NCBI GenBank assembly: GCA_017449215.1
Contig: JAFSJY010000050.1
Coordinates: 1-45,819, forward strand
Direction: 5' to 3'
Origin: Acholeplasmatales bacterium
GTDB lineage: Bacteria > Bacillota_I > Bacilli_A > Acholeplasmatales > Anaeroplasmataceae
Length of the DNA: 45,819 nt
Position 1 is the first letter of the stretch. Each line of letters opens with the position of its first letter. A model generated the notes under the pieces. The model was not told the origin of the DNA. It ran no database searches and saw nothing but the letters and a program-made list of their open reading frames with translations. Shown one piece after another: positions 1 through 45,819 of the stretch. The translations under genes and the position numbers were made by a program.

Positions 1-39
1 ATTTTATTGTGTGAACAGCGATATTATACCATTAAAGCG

Positions 40-78
40 GCTCCGGGTTCGATTCCCCGAGCGTTTTTTTGTTTTTTT
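40..78 (+). terminator. tRNA T-arm-like hairpin with T-run
   Basis: GCTCCGGG (40-47) and CCCCGAGC (55-62) pair around a TTCGATT loop with one C-C mismatch, followed by a T-run at 64-70. The TTCGATT loop closed by GGG/CCC looks like the 3' half of a tRNA, but no matching acceptor or anticodon arm lies in the 39 bases before it. It may be the end of a gene starting outside the window, or a tRNA remnant acting as an intrinsic terminator. Confidence 0.4.
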
Positions 79-89
79 AAGCATAGAAA

Positions 90-140
90 AAGGCTGTGAA
101 AGCCTACTTTTTAAAAGTTAGGTTTTTTCACAGCCCCTTT
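90..140. terminator. Bidirectional terminator-like hairpin
   Basis: GGCTGTGAAA (92-101) pairs with TTTCACAGCC (126-135), and an inner CCTA/TAGG stem extends the hairpin. It is flanked by an A-run on the left and CCCCTTTT on the right, so it could terminate transcription in both directions. Its outer arms resemble those of the hairpin that follows dapL at 20852-20909. Confidence 0.6.
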
Positions 141-211
141 TCCTTTATATTGATAAATTATTTTTATATTGCTACAATTTAAATATAAAGGCCCTAGTCA
201 AAACTAAGGGG

Positions 212-1787
212 GTGTGGGGGAAATTCCGCTAGTCGAAAATGAGTGGGAACCCCTGTACAGAATCGAGTGGTTAATGAACCATAATTAAAAAATTGAGGTG
301 ACTTTTGAAGGTCACCTCTTTTTACATACACTTGATAATTGTTATTTTGAATATTTTATTGGTTCATCTTTGTTTAATCCAAACATTACTCGGTTTCGAA
401 ATCTATTGAAATTGCTATATCAACATCCATCTGACATTATTTTATCTATTCTACCATTTAGTGATTCCATAGGACCGTTAGATAATCTTTTTCCATCAAT
501 TCTTATGAATGAATTTATTATTTCTGTTTTCCAATTAGCTAAAGTACACCCAAAATCTCTAAACTCTTGTCTTGGGAATGCTTTAAATCTATCGATGAAA
601 TCAGGTATTATTGTTAAAGCTTCTTCGTATGATCCTACAAGATTAAATTCTCTATATTCCTCTTTTAATTCGTAGGCAGCTTTTAATGTATCAGAGATAG
701 CTAACAAATGTGATAGAACCTCGTGCTTGTCGTGTAAATACGAAAAGTGAGAATTAGGATGCCAGGTATATTTTAGTTTATTAAAATCCTCTTTTAAGAA
801 GTAGTGAAAAGTTTTTAGTAGCCAATATATTCCTGTTTTATCAGTATCTTTTCTGTCGGCATATTGATTCATAATAGATTTTCTAATCGTATCAATAGCT
901 TCGTTTAAATGCTTGATAACATGAAAAGAATCGACAGCAACGTATTCGAGATTTGGAAACATTTGAAACGAAATATTCTTATACGTTTCCCACATATCCA
1001 TAGTGACGTATTTAACGATTAATCGCTCACTTACAGGGATATGTGCAAAATAATTTTCTAATACATTTTTACGCCTAGAATCAATTAAATCTAATAAAGT
1101 ATTTGAGATAGGATCGTAAATGGTACAACAGTAGCTTGTCTTTGTTAAACCAGATAGATAATTTTCATCAAATGAAATTACTTTAGTTAAAGTATGTCGT
1201 CTAATATCAATGTGTTTATCAAATAAAGCCATTATAGATGTTTTTGGAACAAAAAATTCTATGCTAGCATCTTTGAATGTCAATCTAGGATTTCTAAATT
1301 GATTTAATAAATATAATGTTCCGATGGCAGTTATATTACAATCAGCTAGTGTGTTTGGTTGTAAGCAAGTATGACCACATTCTCTACATTTAAATTTATA
1401 TTGATTAAAAAGTAAAAGAACATTTCTTCCTTTTAGTACAGGATGATGAATTCTTTTAACAGTTTTATCATGGATATTAAGTCTATTAGAATGACAATAT
1501 GGACATTCTCTAGAAGTAATATTTAGATAAATGTATCCAGTAATAGAATTGTTCTTAGAATCAATAGAAAAAGAAGATTTCGTGTTATCAATATTTGAGT
1601 TTGTTAGTAATAGTAATTTTAATAAATCGGTGTTATCATTATTTATGGATCCTCCTTGTTATGTAGTGTATGCAAATCTATAATAACATGAGGATCTTTT
1701 TTGATTCTATAATAACAAGTCAAAAATAGGTGGGAGCATATGCAATAATACAACCACTCATTTCTGAACAGCTATATCAATCCCACC
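212..1787 (-). mobile_element. Decayed ISL3-family insertion sequence
   Basis: A transposase reading frame of the ISL3 family (342-1646) is bracketed by imperfect inverted sequences at about 212-248 on the left and 1754-1787 on the right. Both contain AATGAGTGG when read inward, with scattered further matches (GTGGG, GCT, TC). No 8-bp target duplication could be recognised, so the outer limits are approximate. Just inside the right end, TCTATAATAACA occurs twice (about 1678 and 1706), and AGGTGGGA/TCCCACCT form a large inverted pair at 1730-1789. The transposase gene is damaged, so the element probably no longer moves by itself. Confidence 0.6.
342..1646 (-). pseudogene. ISL3-family transposase, interrupted
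   Basis: The frame encodes about 434 residues, the normal size for an ISL3 transposase. An N-terminal zinc finger is visible (CPYC then CREC), followed by the DDE catalytic core: MDMWETYK holds the first acidic residue, AVDSFHVIKHL the second, and NGPMESLNGRI the final glutamate. Two lesions are seen. The codon where the start belongs, after an AAGGAGG ribosome site at about 1652-1658, is ATA, with no in-frame ATG, GTG or TTG before residue ~120. A TGA at 420-422 splits the conserved tail, where DGC-stop-YSNFNRFRNRV appears and a glycine (GGA) is normal in the family. The frame then continues 25 codons to TAA at 342-344. An intact-looking central ORF (420-1283) remains. The protein is probably non-functional unless TGA is read through. 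Confidence 0.75.
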
Positions 1788-1939
1788 TATTCTTGAACTT
1801 TACTAATATAAATATCTATTCAATAATTGAGTATTAGTGATATTTCTTATTTGAAATATTAATATGAGTATTTATATATAAAACATATAAAAATCAAAAA
1901 TAGGGCAAATTTATAGCTAATAGAAGGCCGGTGATTAAT
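1788..1939. other. AT-rich gap, no gene seen
   Basis: This very AT-rich spacer lies between the insertion sequence and the lipoprotein fragment. It carries ATATTAATATGAG-like and TATATATAAAACATATA tracts that could hold a promoter, but no convincing -35/-10 pair. GGTGAT just upstream of 1940 can serve as a weak ribosome site. Confidence 0.4.
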
Positions 1940-2203
1940 ATGAAAAAGATTGTAAGTTTATTATTTATATTTATATCTATGATTGTGCTTACTTCATGTG
2001 GAAATGATGTAAAGATTGAGAATTATGATGTAATGCATGAAACTGAATTTGGTGGAGTTTATATTAAAATCGAAATTGATGATTTTAATGAATTTGAATT
2101 TGGAGATAGTGTAGATATTGAATTTACTAATGAACAAAAGAAAAAGAAGGTCGATTACTTTTCGACCCTCTTAATTTTTTGTTCAAATTTATTCTTATTT
2201 TGA
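1940..2203 (+). pseudogene. Truncated lipoprotein gene
   Basis: The product (87 residues from the ATG at 1940; a GTG at 1931 is also possible) starts with a lysine pair and a hydrophobic stretch, then the lipobox LTSC-G, typical of a lipoprotein signal peptide cut before cysteine by signal peptidase II. After it comes an acidic stretch with alternating hydrophobic residues, as in a beta-rich extracytoplasmic domain. After IEFTNEQ the frame runs into the terminator and then the antisense of purF, where it ends at TGA. That overlap with purF, and a TGA stop used by no other coding gene here except the broken transposase, indicate loss of the true 3' end. I do not recognise the family. Confidence 0.5.
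2132..2184. terminator. Terminator at the 3' end of purF
   Basis: GGTCGA (2149-2154) pairs with TCGACC (2162-2167) across the purF stop codon, and an outer GAACAAAA/TTTTGTTC pair (2132-2139 with 2177-2184) lengthens the stem. Leftward transcripts meet a T-rich tail. It probably ends the glnN-amt-asnB-purF transcript and may also stop rightward reading. Confidence 0.55.
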
Positions 2204-3585
2204 TTCTTTGGTAAATCTACTGGATAATTTCCAGAGAAGCAACCATCACAGAATGAGCATTTAGAATTAGATGCCAGTTTATGTGCTCCATCGATAGATA
2301 AATAAGCAAGTGAAGTCGCACCAATTTCTTTAGCTATTTCATCTACTGTATCATATTTACAAGCTATTAGATTCTCTTCTGAATCAATATCAGTACCAAA
2401 ATAGCAAGGATGCTTAAATGCAGGAGAAGATATTCTTAAATGAACCTCCTTAGCACCATTATCCTTTAATAGCTTAATGATTCTAGCACTTGTTGTTCCT
2501 CTTACGATTGAGTCATCAATTAGAATAACTCTTTTATTATTTACAGTTTCTTTAATTACATTTAGTTTAATATTAACTGCAGATTCTCTTTCTTCCTGAG
2601 TTGGCTTAATAAAGCATCTACCAATATATTTATTTTTTACAAAGCCTATTCCATATGGAATACCTGATTCCATAGAATAGCCTATAGCGGCATCTAAGCC
2701 TGAATCAGGAACACCAATAACTATATCAGCGTCTACCTTAGATTCTCTTGCTAGAATTTTACCTGCGTTTATTCTTGCCATATGTACTGATGATCCTTCA
2801 ATAATAGAATCACCTCTAGCAAAATAGATAAATTCAAATACACATAATGATGTCTTATTTGTAGGTATATAAGAAGAAGATAAGCCTTCACTTGAAATAG
2901 TTAATATTTCACCCGGATTAATATCTCTAATGAATTTAGCGCCAATAGAATCTATAGCACATGACTCACTAGTTACTACATATCCACCTGTATTTGTTAT
3001 ACCTAAGCATAATGGTCTAAAGCCATTAGGATCTCTAAATGCGATTAGCTTTGTCGCTGACATAGCTATACAGGAATAGGCACCTTTAATTATTTGCATA
3101 GAGTTTTTAATTGCTTCCTCAATTGAGCCTGATTTTAATCTTTCCTTTACAATTGTATAAGCGATATCCTCTGTATCTGATGTACCATGGAAGATAGCAC
3201 CATCTAGCTCAAACTTTTCTCTAATCTCAGCTGCGTTAGTTAAATTACCATTATGAGCAAGTGCTAGATTACCTTTATTATGTCTTATTACTAATGGTTG
3301 AACATTATTAATGTTATTACCACCAGTAGTAGAATATCTAACATGGCCAATTGCCATATTACCTAGTCCTAGCTTAGATAGGCTTTCCTTATTAAACACA
3401 TCCCCTACTAGACCAATTCCCTTATGTGCTTCAAATACACCATTATCACATACAGTGATTCCACAGGCCTCCTGGCCTCTATGTTGTAGAGCATATAATC
3501 CTAAATATACCTTATTTGCTACATTAGTTGTATGATTTTCAAAAATACCAAATACACCACATTCTTCATGGATTGAATTAAACAT
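2155..3585 (-). CDS. purF: Amidophosphoribosyltransferase
   Basis: This enzyme catalyses the first committed step of purine synthesis, transferring glutamine amide nitrogen to PRPP to give 5-phosphoribosylamine. The N-terminal class II glutamine amidotransferase domain begins after a short propeptide (HEE-CGVFGIF, cysteine as nucleophile). The PRPP-binding loop VILIDDSIVRGTT sits near residue 355. Four cysteine positions (LCVFEF, HPCYF, CSFC) match the Bacillus-type enzyme, which carries a 4Fe-4S cluster. Length (about 476) is normal. I chose the ATG at 3585; a GTG at 3597 overlapping the preceding stop codon is also possible. It is the last gene of the leftward glnN-amt-asnB operon, separate from other purine genes, so here it is grouped by its use of glutamine. 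Confidence 0.95.
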   Translation of the reverse strand: MFNSIHEECGVFGIFENHTTNVANKVYLGLYALQHRGQEACGITVCDNGVFEAHKGIGLVGDVFNKESLSKLGLGNMAIGHVRYSTTGGNNINNVQPLVIRHNKGNLALAHNGNLTNAAEIREKFELDGAIFHGTSDTEDIAYTIVKERLKSGSIEEAIKNSMQIIKGAYSCIAMSATKLIAFRDPNGFRPLCLGITNTGGYVVTSESCAIDSIGAKFIRDINPGEILTISSEGLSSSYIPTNKTSLCVFEFIYFARGDSIIEGSSVHMARINAGKILARESKVDADIVIGVPDSGLDAAIGYSMESGIPYGIGFVKNKYIGRCFIKPTQEERESAVNIKLNVIKETVNNKRVILIDDSIVRGTTSARIIKLLKDNGAKEVHLRISSPAFKHPCYFGTDIDSEENLIACKYDTVDEIAKEIGATSLAYLSIDGAHKLASNSKCSFCDGCFSGNYPVDLPKNQNKNKFEQKIKRVEK

Positions 3586-3586
3586 A

Positions 3587-5167
3587 TTATTTACCACTAT
3601 TTCCGTAATTTTTTAATACTCTAGCTGATGGATCGTTAACATTACAATTTTCCCAATTCTTATTAGGCATCCAGAAGTCAACAATCATCTCACTTTGGTT
3701 AGGATAATATTTTTCAAATATTTCTCTATATAATAATGATTCCTTAGTAAAAGGAGTAGAATGACTGTATTTCTTTCTTAATTCCTCATATTCAGAATCT
3801 GTATATTTATTATTTGCATATTCCTTTAAATAATCTACCATTGAATGACCTACAGCGTCACTAAATGCGGCTTTTTCACGCATTAGAATACTATAAGGTA
3901 ATATATTATCTGTTTCAAATGCTTTTCTTAATAAATATTTACCCATATTATAGTTATTCATTTTTAATTCTGGGTTAATACTCATTACATATTTAACAAA
4001 ATCTAAATCACCAAATGGAACTCTAGCCTCTAATGAGTTAGAAGAAATACATCTATCAGCTCTTAGTACATCATACATATGTAATTCCTTTACTCTCTTA
4101 ATAGATTCATTTTGAAATTCTAAAGCATTAGGAGCGAAATCTGTATATTTATAACCAAATAGCTCATCTGATATTTCACCAGTTAATATTACCTTTATAT
4201 CAGATTGCTCATGTATTGCCTTACATAATAAATACATACCAATTGATGCTCTAATTGTTGTAATATCATATGTACCTAATATTTCAATAACATGCTCTAA
4301 GGCATTTAATACATCATCCTTAGTGATTATTATTTCGTGATGATTTGAGCTAATAAAATCACTAACCTCCTTAGCGTATTTTAAGTCGATGGCATCTGTA
4401 TTCATACCAATAGAGAATGTTTCAATTTTCTTATTTAATTTCTTAGCTGCGATTGCACATACTAAGCTTGAATCTAATCCACCAGATAATAAAAAGCCAA
4501 CCTTTGAATCTGATACTAATCTTTTGTTTACACCTTCAACTAATTTATCATGGATATTTTTAGTTATATTATCTAAGCTATCGTCGATAATAGTATCTAC
4601 CTTAGTTATATCGTTATAGCAAATGAATTTACCATTTTTATAGTAATGTCCTGGGGGAAATGGTAATACCTTCTTTGCTATAGAAGTGATACATTTAGGC
4701 TCTGATGCAAAAATGATATTATTATCATTATCATAGCCATAATATAATGGTCTAATTCCAATAGGATCACGAGCTGCAATTATTTCCTTAGTAAATTCAT
4801 TATAAATAATTAAGGCAAATTCAGCATCTAGCATTTTAAACATATCTTCCTTATATAATTCATATAATGGAAGAAGTATTTCACAGTCTGATTCACTATT
4901 AAATTTATATCCCTTATTAATTAATTCGTCCTTTATTTTTTTATAGCCATAAATTTCACCATTACATACTAAATGATAATTATAGTGATTGAATGGCTGC
5001 ATGCCTGATTCGTCTACGCCCATAATAGCTAATCTTTCAAATGCTAATCTTGCATTAGAAAAGCTAGCCTCTCTATACATATCAGGTCCTCTAGATGTTG
5101 TTTTTTCGAATCCTTTTTTGAACTCGTCATAATTATTTAAACTCATATATCCTATTATTGAACACAT
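3587..5167 (-). CDS. asnB: Asparagine synthetase B, glutamine-hydrolysing
   Basis: The product (526 residues) makes asparagine from aspartate, ATP and glutamine. The start is fixed by the nucleophile: Met-Cys-Ser at the N terminus, as in E. coli AsnB, with GGAGG eight bases before the ATG at 5167; a longer reading from 5212 would bury the catalytic cysteine. The amidotransferase domain includes SRGPD and CNGEIYGY. The synthetase domain has the pyrophosphate loop SGGLDSS, then YDITTIRAS, GEISDELFG and LEARVPFGD, all in E. coli-type order. It lies 59 bases after the Amt-PII gene in the same direction, behind a perfect palindrome, and its 3' end touches purF, so all four leftward genes look co-transcribed. 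Glutaminase and synthetase motifs are both intact. Confidence 0.93.
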   Translation of the reverse strand: MCSIIGYMSLNNYDEFKKGFEKTTSRGPDMYREASFSNARLAFERLAIMGVDESGMQPFNHYNYHLVCNGEIYGYKKIKDELINKGYKFNSESDCEILLPLYELYKEDMFKMLDAEFALIIYNEFTKEIIAARDPIGIRPLYYGYDNDNNIIFASEPKCITSIAKKVLPFPPGHYYKNGKFICYNDITKVDTIIDDSLDNITKNIHDKLVEGVNKRLVSDSKVGFLLSGGLDSSLVCAIAAKKLNKKIETFSIGMNTDAIDLKYAKEVSDFISSNHHEIIITKDDVLNALEHVIEILGTYDITTIRASIGMYLLCKAIHEQSDIKVILTGEISDELFGYKYTDFAPNALEFQNESIKRVKELHMYDVLRADRCISSNSLEARVPFGDLDFVKYVMSINPELKMNNYNMGKYLLRKAFETDNILPYSILMREKAAFSDAVGHSMVDYLKEYANNKYTDSEYEELRKKYSHSTPFTKESLLYREIFEKYYPNQSEMIVDFWMPNKNWENCNVNDPSARVLKNYGNSGK

Positions 5168-5190
5168 ATAAAAATCCTCCATAATAACCA

Positions 5191-5216
5191 ATATGTGCCC
5201 AACGTTGGGCACATAT
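5191..5216. repeat. Perfect 26-bp palindrome between amt and asnB
   Basis: ATATGTGCCCAAC (5191-5203) is followed directly by its exact complement (5204-5216). It starts 11 bases after the amt stop and ends 23 bases before the asnB start. There is no T-run on the leftward transcript, so it is not a standard terminator. It could be a protein operator, an RNA hairpin that stabilises the upstream message, or an RNA-processing site. Confidence 0.8.
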
Positions 5217-5226
5217 CATTATTTTA

Positions 5227-7035
5227 TTATTCTACGTCTAGTAAAGCCTTGTAGCCTTCTTCACCAGTTCTTACTTTAATTACATTTTCAACATCATATA
5301 CGAAGATCTTACCATCGCCGATGTGACCAGTATATAATGTTTTCTTTGCTGTATCTATTACATCTCTTACTGGAACGTTAGCTACAACAATATCGATTTG
5401 AATCTTTGGTAATAATGTAGTTTCAATTTCTACACCACGGTAATATTCAGGCTTACCCTTTTGGATACCACATCCCATAACATGAGATACTGTCATACCT
5501 GTAATACCAATTTTCATTAAATTATTCTTTAATGTATCAAGCATTCTTTCCTTACAGATAATTTCAATCTTTGTCATCTTATGATAATCATCATCTGACT
5601 TAGCACCTTCAATTACTGTATCTTCCTTGTTTAAGTGAGTTACATCAACTGCCTCAGAAAGAGGTACATCACCAGTAACGCTTAATACTGTAGTTCCTGA
5701 ATAATCAATAGATTCAACTGCTGGAACGAAATCAGGATATGCAGAGATTAAACCATGCTCTGAAATATCTAGACCCTTAACTTCCTCTTCAGGAGTAGCT
5801 CTTAAGAATGGTGTTACACCATCATGTCTCTTAATTAGCTTCATGATACCGAATACTAGGAATGCCCAAACTGCTGTCCAAGCACATACTGCTAATACAC
5901 CGATTGTTTGGATACCTAATTGTGCGAATCCTCCACCATAGAATAAACCTGTTGTTGTAGAGAATAATCCACAAGCTAATGTACCCCATAAACCATTTAA
6001 GAAGTGAACTGAGCAAGCACCTACTGGGTCATCGATATGTAAGACCTTATCGATGAACTCAACACCGAAGCATAATAGAATACCTGCAACTAAGCCGATT
6101 GCGATAGAACCAATTAAATCAACTCTAGCACAGCCTGCTGTAATAGCAACTAAACCTGCTAAAGAACCATTTAATGTCATTGAAACATCTGGCTTACCAT
6201 TTCTAATCCAAGTAATCATCATTACTGTTACAGTTGAAATAGCTGCAGCGACAGTAGTAGTCATGAATACTTGACCCATACCTTCATATCCATCCCAAGT
6301 TGTACAAGCTGCTGGGTTGAATCCATACCAACCGAACCATAGAATGAATACACCAAGTGCACCAATTAATACATTGTGACCTTGGATTGCATTAATTTTT
6401 ACTACCTTACCATTTTCATCTCTTGTATACTTACCAATTCTTGGTCCAACCATCCAAGCACCGATTAATGCTGTTAAACCACCAACCATGTGAATTGAAC
6501 AAGAACCAGATAAATCAATAAATCCTTGTGCTGTACCATCGATTAATCCCCAGCTATCAGCTAATTGCTGTAACCAACCGTTGTTACCAACACCCCAGTT
6601 CCAATAAGCTTCAACTGGATATACGATTGCTGAAATAATCATTGAATAAATACAATAAGCTTTAAAGTTTGTTCTTTCTGCCATAGCTCCTGAAACGATT
6701 GTTGCAGTAGTAGCACAGAATACTAAGTTAAAAATAAAGTCTGTCCAGTTATAAACTGAAGCATTTGAACCAAACATATCCTTCCAAACCTGAGCTGCAT
6801 CGCCGAATAAGCCTCCGGCGATAGCATTCTCAGCACATAGAAGAGGTCCGCCAATTAGAATGAAGGTAACTGTTCCTAAGCAGAAATCCATTAGATTCTT
6901 CATAGTGATGTTACCTGTGTTTTTTGATCTTGTAAATCCTGCCTCACACATAGCAAAGCCTGCTTGCATGAAGAAGATTAGTGAAATTGCTATCAATTTC
7001 CAGATTTGGTAATCCCAAGCTGCATCTAAAATCAT
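5227..7035 (-). CDS. amt: Ammonium transporter fused to a PII sensor domain
   Basis: Residues 1 to about 420 form a multi-span Amt/MEP/Rh ammonium channel, with CEAGFTRSKN near the N terminus, the conserved FGWYGFN segment and the DDPVGACSVHFLNGLWG segment holding a pore histidine. The cytoplasmic tail keeps the Amt motif TPEEEVKGLDISEHG. A linker of about 50 residues follows, then a complete PII protein from about residue 486: MTKIEIICKERML, the T-loop GKPEYYRGVEIET, the B-loop YTGHIGDGKIF and the C-loop VRTGEEG. In most bacteria the PII partner (GlnK) is a separate protein that plugs Amt in response to ATP/ADP and 2-oxoglutarate; here it would be tethered at three copies per trimer. The gene lies 28 bases after glnN and is almost certainly co-transcribed with it. 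No separate glnK is in the window. Confidence 0.95.
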   Translation of the reverse strand: MILDAAWDYQIWKLIAISLIFFMQAGFAMCEAGFTRSKNTGNITMKNLMDFCLGTVTFILIGGPLLCAENAIAGGLFGDAAQVWKDMFGSNASVYNWTDFIFNLVFCATTATIVSGAMAERTNFKAYCIYSMIISAIVYPVEAYWNWGVGNNGWLQQLADSWGLIDGTAQGFIDLSGSCSIHMVGGLTALIGAWMVGPRIGKYTRDENGKVVKINAIQGHNVLIGALGVFILWFGWYGFNPAACTTWDGYEGMGQVFMTTTVAAAISTVTVMMITWIRNGKPDVSMTLNGSLAGLVAITAGCARVDLIGSIAIGLVAGILLCFGVEFIDKVLHIDDPVGACSVHFLNGLWGTLACGLFSTTTGLFYGGGFAQLGIQTIGVLAVCAWTAVWAFLVFGIMKLIKRHDGVTPFLRATPEEEVKGLDISEHGLISAYPDFVPAVESIDYSGTTVLSVTGDVPLSEAVDVTHLNKEDTVIEGAKSDDDYHKMTKIEIICKERMLDTLKNNLMKIGITGMTVSHVMGCGIQKGKPEYYRGVEIETTLLPKIQIDIVVANVPVRDVIDTAKKTLYTGHIGDGKIFVYDVENVIKVRTGEEGYKALLDVE

Positions 7036-7063
7036 ATTAATCTCTCCCCCACTTTTTAATTAA

Positions 7064-9151
7064 TTATTTAACACTGTATAATAAATCTCCATATGAAACA
7101 AATGGCCAATAATCCTTATCAACAATTAACTCGATTTCGTCGATAACTGTTCTTAAAGCTTCCATCTTAGTTAATACGTTATCCTTTAGATATGTTGATA
7201 ATTTAGCACAATCTGTAATCTTATCCTTCTCTACTAGAGACTTTTCAAGTTCTCTCTTGATTTCATAAATCTTATTTGAAGCATCTGCAAGAATAGAAGC
7301 TGTATTAGTTTCATATTCAGCATTTAATCCAATAGATTTCTTATTAGCAATGCTGCCAATTAAGAAATTAGAAAATTTGCTAATTGCTGGTAAATAATAT
7401 TTATTAACCATATCAAGTGCAGTTAATGCTTCAATATTAACAACCTTTGCATAATGCTCTTGAGCTATTTCATATCTTGCATTAATTTCATTTACTGTAT
7501 AAATGCTATGAGAAGTAAATAAATCTACATTCTTTTTATTTAAATAATAAGGTAATGCCTCTGGAGTTGACTTAAGATTTAATAAGCCTCTCTCTTCAGC
7601 TTCCTTAATCCATGCATCATCATAACCATTACCATTGAAGATAATTCTCTTATGCTCAATGATTGTATTCTTAATTAATGCATGTAAATCATTATCGAAA
7701 TTATCAGACTTCTCTAGGATATCTGCGAATTTCTTTAATTCTTCAGCAACTGCTGTATTTAACATAATGTTTGCACAAGAGATTGATTCAGAAGAACCAA
7801 CTGCTCTAAATTCAAACTTATTACCAGTGAATGCAAAAGGAGAAGTACGGTTTCTATCTGTTGTATCCTTTGGTAAATCAGGTAATACGTCAGCACCAAT
7901 CTTTAAGAAGCTCTTACCTTTTGATTTAATAGGCTTTCCTGTTTCAATTGAATCTAAAACCTCTTGAAGCTCAGAACCAATGAACATTGAAATGATTGCT
8001 GGAGGTGCCTCGTTTGCTCCTAAACGGAAGTCGTTACCAGCACTTGCAACACTTATTCTTAATAGATCTTGATATTCATCAACTGCCTTAATAACAGCTA
8101 CTAAGAATAATAAGAATTGTGCATTCTCACTTGGAGTATCACCTGGCTCAAGAAGGTTAATACCAGTATTTGTTGAAATACTCCAGTTGTTATGCTTACC
8201 TGAACCATTTACACCCTTAAATGGTTTTTCATGTAATAAGCAAACCATATTATGCTTTTTAGCAACCTTTTGCATAATTTCCATTGTTAATTGGTTATGG
8301 TCGGCTGCGATATTTGTTGTTGAGAAGATAGGTGCTAGCTCATGTTGTGCAGGAGCTACTTCGTTATGCTCTGTCTTACCTAAAATTCCAAGCTTCCATA
8401 ATTCCTCATTTAAATCATTCATGAAATCTTGAACTCTTGGCTTAATTACACCGAAGTAATGATCCTCAAGCTCTTGTCCCTTTGGAGGCATTGCACCAAA
8501 TAATGTTCTACCTGTATAAATTAGGTCAGGTCTCTTTAGATATACATCCTTATCTACTAAGAAGTATTCTTGTTCTGGACCAACTGTTGTTTTAATAGAT
8601 GTTACATTTTCATTACCGAATAGCTTAAGTACTCTCATTGCTTGCTTATTAATAGCTTGCATTGAACGAAGAAGAGGAGTCTTCTTGTCTAGTGCTTCAC
8701 CACTATAAGAACAGAAAGCTGTAGGAATACATAATACCTTATCCTTTATAAATGCATAACTTGTTGGGTCCCATGCTGTATATCCTCTTGCCTCACATGT
8801 AGCACGTAAGCCACCTGAAGGGAATGAAGAAGCATCAGGCTCACCCTTAACTAATTCCTTTCCTTTAAATTCCATGATGACTCTATCATCACCTGCTGGT
8901 GAAATAAAGCTATCATGCTTTTCAGCTGTTACACCAGTCATTGGCTGGAACCAGTGAGTAAAGTGTGTAGCACCAAGCTCAATTGCCCAATCCTTCATTG
9001 CTTGAGCAACGCTATTTGCAACACTAATATCTAGTTCTTCGCCATCTTGGATTGTTTTCTTTAATTTCTTATAAACATCTGATGATAATTTAGATTTCAT
9101 TACCTTATCATCAAAAACTAAAGAACCAAAATAATCTGTTACTTGTTTCAT
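7064..9151 (-). CDS. glnN: Glutamine synthetase type III
   Basis: This is a class III (GSIII) glutamine synthetase, ATP-dependent assimilation of ammonium into glutamate. The 695-residue length fits GSIII, well above the 440 or so of GSI. Recognisable features are the GSIII N-terminal region ([19 protein letters not shown]), the catalytic segment [14 protein letters not shown], the nucleotide-binding region [14 protein letters not shown], and the arginine-rich [23 protein letters not shown]. The start is supported by AGGAGG at the normal spacing. It is the first gene of the leftward operon, behind a TTGACA/TAGAAT promoter and a leader containing an intrinsic terminator (9170-9213), so expression is probably set by antitermination. 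A second, GSI-like enzyme is encoded at 15416, in the divergent arm. Confidence 0.96.
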
Positions 9152-9169
9152 ATTTTCCTCCTAATAAAT

Positions 9170-9213
9170 AAAAAAAGGGCAAGGATATGAGATTTCTCTC
9201 TGGCATCCTTGCC
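9170..9213 (-). promoter_or_regulatory. glnN leader: terminator overlapping a hexaloop hairpin
   Basis: On the minus strand GGCAAGGAT (9205-9213) pairs with ATCCTTGCC (9178-9186), followed by C and seven Ts, making a strong intrinsic terminator just before the glnN ribosome site. The same upstream arm can instead form GGC-AAGGAT-GCC (9202-9213), a hairpin with a six-base loop having A at position 1 and G at position 4. A second small hairpin (GAGA-GAAA-TCTC, 9189-9200) follows one base later. The two folds exclude each other. ANTAR proteins are known to stabilise paired hexaloop hairpins against a terminator; assigning this leader to the ANTAR protein at 16624 is inference. Confidence 0.75.
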
Positions 9214-9224
9214 TCTACGCCATT

Positions 9225-9253
9225 ATTCTATCGCTAGTTCGAATGCTTGTCAA
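9225..9253 (-). promoter_or_regulatory. glnN promoter
   Basis: TTGACA (9248-9253, minus strand) and TAGAAT (9225-9230) are separated by exactly 17 bases, a near-consensus sigma-A promoter. Transcription would start around 9217-9218, placing the terminator leader at the very beginning of the RNA. Confidence 0.8.
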
Positions 9254-9343
9254 CATAAAAATGATAAAAATTTCAAAAAACGTCAAAAATTGAAATATAA
9301 TTCCTTAAATCGGCGAAAATTTTGAATAAAAATTAAATAATAG

Positions 9344-9372
9344 TTGACATCTTGCGTGAATAGTTATATTAT
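9344..9372 (+). promoter_or_regulatory. gltB promoter
   Basis: TTGACA (9344-9349) and TATTAT (9367-9372) are separated by 17 bases. The predicted start near 9379-9380 places the hexaloop hairpin at the very 5' end of the RNA. No GlnR-like TGTNAN7TNACA box was seen in the divergent region. Confidence 0.8.
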
Positions 9373-9378
9373 ATTTTC

Positions 9379-9442
9379 GAACAATGGTGTTCACCTTTAT
9401 GATGTTATTGGCGTCATTTTGTAGGGGTGAACGCCTTTTTTT
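9379..9442 (+). promoter_or_regulatory. gltB leader: terminator overlapping a hexaloop hairpin
   Basis: GGTGTTCACC (9386-9395) pairs with GGTGAACGCC (9426-9435) followed by seven Ts, forming an intrinsic terminator before gltB. The left arm overlaps an alternative hairpin, GAAC-AATGGT-GTTC (9379-9392), with a six-base loop carrying A at position 1 and G at position 4. A second hairpin, ATGATG/CGTCAT (9399-9404 with 9412-9417, loop TTATTGG), follows six bases later. The arrangement of first hairpin, second hairpin and competing terminator matches the glnN leader and resembles known ANTAR-controlled leaders. The second loop is seven bases rather than six, so the match is imperfect. Confidence 0.78.
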
Positions 9443-9470
9443 AATTTTATAAGGAAGAGGGTATTATATT

Positions 9471-12400
9471 ATGTACGAACAAGAAAAGGTAGGTTTATAT
9501 AATCCAAGTTATGAGCATGATGCTTGTGGTATTGGTGCTATAGCTCAAATTAAAGGAATAAAAACTCATAAGACGATTAAAGATGCCCTCAACATATTAA
9601 TTCATCTAGAGCATAGAGGAGGAACAGGTGCTGAGGATAATTCAGGTGATGGTGCCGGAATCTTATTCCAAATTCCTGATAAATTCTTTAGAAGCGAAAA
9701 GCTAGACTTTACATTACCTAAGCTAGGATCTTATGGTGTAGGTCAAATATTCTTATCTAAAAACGAGGATATTAGAAATAAGGAATTATCTATTATAGAT
9801 GATACATTTAATAAAGAAGGATTAGAAATATTAGGTTATAGAAGAGTTCCTGTAGATACATATGGAATTGGTCAAACTGCAATTAAGACAATGCCATATA
9901 TTATGCAGGTATTCGTTAAAAAGCCTAGTGATATAGAAGAAGGATTACCTTTCGAAAGAAAGCTATATGTTGTTAGAAGAGTAATTGAAACTCTAGCAAT
10001 TAAAAATAAATTAAATATATATTTTTGTTCTTTATCTTCAAGAACAATAGTATATAAGGGAATGCTTGTGTCTACACAGGTAAGAGATTTCTATCTAGAT
10101 TTAAAGGATACTAATGTTGAAACTGCTATTGCGTTAGTTCACTCAAGATTCTCAACTAATACATTCCCATCTTGGGAAAGAGCTCATCCTAATAGATATT
10201 TATGTCATAATGGTGAAATCAATACTATTAGAGGTAATGTTAATAATGTTAAATCAAGAGAAGGCTTATTTGAATCTGAAATATTTAATGATGATTTAAA
10301 GAAGATTATTCCATTAATTCCAAAGGAATCTTCAGATTCTGCAATGTTTGATAATTTCTTAGAGTTCTTATATTTAAATGGTAGAACACTAGAAGAAACA
10401 ATTATGATGATGATTCCAGAGCCATGGATGAAGAATGTAGTTATGAATGAGAATTTAAAGGCATTCTATGAATTCCATTCAACATTCCTAGAGCCATGGG
10501 ATGGACCAGCAGCTATTTTGTTTACAGATGGTATTAAATTAGGTGCTTCACTAGATAGAAATGGTTTAAGACCTTCTAGATATTATGTAACTAAGGATGA
10601 TTATTTAATTCTATTTAGTGAAACGGGTTCTCTTCCTATTGATGAAAAGAATATATTAGAAAAGAAGAGACTAGAGCCTGGTAAGATTTTATTAGTTGAT
10701 ACTAATGTAGGTAAGATTATTTCTAATGATGAAATTAAAATGAATTATTCAAAGAAGCTTCCTTATAAGGAATGGAATGAAAATATCATTCATGTAGATA
10801 AGCTAAAGGCTCATAAGGAAACAAATAATGATGATATTCATTTTATTCAACATGAATTAAATTATACATATGATGAATTAATGGAGGGGATTATTCCTCT
10901 TGCTAATAATGATGCTGAAAAGGTAGTATCTATGGGTAATGATTTACCTTTAGCAGTATTAATGGAAAAGGAATTTAATTTATATCAATTCTTTAAGCAA
11001 AGATTTGCCCAAGTAACTAACCCACCTATCGATTCAATTAGAGAAGATGTAGTTATGTCTTCACTAATGTATTTAGGTAGAGAAGGAAATCTATTAAATC
11101 CTACTAAGGTTAATGCTAGAAGAATTAGAATTGAAAACCCTATTTTATCACAAGAAGAATTTAATAAGGTTAAATATATTGATAAATCATATCAAATTAA
11201 GGTAGATGTTGTATCTTATGTATATGATTATAAGAAAGAAAAAATGGGTGATGCCCTAGATAGAATATTTAAGGAATGTGAAAAGAAGATTGATGATGGT
11301 GCTTCAATTATTATCTTAACTGATAGAGGGGCTAAGGGATTAAAGATTCCTTCATTATTAGTATCTTCAGGCTTACATCAATATTTAACAAGAGTATCAA
11401 AAAGAACTCATGTTTCTATCGTATTAGAGGCTGCAGAGCCAAGAGAGGTTCATCATTTCGCTGCGTTAATTGGCTTTGGTGTTAATGCTATCTATCCTTA
11501 TTTAGTATATGAAACAATTGAAGAATATGCAGAAAGAGGATATTTAACAGTTGATGCTAAAAAGGCAATTGAAAATTATAGACATGCCACATTAAAGAGT
11601 ATAACTAAGATTATTTCTAAGATGGGTATTTCAACAATCCAATCATATAATGGTGCTCAGATTTTTGAATGTATTGGCTTATCTGATGAAATCATTGATA
11701 AATACTTTACAAATACTCCAAATTCTGTTGGTGGTATTAGTATGGATTTAATTGAAGAAAACTCAATTAAGCTATATCAAAAGGCATTAACTAGAAGTGA
11801 TGATACACTAGATTCTATGGGCTTACATGGATATAGAAAGAATAAGCATGATCATATTTATGATCCAGTTGCCATATTTACATTACAGGCAGCATGTAGA
11901 AGTGGTGATTATAAGCAATATAAGGACTTCACTTCACTATTAAGTAAAAAGAGAATTAATATTAGGGACACATTAGATTTAGATTTCAGCCATTCAATTT
12001 CAATTGATGAGGTTGAAAGTGTTGATAATATTGTTAAGAGATTTAAAACTGGTGCGATGAGCTATGGTTCTATATCTAAGGAAGCTCATGAATGTATGGC
12101 AATTGCCATGAATATTTTAGGTGGTAAGTCTAACACTGGTGAAGGTGGAGAGGAAAGAAGTAGATATTATTCTACTGATGGAATCGATAGATGCTCCAAG
12201 ATTAAGCAGGTTGCATCAGGTAGATTTGGTGTTACTATTGAATATTTAACAAACGCAATTGAAATTCAAATTAAGATGGCTCAGGGTGCTAAGCCAGGTG
12301 AGGGTGGACAATTACCAGGTCAAAAGGTATTCCCTTGGATAGCTAAGGCTAGACATTCAACTCCTGGTGTTTCATTAATATCACCTCCACCACATCATGA

Positions 12401-13943
12401 TATTTATTCAATTGAGGATTTAGCTCAACTAATTTATGATTTAAAGAATGCTAATAGGGATGCTAGAATCTCTGTTAAGCTTGTTTCTGAATCTGGTGTT
12501 GGTACAATCGCCGCTGGTGTTGTTAAGGCTGGTGCGAATACAATATTAATTTCAGGATATGATGGTGGTACAGGAGCTTCTCCTAGAACATCTATTTCTA
12601 ATGCAGGTATTCCATGGGAGATTGGTTTATCTGAAACACATCAAACATTAGTATTAAATGGCTTAAGAGATAGAATCAGACTTGAAACTGATGGTAAGCT
12701 TTTAACTGGTAAGGATTTAGCAGTAGCTATATTATTAGGTGCTGAGGAATTCGGCTTCGCAACAGGACCATTAATCGCAATGGGCTGTATTATGATGAGA
12801 GTATGTAACATGAATACATGTCCCGTAGGTGTTGCTACTCAAGATGAAAAGCTACGTAAGAATTTCAAGGGTAAGCCTGAATATGTTATTAATTTCATGA
12901 GATTTATTGCTCAGGAATTAAGAGAATATATGGCTATGCTTGGATTTAAGACTATTGATGAGATGGTTGGTCATACTGAATTATTATCATTAAAGCCTGA
13001 ATATAAGAATAGATTAAATGTATCTAAGCTATTATTCAACGCAAAGGTAGTAAATAGACATGACAATATCTTCAAGGAATATAAGAAGATAGATTTAAAT
13101 AATACATTAGACTGTAGAATGCTATTACCTTTATGTGAGGAATCTATTAAATATGGTCATGTTAAGGAAATGAACATTGAAATATCTAATGTTAATAGAT
13201 CACTAGGTACTATCCTATCTAATGAAATTACTAAGGTATATAAGGATAAGGGCTTAAAGGATGATACTATCATTATCAATGCAAATGGTAATGCTGGTAA
13301 CTCATTTGGTGCATTCCTAACTAATGGTGTTACATTAAATGTTACAGGTGATGCTAATGACTATTTAGGTAAGGGCCTATGTGGTGGAAAGATTATTGTT
13401 AAATCATCTGATAAGGCTACATTCGCACCTGAAAAGAATATCATTTGTGGTAATGTTGCACTTTATGGTGCTACATCTGGAGAAGTATATTTAGATGGTA
13501 TTTGTGGTGAAAGATTCTCAATTAGAAATTCTGGTGCTAAGGTTGTAGCACTTGGCTGCGGATTACATGGCTGTGAATATATGACAGGTGGTGTTGTCGT
13601 ATTATTAGGTAAGATTGGTAGAAACTTCGCTGCTGGTATGAGTGGTGGTGTTGCTTATATCTATGGTCCTACTAATAAGAAGAACATCAACACTGAGCTT
13701 GTTTCTATATTAGATGTTGATGATAAGGATTCAAAGGTAATTAAGGAATTATTAGCAAATCATATTAAATATACAAATAGTGAATATGTATCAAATTTAT
13801 TATATAACTTTGATCCAAAGGATTATTTTAAGGTATTACCTAATGATTATGCTAAGATTCTATCTTATATGGAAGAAGCAAAGAATTTAGGAATCGAAGA
13901 TTCTGAATTATATGCATTTAATAAGTTTACGGGGGTGAAATAA
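9471..13943 (+). CDS. gltB: Glutamate synthase large subunit (GOGAT)
   Basis: The product moves the glutamine amide to 2-oxoglutarate, giving two glutamates per cycle with glutamine synthetase. At 1490 residues it is a full-length bacterial-type large subunit. A propeptide of 18 residues precedes the nucleophile cysteine (HDA-CGIGA). The amidotransferase domain follows with RGGTGAEDNSGDGAGI, then the central domain, then the FMN/2-oxoglutarate synthase domain (GAMSYGSIS, GEGGEE, KPGEGGQLPG, YDGGTGASP). The 3Fe-4S ligand cluster CNMNTCPVGVAT lies near residue 1110, and a glycine-rich beta-helix closes the protein. It is the first gene of the rightward operon, behind the terminator leader, and its stop codon overlaps the gltD start by one base. 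Confidence 0.97.
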   Translation: MYEQEKVGLYNPSYEHDACGIGAIAQIKGIKTHKTIKDALNILIHLEHRGGTGAEDNSGDGAGILFQIPDKFFRSEKLDFTLPKLGSYGVGQIFLSKNEDIRNKELSIIDDTFNKEGLEILGYRRVPVDTYGIGQTAIKTMPYIMQVFVKKPSDIEEGLPFERKLYVVRRVIETLAIKNKLNIYFCSLSSRTIVYKGMLVSTQVRDFYLDLKDTNVETAIALVHSRFSTNTFPSWERAHPNRYLCHNGEINTIRGNVNNVKSREGLFESEIFNDDLKKIIPLIPKESSDSAMFDNFLEFLYLNGRTLEETIMMMIPEPWMKNVVMNENLKAFYEFHSTFLEPWDGPAAILFTDGIKLGASLDRNGLRPSRYYVTKDDYLILFSETGSLPIDEKNILEKKRLEPGKILLVDTNVGKIISNDEIKMNYSKKLPYKEWNENIIHVDKLKAHKETNNDDIHFIQHELNYTYDELMEGIIPLANNDAEKVVSMGNDLPLAVLMEKEFNLYQFFKQRFAQVTNPPIDSIREDVVMSSLMYLGREGNLLNPTKVNARRIRIENPILSQEEFNKVKYIDKSYQIKVDVVSYVYDYKKEKMGDALDRIFKECEKKIDDGASIIILTDRGAKGLKIPSLLVSSGLHQYLTRVSKRTHVSIVLEAAEPREVHHFAALIGFGVNAIYPYLVYETIEEYAERGYLTVDAKKAIENYRHATLKSITKIISKMGISTIQSYNGAQIFECIGLSDEIIDKYFTNTPNSVGGISMDLIEENSIKLYQKALTRSDDTLDSMGLHGYRKNKHDHIYDPVAIFTLQAACRSGDYKQYKDFTSLLSKKRINIRDTLDLDFSHSISIDEVESVDNIVKRFKTGAMSYGSISKEAHECMAIAMNILGGKSNTGEGGEERSRYYSTDGIDRCSKIKQVASGRFGVTIEYLTNAIEIQIKMAQGAKPGEGGQLPGQKVFPWIAKARHSTPGVSLISPPPHHDIYSIEDLAQLIYDLKNANRDARISVKLVSESGVGTIAAGVVKAGANTILISGYDGGTGASPRTSISNAGIPWEIGLSETHQTLVLNGLRDRIRLETDGKLLTGKDLAVAILLGAEEFGFATGPLIAMGCIMMRVCNMNTCPVGVATQDEKLRKNFKGKPEYVINFMRFIAQELREYMAMLGFKTIDEMVGHTELLSLKPEYKNRLNVSKLLFNAKVVNRHDNIFKEYKKIDLNNTLDCRMLLPLCEESIKYGHVKEMNIEISNVNRSLGTILSNEITKVYKDKGLKDDTIIINANGNAGNSFGAFLTNGVTLNVTGDANDYLGKGLCGGKIIVKSSDKATFAPEKNIICGNVALYGATSGEVYLDGICGERFSIRNSGAKVVALGCGLHGCEYMTGGVVVLLGKIGRNFAAGMSGGVAYIYGPTNKKNINTELVSILDVDDKDSKVIKELLANHIKYTNSEYVSNLLYNFDPKDYFKVLPNDYAKILSYMEEAKNLGIEDSELYAFNKFTGVK

Positions 13944-15376
13944 TGGGAAAGCCTACTGGATTTATGGAATTTGAAAGAAAAAATAAGCCTGAGGTAGAGG
14001 TTCTAAAAAGAATCGAAAACTTCAATGATTTTCATATTCCATTTGATTTAAAAACTCAACAGGAGCAAGCCTCTAGATGTATGAATTGCGGTGTCCCATT
14101 TTGTCAGTCCGCAATGAAGGTAAATAATAGAAATGTTGGCTGTCCACTTTCTAATTTAATTCCTGAATGGAATCATCTAATTTATTTAGGATTATTTGAG
14201 GAAGCCTATAAGAGATTAGAAAAGACAGCTCCATTTCCTGAGTTTACAGGTAATGTATGCCCAGCATTATGTGAGGCATGCTGCTCATGTAGTATAAATA
14301 ATGAATCAGTATCTATTAGAGCTAATGAACTATTTTTAATTGAAAAAGCATTTGAAAATGGTTGGATTAAGCCTAAGAAGGATATTAAAAGAAATAATGT
14401 TAAGGTTGCTGTGATTGGATCTGGTCCTTCTGGATTATCTGCCGCTAAAAGATTAAATGATAATGGCTTTAGTGTAACAGTATATGAAAAGAATGATAGA
14501 TTCGGTGGATTATTAATGTATGGCATTCCTAATATGAAAATAGAAAAAAGAATTATTGAAAGAAGAATAAATCTTTTAAAGGAAGAAGGAATTACATTCA
14601 TTAATAATACTAAAATTGGTGTTGATGTTACTATGGATGAGCTAAATGAAAAATATGATGAAATCATTTTTGCTTGTGGTACATCATTAGCTAGACCTTT
14701 AGCTGTTAAGAATAATGATGCTAAGGGTATTGTATATGCAGTAGATTTCTTAACTAAGACCACTAAGAATTTATTAGATAAGGCTGAATTTGAATATAAT
14801 CTAAAGGATAAAAATGTAATTATCGTTGGTGGTGGTGATACTGCAAATGACTGTTGTGGTACCGCTGCGAGAGAAAAGGCTAAATCAATTATTGAGCTTG
14901 AAATAACTAAGGAACCACCACTAGAAAACACATTACCTTGGCCTAATTATCCTAATAAAAAGAAGACTGATTATGGTGTATTAGAGGCTAATACATTAAT
15001 GGGTCATGATATTAGAAGATATGAAACAACTATTGATGAGGTTGTTAAGGAAGATAGTAAATTAACTGGAGTATATATTAAGAAGGTTAAATTCGTTAAT
15101 GAGGGTGGAAAAACTAAATTAGTTGATGTTCCTAACACAAGAGAATATTTACCATGTGACTATTTAATTATCGCTATGGGATTCTTAGGAACTACTACAG
15201 AAGATTTAAATAATTATAAGCTAGATTCTGTTAATAACAGAGTTAAGCTTAATAGTTTTAAGTATAATGATAAGATTTCTGTTTGTGGTGATATGAAAAA
15301 TGGTCAATCTTTAGTAGTAATTGCAATAAAAGATGGGATTGATTGTGCAGATCAATTAATTATAAAGTATAATTAA
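13943..15376 (+). CDS. gltD: Glutamate synthase small subunit
   Basis: This is the FAD-dependent NAD(P)H dehydrogenase subunit of GOGAT, feeding electrons to the large subunit. The N-terminal cysteine region (CMNCGVPFCQ, then GCPLSNLIPEW, then CPALCEACCSC) binds two 4Fe-4S clusters. The FAD motif VAVIGSGPSGLSAA is near residue 154 and the NAD(P)H motif VIIVGGGDTAND near residue 292. The C-terminal CGDMKNGQSLVVIAI is typical of the family. Length (477) is normal. The start overlaps the gltB stop, so the two are translationally coupled. A paralogue of the same fold, NfnB, is encoded at 39111 with its own partner, so the two can be told apart by context. Confidence 0.96.
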   Translation: MGKPTGFMEFERKNKPEVEVLKRIENFNDFHIPFDLKTQQEQASRCMNCGVPFCQSAMKVNNRNVGCPLSNLIPEWNHLIYLGLFEEAYKRLEKTAPFPEFTGNVCPALCEACCSCSINNESVSIRANELFLIEKAFENGWIKPKKDIKRNNVKVAVIGSGPSGLSAAKRLNDNGFSVTVYEKNDRFGGLLMYGIPNMKIEKRIIERRINLLKEEGITFINNTKIGVDVTMDELNEKYDEIIFACGTSLARPLAVKNNDAKGIVYAVDFLTKTTKNLLDKAEFEYNLKDKNVIIVGGGDTANDCCGTAAREKAKSIIELEITKEPPLENTLPWPNYPNKKKTDYGVLEANTLMGHDIRRYETTIDEVVKEDSKLTGVYIKKVKFVNEGGKTKLVDVPNTREYLPCDYLIIAMGFLGTTTEDLNNYKLDSVNNRVKLNSFKYNDKISVCGDMKNGQSLVVIAIKDGIDCADQLIIKYN

Positions 15377-15415
15377 TCAGTAAGGTTTATTTAATTAATT
15401 ACAAGGAGGTACTTT

Positions 15416-16609
15416 ATGTACGATATAGAAACAATTTTAGAATATGTTAAGGAAGAGGATATTAAATTCATTAGATTAGCATTTATTGATATTTATGGTA
15501 AGCAAAAGAATGTATCAATAATGCCACATGAATTAGAAAAGGCATTTAAGTATGGTATTTCCATTGATTCAATGGCAATTGATGGATTTGAAAGCGGATA
15601 TAAATCTGATTTATTCTTATTCCCAAATCCTGACACAATAACAATCCTTCCTTGGAGACCAAGAGAGGGTAGAGTTATTAGAATGTTCTGTGACATAAAG
15701 TATCCCGATGGAACTGATTTTATTTGCGATACTAGAAAGCTATTAATTAACGCAATTAATGAAGCTAAGAAGAATGGATTAGAATTCCATTTTGGATCTG
15801 AAATAGAATTCTATTTATTTAAAGCAGATGATGAGGGTGAATCAACTGGTGTTACTTATGATAAGGCTGGTTATATGGATATCGCTCCTGATGATAAGGG
15901 TGAGAACATAAGAAGAGAAATATGTCTTACTCTTGAGGAGATGGATATTATGCCAGAAAGAAGCCATCATGAGGAAGGTCCAGGACAAAATGAGGTTGCC
16001 TTCAGATATTCTGATGCCTTAAGAGCTGCCGATGAGGCTGTAACATTTAAGACTGTAGTTAAAACTGTAGCTGGAAGAAATGGATTATATGCATCATTTA
16101 ATCCAAAGCCAATTAGTGATAAGCCAGGTAATGGATATCATATTAATTTCTCAGTTGCAGGTGGAGATTTAGATAGCGCAATCGAGGGTGTATTAACACA
16201 CATAAAGGAAATTACAGCATTCTTAAATGTTAGTGATGAATCATATGAAAGATTAGGAAAGCTTATGGCTCCTAAATATATTTCTTGGAGTAGAGAAAAT
16301 AGAAGTGAGCTAATAAGAGTTCCTGCAGCTAAGGATAATTTTATTAGAGCTGAGCTTCGTTCACCAGATCCACAAATTAATCCATATGTTGCATTTACAT
16401 TATTAATATATGCAGGTATGGAGGGTATATTAAATAATTATAAGCTTAGACAGCCTGTTGATTCTGATTTAAATAAGGCGTCTGATGTTTTATTAGATAA
16501 ATTAGATAAATTACCATTAAGCTTAGAAGAAGCTAAGGAAGAGGCTAGAAATTCTAAGTTTGTTAATAAATATATTCCTAAGGAATTATTAGAAAATTAT
16601 TTAAAATAG
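15416..16609 (+). CDS. glnA: Short GSI-family glutamine synthetase
   Basis: The protein has glutamine synthetase I signatures: the N-terminal beta-grasp (FIRLAFIDIYGKQKNV), the metal-binding segment FGSEIEFYLF, HHEEGPGQNEVAF, the ammonium-site region GNGYHINFS, and SWSRENRSELIRVPA with ELRSPDPQINPY. At 397 residues it is about 45 shorter than Bacillus GlnA. The gaps are roughly 20 residues after GYHINFS and the C-terminal tail that in Bacillus GSI contributes to subunit contacts and feedback control. No adenylylation-tyrosine loop is seen. It lies 39 bases after gltD with AAGGAGG before the ATG, and directly upstream of the ANTAR gene. It may be a true synthetase or a related ligase; GSIII in the opposite arm may be the main enzyme. 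Confidence 0.85.
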   Translation: MYDIETILEYVKEEDIKFIRLAFIDIYGKQKNVSIMPHELEKAFKYGISIDSMAIDGFESGYKSDLFLFPNPDTITILPWRPREGRVIRMFCDIKYPDGTDFICDTRKLLINAINEAKKNGLEFHFGSEIEFYLFKADDEGESTGVTYDKAGYMDIAPDDKGENIRREICLTLEEMDIMPERSHHEEGPGQNEVAFRYSDALRAADEAVTFKTVVKTVAGRNGLYASFNPKPISDKPGNGYHINFSVAGGDLDSAIEGVLTHIKEITAFLNVSDESYERLGKLMAPKYISWSRENRSELIRVPAAKDNFIRAELRSPDPQINPYVAFTLLIYAGMEGILNNYKLRQPVDSDLNKASDVLLDKLDKLPLSLEEAKEEARNSKFVNKYIPKELLENYLK

Positions 16610-16623
16610 ATTGAGGTAGAAAA

Positions 16624-17202
16624 ATGCTTGATAGAATTTTTAGTGTACTATTAGTTACATCATCTAAAAATTTCTCTAATGGCATTTTATCTGCTTTATC
16701 TGAAACTAATTATGAAGTAACATTATCAGAGACAGTCCAAAAGGCTAAAAGAATGTTAGTTGAAAAGGACTTTGATATCATTATTGTTAATTGTCCAGTA
16801 ATTGATGATTTTGGTATGGAATTTGCAATAGATGAGGCAATAAGAGATATAAGTGGAATTATATTATTTGTTACTCCTGAGCTTGAATCAGAGGTCTATT
16901 ATAAAACGTGTGAATATGGAATATTAACGTTGGTTAAGCCAACCTCTAAGGGAATATTATTACAAACGCTAATGCTTCTTAGTGCGACGATTATAAAGAA
17001 AGAAAGCATGAGAGAAAAACCTAAGAATTTAAAGACAAGGCTTGAGGAAATAAAAATAATAAATACTGCTAAAATGCTACTTATTGAGCATAAGCATATA
17101 TCTGAGGATGAAGCTCATAAGTACTTAGAAAAAAGAGCTATGAATTTAAGAAAAAGTAAGGTAAAAATAGCCAGTGAAATTATAGAAGAGTATATAAAGT
17201 AA
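16624..17202 (+). CDS. ANTAR-domain antiterminator with pseudo-receiver
   Basis: Residues 1 to about 125 have the fold of a response-regulator receiver but lack its phosphorylation residues: the acidic pair is replaced in VLLVTSSKNF, and the acceptor aspartate is asparagine in IIIVNCPVIDD, while the KP motif (LVKPTS) remains. Residues from about 140 match an ANTAR RNA-binding domain (RLEEIKIINTAKMLL, then SEDEAHKYLEKRAMNLRKSK). ANTAR proteins bind paired hexaloop hairpins and prevent terminator formation. The gene is 14 bases after the GSI-like gene and 22 before pyrG. Similar regulators sit beside glutamine synthetase genes in clostridia. The likely targets are the leaders at 9170-9213 and 9379-9442. 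With no phosphorylation site, it may sense nitrogen by ligand or partner binding, possibly a glutamine synthetase. Confidence 0.88.
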   Translation: MLDRIFSVLLVTSSKNFSNGILSALSETNYEVTLSETVQKAKRMLVEKDFDIIIVNCPVIDDFGMEFAIDEAIRDISGIILFVTPELESEVYYKTCEYGILTLVKPTSKGILLQTLMLLSATIIKKESMREKPKNLKTRLEEIKIINTAKMLLIEHKHISEDEAHKYLEKRAMNLRKSKVKIASEIIEEYIK

Positions 17203-17224
17203 ATTGTTATAGGGAGGTCATTGT

Positions 17225-18835
17225 ATGAGTAAATATATTTTTGTTACAGGAGGAGTAGTATCAGGATTGGGCAAGGGTATAACTGCCGCGTCACTTGGTA
17301 GATTATTAAAGTCAAGAGGCTTAAAGGTAGCTGCTCAAAAGCTAGATCCTTATATTAATGTAGACCCTGGAACAATGTCTCCTTATCAACATGGTGAAGT
17401 ATTCGTAACTGAGGATGGTGCTGAAACAGATTTAGACTTAGGTCATTATGAAAGATTTATCGATGAGAATTTAAATAAATATTCAAATCTTACAACTGGT
17501 AAGGTATTCTCTAATGTATTAACAAAAGAAAGAAATGGAGATTATTTAGGTTCTACAGTTCAGATCATTCCAAATATAACAAATGAAATAAAGGAATTTA
17601 TATATAAGGTAGGTAAAAAGACTAACGCTGATGTAGTTATTACTGAAATTGGTGGTACTACAGGTGATATTGAATCTCAACCATTCCTAGAGGCTATCAG
17701 GCAGGTTGGTAGAGAGGTAGGAGATAATAATGCCTTATATATTCATGTTTGCTTAGTTCCTTATTTAAAGGCATCTAAGGAGCATAAATCAAAGCCGGTT
17801 CAGCATTCTGTTAAAGAATTAAGAGGAATGGGTATTTCTCCTAATATTATAATTTTAAGAACAGATGAAAAGATTACAGATGAAAACATCTTTAAGAAGG
17901 TAGCCTTATTCTGTGATGTTAAGCCTGACTGTGTTATTGAAAATACAACATTAGATGTTTTATATGAAGCACCATTAATGCTAGAGGCATCTAATTTAAG
18001 TAAGATTGTATGTAGAGAATTAAAGATTGAAGCTAATGAACCAGATTTAACTGAATGGAAGAATATGGTTAATAAGATTAAGAATTTAAAGCATGTTACT
18101 AATATTGCTTTAGTTGGTAAATATGTAGAGCTTCATGATGCATATCTATCAGTAGTAGAGGCATTACATCATGCTGGATATAGCTTAAGTACTAATATCA
18201 ATATTAAGTGGATTGATAGTGAAGAAATTACTAGTGCTAATGTTAAATCATATTTTGAAGGTATCGATGGAATCATTGTTCCTGGTGGATTTGGTAGTAG
18301 AGGAATTAACGGAATGATTTTATCTTGTAAATATGCAAGAGAAAATAATGTTCCTTATTTTGGAATTTGCTTAGGTATGCAAATAATGTGTATTGAATTT
18401 GCTAAGGATGTTTTAAAGAAGGCTGATGCTAATTCAAATGAATTCGATGATAAGTCATCATATAAGATTATCGATTATCTTGATGGTCAATCTGATGATA
18501 TTAAGAAGGGAGGTACCTTAAGATTAGGTGCTTATCCTTGTAAACTAAAGAAGAATTCAGTTATTCATAATGCATATAAAACTGAATTAATTAGTGAGCG
18601 TCACAGACATAGATATGAATTTAATAATAAATATCGTGATGATTTCATTAATGAAGGTATGACATTATGTGGTCTATCTCCTGATGAGAATTTAGTAGAG
18701 GCAGTTGAATTAAGTGATAGAGATTTCTTCGTTGGTGTTCAATATCATCCTGAATTTAAATCAAGACCAAATAAGGTACATCCATTATTCTTAGAATTTG
18801 TTAGAGCTTCTTTAGGAGGTAAACATGAGAATTAA
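17225..18835 (+). CDS. pyrG: CTP synthase
   Basis: This enzyme aminates UTP to CTP using ATP and glutamine, with GTP as activator. The N-terminal synthase domain opens with [13 protein letters not shown] (P-loop) and has the UTP-binding region [20 protein letters not shown]. The C-terminal class I glutamine amidotransferase domain has the nucleophile elbow YFGICLGMQ and the histidine-glutamate pair in QYHPEF. Length (536) is normal. GGGAGG sits before the ATG. It follows the ANTAR gene by 22 bases without a terminator, which places pyrimidine amination in the nitrogen operon; its last codons overlap the dapF start. Confidence 0.97.
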
Positions 18836-19670
18836 TTTTACTAAAATGCATGGTTGTGGAAATGATTATATTTATATTAATTGTTTCGACCAGGTAATTG
18901 AAAATCCTAATATGCTAGCAATAGAAATGTCAGAGCGTCATTTCTCTGTTGGTAGTGATGGCATTGTATTAATAGAAAAAAGTGATGTCGCAGACGCGAA
19001 GATGAGGATGTTTAATGCAGATGGTAGCGAAGGAAAAATGTGTGGTAATGCTATTAGATGTATTGGTAAATATTTATATGATAATCAGCTTGTATTAAAG
19101 AAGGAAATTGATATTGAAACATTATCAGGAATTAAGCATTTAGTATTATTTGTTGAGGATGGTAAGGTATCAAAGGTTTCTGTTAATATGGGATTTGCTA
19201 ATTTTGATCCTAAGGTTATTCCTACAACATTAGATCATGAAATGATAAATGAGGAATGTATTATTAAAAAGAATACATATAATATTACAGCAGTCTCTAT
19301 GGGTAATCCACATGCTGTAATATATCAGGATCATATTGGTAGCTTAGATTTATTAAAGAATGGTGCATTCTTTGAAAATAACCCAATTTTCCCAGAAAGA
19401 GTTAATACTGAATTTGTAAAGATTATTGATAAGAATCATTTAAAAATGAGAGTATGGGAAAGAGGAAGTGGAGAAACATATGCCTGTGGTACTGGTGCTT
19501 GTGCAGTAGTTGCCTCATCTGTAAGAAATGGTATTTGTAATCCAAATGAAATTATCTATGTAGAGCTTTTAGGTGGAATATTAGAGATTTCATGTAGTGA
19601 TAATTATGAAATTACTATGACAGGTCCAGCTAAAAAAGTTTACGATGGAGTGTATGAATATGAATATTAA
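18825..19670 (+). CDS. dapF: Diaminopimelate epimerase
   Basis: The enzyme converts LL-diaminopimelate to the meso form, the precursor of lysine and of DAP-type peptidoglycan. Both active-site cysteines are in place: [10 protein letters not shown] (first) and [10 protein letters not shown] (second). The N-terminal [13 protein letters not shown] is a family signature, and the length (281) is normal. The start overlaps the pyrG end by 11 bases, with AGGAGG five bases before the ATG. The 3' end overlaps dapL, so pyrG-dapF-dapL form a tightly packed operon segment. Confidence 0.96.
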
Positions 19671-20841
19671 AATAAATGATAATTTTAATAATATTAGTGA
19701 AAGCTATTTATTCTCTGATATTAATAAAAGAGTAAATGAATATAAGAAGAATCATCCAAATGCTAAAATAATTAGACTTGGTATTGGTGATGTTACATTA
19801 CCACTTCCTAAGCTAATTGTTGATGCGCTAGTTAAGGCATCTAATGAAATGGGTGTAAAGGATACATTTAGAGGTTATCCACCTGAGTATGGTTATGATT
19901 TTATTAAAGAGGCAGTAGTTAAATATTATAAGAATATTAATGTAAGCCTAGATTTAGATTCAGTATTTATTTCAGATGGTGCTAAAAGTGATTTAGGTAA
20001 TATTGTTGATATCTTAGGTGATAATGATATTTATATTCCTAATCCTGTGTATCCTGTTTATGTTGATTCTAATTTAATGAGTGGAAGAAAAATTCATTAT
20101 TTAAATGGTAATGAGGCTAATAATTTCTTACCACTTCCAAGTGGATTAGATAATAATTCAAAGGTAATTTATTTATGCTCACCTAATAATCCAACAGGTG
20201 CTACATATAATTATGATGAATTAAAATCATGGGTAGATTATGCTTATAAGACTGGTTCATTAATTATATTTGATTCAGCCTATGAAGCATTTATTACTGA
20301 TGATTCTCCTAGATCTATTTATAAGATAGAGCACGCTAAGGAGGTAGCTATTGAGGTATCAAGCTTATCTAAGATGGCAGGATTTACTGGTGTTAGATGT
20401 GGCTTTACTATTGTTCCACTTGAATTATTGGCAGGAGGTAGTAGCTTAAATAAGCTTTGGAAAAGAAGACAGGCTACTAAATTCAATGGTGTATCTTATC
20501 CTGTTCAAAGAGCAGCTGAAGCTGCCTTATCAGAGGAGGGTGTAAAGGAAAGCCAAAAGAATTTAGCTATTTATAAAAAGAATACTAAGATGCTATGTGA
20601 ATTATTTGATGAAAAGGGCATTTGGTATTCAGGTGGTGTTAATTCACCATATGTTTGGATTAAGTGTCCAAATGGAATGAAGAGCTTTGAATTCTTTGAT
20701 TATTTACTAGATAAGGCTAATATAGTAGGTACACCTGGCGTAGGCTTTGGTGAAAATGGAGAAGGATATTTTAGATTAACTTCATTTGCATCAAATGAGG
20801 ATACTAAGGAAGCAGTAGAAAGATTAAGAAAGATATTATAA
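19660..20841 (+). CDS. dapL: LL-diaminopimelate aminotransferase
   Basis: This PLP enzyme makes LL-diaminopimelate directly from tetrahydrodipicolinate and glutamate, bypassing the acyl-blocked DapD/DapC/DapE steps. Family signatures include the N-terminal INDNFNNISESYLF and RLGIGDVTLPLP, then FRGYPPEYGYDFIKEAV, CSPNNPTGATY, the PLP lysine in SLSKMAGFTGVRCGF and YPVQRAAEAAL. The ATG at 19660 is preferred because GGAG lies nine bases before it; an ATG at 19645 would also read in frame. With 393 residues it is slightly short. Its amino donor is glutamate, which explains its place downstream of GOGAT. A terminator follows at once. Confidence 0.94.
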   Translation: MNIKINDNFNNISESYLFSDINKRVNEYKKNHPNAKIIRLGIGDVTLPLPKLIVDALVKASNEMGVKDTFRGYPPEYGYDFIKEAVVKYYKNINVSLDLDSVFISDGAKSDLGNIVDILGDNDIYIPNPVYPVYVDSNLMSGRKIHYLNGNEANNFLPLPSGLDNNSKVIYLCSPNNPTGATYNYDELKSWVDYAYKTGSLIIFDSAYEAFITDDSPRSIYKIEHAKEVAIEVSSLSKMAGFTGVRCGFTIVPLELLAGGSSLNKLWKRRQATKFNGVSYPVQRAAEAALSEEGVKESQKNLAIYKKNTKMLCELFDEKGIWYSGGVNSPYVWIKCPNGMKSFEFFDYLLDKANIVGTPGVGFGENGEGYFRLTSFASNEDTKEAVERLRKIL

Positions 20842-20851
20842 TGATTTAAGG

Positions 20852-20909
20852 GGCTGTAAAAAAACTAGGTTTTGAATTTTAATTCATTATCAAGGTTTAC
20901 AGCCTTTTT
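20852..20909 (+). terminator. Terminator after dapL
   Basis: GGCTGTAAA (20852-20860) pairs with TTTACAGCC (20896-20904), followed by five Ts. It ends the rightward nitrogen operon that starts near 9380. Confidence 0.75.
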
Positions 20910-21055
20910 AATTTGAAAATTTATTATATTTTAATTATGTAATACAGATGGAAAATTAGTTTTTTTTGAATTACTCAACTATACTAGTGTAGCAGTCTAC
21001 AAAAAATGTCTTCATAGTGGTATTAATTCACCATATACTCGTTTCACTAAAAGTG

Positions 21056-21083
21056 TTGAAATTAATATATTAAGTTGTATAAT
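21056..21083 (+). promoter_or_regulatory. Promoter of the MATE gene
   Basis: TTGAAA (21056-21061) and TATAAT (21078-21083) are 16 bases apart. Transcription would start near 21090, giving a very short leader. The gap between the dapL terminator and this promoter (20910-21055) holds no gene; one segment (21018-21042) resembles a part of dapL. Confidence 0.65.
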
Positions 21084-21105
21084 ATGTGTGCTATTGGAGG
21101 AAATT

Positions 21106-22440
21106 ATGAAAAAGGTAAGTGTAAAATATCTAATAATTTTAATAGTACCTATATTCATTGAGCTAGTATTACAGCTGCTTGCTGGTAATGTAGATAAGAT
21201 AATGGTTCAAAGTGATAGCCTTGCCACTGCGATTAATCAGGCCAATAGTGTATTAGATTTATTAATTGTAGCTATAAGTGTACTCGCTTCATCATCCTTA
21301 ATTTTAATTAATCAATATAAGGGTGCGAAGCTAAAGAATGAAGAAGAGGAAGTATATAGATTATCATATTATTTCTATTTATTTGTAGGAATAATACTTT
21401 CTTTATTACTATTAGCATTATCTAAGCCAATCCTATTGTTAATGCAGGTTGATGATAATATATTAGGTAATGCCTATTTATATTTAATGATTAATGGTGG
21501 TTGCTTATTTTTAACAACTATGATGATATCATTCCAAAATTATTTAAGAAGTAATGATTTAACTAAGGCAAGCCTAATAGTATCATTTATATTTAATATT
21601 ATTAACGTTATACTAAATGCATTATTTTTATATGTATTTAAAATTGATCCTATATTATCTGTTGCTTTAGGCTCTGTAATATCTAGAGGTATTGGTGTAA
21701 TTATTCTATATATTACATATAAGAAAAAGGTTGGAATATCATTAAATATTAAGGGAATCTTTCCTATTAAATTAAAGAAGATTAAGAAGCTTGTTAGTAT
21801 AGGTATTCCTGCTTCATTAGAGGCTATTAATTATTCATTAACACAAATTGTTATTTTAACATTTATAAATATTATAGGCTCACGTTTTGAGGCTGTTGCC
21901 CCAACAGCTAAGACCTATACCTCATTAATGGTTTCTATTACATATTTATTTGTTAACGCAACTACAATGGGTATGCAGATAGTCTTGGGAAGATATTTAG
22001 GATCAAATGAAAAGGAATTGGCTAAAAAATTAGTTATTAAAACAATGATTATTTCAATTATTGTTTCAACTCTAACTGCATTATCATTCGCACTATTATC
22101 TAATCAGATATTTAATTTATTTACTGATAATCAGGAAGTAATAGAATTATGTAGAACTATTATGTTTATTGATATAGCCCTAGAATTTGCAAGAGCTATT
22201 AATATGGTTATGGTAAGGTCGATGCAGACATCTGGTGATGTAATGTACCCTACAATTTTAGCTGTGATTTCATGCTGGTTGATTGCGACATTATTATCAT
22301 ATATATTTGGTGTAGTATTAAATATGGGCCTTGCTGGAATATGGTGGGCTATGGCAATAGATGAATCATTTAGAGCAGTTTTATTCATCATTAGGTTTGC
22401 AAGAGGCAAATGGATTAAGAAGAATATGGTTACAGCATAA
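21106..22440 (+). CDS. MATE-family multidrug/metabolite exporter
   Basis: The protein (444 residues) is strongly hydrophobic with about twelve predicted membrane spans, the layout of MATE cation-coupled efflux transporters. Recognisable family segments are the first span with GNVDKIMV, IGIPASLEAINYS in the middle of the chain, and a related repeat in each half (APTAKTYTSLM, and MGLAGIWWAMAIDE near the end). The ATG at 21106 is chosen because GGAGG lies seven bases before it; a GTG at 21088 also reads in frame. The substrate cannot be told from sequence. It is a single-gene transcript facing the acyltransferase gene across a shared terminator. Confidence 0.85.
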   Translation: MKKVSVKYLIILIVPIFIELVLQLLAGNVDKIMVQSDSLATAINQANSVLDLLIVAISVLASSSLILINQYKGAKLKNEEEEVYRLSYYFYLFVGIILSLLLLALSKPILLLMQVDDNILGNAYLYLMINGGCLFLTTMMISFQNYLRSNDLTKASLIVSFIFNIINVILNALFLYVFKIDPILSVALGSVISRGIGVIILYITYKKKVGISLNIKGIFPIKLKKIKKLVSIGIPASLEAINYSLTQIVILTFINIIGSRFEAVAPTAKTYTSLMVSITYLFVNATTMGMQIVLGRYLGSNEKELAKKLVIKTMIISIIVSTLTALSFALLSNQIFNLFTDNQEVIELCRTIMFIDIALEFARAINMVMVRSMQTSGDVMYPTILAVISCWLIATLLSYIFGVVLNMGLAGIWWAMAIDESFRAVLFIIRFARGKWIKKNMVTA

Positions 22441-22450
22441 TATAATAAAA

Positions 22451-22490
22451 GAAGCCTGCTTGGTATTTCTACCTTGTAGGCTTCTTTCTT
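22451..22490. terminator. Bidirectional terminator, MATE/acyltransferase
   Basis: GAAGCCTGCTTGGTA (22451-22465) pairs with TACCTTGTAGGCTTC (22470-22484), with AAAA on the left and TTTCTTTT on the right. It includes the last codons of the leftward gene. Confidence 0.8.
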
Positions 22491-23509
22491 TTCTGTTTGA
22501 TTTTATCATTTGCCTTATATAGTAATATTGATATTAATACACCAAAGATTACAGCAAGGATTGGTACTAGCCAATCATATACCCAATCTGGATTTTCCGC
22601 TATATAGGCCGCATCTACAACTATTATTCCAATTAGGAAATGGAATAAATAAATATATAATGAATATTTTCTTCCTATTAAGCCTAATGCTGATATTTCC
22701 TTTTTACCAGGTAGCTTTAATGCTAGAAGGAATAATTCAAGCATACATAATATTTTAAATAATTGAGATATATCATAATCAGCTACTTTTACATTAATTG
22801 TTATAAACATAAATGTAGTAAATATTATTGTAAGTATAGCTGTAAACCAAATAGGAGTTGATAGGAATGCCTCCTTTTTAGCTGCCACATAATGTCCTAG
22901 TAGCATTATTGGGAATCCGCTTGCTAGGAAGAAGCTTGTATAATGCCAATCAGCATTATATGTGTTAACATATGTTTCAACACCTATACGGAATAATAAA
23001 AATATAGGTAATAGGAAATGTGCATATTTATTTAATTTAAATTTATGTATGAATAATAAAACTAAATATGAATATAATAATGCAAACATAAACCATAGCT
23101 GATCTGCCTTTATAAGGGATAAATCACCTAGGAATAGTAATCTAGTGATAAACCATGGATTTTTTAAATAATTTAAATAACCATCAAATTGACCAGTTAC
23201 TAATTGCTCAATTGTCATTAATACAAAATAGATACCTAATACTATACCAGTAATAATTAGATTTCTTTTAAATCTCTTTTTTATATTGTTACAGGCTATT
23301 TCATCATCAGAATTATATGCACTATATCCACTAATTAAAAAGAAGAATATAACACCACATATACCAATGGCTGATGTAATCTTTCCTACAATTCCTGGGA
23401 ATGGGAAATGAACCATTATTACGAATATTGCAAATAGTCCCTTCCAAAAATCAAAGGTATAATTCCTATTTTGTTTATTTAAATTATTAATAGGCATTAA
23501 GGCTTCCAT
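22469..23509 (-). CDS. Membrane acyltransferase (family 3)
   Basis: This 346-residue protein has about ten membrane spans and the layout of acyltransferase family 3 (OafA/OatA-like), enzymes that move acyl groups onto sugars or other surface molecules. The N terminus shows the family pattern: a charged start, then YTFDFWKGLFAIFVIMVHFPF with the conserved histidine, then FFLISGYSAY. The C-terminal end is basic (KQKRKKPTR). No extracytoplasmic SGNH domain is attached. The start at 23509 is supported by GGGGGTG five bases upstream. Some members act on peptidoglycan, teichoic acids or antibiotics; the substrate here is unknown. Confidence 0.8.
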   Translation of the reverse strand: MEALMPINNLNKQNRNYTFDFWKGLFAIFVIMVHFPFPGIVGKITSAIGICGVIFFFLISGYSAYNSDDEIACNNIKKRFKRNLIITGIVLGIYFVLMTIEQLVTGQFDGYLNYLKNPWFITRLLFLGDLSLIKADQLWFMFALLYSYLVLLFIHKFKLNKYAHFLLPIFLLFRIGVETYVNTYNADWHYTSFFLASGFPIMLLGHYVAAKKEAFLSTPIWFTAILTIIFTTFMFITINVKVADYDISQLFKILCMLELFLLALKLPGKKEISALGLIGRKYSLYIYLFHFLIGIIVVDAAYIAENPDWVYDWLVPILAVIFGVLISILLYKANDKIKQKRKKPTR

Positions 23510-23569
23510 AAGACACCCCCATTAGAAACATTGTAACATAATATTTTTATAGTTTTTATCGTAATATTT

Positions 23570-23605
23570 AAAATAGACCGGTAAGGTAAGTACCGGCCTA
23601 TTTTA
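23570..23605. terminator. Terminator after the GH94 gene
   Basis: AAATAGACCGGTA (23571-23583) pairs with TACCGGCCTATTT (23591-23603) with one G-T type mismatch, flanked by A/T-runs. It ends the leftward GH94 transcript before the acyltransferase gene. Confidence 0.75.
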
Positions 23606-23634
23606 AAAGAAAAGAAAAAATAATAGAACAAAAA

Positions 23635-26058
23635 TTATAAATATATATTTACATTTACTTCAGCTTTATCTTTGTTGAATGGAATGATGTTTCCATCAAT
23701 TTCCTTTCCATCAACAACCATTTGATATTTACCAGAAGAAGTATTATTGATGTTAATATTGTATTTAACACCTCTAAATATTCTTGTTACCTTTGCGTTC
23801 TTAATTTCTTTTGGTAAATGTGGATCTATCATTAATCCTGTATAATCTGGCTTAATACCCAAGATTGCTTGGCTAGCTGCATACATTGTCCAAGAAGCAG
23901 TACCTGTTAACCAGCTGTTTTTAGCCTCGCCATAATTCTTAGCATCTCTACCAGCAATTGTTTGTGAATAAATATATGGCTCAGTCTTATGAATTTCAGA
24001 AACCTCCTCTAGATATGCAGGACAATTTCTTCTATATACATCAAATGCTCTTTCATTGTTTCCAATGACTGTATTTGCTATAACAATCCAAGGATTATTA
24101 TGACAGAATACTGAACCATTTTCCTTATATCCCATTGGATAAGATGAAACCTCACCTAATTCAATATGATATTCCTTATAGCACGGATGTAGAATTTCTA
24201 CACCATAGTCATTTGTTAAAATCTTTTCAACTGAATCCAAGGCTTTCTTACCATAGTCTAAGCTCTCTCCAATTCTTGCCATAGTACAGAAGCCTTGTGG
24301 TTCAACGAAAATTTGTCCATCCTCACATTCGTGGCTGCCAACCTTGTTGCTGAATGCATCGTATGCTCTAACAAACCATTCTCCATCCCAACCATACTTA
24401 ACAGTTGCATCTTCAACAGATTTAACCTCATCTAAAATTTTCTTAGCTTCATCTTTATTGCCAATATTATTCAATATTGTAGCAAATTCCTTTCCATACA
24501 ATACGAACATTCCGGCTATAAATACTGATTCAGCCTTTCCAGATTCAAAGTTAGATGCTGTTTGGAATGACTCACCAGGAGTTTTTGAGAAGCAGTTTAG
24601 ATTTAAGCAGTCATTCCAGTCAGCTCTACCTATTAAAGGAAGACCATGAGGTCCCTTGTGAGTAATGATATAATTTAGTGATGCTCTTAAATGATCAATT
24701 AATGGTTTTTCTGAACCTTCCTTATTATTGAAAGGAGTAGGGTCATTTAAGATTGAATAATCACCAGTTTCCTTAATATATTGACTTACTGCAGCTATTA
24801 ACCAAAGCGGATCATCATTGAATCCTCCACCGATATCAGCATTACCACGCTTAGTAAGTGGTTGATACTGATGGTAAGTAGAACCATCCTCGAATTGAAT
24901 AGATGCAATATCTTTAATTCTTTCTCTAGACTTTTCAGGGATTAGATGTAAGAATCCTAATAAATCCTGACAGCTATCTCTAAAGCCCATACCACGACCT
25001 GTACCACTTTCATAATATGATGCAGATCTTGACATATTAAATGTAACCATACATTGGTATTGGTTCCATATATTGACCATACGGTCAAATTTCTCATTAT
25101 CAGATTTAACATTTAATGTTGATAATAAATTAACCCATTTATTCTTTAATTCATTAAATGCCTTTGATACTTGTTCAGGAGTTGCATATTTATTTTGTAA
25201 TTCATATGCCTTTTCTTTATTAATTACATGAAGCTTTTCAAACTTCTTATCTTCCTCATTTTCAACATATCCTGTTTGGAAGATAACAGTCTTTGATTCA
25301 CCTGGCTTAATTTTTAAATTAAACATATGAGATGCAATAGGTGCCCATCCTGAAGCTACACTATTGTATGATGTTTTATTCAAAACAGCAGAAGGATCAC
25401 ACCAAGAATTATATAATCCCATGAATGTATCTAAATCTGAATCAAAGCCATCATGCTTAATATTTGTATGATAGAAAGCGTAATGATCACGTCTTTCTCT
25501 ATATTCTGTTTTATGATAAATAGTCCTATCATCGATTTCAACTTCACCGATATTCCAGTTTCTTTGGAAGTTTGTTTGGTCATCTACAGCGTTCCATAGA
25601 CACCATTCAATAACACCATGAAGAGTAATTTTTTTAGTTTCGTTACTATTGTTAGTTAATGTTAATTGATTAATTTCACATAAATCCTTTAAAGGAACGA
25701 AGCATAAAAGCTCGCACTTTAAATTATTCTTTTCGCTTTCAAAAACTGTATATCCAAGGCCATGTCTACATTTATAACTATCTAGCTTTGTTTTAAGAGG
25801 TAGAAAGCCTGGATTCCAAATTGTGCCATTATCATTGATATAATAATATCTTCCACCGTAATCTCTTGGTACATTGTTGTATCTGAATCTAGTTATTCTT
25901 CTTAATTTAGCATCCTTATAGAACATATAGCCGCCACAAGTATTACTCATTAAGCTGAAAAAACCATCCTGACCAAAGTAATTAATCCAAGGTAATGGAG
26001 TGTTGTAATTTGTTATAACATATTCATATTCTTTGTCATCAAAATGCCCAAATTTCAT
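23635..26058 (-). CDS. Cellobiose phosphorylase (GH94)
   Basis: The enzyme splits cellobiose with inorganic phosphate into glucose 1-phosphate and glucose, saving one ATP compared with hydrolysis. At 807 residues it matches the size of characterised cellobiose phosphorylases. The N-terminal beta-sandwich begins MKFGHFDD...YVITNYNTPLPWINYFG, followed by the helical (alpha/alpha)6 barrel with GTGRGMGFRDSCQD and GGGFNDDPLWLI. The general-acid aspartate lies in RADWNDCLN near residue 480. There is no signal peptide, so it acts in the cytoplasm. It is divergent from the LacI gene and has an operator just downstream of its own promoter. A cellodextrin- or laminaribiose-specific relative cannot be excluded, but the motifs fit cellobiose phosphorylase best. 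Confidence 0.92.
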   Translation of the reverse strand: MKFGHFDDKEYEYVITNYNTPLPWINYFGQDGFFSLMSNTCGGYMFYKDAKLRRITRFRYNNVPRDYGGRYYYINDNGTIWNPGFLPLKTKLDSYKCRHGLGYTVFESEKNNLKCELLCFVPLKDLCEINQLTLTNNSNETKKITLHGVIEWCLWNAVDDQTNFQRNWNIGEVEIDDRTIYHKTEYRERRDHYAFYHTNIKHDGFDSDLDTFMGLYNSWCDPSAVLNKTSYNSVASGWAPIASHMFNLKIKPGESKTVIFQTGYVENEEDKKFEKLHVINKEKAYELQNKYATPEQVSKAFNELKNKWVNLLSTLNVKSDNEKFDRMVNIWNQYQCMVTFNMSRSASYYESGTGRGMGFRDSCQDLLGFLHLIPEKSRERIKDIASIQFEDGSTYHQYQPLTKRGNADIGGGFNDDPLWLIAAVSQYIKETGDYSILNDPTPFNNKEGSEKPLIDHLRASLNYIITHKGPHGLPLIGRADWNDCLNLNCFSKTPGESFQTASNFESGKAESVFIAGMFVLYGKEFATILNNIGNKDEAKKILDEVKSVEDATVKYGWDGEWFVRAYDAFSNKVGSHECEDGQIFVEPQGFCTMARIGESLDYGKKALDSVEKILTNDYGVEILHPCYKEYHIELGEVSSYPMGYKENGSVFCHNNPWIVIANTVIGNNERAFDVYRRNCPAYLEEVSEIHKTEPYIYSQTIAGRDAKNYGEAKNSWLTGTASWTMYAASQAILGIKPDYTGLMIDPHLPKEIKNAKVTRIFRGVKYNININNTSSGKYQMVVDGKEIDGNIIPFNKDKAEVNVNIYL

Positions 26059-26070
26059 ATTAGCCCCTTT

Positions 26071-26127
26071 CGAAAACGTTTAAGTAACCACTATCTTTAT
26101 TATAAAGGCGGTTTTTTATAAAATCAA
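26071..26127 (-). promoter_or_regulatory. GH94 promoter with LacI-type operator
   Basis: On the minus strand TTGATT (26122-26127) and TATAAT (26099-26104) are 17 bases apart. The operator CGAAAACGTTTAAG (26071-26084, plus-strand reading) sits about 8-21 bases downstream of the predicted start, just before AAAGGGG, the ribosome site. A repressor bound there would block elongation. The same 14 bases recur at 26212 and 28701. Confidence 0.78.
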
Positions 26128-26200
26128 TACCATTTTTCAATATTTTTTTATGATAATTGAACAAAAAAATCGTTTACGCCTTTTTTTTATGTGATTTTTA

Positions 26201-26225
26201 TGGTAAAATTACGAAAACGTTTAAG
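26201..26225 (+). promoter_or_regulatory. lacI-type regulator promoter with operator
   Basis: An extended -10 (TGGTAAAAT, hexamer 26204-26209) is followed directly by CGAAAACGTTTAAG (26212-26225), covering the predicted start point. This implies negative autoregulation. A weaker related site, TCGTTTACG, lies around 26170-26178. Confidence 0.72.
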
Positions 26226-26267
26226 AGTTTTTTGTCGTTTAAACATAAAAAGAAAATGGTGATCTAA

Positions 26268-27290
26268 ATGGTTAAAATCAAGGATATAGCCGAAAGATGT
26301 GGAGTATCTATCGCTTCAGTTAGTAAAGCACTGCATGGTACATCGGATTTAAATCCAAATACGGCTGAATACATAAGAAATGTCGCTAAGGAGATGGGAT
26401 ATGTTCCTAATGCGTCTGCTAGATTATTAAAAACTAATAGAAGCTATAATATTGGAGTTCTATTTGTTGATAGTACATCTTCAGGCTTAGAGCATGAATA
26501 TTTTTCATCTATTCTAAATTCAATAAAGAATGAAAGTGAAAATCATGGTTATGATATAACATTTATTTCACATCATTTTGGTAATAATCAGGCTGGAGGA
26601 CATCTAACCTTTTATGAGCATGCCAAATATCGAAATGTAGATGGTGTTATAATTGCTTCAGTTGATTTTAAGGATCCTGAGGTTATTCAATTAGTTGAAA
26701 GTGATATTCCAACTGTAACAATTGATTATTTATTTGATGGTAAATCATCTGTTGTATCAGATAATATCCAGGGTGTAAGAGAAATAGTTAACTATTTAGT
26801 TGATTGTGGTCATAAGAGAATCGCATTCATTACAGGTGAGGATACTTCAGTTACTAGAAACCGTGTCACAAGCTTCTATAGAACATGTGATGAGCGTGGT
26901 ATTAAGGTAAGAGAAGATTATGTTAAAAGAGGTAAATACCATGTTCCTAAGGAAAGTGGTATCGCAACTAGAGAATTATTATCATTAGATGAAAAACCTA
27001 CAGTTATTATGTATCCAGATGACTACTCTTTACTTGGTGGTGTAACTGAGATAGAAAAGAGAGGAATGTCTATTCCTGATGATATTAGTATTGTAGGTTA
27101 CGACGGTATTAAGTTATCAAGATTAGTAAGACCAGAGATTACTACGTTTGTTCAGAATTCTACTGAAATAGGTATACAAGCTGCTAGAAAGCTTATTGAG
27201 ATTATTGAGCATCCAAAGTCTTCATACGCAGAGAGTATTCCTATTCAAGGAAAACTACAAATTGGTAAAACTGTAAAGAAAATTAATTAA
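26268..27290 (+). CDS. LacI-family sugar-responsive repressor
   Basis: The N-terminal LacI helix-turn-helix is plain (KIKDIAERCGVSIASVSKAL, then NPNTAEYIRNVAKEMGYVPNASARLLKTNRS, the hinge helix). From about residue 60 there is a periplasmic-binding-protein-like sensor domain with the usual FITGEDTSVTRNR and DDISIVGYDGIKLS segments. Length (340) is normal. It lies between the GH94 gene (divergent) and the GH1 gene (14 bases downstream, same strand). Three copies of CGAAAACGTTTAAG plus a 20-bp palindrome containing TTAAACGTTTAA lie in the promoters of this locus and are its likely binding sites. The inducer is probably cellobiose or another beta-glucoside. Confidence 0.92.
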   Translation: MVKIKDIAERCGVSIASVSKALHGTSDLNPNTAEYIRNVAKEMGYVPNASARLLKTNRSYNIGVLFVDSTSSGLEHEYFSSILNSIKNESENHGYDITFISHHFGNNQAGGHLTFYEHAKYRNVDGVIIASVDFKDPEVIQLVESDIPTVTIDYLFDGKSSVVSDNIQGVREIVNYLVDCGHKRIAFITGEDTSVTRNRVTSFYRTCDERGIKVREDYVKRGKYHVPKESGIATRELLSLDEKPTVIMYPDDYSLLGGVTEIEKRGMSIPDDISIVGYDGIKLSRLVRPEITTFVQNSTEIGIQAARKLIEIIEHPKSSYAESIPIQGKLQIGKTVKKIN

Positions 27291-27304
27291 AGTGAGGTCT
27301 TATT

Positions 27305-28642
27305 ATGTTCGATTCTGATTTTGTTTTTGGTGTTTCAACAGCTTCATATCAAATAGAAGGTTCTATCGACAAGGATGGCAAATGTAAATCTATATGGGAT
27401 ACCTTTGCCTCAAAAAAAGGCAATATCGCTGATAAAAGTGATGGTAAAACTGTATGTGATAGCTATGTTAAATATAAAGACGATGTCAAAATCTTGAAGC
27501 AATTAGGCGTAAAATCCTATCGTTTTTCAATTGCTTGGACAAGAGTTATAAATGAACATAATGAGGTTAACCAAAAGGGATTAAATTATTATATTAACTT
27601 ATGTAAGGAATTAGTTAAAAACAATATAAAGCCACTAGTAACACTTTACCACTGGGATATGCCTCAGTGGTTAGAGGATATAGGTGGCTTTTTAAACGAT
27701 GATATATCTGACTATTTTGCACATTATACTGATGTAGTAACAAAGGCATTAGATGGATTAGTAGATAATTATATAACAATTAATGAGCCACAGTGTATTA
27801 TGCAGCTAGGACATAGAGTATGCGTACACGCGCCAGGCGTTAAATATAATGATATGGAGATGCTACATGCAATCCATAATCTTTTAAAATGCCATGGAAA
27901 GGCAGTAAAGGTAATTAGAAATAATGTCAAGAATTCAAAAATAGGTATAGCACCATGCTCTAGACCTATGGTTCCAACTGATAGAGATAATGCCTTATTA
28001 GAAAAGAAATGCTATGAGAAGTATTTTGAATTAAAAAGAGATTATGAATATCCTAATACTGTATCTATTTATTCAGATCCAGTCTTTTTAGGTGACTATC
28101 CAAAAGAATACTATGAGATTTTTAAGGATATCCTACCTAAGATAACAAAAGAGGATTTAGAACTTATTAGTCAGCCAGTAGATTATATTTACCAGAACTT
28201 TTATTCAGGCAATTATTGTTCATTAGATAAAAATAACAATTTAATAAAAAATGATTTCTATTTTGGGTATCCAGAAGGCAATATTGATTGGCTACAGGTT
28301 GTTCCAGAAACATTATATTATGGACCAAAGTATTTATATGAAAGATATAAGAAGCCTATTATCATTAGTGAGAATGGTTTTTGTAATAACGATACAATTT
28401 CCTTAGACGGACGTGTACATGATCCAGAAAGAATCGATTATATAAGAAGATATTTAATAGAGCTAGAGAAGGTTTCTAAGATAGTTCCAATTAAGGGATA
28501 TTACTACTGGAGCCTATTTGATAACTTCGAATGGAACAGTGGACTAAAGAAGAGATTTGGTTTAGTTTTCGTCGATTATAGAAATGGAAGAAGAATAAAA
28601 AAAGATTCATTTAAAGAGTACAAAAAAATAATTTTAAAATAG
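27305..28642 (+). CDS. Beta-glucosidase (GH1)
   Basis: This is a family 1 glycoside hydrolase of normal length (445 residues) without a signal peptide. The N-terminal FVFGVSTASYQIEG is the family signature. The acid/base glutamate is E161 in YITINEPQ and the nucleophile lies near residue 355 in IIISENGF. The C-terminal GYYYWSLFDNFEWNSGLKKRFGLVFVDY closes the substrate site, and its tryptophan and glutamate fit an unphosphorylated-sugar enzyme rather than a 6-phospho-beta-glucosidase. It is co-transcribed with the LacI gene. It would hydrolyse short beta-glucosides brought in by the ABC importer, in parallel with the phosphorylase. Confidence 0.92.
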   Translation: MFDSDFVFGVSTASYQIEGSIDKDGKCKSIWDTFASKKGNIADKSDGKTVCDSYVKYKDDVKILKQLGVKSYRFSIAWTRVINEHNEVNQKGLNYYINLCKELVKNNIKPLVTLYHWDMPQWLEDIGGFLNDDISDYFAHYTDVVTKALDGLVDNYITINEPQCIMQLGHRVCVHAPGVKYNDMEMLHAIHNLLKCHGKAVKVIRNNVKNSKIGIAPCSRPMVPTDRDNALLEKKCYEKYFELKRDYEYPNTVSIYSDPVFLGDYPKEYYEIFKDILPKITKEDLELISQPVDYIYQNFYSGNYCSLDKNNNLIKNDFYFGYPEGNIDWLQVVPETLYYGPKYLYERYKKPIIISENGFCNNDTISLDGRVHDPERIDYIRRYLIELEKVSKIVPIKGYYYWSLFDNFEWNSGLKKRFGLVFVDYRNGRRIKKDSFKEYKKIILK

Positions 28643-28688
28643 TTTTTGGACACTATATATAAATATTTATATATAATCCACAAAAAAA

Positions 28689-28761
28689 GTAAGCGTTTTT
28701 CGAAAACGTTTAAGTTTTTTACAAAAAAGTATTTACAAACGTTTTTTTCGAGTGATATAAT
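28689..28761 (+). promoter_or_regulatory. ABC-importer promoter with LacI-type and cre-like sites
   Basis: TTTACA (28732-28737) and an extended TATAAT (28756-28761) are 18 bases apart, predicting a start near 28768 and a leader of about 200 bases. Upstream, GTAAGCGTTTTT (28689-28700) abuts the operator CGAAAACGTTTAAG (28701-28714). The first is the reverse of AAAACGCTTAC found again at 28835-28845 and resembles a CcpA cre half. Together with 28834-28917 this fills the 324-base gap between the GH1 and binding-protein genes; no gene is seen in it. Confidence 0.75.
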
Positions 28762-28833
28762 ACAAGTAGCAGTAGACAGAAACTAGTTGAATATTTGACA
28801 TCGAGTGCAAGAACCAAAATAACAAAACCAAAA

Positions 28834-28846
28834 GAAAACGCTTACG
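28834..28846 (+). promoter_or_regulatory. cre-like site in the importer leader
   Basis: GAAAACGCTTACG matches the core of a CcpA catabolite-repression element. It lies downstream of the predicted start and inside a loop bounded by ATCGAGT (28800-28806) and ACTCGAT (28855-28861), which are complementary. This suggests roadblock repression by CcpA or by the local LacI protein. Confidence 0.5.
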
Positions 28847-28897
28847 TAATTAAGACTCGATAAAAAGTATTTAAAAGTTCTGTTTTAATTTCAAATA

Positions 28898-28917
28898 GCA
28901 CTTAAACGTTTAAGTGC
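28898..28917. promoter_or_regulatory. Perfect 20-bp palindromic operator
   Basis: GCACTTAAACGTTTAAGTGC is perfectly self-complementary and contains the TTAAACGTTTAA core shared with the other operators. It sits about 50 bases before the binding-protein gene, well downstream of the predicted start. Confidence 0.7.
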
Positions 28918-28966
28918 CAAAAATAATAAAAATCATTTTCAAGAAAAAAGGAGAATAGGGGTTAAA

Positions 28967-30319
28967 ATGAAGAAAAAGATTTTAGGTTTAGGTTTAGGAA
29001 CTGTACTTGCAGGTGTTACTTTAGCATCATTAACATCTTGTGGTGCAAGTGACGTATTCCACATTTATGCATGGAACACTGAGTTCCAAGGATTCTTTTA
29101 CAAGTATGTATCAGATGAAAAGACTACAGATTTAGCATCTACAGTTCATCTAGATGGTAAGGAAGTTAAGTTTACTATTGTTCCATCTGATAACGGTGCT
29201 TACCAAGAGGCTCTTGATAAGGCATTAGCTAATAATGATAAGGCTTCTCAAGCAGATAAGGTTGACTTATTCTTAGCAGAAGCTGACTACATCTTAAAGT
29301 ATACTAACAGTGATAAAACTAAGGATGTTTCTAAGTTATCTTACAAGGATTCTGACGGAAAGACTACAGCAGTTAACTTTGATGGTGCATATCAATATAC
29401 AGTTGAAGCAGCATCAGATTCTAAGGGTGTTGTAAAGGGTGCTTCATTCCAGTGCTGTCCAGCAGGCGTTATCTATCGTCGTTCAATTGCTAAGGCAGTA
29501 TTAGGTGTTGATGAGCCAGAAGATGTACAACCATTAATCGATAGTTGGGATAAGTTCAATGCAGTAGCTGCACAAATGAAGACTGCTGGTAAGTATATGA
29601 CTGCATCTTTCGCAGAAACATATAGAGCATTCTCTAATAACGTAACTAAGCCATGGGTTGATGCAAATAACAATTTACAATATGATGATCAAATCACAGC
29701 ATGGATGGATCAAGCAGATACATTCGTTAAGAACGGTTATACATTAACTGCTGGTATTTGGGATGATGAGTGTACAGCTCAAATGTTCAAGGATGGTAAG
29801 ACATTCTGCTACTTTGGACCAGCTTGGTACTACAATTTCTGTATGGGTAATGCACAAGATCCAGAAAAGGGTTGCTATGGTGACTGGGGTCTAGTTGAAG
29901 GTCCTGCATCATACTTCTGGGGTGGTACTTGGATGTTAGCAGCTACAGGCGGAGATGATGATAACCTAGTTGCTAAGACTATCAATGCATTCACAATCGA
30001 TACTGGTGTTACTAGAGCATTAGCATTCCAAGAGAACCAATTCGTTAATAACGCAAAGGTTAACCAAGCAGTTTCTAACTACTATGACTTTATGGGTGAA
30101 GGAAATGCATTCTTAGGTAATCAAAATGATACAGCATTATACTTAGAGGGTGCTGAAAATATTCAGTTCCAAAATCAAACAATTTACGATCAATATTGTA
30201 ATGAAGGTTTACAGACTTACTTTGCTGAATACTTAAAGGGTACAGTAAATAAGGAAACTGCATTAAATAACTTCAAGGAATATCTAGGACAAAAGTGCCC
30301 AGATATCAAGACTAACTAA
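28967..30319 (+). CDS. ABC sugar-binding lipoprotein
   Basis: This is an extracellular solute-binding protein of the family 1 (maltose/oligosaccharide) type, 450 residues. The signal peptide ends in the lipobox LTSC-G, so it is anchored to the outer face of the membrane by a lipidated cysteine. It then reads VFHIYAWNTEFQGFFYKYV, a start typical of clostridial and other Bacillota beta-glucoside binders; aromatic residues are plentiful, including FCYFGPAWYYNF and FWGGTWMLA, which suits sugar stacking. It is followed after about 110 bases, including a hairpin, by the two permease genes. The neighbouring GH94, GH1 and GH5 genes suggest cello-oligosaccharide or other beta-glucan fragments as the ligand. 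Confidence 0.92.
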   Translation: MKKKILGLGLGTVLAGVTLASLTSCGASDVFHIYAWNTEFQGFFYKYVSDEKTTDLASTVHLDGKEVKFTIVPSDNGAYQEALDKALANNDKASQADKVDLFLAEADYILKYTNSDKTKDVSKLSYKDSDGKTTAVNFDGAYQYTVEAASDSKGVVKGASFQCCPAGVIYRRSIAKAVLGVDEPEDVQPLIDSWDKFNAVAAQMKTAGKYMTASFAETYRAFSNNVTKPWVDANNNLQYDDQITAWMDQADTFVKNGYTLTAGIWDDECTAQMFKDGKTFCYFGPAWYYNFCMGNAQDPEKGCYGDWGLVEGPASYFWGGTWMLAATGGDDDNLVAKTINAFTIDTGVTRALAFQENQFVNNAKVNQAVSNYYDFMGEGNAFLGNQNDTALYLEGAENIQFQNQTIYDQYCNEGLQTYFAEYLKGTVNKETALNNFKEYLGQKCPDIKTN

Positions 30320-30369
30320 TTATTAGAATATAAGTCTTAAATACACTTTAAATAAATCTATTTTGGGAG

Positions 30370-30400
30370 ATGTGGCGGGATTTACTCGCCACATTTTCTT
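30370..30400 (+). terminator. Attenuator-like hairpin between binding protein and permeases
   Basis: ATGTGGCG (30370-30377) pairs with CGCCACAT (30387-30394) and is followed by TTTTCTT. It lies between the binding-protein and first permease genes, where partial termination or 3'-end stabilisation commonly keeps the binding protein in excess. The permease ribosome site (AAAGGAGAGG) follows. Confidence 0.65.
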
Positions 30401-30429
30401 AAAAAATAATTAAAGGAGAGGATTGTCTA

Positions 30430-31383
30430 ATGGAAAAAACTTTAGAGGCAAAGCCAACACCTATAAAAAATAAAAAGGTGAGCTATGCTAAATGGGGAAT
30501 TATTTTCATAATTCCATTCTTCGTGGCATATTTAATTTTTACACTTTATCCTCAAATTTTAACAATTGTTTATAGTTTTACTGAATATCGTATGACGGGA
30601 ACTGAATTTATTGGACCTTCATTCGTTGGTTTTAAAAACTATGCGTTATTATTCACACCAAATGATAATGGTGAAATAATGATTCTAAAATGTTTATGGA
30701 ACACAATCATTATGTGGGTAATGGGTGCAGTAGTACAATTAATATTCTCATTGTTACTTGCGTTATTCTTTACAAGCACAAGACTAAACTTAAAATGTAC
30801 AGGATTCTTTAAATCAGTATTCTATATGCCTAACCTAATCATGGCTACAGCATTTGCATTATTATTCTATGGTATCTTCAATTCTGTAGGACCTATTAAT
30901 CAGATATTGCAGGCATTTGGTTGGACAACTTCAAATATTGATTTTATAACAGGATATGTGTGGTCAGCTAGAGGATTAGTTGCCACAATGAACTTCTTAA
31001 TGTGGTTTGGTAATACAACAATTCTATTAATGGCTGGTATCATGGGAATTGATGAAAGCTTATTCGAATCTGCTAGAGTTGATGGTGCATCTTCAACTAG
31101 AGTATTCTTCGATATTACATTACCATTATTAAAACCAATTCTAGTATACGTTGTAATTACATCAATGATTGGTGGTTTACAAATGTATGATGTACCTTCT
31201 GTTCTTTCTAAGGGTAGAGGTACTCCTAATAATACAACTAAGACACTTGTTATGTTATTAAATGACTATATGTCAGGTAATAGAAACTACGGTGTTGCCG
31301 GTGCAATTGCAGTAATTCTATTCATTATAACAGCAATATTCAGTGTGATTGTATTTAAGTCAATTTCAAAGAAGGAAAAGTAG
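30430..31383 (+). CDS. ABC sugar permease, MalF/UgpA type
   Basis: This is one of two inner-membrane subunits of the carbohydrate importer, 317 residues, six membrane spans. The first span (GIIFIIPFFVAYLIFTLYP) and the coupling-helix motif ESARVDGASSTRVFFDITLPLLKP (the EAA loop that contacts the ATPase) are clear. Length and order match MalF-like permeases without the large MalF periplasmic loop. It is followed by the second permease after a few bases, and by the ATPase gene, as in complete import operons. Confidence 0.94.
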   Translation: MEKTLEAKPTPIKNKKVSYAKWGIIFIIPFFVAYLIFTLYPQILTIVYSFTEYRMTGTEFIGPSFVGFKNYALLFTPNDNGEIMILKCLWNTIIMWVMGAVVQLIFSLLLALFFTSTRLNLKCTGFFKSVFYMPNLIMATAFALLFYGIFNSVGPINQILQAFGWTTSNIDFITGYVWSARGLVATMNFLMWFGNTTILLMAGIMGIDESLFESARVDGASSTRVFFDITLPLLKPILVYVVITSMIGGLQMYDVPSVLSKGRGTPNNTTKTLVMLLNDYMSGNRNYGVAGAIAVILFIITAIFSVIVFKSISKKEK

Positions 31384-31395
31384 GAGGTAGTGTAT

Positions 31396-32274
31396 ATGGA
31401 TGCTCAATATGGTTATAGTGAAAATAAAGCAGCTAAAACTAAATTAACAATTCAAAGAGTTTTAGTATACACATTCATGATAGTTCTTACTATTATATGT
31501 CTATTTTTCTTCTATTTATTATTTATTAATGCGACTAGAAGTCATGCAGAATTACAAGCTGGTTTCTCAATGATTCCTTCAAGTCACTTTTTCGAAAATA
31601 TGAAATCATTATGGACGAATACTGGTTTAGCTAATGTTCCAAGAGGTATGTTAAACTCATTTATTATTGCATCATTATCTGCAATAGTAACAACATATTT
31701 CTCAGCATTATGTGCTTATGGTATTTATGCATATGATTTTAAGGGTAAAAAAGCTGCCGAGGTATTCATTCTAGCAATTATGATGATTCCTTCACAGGTA
31801 TCATCTGTAGGTTTCGTTCAAATGTGTGATCAAATGGGATGGGTTAACCAATACTGGATCTTAATCGTTCCTGGTATTGCCGCTCCTGCGACATTCTTCT
31901 ATATGATTCAGCATTTAAGAGCAACACTTCCACTTGAGCTAGTTGAAGCTTCAAGAATGGATGGTTCTAATGAATTCATGACATTTAATAGAATCGTTCT
32001 TCCTATTATGAAGCCAGCTCTAGCAGTACAATTGATTTTCTCATTTGTAGCTTCATGGAATAATCTATACTTACCTACATTATTAATTACTGATAAAGAT
32101 AAAAAGACACTTCCTACAATGTTATCATTATTAAGAAGTGCTGACTTTACAAAGATGGATATGGGTATGATGTATGCCGCAATATTTATTTCAATTGTTC
32201 CAGTAATGATAGTTTACATTTTCTTATCTAAGTCTATCATTAAGGGTGTAACAAGTGGTTCAGTCAAAGGATAG
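31396..32274 (+). CDS. ABC sugar permease, MalG/UgpE type
   Basis: This is the second membrane subunit, 292 residues with six spans. The EAA loop ELVEASRMDGSNEFMTFNRIVLPIMKP is intact. The ATG at 31396 is preferred because GGAGG lies eight bases upstream; a GTG at 31390 reads in frame but is too close to that ribosome site. The gene follows the first permease by 12 bases and precedes the ATPase by 17. Together with the binding lipoprotein it forms a standard CUT1-type oligosaccharide importer. Confidence 0.94.
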   Translation: MDAQYGYSENKAAKTKLTIQRVLVYTFMIVLTIICLFFFYLLFINATRSHAELQAGFSMIPSSHFFENMKSLWTNTGLANVPRGMLNSFIIASLSAIVTTYFSALCAYGIYAYDFKGKKAAEVFILAIMMIPSQVSSVGFVQMCDQMGWVNQYWILIVPGIAAPATFFYMIQHLRATLPLELVEASRMDGSNEFMTFNRIVLPIMKPALAVQLIFSFVASWNNLYLPTLLITDKDKKTLPTMLSLLRSADFTKMDMGMMYAAIFISIVPVMIVYIFLSKSIIKGVTSGSVKG

Positions 32275-32291
32275 AAGAGAGGTATTAATTT

Positions 32292-33815
32292 ATGGCAGAA
32301 GTAATTTTAAAGGATATAGTAAAAATTTATCCTTATATTGATAAACCTAGAAGAAAATATTTTGGTTTATTTGGTAAAAAGGTAGTTCCTCATGTAAGAA
32401 AGCACAACCTACAAATTACTGATAAGGGTGTTGTTGCTGTACAGAGCTTAAATATTGATATTAAGGATGGAGAATTTATTGTATTAGTAGGTCCTTCAGG
32501 ATGTGGTAAGTCAACTACATTGCGTATGGTTGCTGGTCTTGAAGAAATTACTGAGGGTGAGTTATATATCGATGGTAGAATTGTTAACTCAATTGAACCA
32601 AAGGATAGAGATATAGCAATGGTATTCCAAAGCTATGCCTTATATCCACATATGACTGTTGCACAAAACATGGCATACCCATTAAGAATTCTTCCTCAAA
32701 ACATAACTTATCAATTTGAGATTGATTTCTTAAATCATAAGATTGAAGAGCAAAATGCTATTAAGGCTGAATTAAAGGAAAAGCTACCAGCTGAGGCATA
32801 TGCTAAGAAGGCTGAAGCAATTGATAAGGAAATTGAAACTAGTAATGATAGAATTAAGGAATGTGAAGCATGCATCGCAAGAGGTGAAACATCTTATGTA
32901 GCTAAGCTTTCTCCTGAAATGAGAAAGTTTAAGGTTATGCAGGTTGCAGAAATGCTTAACATTACAGAATATCTAGAAAGAAAGCCAAAGAATCTATCAG
33001 GTGGTCAACGTCAGAGAGTTGCTATCGGACGTGCTGTAGTAAGAAATCCTAAGGTTTTATTAATGGATGAGCCATTATCAAATCTAGATGCTAAGCTAAG
33101 AAATCAGATGAGAGCTGAAATCATTAAGCTTAGAAAGAGAATTAATACTACATTCATTTATGTAACTCATGACCAGGTAGAGGCTATGACACTAGGTGAT
33201 CGTATTGTTGTAATGAAGGATGGCTTCGTTCAACAAATTGGTACTCCACAGGAAGTATTCGATCATCCAAGAAATAAATTCGTTTCAGGATTTATTGGTA
33301 CTCCTCAAATGAATTATTTCGAAGCAGATTTAATTAAGGAAAATGGTAGCTATTTTGTTCAGATAGATGATTACAAGGTTGAATTATCTAAAGAAAAGCA
33401 AGATAGATTATTAGCAAATAATGTTGAATCTCAAAAGATTACATTAGGTGTTAGACCAGACCATATGATTGTTGGTGAAAATGGTATCGATGGTACTGTT
33501 GATGTATCAGAGCTTATGGGACCTTCAGCACATTTACATATGACAGTTAAGGATAAGGATGTAATTGTTATTATTCCTACATCTGGTGGATATGTAAATT
33601 ATGTTGGTCAATCAATTAAATTAGGCTTCAATGGTGCCCTTGTTCATTTATTCTCTAATGAAAATGATAGAAATCTTGAATTCCTAAATGAGGAATTCCA
33701 AGAAGATCCTAGAGAAGTTGAAAGAAGAAAGGCAGAAGCTGAAGAAGTTAAGGTAGAGGAGCCTGTACAAGCTGAGGAAAAGGTAGAAGCTGTAGAGGAA
33801 AAGCCTGCTGAATAA
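32292..33815 (+). CDS. Sugar ABC transporter ATPase, MsmX-like, with insertions
   Basis: The nucleotide-binding core is complete: Walker A GPSGCGKST (residues 67-75), Q-loop Q113 (VFQSYALYPHMT), signature LSGGQ (235-239), Walker B VLLMDEP (255-261), switch histidine in YVTHDQ, then the C-terminal regulatory beta domain typical of MalK/MsmX. At 507 residues it is about 140 longer than usual. The extra length is an N-terminal insertion of about 30 basic residues (about 14-44) before the first conserved strand, a charged and probably coiled-coil insertion of about 60 residues (about 138-212) between Q-loop and signature, and a Glu-rich C-terminal tail of about 40 residues. The insertion falls in the helical subdomain that contacts the permease EAA loops. 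Confidence 0.93.
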   Translation: MAEVILKDIVKIYPYIDKPRRKYFGLFGKKVVPHVRKHNLQITDKGVVAVQSLNIDIKDGEFIVLVGPSGCGKSTTLRMVAGLEEITEGELYIDGRIVNSIEPKDRDIAMVFQSYALYPHMTVAQNMAYPLRILPQNITYQFEIDFLNHKIEEQNAIKAELKEKLPAEAYAKKAEAIDKEIETSNDRIKECEACIARGETSYVAKLSPEMRKFKVMQVAEMLNITEYLERKPKNLSGGQRQRVAIGRAVVRNPKVLLMDEPLSNLDAKLRNQMRAEIIKLRKRINTTFIYVTHDQVEAMTLGDRIVVMKDGFVQQIGTPQEVFDHPRNKFVSGFIGTPQMNYFEADLIKENGSYFVQIDDYKVELSKEKQDRLLANNVESQKITLGVRPDHMIVGENGIDGTVDVSELMGPSAHLHMTVKDKDVIVIIPTSGGYVNYVGQSIKLGFNGALVHLFSNENDRNLEFLNEEFQEDPREVERRKAEAEEVKVEEPVQAEEKVEAVEEKPAE

Positions 33816-33883
33816 AATTAATACTAAGCTTTATTTAATAAATCCTTCTTATGGTTGTTTATTTTAAAATAGCTTAAAATAAG

Positions 33884-33917
33884 TAAAGTGATTTGAAATA
33901 TAATCACTTTATTTTTA
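33884..33917 (+). terminator. Terminator-like hairpin after the ATPase gene
   Basis: TAAAGTGATT (33884-33893) pairs with AATCACTTTA (33902-33911), followed by TTTTT. It separates the importer genes from galM, GH5 and ROK, whose expression may rely on read-through since no clear promoter is seen in between. Confidence 0.65.
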
Positions 33918-33935
33918 TAAAAAAGGGGAAGAACT

Positions 33936-34943
33936 ATGGTTTTCTTTATTAAATTAAGAAATAAATTTGATACAGTTGTTACATTATGCAATGTAGGTGC
34001 TTCAATTTATGATATTGAAACAGTCGATAAAAATAATAAGTGTGAATCCATTCTATATACTACAAAGGATTCAGAAAGCTTTATATCAGAAAGAAGTTAT
34101 TTGGGTAAAACAATAGGAAGAACAGGTGGAAGAATTTCTAATTCTAAATTCACACTAAACGGTAAGGAATATACAATTCCAACTAATGATCCTAATGGAT
34201 TACATGGTGGTAATGGTGGTTTAAGCTACGTAGAATATAAGTTTAAGCAATCAGAAACAAAGGTATTTCATGAGGTGGTATTTACTTATTTATCAACAAG
34301 TGAGGAATCAAAATATCCAGGTGATTTAAAAATATATGTAACCTATAGATTATATAAGGAAATCAATAGATTAACTGTTAATTATAAGGCTACAACTACA
34401 GAGGATACATTAGTTAATATATCTAACCATAGCTATTTTAATTTATCTGGTAATGCAAAGAATAATATATTAGATCATTATCTATATATCAATTCTTCTA
34501 AGATGGAAAGAATAGAAAAGCTACTTCCAAGAGAAATTGTTGATTGTAGTGAAATTTATTCATTTAAGAAATCTCATAGAATTGGAGATTATTTAATGGA
34601 TAAGGAAATAATTAATAATACCAATGGTTATGATTTCCCTTATATTTTTGATAAGCAATCAATTGATATTTGTAATATTATCTTAAAGGATAAGGAATCA
34701 GGAAGAGTATTAAAAATAGAAACAAGCTATCCTACAGTTGTTGTATATACATGTAATTATGTAGGAAATGAAATAATGAATAATAATAAAAAGATGGAGC
34801 CATATTATGCAGTATGCTTAGAATGTATGTTCCATCCAAATACTATTAATAGTGATTTTTTAGATGATAAGTTAGATATTCTAAGAAAGAACAATACATA
34901 TGATGAAACGATAGAATATTATTTCGAGGTAGAAAATGAATAA
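33936..34943 (+). CDS. galM: Aldose 1-epimerase (mutarotase)
   Basis: The enzyme interconverts alpha and beta anomers of free hexoses. Family segments are TIGRTGGRISNSKFTLNGKE, NDPNGLHGG (a catalytic histidine region) and NHSYFNLSG, and the C-terminal CLECMFHPNTIN. Length (335) is normal. Its place among beta-glucoside enzymes makes sense, because phosphorolysis and hydrolysis release glucose in one anomeric form, and the kinase and phosphorylase prefer different ones. Its last codons overlap the GH5 start by 8 bases, so they are co-translated. The start has AAGGGG before the ATG at 33936. Confidence 0.9.
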   Translation: MVFFIKLRNKFDTVVTLCNVGASIYDIETVDKNNKCESILYTTKDSESFISERSYLGKTIGRTGGRISNSKFTLNGKEYTIPTNDPNGLHGGNGGLSYVEYKFKQSETKVFHEVVFTYLSTSEESKYPGDLKIYVTYRLYKEINRLTVNYKATTTEDTLVNISNHSYFNLSGNAKNNILDHYLYINSSKMERIEKLLPREIVDCSEIYSFKKSHRIGDYLMDKEIINNTNGYDFPYIFDKQSIDICNIILKDKESGRVLKIETSYPTVVVYTCNYVGNEIMNNNKKMEPYYAVCLECMFHPNTINSDFLDDKLDILRKNNTYDETIEYYFEVENE

Positions 34944-35973
34944 ATTAAAAGGGTTTAATAAGGGAGTAAATTTAGGTGGATGGCTATCTCAGGGTAGTCT
35001 AGAGGAATCTCATATTTCATCATTCATTAGGGAAGAGGATATTAAAAGAATAAAGGGAATGGGATGTGATCATCTTAGATTACCTGTTGATTTTGAAAAT
35101 ATCTATGATGAAAAGAAAAAATGTGATGTTGAGATTGGATATAAATATATCGATTTATGTATTGAATGGTGTAAGAAGTATGGTTTAAATGTAGTTTTAG
35201 ATTTACATAAGGCACCTGGATATGTATTTGATGATTTTGAATATTCAAGTGGATTCTTTACTAATGAAAAATTAATGACATTGTTCTTAAATATTTGGGA
35301 TAGCTTATCAAAAAGATATGCTAAATATAGTGATATGATGATGTTTGAAATGCTAAATGAGGTAACAAGCTTTGATGTTATCGAGGAATGGAACGCATTA
35401 GCATTTAGATGTATTAAGGTAATTAGAAAGAATGCCCCTAAGGTAAAGATTCTATATGGTGGTGTAGGATATTCTAGTGTAAAGGCTGTTAAATATATCC
35501 CAGCACCATATGATGAAAACATTGTATTTAATGTACATTGTTATGAACCTATGGCATTCTCACATCAGGGTGCTTATTGGGTAGATAAGATGCCACTTGA
35601 TTTTAGAATTTCTTATCCAGTTGAGGATGATAAATATAAAGAAATTTGTAAGATTGTTCCATCAATTGCGAATGGTACATTAGGTGAAAGTGAGAATGCA
35701 TTAGCTGCACTTAAGGATAAGGATTTCTTTGATAATTTATTTAAAGAAGCTATTGAATGTGCAAATAAATATAATGTAGGATTATATTGTGGTGAATATG
35801 GTGTAATCGATAGAGCTGAACCAGCATCTACATTAAGATGGGTTAAGCAGATTAATGCTACATTTGAGCGTTATAATATTGGTAGAGCTATATGGAGCTA
35901 CAAGAAAATGGATTTTGGTATTATTGATGATCATTATAAGGATATTTATGATGAATTAATTAAATATCTATAA
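34936..35973 (+). CDS. Cytoplasmic GH5-family glycosidase
   Basis: The protein (345 residues) matches glycoside hydrolase family 5: KGVNLGGWLSQG at the N terminus, HLRLPVDFE, the acid/base glutamate in EMLNEVT near residue 142, a histidine-tyrosine pair in VHCYEP, and the nucleophile glutamate in CGEYGV near residue 289. There is no signal peptide, so unlike secreted cellulases it works inside the cell, on imported oligosaccharides. The GGWLSQGSL start resembles exo-beta-glucanase-type GH5 members. It overlaps galM and is followed by a kinase gene. Whether it attacks beta-1,3, beta-1,4 or mixed linkages cannot be told. Confidence 0.85.
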   Translation: MNKLKGFNKGVNLGGWLSQGSLEESHISSFIREEDIKRIKGMGCDHLRLPVDFENIYDEKKKCDVEIGYKYIDLCIEWCKKYGLNVVLDLHKAPGYVFDDFEYSSGFFTNEKLMTLFLNIWDSLSKRYAKYSDMMMFEMLNEVTSFDVIEEWNALAFRCIKVIRKNAPKVKILYGGVGYSSVKAVKYIPAPYDENIVFNVHCYEPMAFSHQGAYWVDKMPLDFRISYPVEDDKYKEICKIVPSIANGTLGESENALAALKDKDFFDNLFKEAIECANKYNVGLYCGEYGVIDRAEPASTLRWVKQINATFERYNIGRAIWSYKKMDFGIIDDHYKDIYDELIKYL

Positions 35974-35993
35974 AAGTTTGGAGGAAGATATTT

Positions 35994-36881
35994 ATGAGAG
36001 TGGGAGTAGATGTAGGTGGAACTACAGTTAAGGTTGGTTTTGTAGACAATTATGAAATCGTAGATAGATTAGTTGTTGAAACAAAGAAGGAAACATTATT
36101 TGATGATGTTTGTAGTGAGGTTAAAAAATATGCTATCAGTAAAAATTATAAAATTGATGGTATAGGCTTTGGACTTCCAGGTCATATAGTAGGAACATTT
36201 ATTGATAAGCTTCCTAATGTAGGAATTGAGGGATTAGAATTATCTACAATAGTTAAAAAATATTTTCCTAACATAGAAATATATTGTACTAATGACGCTA
36301 ACGCTGCAGCACTTGGTGAATTATTAGCTGATGAAAACAAGAAGGCATCAGCATATATGATTACACTTGGTACTGGTGTTGGTGGTGGATTAGTTATTGA
36401 TGGTAAGGTAAGAGATGGTTCTCACTCAAATTGTGGTGAGATTGGTCATATGTTTATTGATTACGTTCATAAATATCAATGCACATGTGGTTTATGTGGA
36501 TGTCTTGAGACTGTTTCATCAGCAACTGGTATCGTTAGATTAGCGAAGGAATATTATAATAAATTTAAAACATCTCTAGATTATAATAGCTTAACTGCAA
36601 AGGATGTATTAGATGGAGCTAAAAAGAATGATGAGCTTGGATTATATGTTTTAGATTTAGTTGCTGAATCATTAGGTAGAGCAATATCAATTATTGAATT
36701 AGCAGTAGATGTTGATACATATTATATTGGTGGTGGCGTAAGCAACGCTGGTGATATTCTAATTAATAAAATAAGAGATTATTATAAGAAATATGCTCAT
36801 TTTGCTGTTAAGGATATTAACATTAAAAGAGCAAAACTTGGTAATGATGCAGGCATGCTTGGATCTGCATATTTATGGTAG
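35994..36881 (+). CDS. ROK-family sugar kinase (probable glucokinase)
   Basis: The kinase phosphorylates an intracellular hexose, most likely glucose released by the hydrolases and phosphorylase. The ATP-binding motif DVGGTTVK is at residues 6-13, and TLGTGVGGGLVIDGKV and GEIGHMFIDY are conserved in the ROK family. The zinc-binding motif appears as CTCGLCGCLE near residues 163-172. No N-terminal DNA-binding domain is present, so it is a kinase rather than a NagC/XylR-type repressor. Length (295) is typical. GGAGGAAG lies before the ATG. It is the last gene of the sugar cluster and is followed by a strong terminator. Confidence 0.9.
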   Translation: MRVGVDVGGTTVKVGFVDNYEIVDRLVVETKKETLFDDVCSEVKKYAISKNYKIDGIGFGLPGHIVGTFIDKLPNVGIEGLELSTIVKKYFPNIEIYCTNDANAAALGELLADENKKASAYMITLGTGVGGGLVIDGKVRDGSHSNCGEIGHMFIDYVHKYQCTCGLCGCLETVSSATGIVRLAKEYYNKFKTSLDYNSLTAKDVLDGAKKNDELGLYVLDLVAESLGRAISIIELAVDVDTYYIGGGVSNAGDILINKIRDYYKKYAHFAVKDINIKRAKLGNDAGMLGSAYLW

Positions 36882-36907
36882 TTTTAAATTTATCTTTTTA
36901 TAATAAG

Positions 36908-36941
36908 AAAAGGGATGAATCGATTTTGATTCATCCCTTTT
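36908..36941. terminator. Bidirectional terminator, sugar locus/SDR
   Basis: AAAAGGGATGAATC (36908-36921) pairs perfectly with GATTCATCCCTTTT (36928-36941) around six bases. It lies between the convergent ROK kinase and SDR genes. Confidence 0.85.
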
Positions 36942-36966
36942 CGTTATGGTTTTAAATTTTAAAAAG

Positions 36967-37752
36967 TTATACGCAAGTGTAACCGCCGTCAACAGCAATT
37001 GCTTGGCCTGTTACATATGATGATTCTTCAGCACCTAAGAAGATAGCAGCTGAATTTAATTCACCACTATTACCATATCTCTTCATTGGAACAGATTGGT
37101 TAGCGAATTGTTGGAAATACTCGCTATTTAATGTATCTGTTGTAAGCTCTGTATAGAAGTAGCCTGGGCAGATAGCATTAACTGTGATATTAGATGTAGC
37201 TAATTCAGCAGCAGCACCTCTTGTGAAGTTTACAACTGCACCCTTTGTTGAGTGGTATGCAATTGTAGGAATTGCTGTATTACCAACTAAACCATAGATA
37301 GAAGCAATGTTGATTACTCTACCATAAGTTTGCTTACCGTTAGCCATAGCTCTCTTCATTAAGTTACAGAATGCTTGAGTAACTGCGAATACGCTAGTTA
37401 AGTCTAGATTTAATGTGAATTCCCAGTCTTCCTTCTTATAATCTAAAAGTGGTGTACCAGTACCTCTTTCACCACCGGCATCATTAATGATAACCTCGCA
37501 ATGACCAAATACCTTTTCAACCTCAGCTACTGCAGCGTTGATAGATTCAGTACTTGTTACATCGCACTTAACAGGAAGAACTTTGACATTGTATTTCTTT
37601 TCCCACTCTTTAGCAGATTCCTCCAATCTCTCTACTCTTCTTGCTAATAATACTAAGTCAGCACCGCATTGAGCGAAGCCCTCAGCCATTTGCTTGCCAA
37701 GTCCAGATGAAGCACCTGTAATGGCAACTACTTTGTTTTTGTAATTGAACAT
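36967..37752 (-). CDS. Short-chain dehydrogenase/reductase
   Basis: This is a classical SDR of 261 residues, the Rossmann fold with NAD(P)-binding TGASSGLG at residues 13-20, catalytic serine in NIASIYG, and the YxxxK pair in YHSTKGAV. The C-terminal VDGGYTCV is usual for the family. The usual NNAG motif is changed to NDAGG. It resembles gluconate 5-dehydrogenase and 3-ketoacyl reductase types, which cannot be separated by sequence alone. It stands alone, converging with the sugar cluster, and is preceded by CTGGAGG and a long AT-rich gap. A role in sugar acid or polyol metabolism is plausible. Confidence 0.88.
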   Translation of the reverse strand: MFNYKNKVVAITGASSGLGKQMAEGFAQCGADLVLLARRVERLEESAKEWEKKYNVKVLPVKCDVTSTESINAAVAEVEKVFGHCEVIINDAGGERGTGTPLLDYKKEDWEFTLNLDLTSVFAVTQAFCNLMKRAMANGKQTYGRVINIASIYGLVGNTAIPTIAYHSTKGAVVNFTRGAAAELATSNITVNAICPGYFYTELTTDTLNSEYFQQFANQSVPMKRYGNSGELNSAAIFLGAEESSYVTGQAIAVDGGYTCV

Positions 37753-38254
37753 AATATATACCTCCAGCCTTTATTTTACCAAATTTTCCCAATTTAAAAA
37801 AGAAATATTTTCCTCACTTCTAATATTATTAAAATAATATTATATAGTGCAAAAAATATAATTTTGATGTTTTTTTGATAAACTGAATTATAAGTAAAAA
37901 AACGCAAAAATTATAAGTCAAAATTCTATAAAATGTGTTATTTACAAAATTTAAAAATTTTTGATGAAAAATTATAAATTTTAATTTTAAATGAGCAAAA
38001 AACAAATCTTAATTTATGATTTGAATAATGAAAATCAACCTTATTTTAATAATAGGTTTTATAACAACTAATATAGTATTTATGTGCGCAAAAATATACC
38101 AATTAAAATGATTAGTTTGTTATAAAATGTTGATAATATGCGCATTATAATATTATTTATAATAATATTTTAAACTATGAAAAAATTGCTTTAATTATCA
38201 CTATGTTTTTGATATAATCTATTTAGATTTAAAATAAAAAAGGGGATTTTATTT
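37753..38254. other. AT-rich 500-base intergenic region with inverted repeats
   Basis: This gap separates the divergent SDR and nfnA genes. TTTTATAACAACTAAT (38057-38072) and ATTAGTTTGTTATAAAA (38111-38127) are complementary apart from a one-base indel. Two TAATATTATT-type palindromes lie near 37820 and 38150, and TGTGCGCA and ATGCGCAT occur near 38083 and 38138. The nfnA promoter lies at its right end. No ORF or recognised RNA fold was found. It may bind a redox or global regulator. Confidence 0.6.
38191..38218 (+). promoter_or_regulatory. nfnAB promoter
   Basis: TTAATT (38191-38196) and an extended -10 TGATATAAT (hexamer 38213-38218) are 16 bases apart. The leader is short and ends with AAAAGGGG before the ATG at 38255. 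Confidence 0.65.
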
Positions 38255-39109
38255 ATGTACAAAATTGTAAGAAGAAAAAATCTTAATCCTACTGTTACAC
38301 AATTAGAAATTGAAGCCCCACTTGTAGCTAATAAGGCTAAAGCTGGTCAATTCATTATTCTACGTGTTAATAGTGAAGGTGAAAGAATTCCATTAACTGT
38401 TGCCGGTGTTAACAAGGAAGAAGGAACAGTTAAAATTATTTTCCAAATTGTTGGTGCAACAACAGAATTATTAAACCAAAAGCAAGAAGGAGAATACATC
38501 GAGGACTTCGTTGGACCTCTAGGTGTTCCTACTCATACTGAAGGTATTAAGAGAGTATGTGTTGTTGGTGGTGGTGTTGGTTGTGCAATTGCTATGCCAG
38601 TTGCTCAAGAATTCCATAGACTTGGCGCACATGTTACAAGCATCATCGGATTCAGAAATAAGGATTTAGTTATTCTTGAGGATGAATTCAAGGAGTGCTC
38701 AGATGTTTTACATGTTATGACTGATGATGGCTCTTACGCTAGAGGTGGTAATGTTACTGTGCCTCTAAAGGAAATGTTAGATGCTGGTGAAAAGTTTGAT
38801 TTAATTATCACTATCGGACCATTAATTATGATGAAGTTCGTTACATTAACTGCTAAGCCATTTAATGTTCCTGTAACTGTATCTATGAACCCTATTATGA
38901 TTGACGGTACAGGTATGTGCGGTGGTTGTAGATTAACTTTAGTTCAAGATGGTAAGAGAGTTACTAAGTTCGCTTGCGTTGATGGTCCAGATTTCAATGG
39001 TTATGAAGTTGATTTCGATGAGGCTATGCTACGTGGTAGAATGTACTATGGCTTTGAAAGAAAGGCTCATGAGAAGACATGTAATCTTCTTAATAAGGAG
39101 GTAAAATAA
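38255..39109 (+). CDS. nfnA: NfnA, ferredoxin-NADP+ transhydrogenase small subunit
   Basis: The protein (284 residues) belongs to the ferredoxin-NADP reductase-like family. The N-terminal barrel binds FAD (ERIPLTVAG) and the nucleotide domain starts at VCVVGGGVGCAIAMPVA. The C-terminal 2Fe-2S region shows DGTGMCGGCRLTL and FACVDGPDF: three cysteines plus an aspartate, the known NfnA ligand set. It is the partner of the downstream NfnB. The complex couples NADH-dependent NADP+ reduction to ferredoxin oxidation by flavin-based bifurcation. A sulfide dehydrogenase-type annotation is an older name for the same arrangement. It overlaps nothing and precedes nfnB by one base. Confidence 0.92.
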   Translation: MYKIVRRKNLNPTVTQLEIEAPLVANKAKAGQFIILRVNSEGERIPLTVAGVNKEEGTVKIIFQIVGATTELLNQKQEGEYIEDFVGPLGVPTHTEGIKRVCVVGGGVGCAIAMPVAQEFHRLGAHVTSIIGFRNKDLVILEDEFKECSDVLHVMTDDGSYARGGNVTVPLKEMLDAGEKFDLIITIGPLIMMKFVTLTAKPFNVPVTVSMNPIMIDGTGMCGGCRLTLVQDGKRVTKFACVDGPDFNGYEVDFDEAMLRGRMYYGFERKAHEKTCNLLNKEVK

Positions 39110-39110
39110 T

Positions 39111-40520
39111 ATGGCAATCGATCCAAAGAAGCATGAAATGCCTACACAAGATCCTCTTGTTAGAGCTCATAATTTTAAAGAAGTAGCATTAGGCTATACT
39201 AGAGAATTAGCTTTAGAAGAAGCTAGTCGTTGTTTAAATTGTAAGAATAAGCCATGCGTTTCTGGTTGCCCAGTTAACGTAAATATTCCTGATTTCATTT
39301 CAGAAATTAAGAAGGGTAATTTCGAAGAGGCTTATCAAATTATTTCTAAGTCTTCAACTTTACCAGCAGTATGTGGTAGAGTTTGTCCACAAGAATCACA
39401 ATGTGAATCTAAGTGTACATTAGGTATTAAGTTTGAGCCAGTTGGAATTGGTAGACTTGAAAGATTCGTTGCAGATTATCATAATGATAACGCAACTGCA
39501 AAGCCTAACAAGCTTCCATCTAATGGTCATAAGGTAGCTATCGTTGGTTCAGGCCCTTCTGGATTAACTTGTGCTGGTGACTTAGCTAGACTTGGCTATG
39601 AAGTAACAGTTTATGAAGCATTACATACAGCTGGTGGTGTATTAGTTTATGGTATTCCTGAATTCAGATTACCTAAGAAGATTGTTGCTAAGGAAGTAGA
39701 AACATTAAAGCAATTAGGTGTTGATGTAGTTACTAACGTTGTAATTGGTAAGACATTAACAATTGATGAATTATTCGAAAGTGGCTTCGAGGCTGTATTC
39801 GTAGGTTCAGGTGCTGGTTTACCTAACTTCATGAATATTCCAGGTGAAGCTTTACAGGGTGTATATTCTGCAAATGAATATTTAACTAGATCAAACTTAA
39901 TGAAGTCTTATTTAGATGACCCTGTTACACCTATTATGAAGGGTGGTAAGGTAGCTGTAGTTGGTGGCGGTAACGTTGCTATGGATGCTGCTAGAACTGC
40001 TTTAAGATTAGGTGCTGAAAAGGTATATATCGTATATCGTAGATCTATGGAAGAACTTCCTGCTAGAAAGGAAGAGGTTGAGCATGCTATGGAAGAGGGT
40101 ATTGAATTTAAGCTATTAAATAACCCTATCGAAATCCTTGGCTATAACAACCCAGATGATAAGAGAGATCCTAAGAATGGCTTCGTTACTGGTATGAAGT
40201 GCATTAAGATGGAATTAGGTGAGCCTGATCAAAAGGGTAGAAGAAGACCTATTCCAATTGAAGGTTCTGAATATGTATTAGATGTTGATACAGTAATTAT
40301 GGCTATCGGTACATCTCCTAACCCATTAATTAAGAATACAACTAAGGGCTTAGAGGTTAATAACCATGGTGGTATCATCGTTAATGAAGCTGGTTTAACT
40401 TCAAGAGAAGGCGTTTATGCTGGTGGTGATGCTGTTACAGGTGCTGCTACAGTTATTTCTGCAATGGGCGCTGGTAAGCTTGGTGCTAAATCTATTCACG
40501 AATACTTATCAAAGAAGTAA
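39111..40520 (+). CDS. nfnB: NfnB, ferredoxin-NADP+ transhydrogenase large subunit
   Basis: This GltD-like flavoprotein of 469 residues has the N-terminal 4Fe-4S cluster region (CLNCKNKPCVSGCPVNVNIPDF, further cysteines in CGRVCPQESQCESKC), the FAD site VAIVGSGPSGLTCAGDLA near residue 143, and the NAD(P)H site VAVVGGGNVAMDAARTA near residue 282. It ends with YAGGDAVTGAATVISAMG. It resembles the small subunit of glutamate synthase but its pairing with NfnA shows the transhydrogenase role. The NfnAB pair in cytoplasm balances NADH, NADPH and ferredoxin, which fits a fermentative anaerobe. A GltD-type role is unlikely, since true gltB/gltD are at 9471-15376. Confidence 0.92.
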   Translation: MAIDPKKHEMPTQDPLVRAHNFKEVALGYTRELALEEASRCLNCKNKPCVSGCPVNVNIPDFISEIKKGNFEEAYQIISKSSTLPAVCGRVCPQESQCESKCTLGIKFEPVGIGRLERFVADYHNDNATAKPNKLPSNGHKVAIVGSGPSGLTCAGDLARLGYEVTVYEALHTAGGVLVYGIPEFRLPKKIVAKEVETLKQLGVDVVTNVVIGKTLTIDELFESGFEAVFVGSGAGLPNFMNIPGEALQGVYSANEYLTRSNLMKSYLDDPVTPIMKGGKVAVVGGGNVAMDAARTALRLGAEKVYIVYRRSMEELPARKEEVEHAMEEGIEFKLLNNPIEILGYNNPDDKRDPKNGFVTGMKCIKMELGEPDQKGRRRPIPIEGSEYVLDVDTVIMAIGTSPNPLIKNTTKGLEVNNHGGIIVNEAGLTSREGVYAGGDAVTGAATVISAMGAGKLGAKSIHEYLSKK

Positions 40521-40527
40521 TAAATAT

Positions 40528-40568
40528 GCTGCTATGAAACTTTTGTTTCTAGCAGCTTTTCTTTTTTC
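40528..40568 (+). terminator. Terminator after nfnB
   Basis: GCTGCTATGAAAC (40528-40540) pairs with GTTTCTAGCAGC (40545-40556) with one bulge, followed by a T-rich tract. Confidence 0.8.
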
Positions 40569-40641
40569 TTTTAAAAATACAATTATATTGCAAAATATAA
40601 TTAGGTGCTTATTTACTTTTTAAATATGGAGAAAAAAGAAT

Positions 40642-41175
40642 ATGAAAAAATTATTGAAGTCTTTGTTCTTAAAAATCAAGGCAAAATCTACCTTAAAAAC
40701 ATATCAAAAGCCATTAATAGTAACGATATTTAAGCTATTATTTATTAATTTAATTGTTTTAGTTATCGTAGCTATAATAGCATTAACAATTGATAATAAT
40801 GGTAAATATTTTGGTGGTAATTTCTTTAAAGCATTTATTACGGCAGTTAAATGGATGATATCAGTAAATTCTATCAATAATTATGATGATAATGATGATT
40901 TAAAGATAATGATTTTAGCTGTTGCTGTAATAGCAATAGGTATGATTTTATTATCTGGTGCTATCATTGCAACATTAACTGCTGCTATTAGAGTTTATAT
41001 TGATAAGAAATCTAAGGCTGAATTAATTCATGCATTCTATTATGGATCTGAAAAGTCATGTATGCTTTTAGGATGGATAAAGAATGGAAACATTGAATAT
41101 TTAGCTAAGTGTATGGATAATGAAATGGATATTAAATTAAATAAGAATGATTCATTAATTTATATCAAATACTAA
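40642..41175 (+). CDS. Small two-span membrane protein, channel-like
   Basis: The product is 177 residues with a basic N terminus (many Lys up to about residue 25), a membrane span near residues 28-50, an aromatic pore-loop-like segment FFKAFITAVKWMISVNSIN around residues 55-75, a second span near residues 88-115 (IMILAVAVIAIGMILLSGAIIATL), and a soluble tail of about 60 residues. This span-loop-span order, with a conserved-looking tryptophan before the loop, resembles cation-channel cores of the Castor/Pollux or potassium-channel kind, but no TVGYG filter is visible. I do not recognise a family with certainty. The gene stands alone; GGAG lies 11 bases before the ATG. It converges with the DUF898-like gene. 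Confidence 0.55.
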   Translation: MKKLLKSLFLKIKAKSTLKTYQKPLIVTIFKLLFINLIVLVIVAIIALTIDNNGKYFGGNFFKAFITAVKWMISVNSINNYDDNDDLKIMILAVAVIAIGMILLSGAIIATLTAAIRVYIDKKSKAELIHAFYYGSEKSCMLLGWIKNGNIEYLAKCMDNEMDIKLNKNDSLIYIKY

Positions 41176-41213
41176 AAAATGGCACTAGTTTTTAATTGAA
41201 CTAGTGCCATTTT
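41176..41213. terminator. Bidirectional terminator
   Basis: AAAATGGCACTAGTT (41176-41190) pairs with AACTAGTGCCATTTT (41199-41213) around eight bases. It lies between the two convergent membrane-protein genes and includes the start of the leftward gene's stop codon. Confidence 0.85.
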
Positions 41214-41976
41214 AATTTACATGGGTATGTATAGCAACCCACTTGTTACATTTATAAACATAAACTGGATAATATAAGAATAATGTAATAACAGTTAATA
41301 TCATTCTAAATAAGAACCATTTAAATGCTTCCTTTATTGTTCCTGTAAAATATGCCTTTCTTCCAGAAATACAGGTTCTACTAAATAAATATCTCATTCT
41401 TATACATAAAGCTAATGGGATTAATATAATTGTAAATTTAGCAATTTTACCTACTATAAATGAAATGGCTGCCTTTTTAGAATCAAATTTAATAATTGAG
41501 TCATCATATTCAGTACCAAAAGATAAATTGGATAATCCCCAGTAATATAATCTATTGAATATAACAAAGGCTAATAAAATAGTAGGAGAAGATAGAATTA
41601 TCTTTTTTAAGTATAGATAGAAGAAATTAGATGAATTATTTAGCCATTGAATGAAGTAGGTATTTGCTATTACTCCTATTGTTACTGAAAGTATTACAAA
41701 TAAAATTAACCAAACAATAGTATATTGGTAACAGCTAAATAATGTTCCTTTAAATATTACCTTTTTATTATCGATATACATATTTTTAGTTTTATCTTTC
41801 ATATATAAATAATAAGCAAGTGGAAGAAGAGAAAGAAATGATAATAAAGGCATTAAAACATATAGAAATGATTTAAAATAAAATTTATATAAAGGATATT
41901 CAATTCTACTTTTAGTTTTAGGGATAATTATTCCTGTAGCTAAACATGTTCTTCTTAATTTGCTATTGTTTTTCAT
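41212..41976 (-). CDS. Multi-span membrane protein, DUF898 (YjgN)-like
   Basis: The product is 254 residues with about six membrane spans. Two segments repeat a pattern: NKKVIFKGTLFSCYQYTIVWLILF near residue 70 and GRKAYFTGTIKEAFKWFLFRMILTVITLFLYYPVYVYKCNKWV near the C terminus, each being a short strand with F-x-G-T-x then a membrane helix. This duplicated element and the ending HTHV resemble the YjgN/DUF898 family of inner-membrane proteins of unknown role. The start at 41976 has AGAGG upstream. The assignment rests on motif resemblance only and no function can be given. It faces the small channel-like gene across a shared terminator. Confidence 0.5.
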   Translation of the reverse strand: MKNNSKLRRTCLATGIIIPKTKSRIEYPLYKFYFKSFLYVLMPLLSFLSLLPLAYYLYMKDKTKNMYIDNKKVIFKGTLFSCYQYTIVWLILFVILSVTIGVIANTYFIQWLNNSSNFFYLYLKKIILSSPTILLAFVIFNRLYYWGLSNLSFGTEYDDSIIKFDSKKAAISFIVGKIAKFTIILIPLALCIRMRYLFSRTCISGRKAYFTGTIKEAFKWFLFRMILTVITLFLYYPVYVYKCNKWVAIHTHVN

Positions 41977-42127
41977 ATTTTTCCTCTATTACAAGTTATG
42001 TAATATTTTATCATTTAATATGCTAAAAATAAATGATAAATCATTTTTATAATTTTTAAATTATTGTTGTATAATGTATCTGTATGTTTATTTTTAATAA
42101 TCAAAATTTATGAAGGGATTTCTAAAA

Positions 42128-42997
42128 ATGGCAAGTAAAAAATCAAAATCAACATTTAATTTTTTTCTTATAGTAAATTATGCTTTATCAATATTAACCA
42201 TGGTATTAGTATTAATTGTTACAGGAAGAATGATGAAAAATGATTATGGAACTGTATCATTATTTCTAGGATTTGCTATATTATCTGAGGTAGTATTCCA
42301 AATCATTGCGTTCTTTGTTAGAAAGACTAAAAAGGATAGATTTAGAACATTAACGGTCGCAGCCATATATACAGCAGCGGCAGTAGTAGCATTTATTTCA
42401 AGTAATAATACAGTATTATTCTATGTATCTACATTCTTAGTTGTAGTTGGTATGGCATTTAATCAATTATTATTAATTATTAGTCCAGATAATACTAGAA
42501 GAGATAATATTACTCATATATTATTAGCTATAACATTATTCGCGTTAGGTGTTGCAATATTAGTTAATATTCAAACTGAATCCGCACATTATATTGCATT
42601 AATAACAGTTATATTATTGTTATTTGATTCATTAAAGAAGTTAGTATTCCCAACATTTAAGTTTGAAAAGGTTAGATTATTAATTGATATTTTAATTAAA
42701 ACTCATACACTTGATGTATTAATCTGCTTATTAGCATTTATTATCGCGTTCTCATTTATCCTACCAGCAGTAGAGCCTACTATTACTAACTTCTGGGATG
42801 CAATGTGGTATTGCTTCGCAGTAATTACTACAATTGGCTTTGGTGATTTTTATGCAACTACTTTAATTGGTAGAGTATTGACTGTAATTTTAGGCATTTA
42901 TGGCATTGTAGTTGTAGCGATTTTAACCAGTGTTGTTGTTAATTTTTACAATGAAGTATCTTCAAAAGAAAAAACAACTATCATGGATGATAAATAA
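42128..42997 (+). CDS. Potassium-channel-like membrane protein
   Basis: The C-terminal part has a full potassium-channel pore: outer helix, FWDAMWYCFAVITTIGFGDFYA with the selectivity filter TTIGFGD, and inner helix GRVLTVILGIYGIVVVAILTSVVVNF. Before the pore lie about five or six extra membrane spans (residues about 15-180), with no arginine-rich S4 helix of a voltage sensor obvious. There is no cytoplasmic RCK or cyclic-nucleotide domain at the C terminus, only a short charged tail. The ATG at 42128 is preferred because AAGGGA lies about ten bases upstream; the ATG at 42110 also reads in frame. The likely role is K+ flux across the plasma membrane; a stand-alone gene. Confidence 0.8.
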   Translation: MASKKSKSTFNFFLIVNYALSILTMVLVLIVTGRMMKNDYGTVSLFLGFAILSEVVFQIIAFFVRKTKKDRFRTLTVAAIYTAAAVVAFISSNNTVLFYVSTFLVVVGMAFNQLLLIISPDNTRRDNITHILLAITLFALGVAILVNIQTESAHYIALITVILLLFDSLKKLVFPTFKFEKVRLLIDILIKTHTLDVLICLLAFIIAFSFILPAVEPTITNFWDAMWYCFAVITTIGFGDFYATTLIGRVLTVILGIYGIVVVAILTSVVVNFYNEVSSKEKTTIMDDK

Positions 42998-43009
42998 AAT
43001 TTATGAAAG

Positions 43010-43032
43010 ACAGGATTTTGGTCCTGTTTTTT
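43010..43032 (+). terminator. Terminator after the channel gene
   Basis: ACAGGA (43010-43015) pairs with TCCTGT (43022-43027), followed by a run of Ts. Confidence 0.8.
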
Positions 43033-43111
43033 CTTTGAAATCGTTTTGTAAGGGGTACAAATATATATTTTTATGGTAAAATATATATAATACAAAAAGG
43101 GAGTGATCGAT

Positions 43112-44530
43112 ATGCGTAAAACAAAGATTATTTGTACATTAGGACCTTCTAGTGATAATGAAGAGTTATTAAAGGAAATGATTAAAAATGGTCTTGATTG
43201 TGCGAGACTAAATTTCTCACATGGTACTCATGAGGAACAAAAGGTGAGAATGGACAGAGTCAAGAAGGTTAGAGAGGAATTAGGAGTTCCACTACCAATT
43301 CTATTAGATACTAAGGGACCTGAGATTCGTGTTAGATTATTTAAGGATGGAAAGGTTGAATTAAAGAAGGGTCAGGAATTTACATTTACTGACAATTTTG
43401 ATGAACTAGGTGATGAAACTCACATTGGCTTAACATATCCTGATTTAGCAAAATATGTTAAGAAGGGTGTTAAGATTTTAGCTGATGATGGTAAGGTATC
43501 ATTTGAGGTTATTAGAATTGAAGGAAAGAATGTTGTATGTAAGGTATTAAATAATGCATCTCTTTCTAATAGAAAATCAATTAATATTCCAAATGTAATC
43601 GTTGATATGCCATATATTTCTAAGGCTGATTTTGAGGATATTGTTTTTGGCGTTCATGAATGTGTTGATTATATTGCGGCTTCATTTGTTAGAAGAAAAG
43701 AAGATGTATTTGCAGTAAGAGAAATATTAGAAAAATACGATACTACTGGAAAGATTAAGATTATTTCTAAGATTGAAAATACTGAAGGCTTATCAAAGAT
43801 TGATGAAATCATTGAAGCATCTGATGGTATCATGGTGGCTCGTGGTGATTTAGGTGTTGAGGTTCCTTTTGTAATGTTACCAAAGATTCAAAAGGAAATT
43901 ATTGATAAGTGCTATAAGGCTGGTAAGATTGTTGTCACTGCAACACAAATGCTTGAATCAATGACAACTAACCCAAGACCTACAAGAGCTGAAATATCAG
44001 ATGTTGCTAACGCAATTTATGATAAGACAACTGCTATTATGCTTTCTGGTGAATCTGCAGCTGGTAAATATCCACTTGAATCCGTAACTGCAATGAAGGA
44101 TATTGCTGAATATACTGAATCTAACATTGATTATCGTAAATTATATGATGAAATAGATCTAGATTTAGGTGATGATTTCTTATCATCAATTTGTAATGCC
44201 GCTGTAAGATGTGCATTCCAGGTAGATGCTAAGGCTATCATTTGTGTTACTAACCATGGTCAAACAGCATTTAAGCTATCAAATTATAGACCATTATGTC
44301 CTATCATTTCTGTAACAGTAAATGAAAAGTCATGTAGACAATTAAATTTAGCTTGGAATGTATTTCCTGTTTATGCTGAACAGAAGAATTCAACAGATGA
44401 ATTATTTAGATATGCTATCGAAAAGGCATTAGAAACTAAGATTGTTAAGAAGGGTGATAAGGTTATTATCACAGGTGCATCTTCAGTAGGTAATGCTGTA
44501 ACAGATACAATTAAAATTCATATTTTATAA
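43112..44530 (+). CDS. pyk: Pyruvate kinase
   Basis: The enzyme converts phosphoenolpyruvate and ADP into pyruvate and ATP, the last step of glycolysis. The N-terminal RKTKIICTLGPSS, the SARLNFSHG-like CARLNFSHGTHEE, LLDTKGPEIRVR, the active-site lysine in IISKIENTEG, and IMVARGDLGVEVP with TATQMLESM are present. Length (472) is the short form without the extra C-terminal PEP-utilising domain of Bacillus Pyk. The ATG at 43112 is chosen over a GTG at 43103, since GGGAG is eight bases before it. It is a monocistronic gene between two terminators, close to but not part of the tRNA transcript. Confidence 0.97.
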   Translation: MRKTKIICTLGPSSDNEELLKEMIKNGLDCARLNFSHGTHEEQKVRMDRVKKVREELGVPLPILLDTKGPEIRVRLFKDGKVELKKGQEFTFTDNFDELGDETHIGLTYPDLAKYVKKGVKILADDGKVSFEVIRIEGKNVVCKVLNNASLSNRKSINIPNVIVDMPYISKADFEDIVFGVHECVDYIAASFVRRKEDVFAVREILEKYDTTGKIKIISKIENTEGLSKIDEIIEASDGIMVARGDLGVEVPFVMLPKIQKEIIDKCYKAGKIVVTATQMLESMTTNPRPTRAEISDVANAIYDKTTAIMLSGESAAGKYPLESVTAMKDIAEYTESNIDYRKLYDEIDLDLGDDFLSSICNAAVRCAFQVDAKAIICVTNHGQTAFKLSNYRPLCPIISVTVNEKSCRQLNLAWNVFPVYAEQKNSTDELFRYAIEKALETKIVKKGDKVIITGASSVGNAVTDTIKIHIL

Positions 44531-44537
44531 TTTAGTA

Positions 44538-44562
44538 AAAGCCCATTATACGGGCTTTTTTT
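44538..44562 (+). terminator. Terminator after pyk
   Basis: AAAGCCC (44538-44544) pairs with GGGCTTT (44552-44558), followed by a run of Ts. Confidence 0.85.
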
Positions 44563-44589
44563 GTCGTTTTAATTTTTACAAAAAAACTG

Positions 44590-44618
44590 TTGCATAAAGA
44601 AAATTGGTATGATATAAT
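44590..44618 (+). promoter_or_regulatory. tRNA operon promoter
   Basis: TTGCAT (44590-44595) and an extended TATAAT (44613-44618) are 17 bases apart. The predicted start lies near 44625, a short distance before tRNA-Pro. Confidence 0.75.
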
Positions 44619-44641
44619 GAATGAGCATTTGTTAAATGCAT

Positions 44642-44718
44642 CGGGAAATAGCTCAGCTTGGTAGAGCGCTTGGTTTGGGACCAAGATGTCGCAGGTTCGA
44701 ATCCTGTTTTCCCGACCA
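44642..44718 (+). tRNA. tRNA-Pro (anticodon UGG)
   Basis: A full cloverleaf can be drawn: acceptor CGGGAAA pairs with TTTCCCG, the D arm GCTC/GAGC, the anticodon arm CTTGG/CCAAG with loop TTTGGGA (anticodon TGG, reading CCN codons), the T arm CAGG-type stem with TTCGAAT loop. The CCA end is encoded (44716-44718). Confidence 0.96.
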
Positions 44719-44726
44719 TTTTTTAT

Positions 44727-44801
44727 GCGAGTGTAGTTCAATGGCTAGAACCTCAGCCCTCCAAGCTGATGACGTGGGTTCGACTCCCATCACTCGCTCC
44801 A
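44727..44801 (+). tRNA. tRNA-Gly (anticodon UCC), with C33
   Basis: Acceptor GCGAGTG pairs with CACTCGC, D arm GTTC/GAAC, anticodon stem TCAGC/GCTGA, T arm GTGGG/CCCAT with loop TTCGACT, and CCA encoded. The anticodon loop is CCTCCAA, so the anticodon is TCC (glycine, GGN codons), but the base at position 33 is C rather than the almost universal U. The rest of the tRNA is close to Bacillus tRNA-Gly(UCC), whose loop reads CTTCCAA. It shares the transcript with tRNA-Pro and is followed by a terminator. Confidence 0.93.
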
Positions 44802-44812
44802 ATAAAAAGTAC

Positions 44813-44840
44813 AGCCTTGATTTCGGTCAAGGCTTTTTTG
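44813..44840 (+). terminator. Terminator after the tRNA pair
   Basis: AGCCTTGA (44813-44820) pairs with TCAAGGCT (44827-44834) around TTTCGG, followed by a T-run. It lies just before the stop of the convergent DUF1016 gene. Confidence 0.88.
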
Positions 44841-44844
44841 TTGC

Positions 44845-45816
44845 TTATTCGATTTCTTTTAATCGCTTTTCCAAATAATCGGGTAATTCCTCAATCAGCT
44901 TATATTTAGATACACCCAATTTCATCATGGAATTCTTTAATGTAGTTTCTGCTACAAATTTATCGGCATCCTTACAAAGAAGAAGTCCTACTGTTGGATC
45001 ATCTCTATCTGTCTTTTCCAGAATATCAACTGCATTTACATAAAATATTAGTTGACCAAGATGTTCGGGCTTAAACTTTCCTAATTTAACCTCAATTACT
45101 ACATATGCATGTATCTTCGTATGATACATTAGTAAATCAATATAGAATTCTTCGTCAGTTGGTGTAGTTAATTTATACTCTTTACCAACCAAGGAAAAAC
45201 CAGGCCCAAGTTCATTTAAAAATTTAATGATGTTATCTATCATTTGATTCTTTAAGTCTTTTTCGGTTTTTAATTTATTCGTATCCAAGAAGTCTATTAC
45301 AATTGTATCTTTAAATAATTCCTTTATTGAATCATCAGATTTAACTATATCAGTAGTATCTGGTTCTATTAACGAACGCTCATATGCCTTCATCTCTATT
45401 TGATTCATTACCATGGCTCTAGACCAACCATTTTTATGTGTGGCATTAATGTACCATAACATCTCTGTATGTGACTTGGATTTTGGTAATATTACATTAA
45501 CCAAAGTGCCCCATGGAATTTCTCTCACAGGTTGTGAGATAATTTCGTCTCTAGAAAACTCTTGTGACATTTGGGACATTCTATATAAATTTTGTAAAGA
45601 ATATCCTTTTCCGTATTCCTTTAAATCGTTCGCTAGATTCTCTATATACTTTGAACCCCAGGTCTTCCTCTGATTGATAATAGTACCTATTTCGTAATAG
45701 GTCATTATCATTTGACTATTAACATATACCATTGCCTTATTTTGATTTTGTCTAATAGTCTCCTTAATTTTGTTTAAATCATTAAAATAATCTTTTTCTA
45801 ACATTTCTTTATTCAT
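44845..45816 (-). CDS. DUF1016 (YhcG-type) PDDEXK nuclease
   Basis: The protein (at least 323 residues) has the two-part plan of the DUF1016/YhcG family. An N-terminal helical domain (TYYEIGTIINQRKTWGSKYIENLANDLKEYGKGYSLQNLYRM) is followed by a C-terminal PDDEXK nuclease-like domain with the catalytic D...EVK pair in EEFYIDLLMYH and YVVIEVKLGKFKPEHLGQL. Such genes often occur in accessory or restriction-modification and defence islands. The ATG at 45816 is only three bases from the window edge and the frame is open there, so the true start may be further upstream. It converges with the tRNA pair, a common position for an insertion hotspot. Confidence 0.88.
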   Translation of the reverse strand: MNKEMLEKDYFNDLNKIKETIRQNQNKAMVYVNSQMIMTYYEIGTIINQRKTWGSKYIENLANDLKEYGKGYSLQNLYRMSQMSQEFSRDEIISQPVREIPWGTLVNVILPKSKSHTEMLWYINATHKNGWSRAMVMNQIEMKAYERSLIEPDTTDIVKSDDSIKELFKDTIVIDFLDTNKLKTEKDLKNQMIDNIIKFLNELGPGFSLVGKEYKLTTPTDEEFYIDLLMYHTKIHAYVVIEVKLGKFKPEHLGQLIFYVNAVDILEKTDRDDPTVGLLLCKDADKFVAETTLKNSMMKLGVSKYKLIEELPDYLEKRLKEIE

Positions 45817-45819
45817 GTC

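Follow-up and report, generated by a model that had tools for sequence, protein, structure and literature searches.

Single-hexaloop ANTAR attenuators predicted on both arms of a divergent nitrogen regulon in Acholeplasmatales

How are two divergent operons of nitrogen genes, read outward from one short intergenic region, controlled? An initial annotation of this locus, made from the sequence, proposed paired hexaloop attenuators on both promoters and an ANTAR regulator encoded in one of the two arms. The reading favored here, with a probability of about 0.78, is that each arm is run by an ANTAR-dependent transcription attenuator with a single hexaloop. The window, that is, the whole stretch of DNA that was analysed (45,819 nt), is one contig (C41) of a 2.05 Mb genome (G000). 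Its nearest named relatives are metagenome-assembled genomes of Acholeplasmatales, from the rumen for most, and the relatives compared below are for the most part metagenome-assembled genomes as well.

The divergent locus and its two leaders

The divergent promoter region (9152-9470) lies between glnN and gltB. The initial annotation had counted four genes leftward and seven rightward, and the order of open reading frames together with Pfam matches confirms this; intergenic gaps inside both arms are no longer than 39 nt. The genes, read outward from the promoter region, are:

7064..9151, minus strand: glnN, type III glutamine synthetase, opening the left arm (Pfam GSIII_N, E 1.5e-81)
5227..7035, minus strand: ammonium transporter fused to a PII domain (Pfam Ammonium_transp, P-II)
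3587..5212, minus strand: asnB, asparagine synthase (Pfam Asn_synthase, GATase_7)
2155..3597, minus strand: purF, amidophosphoribosyltransferase, closing the left arm (Pfam GATase_6, Pribosyltran)
9471..13943, plus strand: gltB, glutamate synthase large subunit, opening the right arm (Pfam GATase_2, Glu_synthase, GXGXG)
13943..15376, plus strand: gltD, glutamate synthase small subunit (open reading frame in a conserved position, named by sequence resemblance)
15416..16609, plus strand: glnA-type glutamine synthetase with type I domain architecture (Pfam Gln-synt_C, Gln-synt_N)
16624..17202, plus strand: ANTAR regulator with pseudo-receiver, coiled coil and C-terminal ANTAR domain (Pfam ANTAR, E 3e-16)
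17225..20841, plus strand: pyrG, dapF and dapL, downstream in the right arm (mutually overlapping open reading frames and conserved neighbours), a block that begins 22 nt past the ANTAR gene

That a single nitrogen regulon stands behind both promoters, as had been proposed, is supported. The regulon also extends outside the window, with a second glnA and patA elsewhere in the genome. Toward the ends of the window lie an open reading frame (420-1283, minus) that presumably resembles an ISL3-type transposase, and another (44845-45816, minus), directly after two tRNA genes (44642-44798), that we take to resemble the DUF1016/YhcG nuclease family. An Rfam scan of the window, with E up to 5, matched tRNAs and, by chance, microRNAs, and brought up no other family of relevance.

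Between the two arms, the following elements can be read:

9225..9253, minus strand: consensus sigma-70 promoter of glnN (-35 TTGACA at 9253-9248, 17-nt spacer, -10 TAGAAT at 9230-9225)
9202..9213, minus strand: predicted antiterminator hairpin of the glnN leader, GGC[AAGGAT]GCC (A1/G4 hexaloop, C-G closing pair)
9178..9213, minus strand: intrinsic terminator of the glnN leader, GGCAAGGAT...ATCCTTGCC (U-run 9176-9170; the 5' arm holds the hexaloop)
9189..9200, minus strand: second small hairpin of the glnN leader, GAGA-GAAA-UCUC (a tetraloop nested in the terminator loop)
9344..9372, plus strand: consensus sigma-70 promoter of gltB (TTGACA-17-TATTAT)
9379..9392, plus strand: predicted antiterminator hairpin of the gltB leader, GAAC[AATGGT]GTTC (A1/G4 hexaloop, C-G closing pair)
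9386..9435, plus strand: intrinsic terminator of the gltB leader, GGTGTTCACC...GGGGTGAACGCC (U-run 9436-9442)
9399..9417, plus strand: second hairpin of the gltB leader, ATGATG...CGTCAT (nested in the terminator loop; not a hexaloop)

On each side the order is the same: the promoter, the hexaloop hairpin almost at once, and an intrinsic terminator that lies 25-35 nt ahead of the start codon. In the glnN leader (GGC[AAGGAT]GCC-AGAGAGAAATCTCAT-ATCCTTGCC-C-TTTTTTT), the terminator pairs GGCAAGGAT with ATCCTTGCC, which uses up the hairpin's 5' strand together with its loop. In the gltB leader (GAAC[AATGGT]GTTCACC...GGGGTGAACGCC-TTTTTTT), the terminator takes the 3' half of the hexaloop and the 3' strand of the hairpin. 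The geometry differs between the two leaders, and in both the hexaloop hairpin and the terminator are mutually exclusive. The terminator before each gene, and the alternative hairpin with an A1/G4 six-base loop overlapping it, had both been noted initially and are found where they were placed; promoters, hairpins and exclusive terminators together support hexaloop attenuators on both divergent promoters.

The minimum free energy of the glnN leader is -20.7 kcal/mol (z -3.6; shuffles -10.6 +/- 2.8), and that of the gltB leader is -25.4 kcal/mol (z -5.6), a value equalled by 0 of 200 shuffles. When leaders ahead of the same genes in relatives are included, 54 leaders can be compared. Among these, the hexaloop hairpin alone averages -3.2 kcal/mol (range about -2 to -5), and the forced hexaloop state is on average ~11 kcal/mol costlier than the terminator fold, a gap by which the terminator should win without help. 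An A1/G4 hexaloop hairpin arises in 4.6% (glnN) and 3.0% (gltB) of dinucleotide shuffles and is only mildly surprising in either window leader alone. Because the hexaloop is conserved in relatives, the glnN hairpin among them, it lies far beyond chance.

ANTAR proteins and the proposed mechanism

The ANTAR protein that the initial annotation placed at 16624 in the gltB operon is indeed encoded there: the product of 16624-17202 matches PF03861 with an E-value of 3e-16 (59.4 bits against a cut-off of 27.3). By sequence, the PDB proteins that match it best are EutV, AmiR, and Rv1626. With its predicted structure (pLDDT 89.9), a fold search ranks RNA-bound EutV first and returns EutV (6ww6/6wsh), Rv1626, and AmiR. 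In EutV, K149, E160, Y164, and M172 contact the hexaloop (PMC8934654). The corresponding residues K150, E161, and M173 are matched here, while the position of Tyr164 is a histidine in every member of the group. Invariant columns among 18 relatives include A149, K150, E161, H165, and M173, and four of these (K150, E161, H165, and M173) are likewise unchanged in a set of 19 proteins that extends to Clostridia. The VIA-align rows are filled by receiver domains and carry little information on the ANTAR part; the contig scan for ANTAR proteins used a subset (A2), the alignment of 18 proteins (A1) being too divergent. AmiR (PDB 1qo0) is similar in combining a pseudo-receiver with an ANTAR domain and in having a histidine at the EutV Tyr164 position. 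It differs in the genes that it controls, and no AmiC-like partner gene was seen here. A receiver fold is predicted in the 16624 protein, with an asparagine where EutV has Asp54 and with the acidic pair after strand 1 absent. The phospho-acceptor aspartate of EutV-type receivers is thus missing from this protein, which makes control by phosphorylation at that site unlikely, a situation for which AmiR offers a precedent; its input is probably a signal other than phosphorylation of the usual aspartate.

From these parts, the following mechanism can be proposed. The predicted transcription start lies a few nucleotides ahead of the hairpin, which would make the hexaloop the first structure of the transcript. 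When active ANTAR protein is absent, the stronger terminator, which shares bases with the hairpin, would displace it, and transcription would stop about 30-60 nt downstream. An ANTAR dimer binding the hexaloop, through G4 and the closing C-G pair, would hold the hairpin, block the terminator and allow the operon to be read through in vivo. As the ANTAR gene lies in the gltB arm, this would create positive feedback. A single site would be physically sufficient, since both protomers contact a single hexaloop in the EutV structure (PMC8934654). The activating condition may be nitrogen limitation, by analogy with NitR of Clostridium saccharobutylicum, for which a review, citing Stutz 2007, relates a proposal of antitermination under nitrogen limitation (PMC6316151). 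That review describes NitR as an ANTAR protein with a link to the genes for glutamine synthetase and GOGAT, and the ANTAR protein here has such a link too. In contrast, the present regulon belongs to Acholeplasmatales and has divergent attenuators on glnN and gltB; with the review as the source, the comparison covers the regulator and the genes linked to it.

The 16624 protein is one candidate for the acting regulator, given that the genome encodes a second ANTAR protein (contig C56, locus L099, 7328-7885, minus), between glyA and an rnfCDGEAB-like operon. This second protein has a tyrosine, not a histidine, at the position that stacks on G4, and the order glyA-ANTAR-rnf recurs in G007 and G018 and partly in other relatives. 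It is conceivable that the two leaders are controlled by this rnf-type protein, or by both proteins. G014 and G018 point that way, as each has a one-hexaloop glnN leader with the rnf-type ANTAR as the only type. On the other hand, most genomes with the motif, as well as the Clostridia sharing this motif, encode the GS/GOGAT-linked type inside the regulated cluster itself, and control by the second protein, alone or jointly, is accordingly judged rather unlikely. Regarding the presence of a regulator of either type, an ANTAR protein is encoded in each of the 19 motif-bearing genomes, and 0 of 32 ANTAR-free genomes have the motif, a co-occurrence that is confounded by kinship and gene content.

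The number of hexaloops per leader

The single-hexaloop reading departs from the known dual-hexaloop antiterminators, namely EutV/eut of Enterococcus faecalis, NasR/nasF, and AmiR/amiE (PMC3369931, PMC3369936, PMC8934654). The window leaders share with these systems an A1/G4 hexaloop, a conserved closing pair, a stem of at least 3 bp, exclusion of a terminator, an ANTAR regulator, and a nitrogen theme. They differ in having one hexaloop, near +1, which is itself the antiterminator, with no recruiting hairpin and no linker. For EutV, both hexaloops have been reported as obligatory (PMC3369931, PMC8934654). Ramesh 2012 gave a definition of such targets, to which binding by an ANTAR protein and loss of antitermination on mutation of A1 or G4 also belong. 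Of its structural features, both window leaders have an A1/G4 hexaloop whose stem is no shorter than 3 bp, as do the 54 leaders in all, and an antiterminator hairpin that overlaps and excludes an intrinsic terminator; two tandem hexaloops with a short linker are not found in them.

The initial annotation had read paired hexaloops, whereas each leader contains exactly one. The second small hairpin that it described does exist in both leaders, but it is neither a hexaloop nor conserved. Could it nevertheless be the second ANTAR site of a classical dual-hexaloop target? Apart from its presence in both window leaders, such a reading can appeal to near-canonical dual-hexaloop leaders before glnN or glnA in three relatives (G005, G007, and G034), and to one in the genome itself. 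There, a second type I glnA (TIGR00653) on another contig (C25, L166, about 400-470, plus) has a leader composed of GAGC[AAAGGC]GCTC, about 16 nt, GC[AAAGTC]GC, and a terminator, which is only near-canonical because its second stem has just 2 bp. Among the leaders under discussion, however, the second hairpins have loops of 3-14 nt, lie inside the terminator and show no conserved A1/G4. Neither their sequence, nor their loop size, nor their presence is conserved, and they are nearly absent from short leaders (G009 and G002), for example GAAC[AATGGT]GTTCTTCCTAGGGGATGAACGCC. No second A1/G4 hexaloop was found between promoter and U-run in 51 of the 54 leaders, both window leaders included; in the remaining three, the candidates are the same hairpin in another register, an overlapping structure incompatible with the hairpin, and what is more probably a tetraloop. 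Upstream, the promoter arrangement is common to nearly all conserved leaders, and in most of them 10-18 nt separate the end of the -10 box from the loop, which leaves no room for a further hairpin. A classical dual-hexaloop target is, on this evidence, improbable. Judged by its sequence, the second small hairpin appears to be a variable apical helix of the terminator and no ANTAR site. One- and two-hexaloop leaders, as they can be read in the DNA, coexist in this genome, which offers a ready internal comparison.

The structural study of EutV reported that an ANTAR dimer makes contact with a single hexaloop at any one time and posed the need for both hairpins as a question; its authors expected single-hexaloop sites only where the time limit set by a transcribing polymerase does not apply, and urged a search for such sites (PMC8934654). 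As predicted single-hexaloop attenuators that occur in nature, the window leaders would face precisely this time limit, and a leader of 35-60 nt could therefore be used to address the two-hairpin question directly. EutX, a small RNA of E. faecalis (PMC8934654), also resembles the present leaders in offering one hexaloop as the ANTAR-binding unit. However, EutX is a trans-acting sponge, while the hexaloop here would belong to a cis attenuator that competes with a terminator.

Conservation and spread

Leaders ahead of the same genes in relatives retain the hairpin as GGC[AAnGRn]GCC in the glnN class and as GAAC[AAnGRn]GTTC in the right-arm class. The strand outside the terminator (GCC for glnN; GAAC with A1A2 for gltB) is as well kept as the terminator strand, as would be expected only of a hairpin that is itself of importance. 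The right-arm hairpin persists in front of different first genes: it precedes gltB in the window and in G003, G010, G024, and G026, a split GOGAT in G002, G004, G009, G015, and G033, and glnA in G021, G036, G040, and G043. At five loci (L111, L113, L116, L120, and L128), gltB-gltD has been swapped in place for the split GOGAT, made up of three shorter genes, behind the same hexaloop leader. In right arms that open with the ANTAR gene (G006, G008, G012, G017, G019, and G023), no hexaloop attenuator was found before that gene, and one is present only before glnN. These loci (L114, L115, L118, L121, L123, and L125) and those above would represent ANTAR-first and auto-regulated versions of one regulon.

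The stem varies by gene and lineage (GGC, GAAC, AAGC, TTAC, ACAC, ACAGC, AAAAGC, AGGTC, and GAAAC), while the loop stays AANGRN; in G033, for instance, the glnN stem is altered to AAGC/GCTT. Across 44 distinct hairpins, 92% of cells are paired and the closing C-G pair is invariant. Changes on both sides occupy 53 cells, compared with 18.7 +/- 5.0 in shuffles, 0 of 500 of which are as high, although this covariation lies partly between gene classes, each of which is counted many times. When partners are slid, pairing falls to 17-38%. The stem changes are therefore compensatory, and the proposal passes a refuting test that the initial annotation had set for it, covariation in relatives. The loops of the 54 leaders were partly picked with the pattern AANG, so statistical weight is carried by a tally made without loop selection and by a gene-blind search. 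In the tally, A1/G4 occurs in 51 of 78 hexaloops overlapping terminators before nitrogen genes and in 30 of 274 hexaloops at other terminators of the same loci, a control in which some genuine sites remain, ahead of genes that were not identified as nitrogen genes.

Genome-wide scans relied on sequence patterns and protein searches. In the own genome, the patterns return one site per class (glnN and gltB) and a further single hexaloop on contig C84 (L171/L172), TAC[AAGGGC]GTA with a terminator, before a putrescine aminotransferase gene (patA). Two other pattern sites (C12:10608 and C36:4984) were rejected as chance, having no overlapping terminator and overlapping reading frames. The prediction that patA leaders of relatives (loci L173-L178) would carry the element was borne out by TTAC[AANGRC]GTAW (W = A or T) together with a terminator in G012, G024, G013, G036, and G021, the terminator being weaker in G036. 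A one-hexaloop leader is also present before an aldehyde dehydrogenase gene downstream of patA in G012, G024, G009, and G013.

In Lachnospiraceae and other Clostridia, the loci surrounding GS/GOGAT-linked ANTAR genes have the same design with other stems. The genomes in which these loci lie were searched with a gene-blind pattern (TTGACA, 16-18 nt, TANNNT, 4-20 nt, CAANGGCG), which matched in 19 of 22 genomes, against 0 matches for a reversed-pattern control. A competing terminator is present at about 23 of the 28 distinct sites read, and 20 of the 28 precede homologues of glnN, asnB, gltB, amt-PII, dapL, or glnA. This return of the same gene set by a pattern blind to genes is the strongest single result. 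In one Lachnospiraceae genome (G073, L231), AGGTC[AAAGGC]GATCT stands before a glutamate dehydrogenase-like gene (gdh, named from sequence). Butyrivibrio sp. YAB3001, a culturable bacterium, also carries a leader of this kind, ahead of dapL-glnA-ANTAR. Five gene-blind sites (L212, L228, L213, L225, and L229) were set aside for want of a convincing stem or terminator.

The same comparisons bear on whether a transcription factor might instead use the conserved inverted repeat at +1 as its DNA operator, with terminators that are ordinary or act as constitutive attenuators. The hairpin is, after all, also a DNA palindrome (e.g., GAAC-N6-GTTC) just past the -10 box. However, its half-sites are wholly different between genes and lineages, while an asymmetric centre, AANGR, does not change and lies in every case on the sense strand; the reversed pattern has no matches; and in each leader the repeat overlaps a terminator arm, which makes the RNA folds exclusive. 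An operator is therefore very improbable. As for chance, under which ordinary terminators would happen to hold an AAxGxx hexaloop in their 5' arm, the motif does appear in 3-5% of shuffles of one leader, yet conservation, covariation, the gene-blind recovery of the gene set and the patA leaders refute this for the family as a whole and leave it scarcely credible.

The single-hexaloop attenuators of the window probably belong to a widespread class, in which one hexaloop at the 5' end of the transcript would merge the recruiting and antiterminator hairpins and run nitrogen regulons in Acholeplasmatales and Lachnospiraceae, such that the two-hexaloop requirement of EutV would not be general. ANTAR control of GS/GOGAT genes is already known, as are dual-hexaloop attenuators. 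What appears to be new is the predicted cis attenuator that has one hexaloop at +1 and is conserved in two groups of bacteria; in a search of the literature outside subscription papers such as Stutz 2007, single-hexaloop attenuators acting in cis were not found. By implication, covariance searches with a dual motif would overlook a large share of ANTAR regulons, among them nitrogen assimilation in many Clostridia of rumen and gut.

A separate observation concerns putrescine aminotransferase, which is 94-99% identical between several species, compared with mostly 84-92% for glnN. The high identity of these sequences suggests recent transfer or strong constraint.
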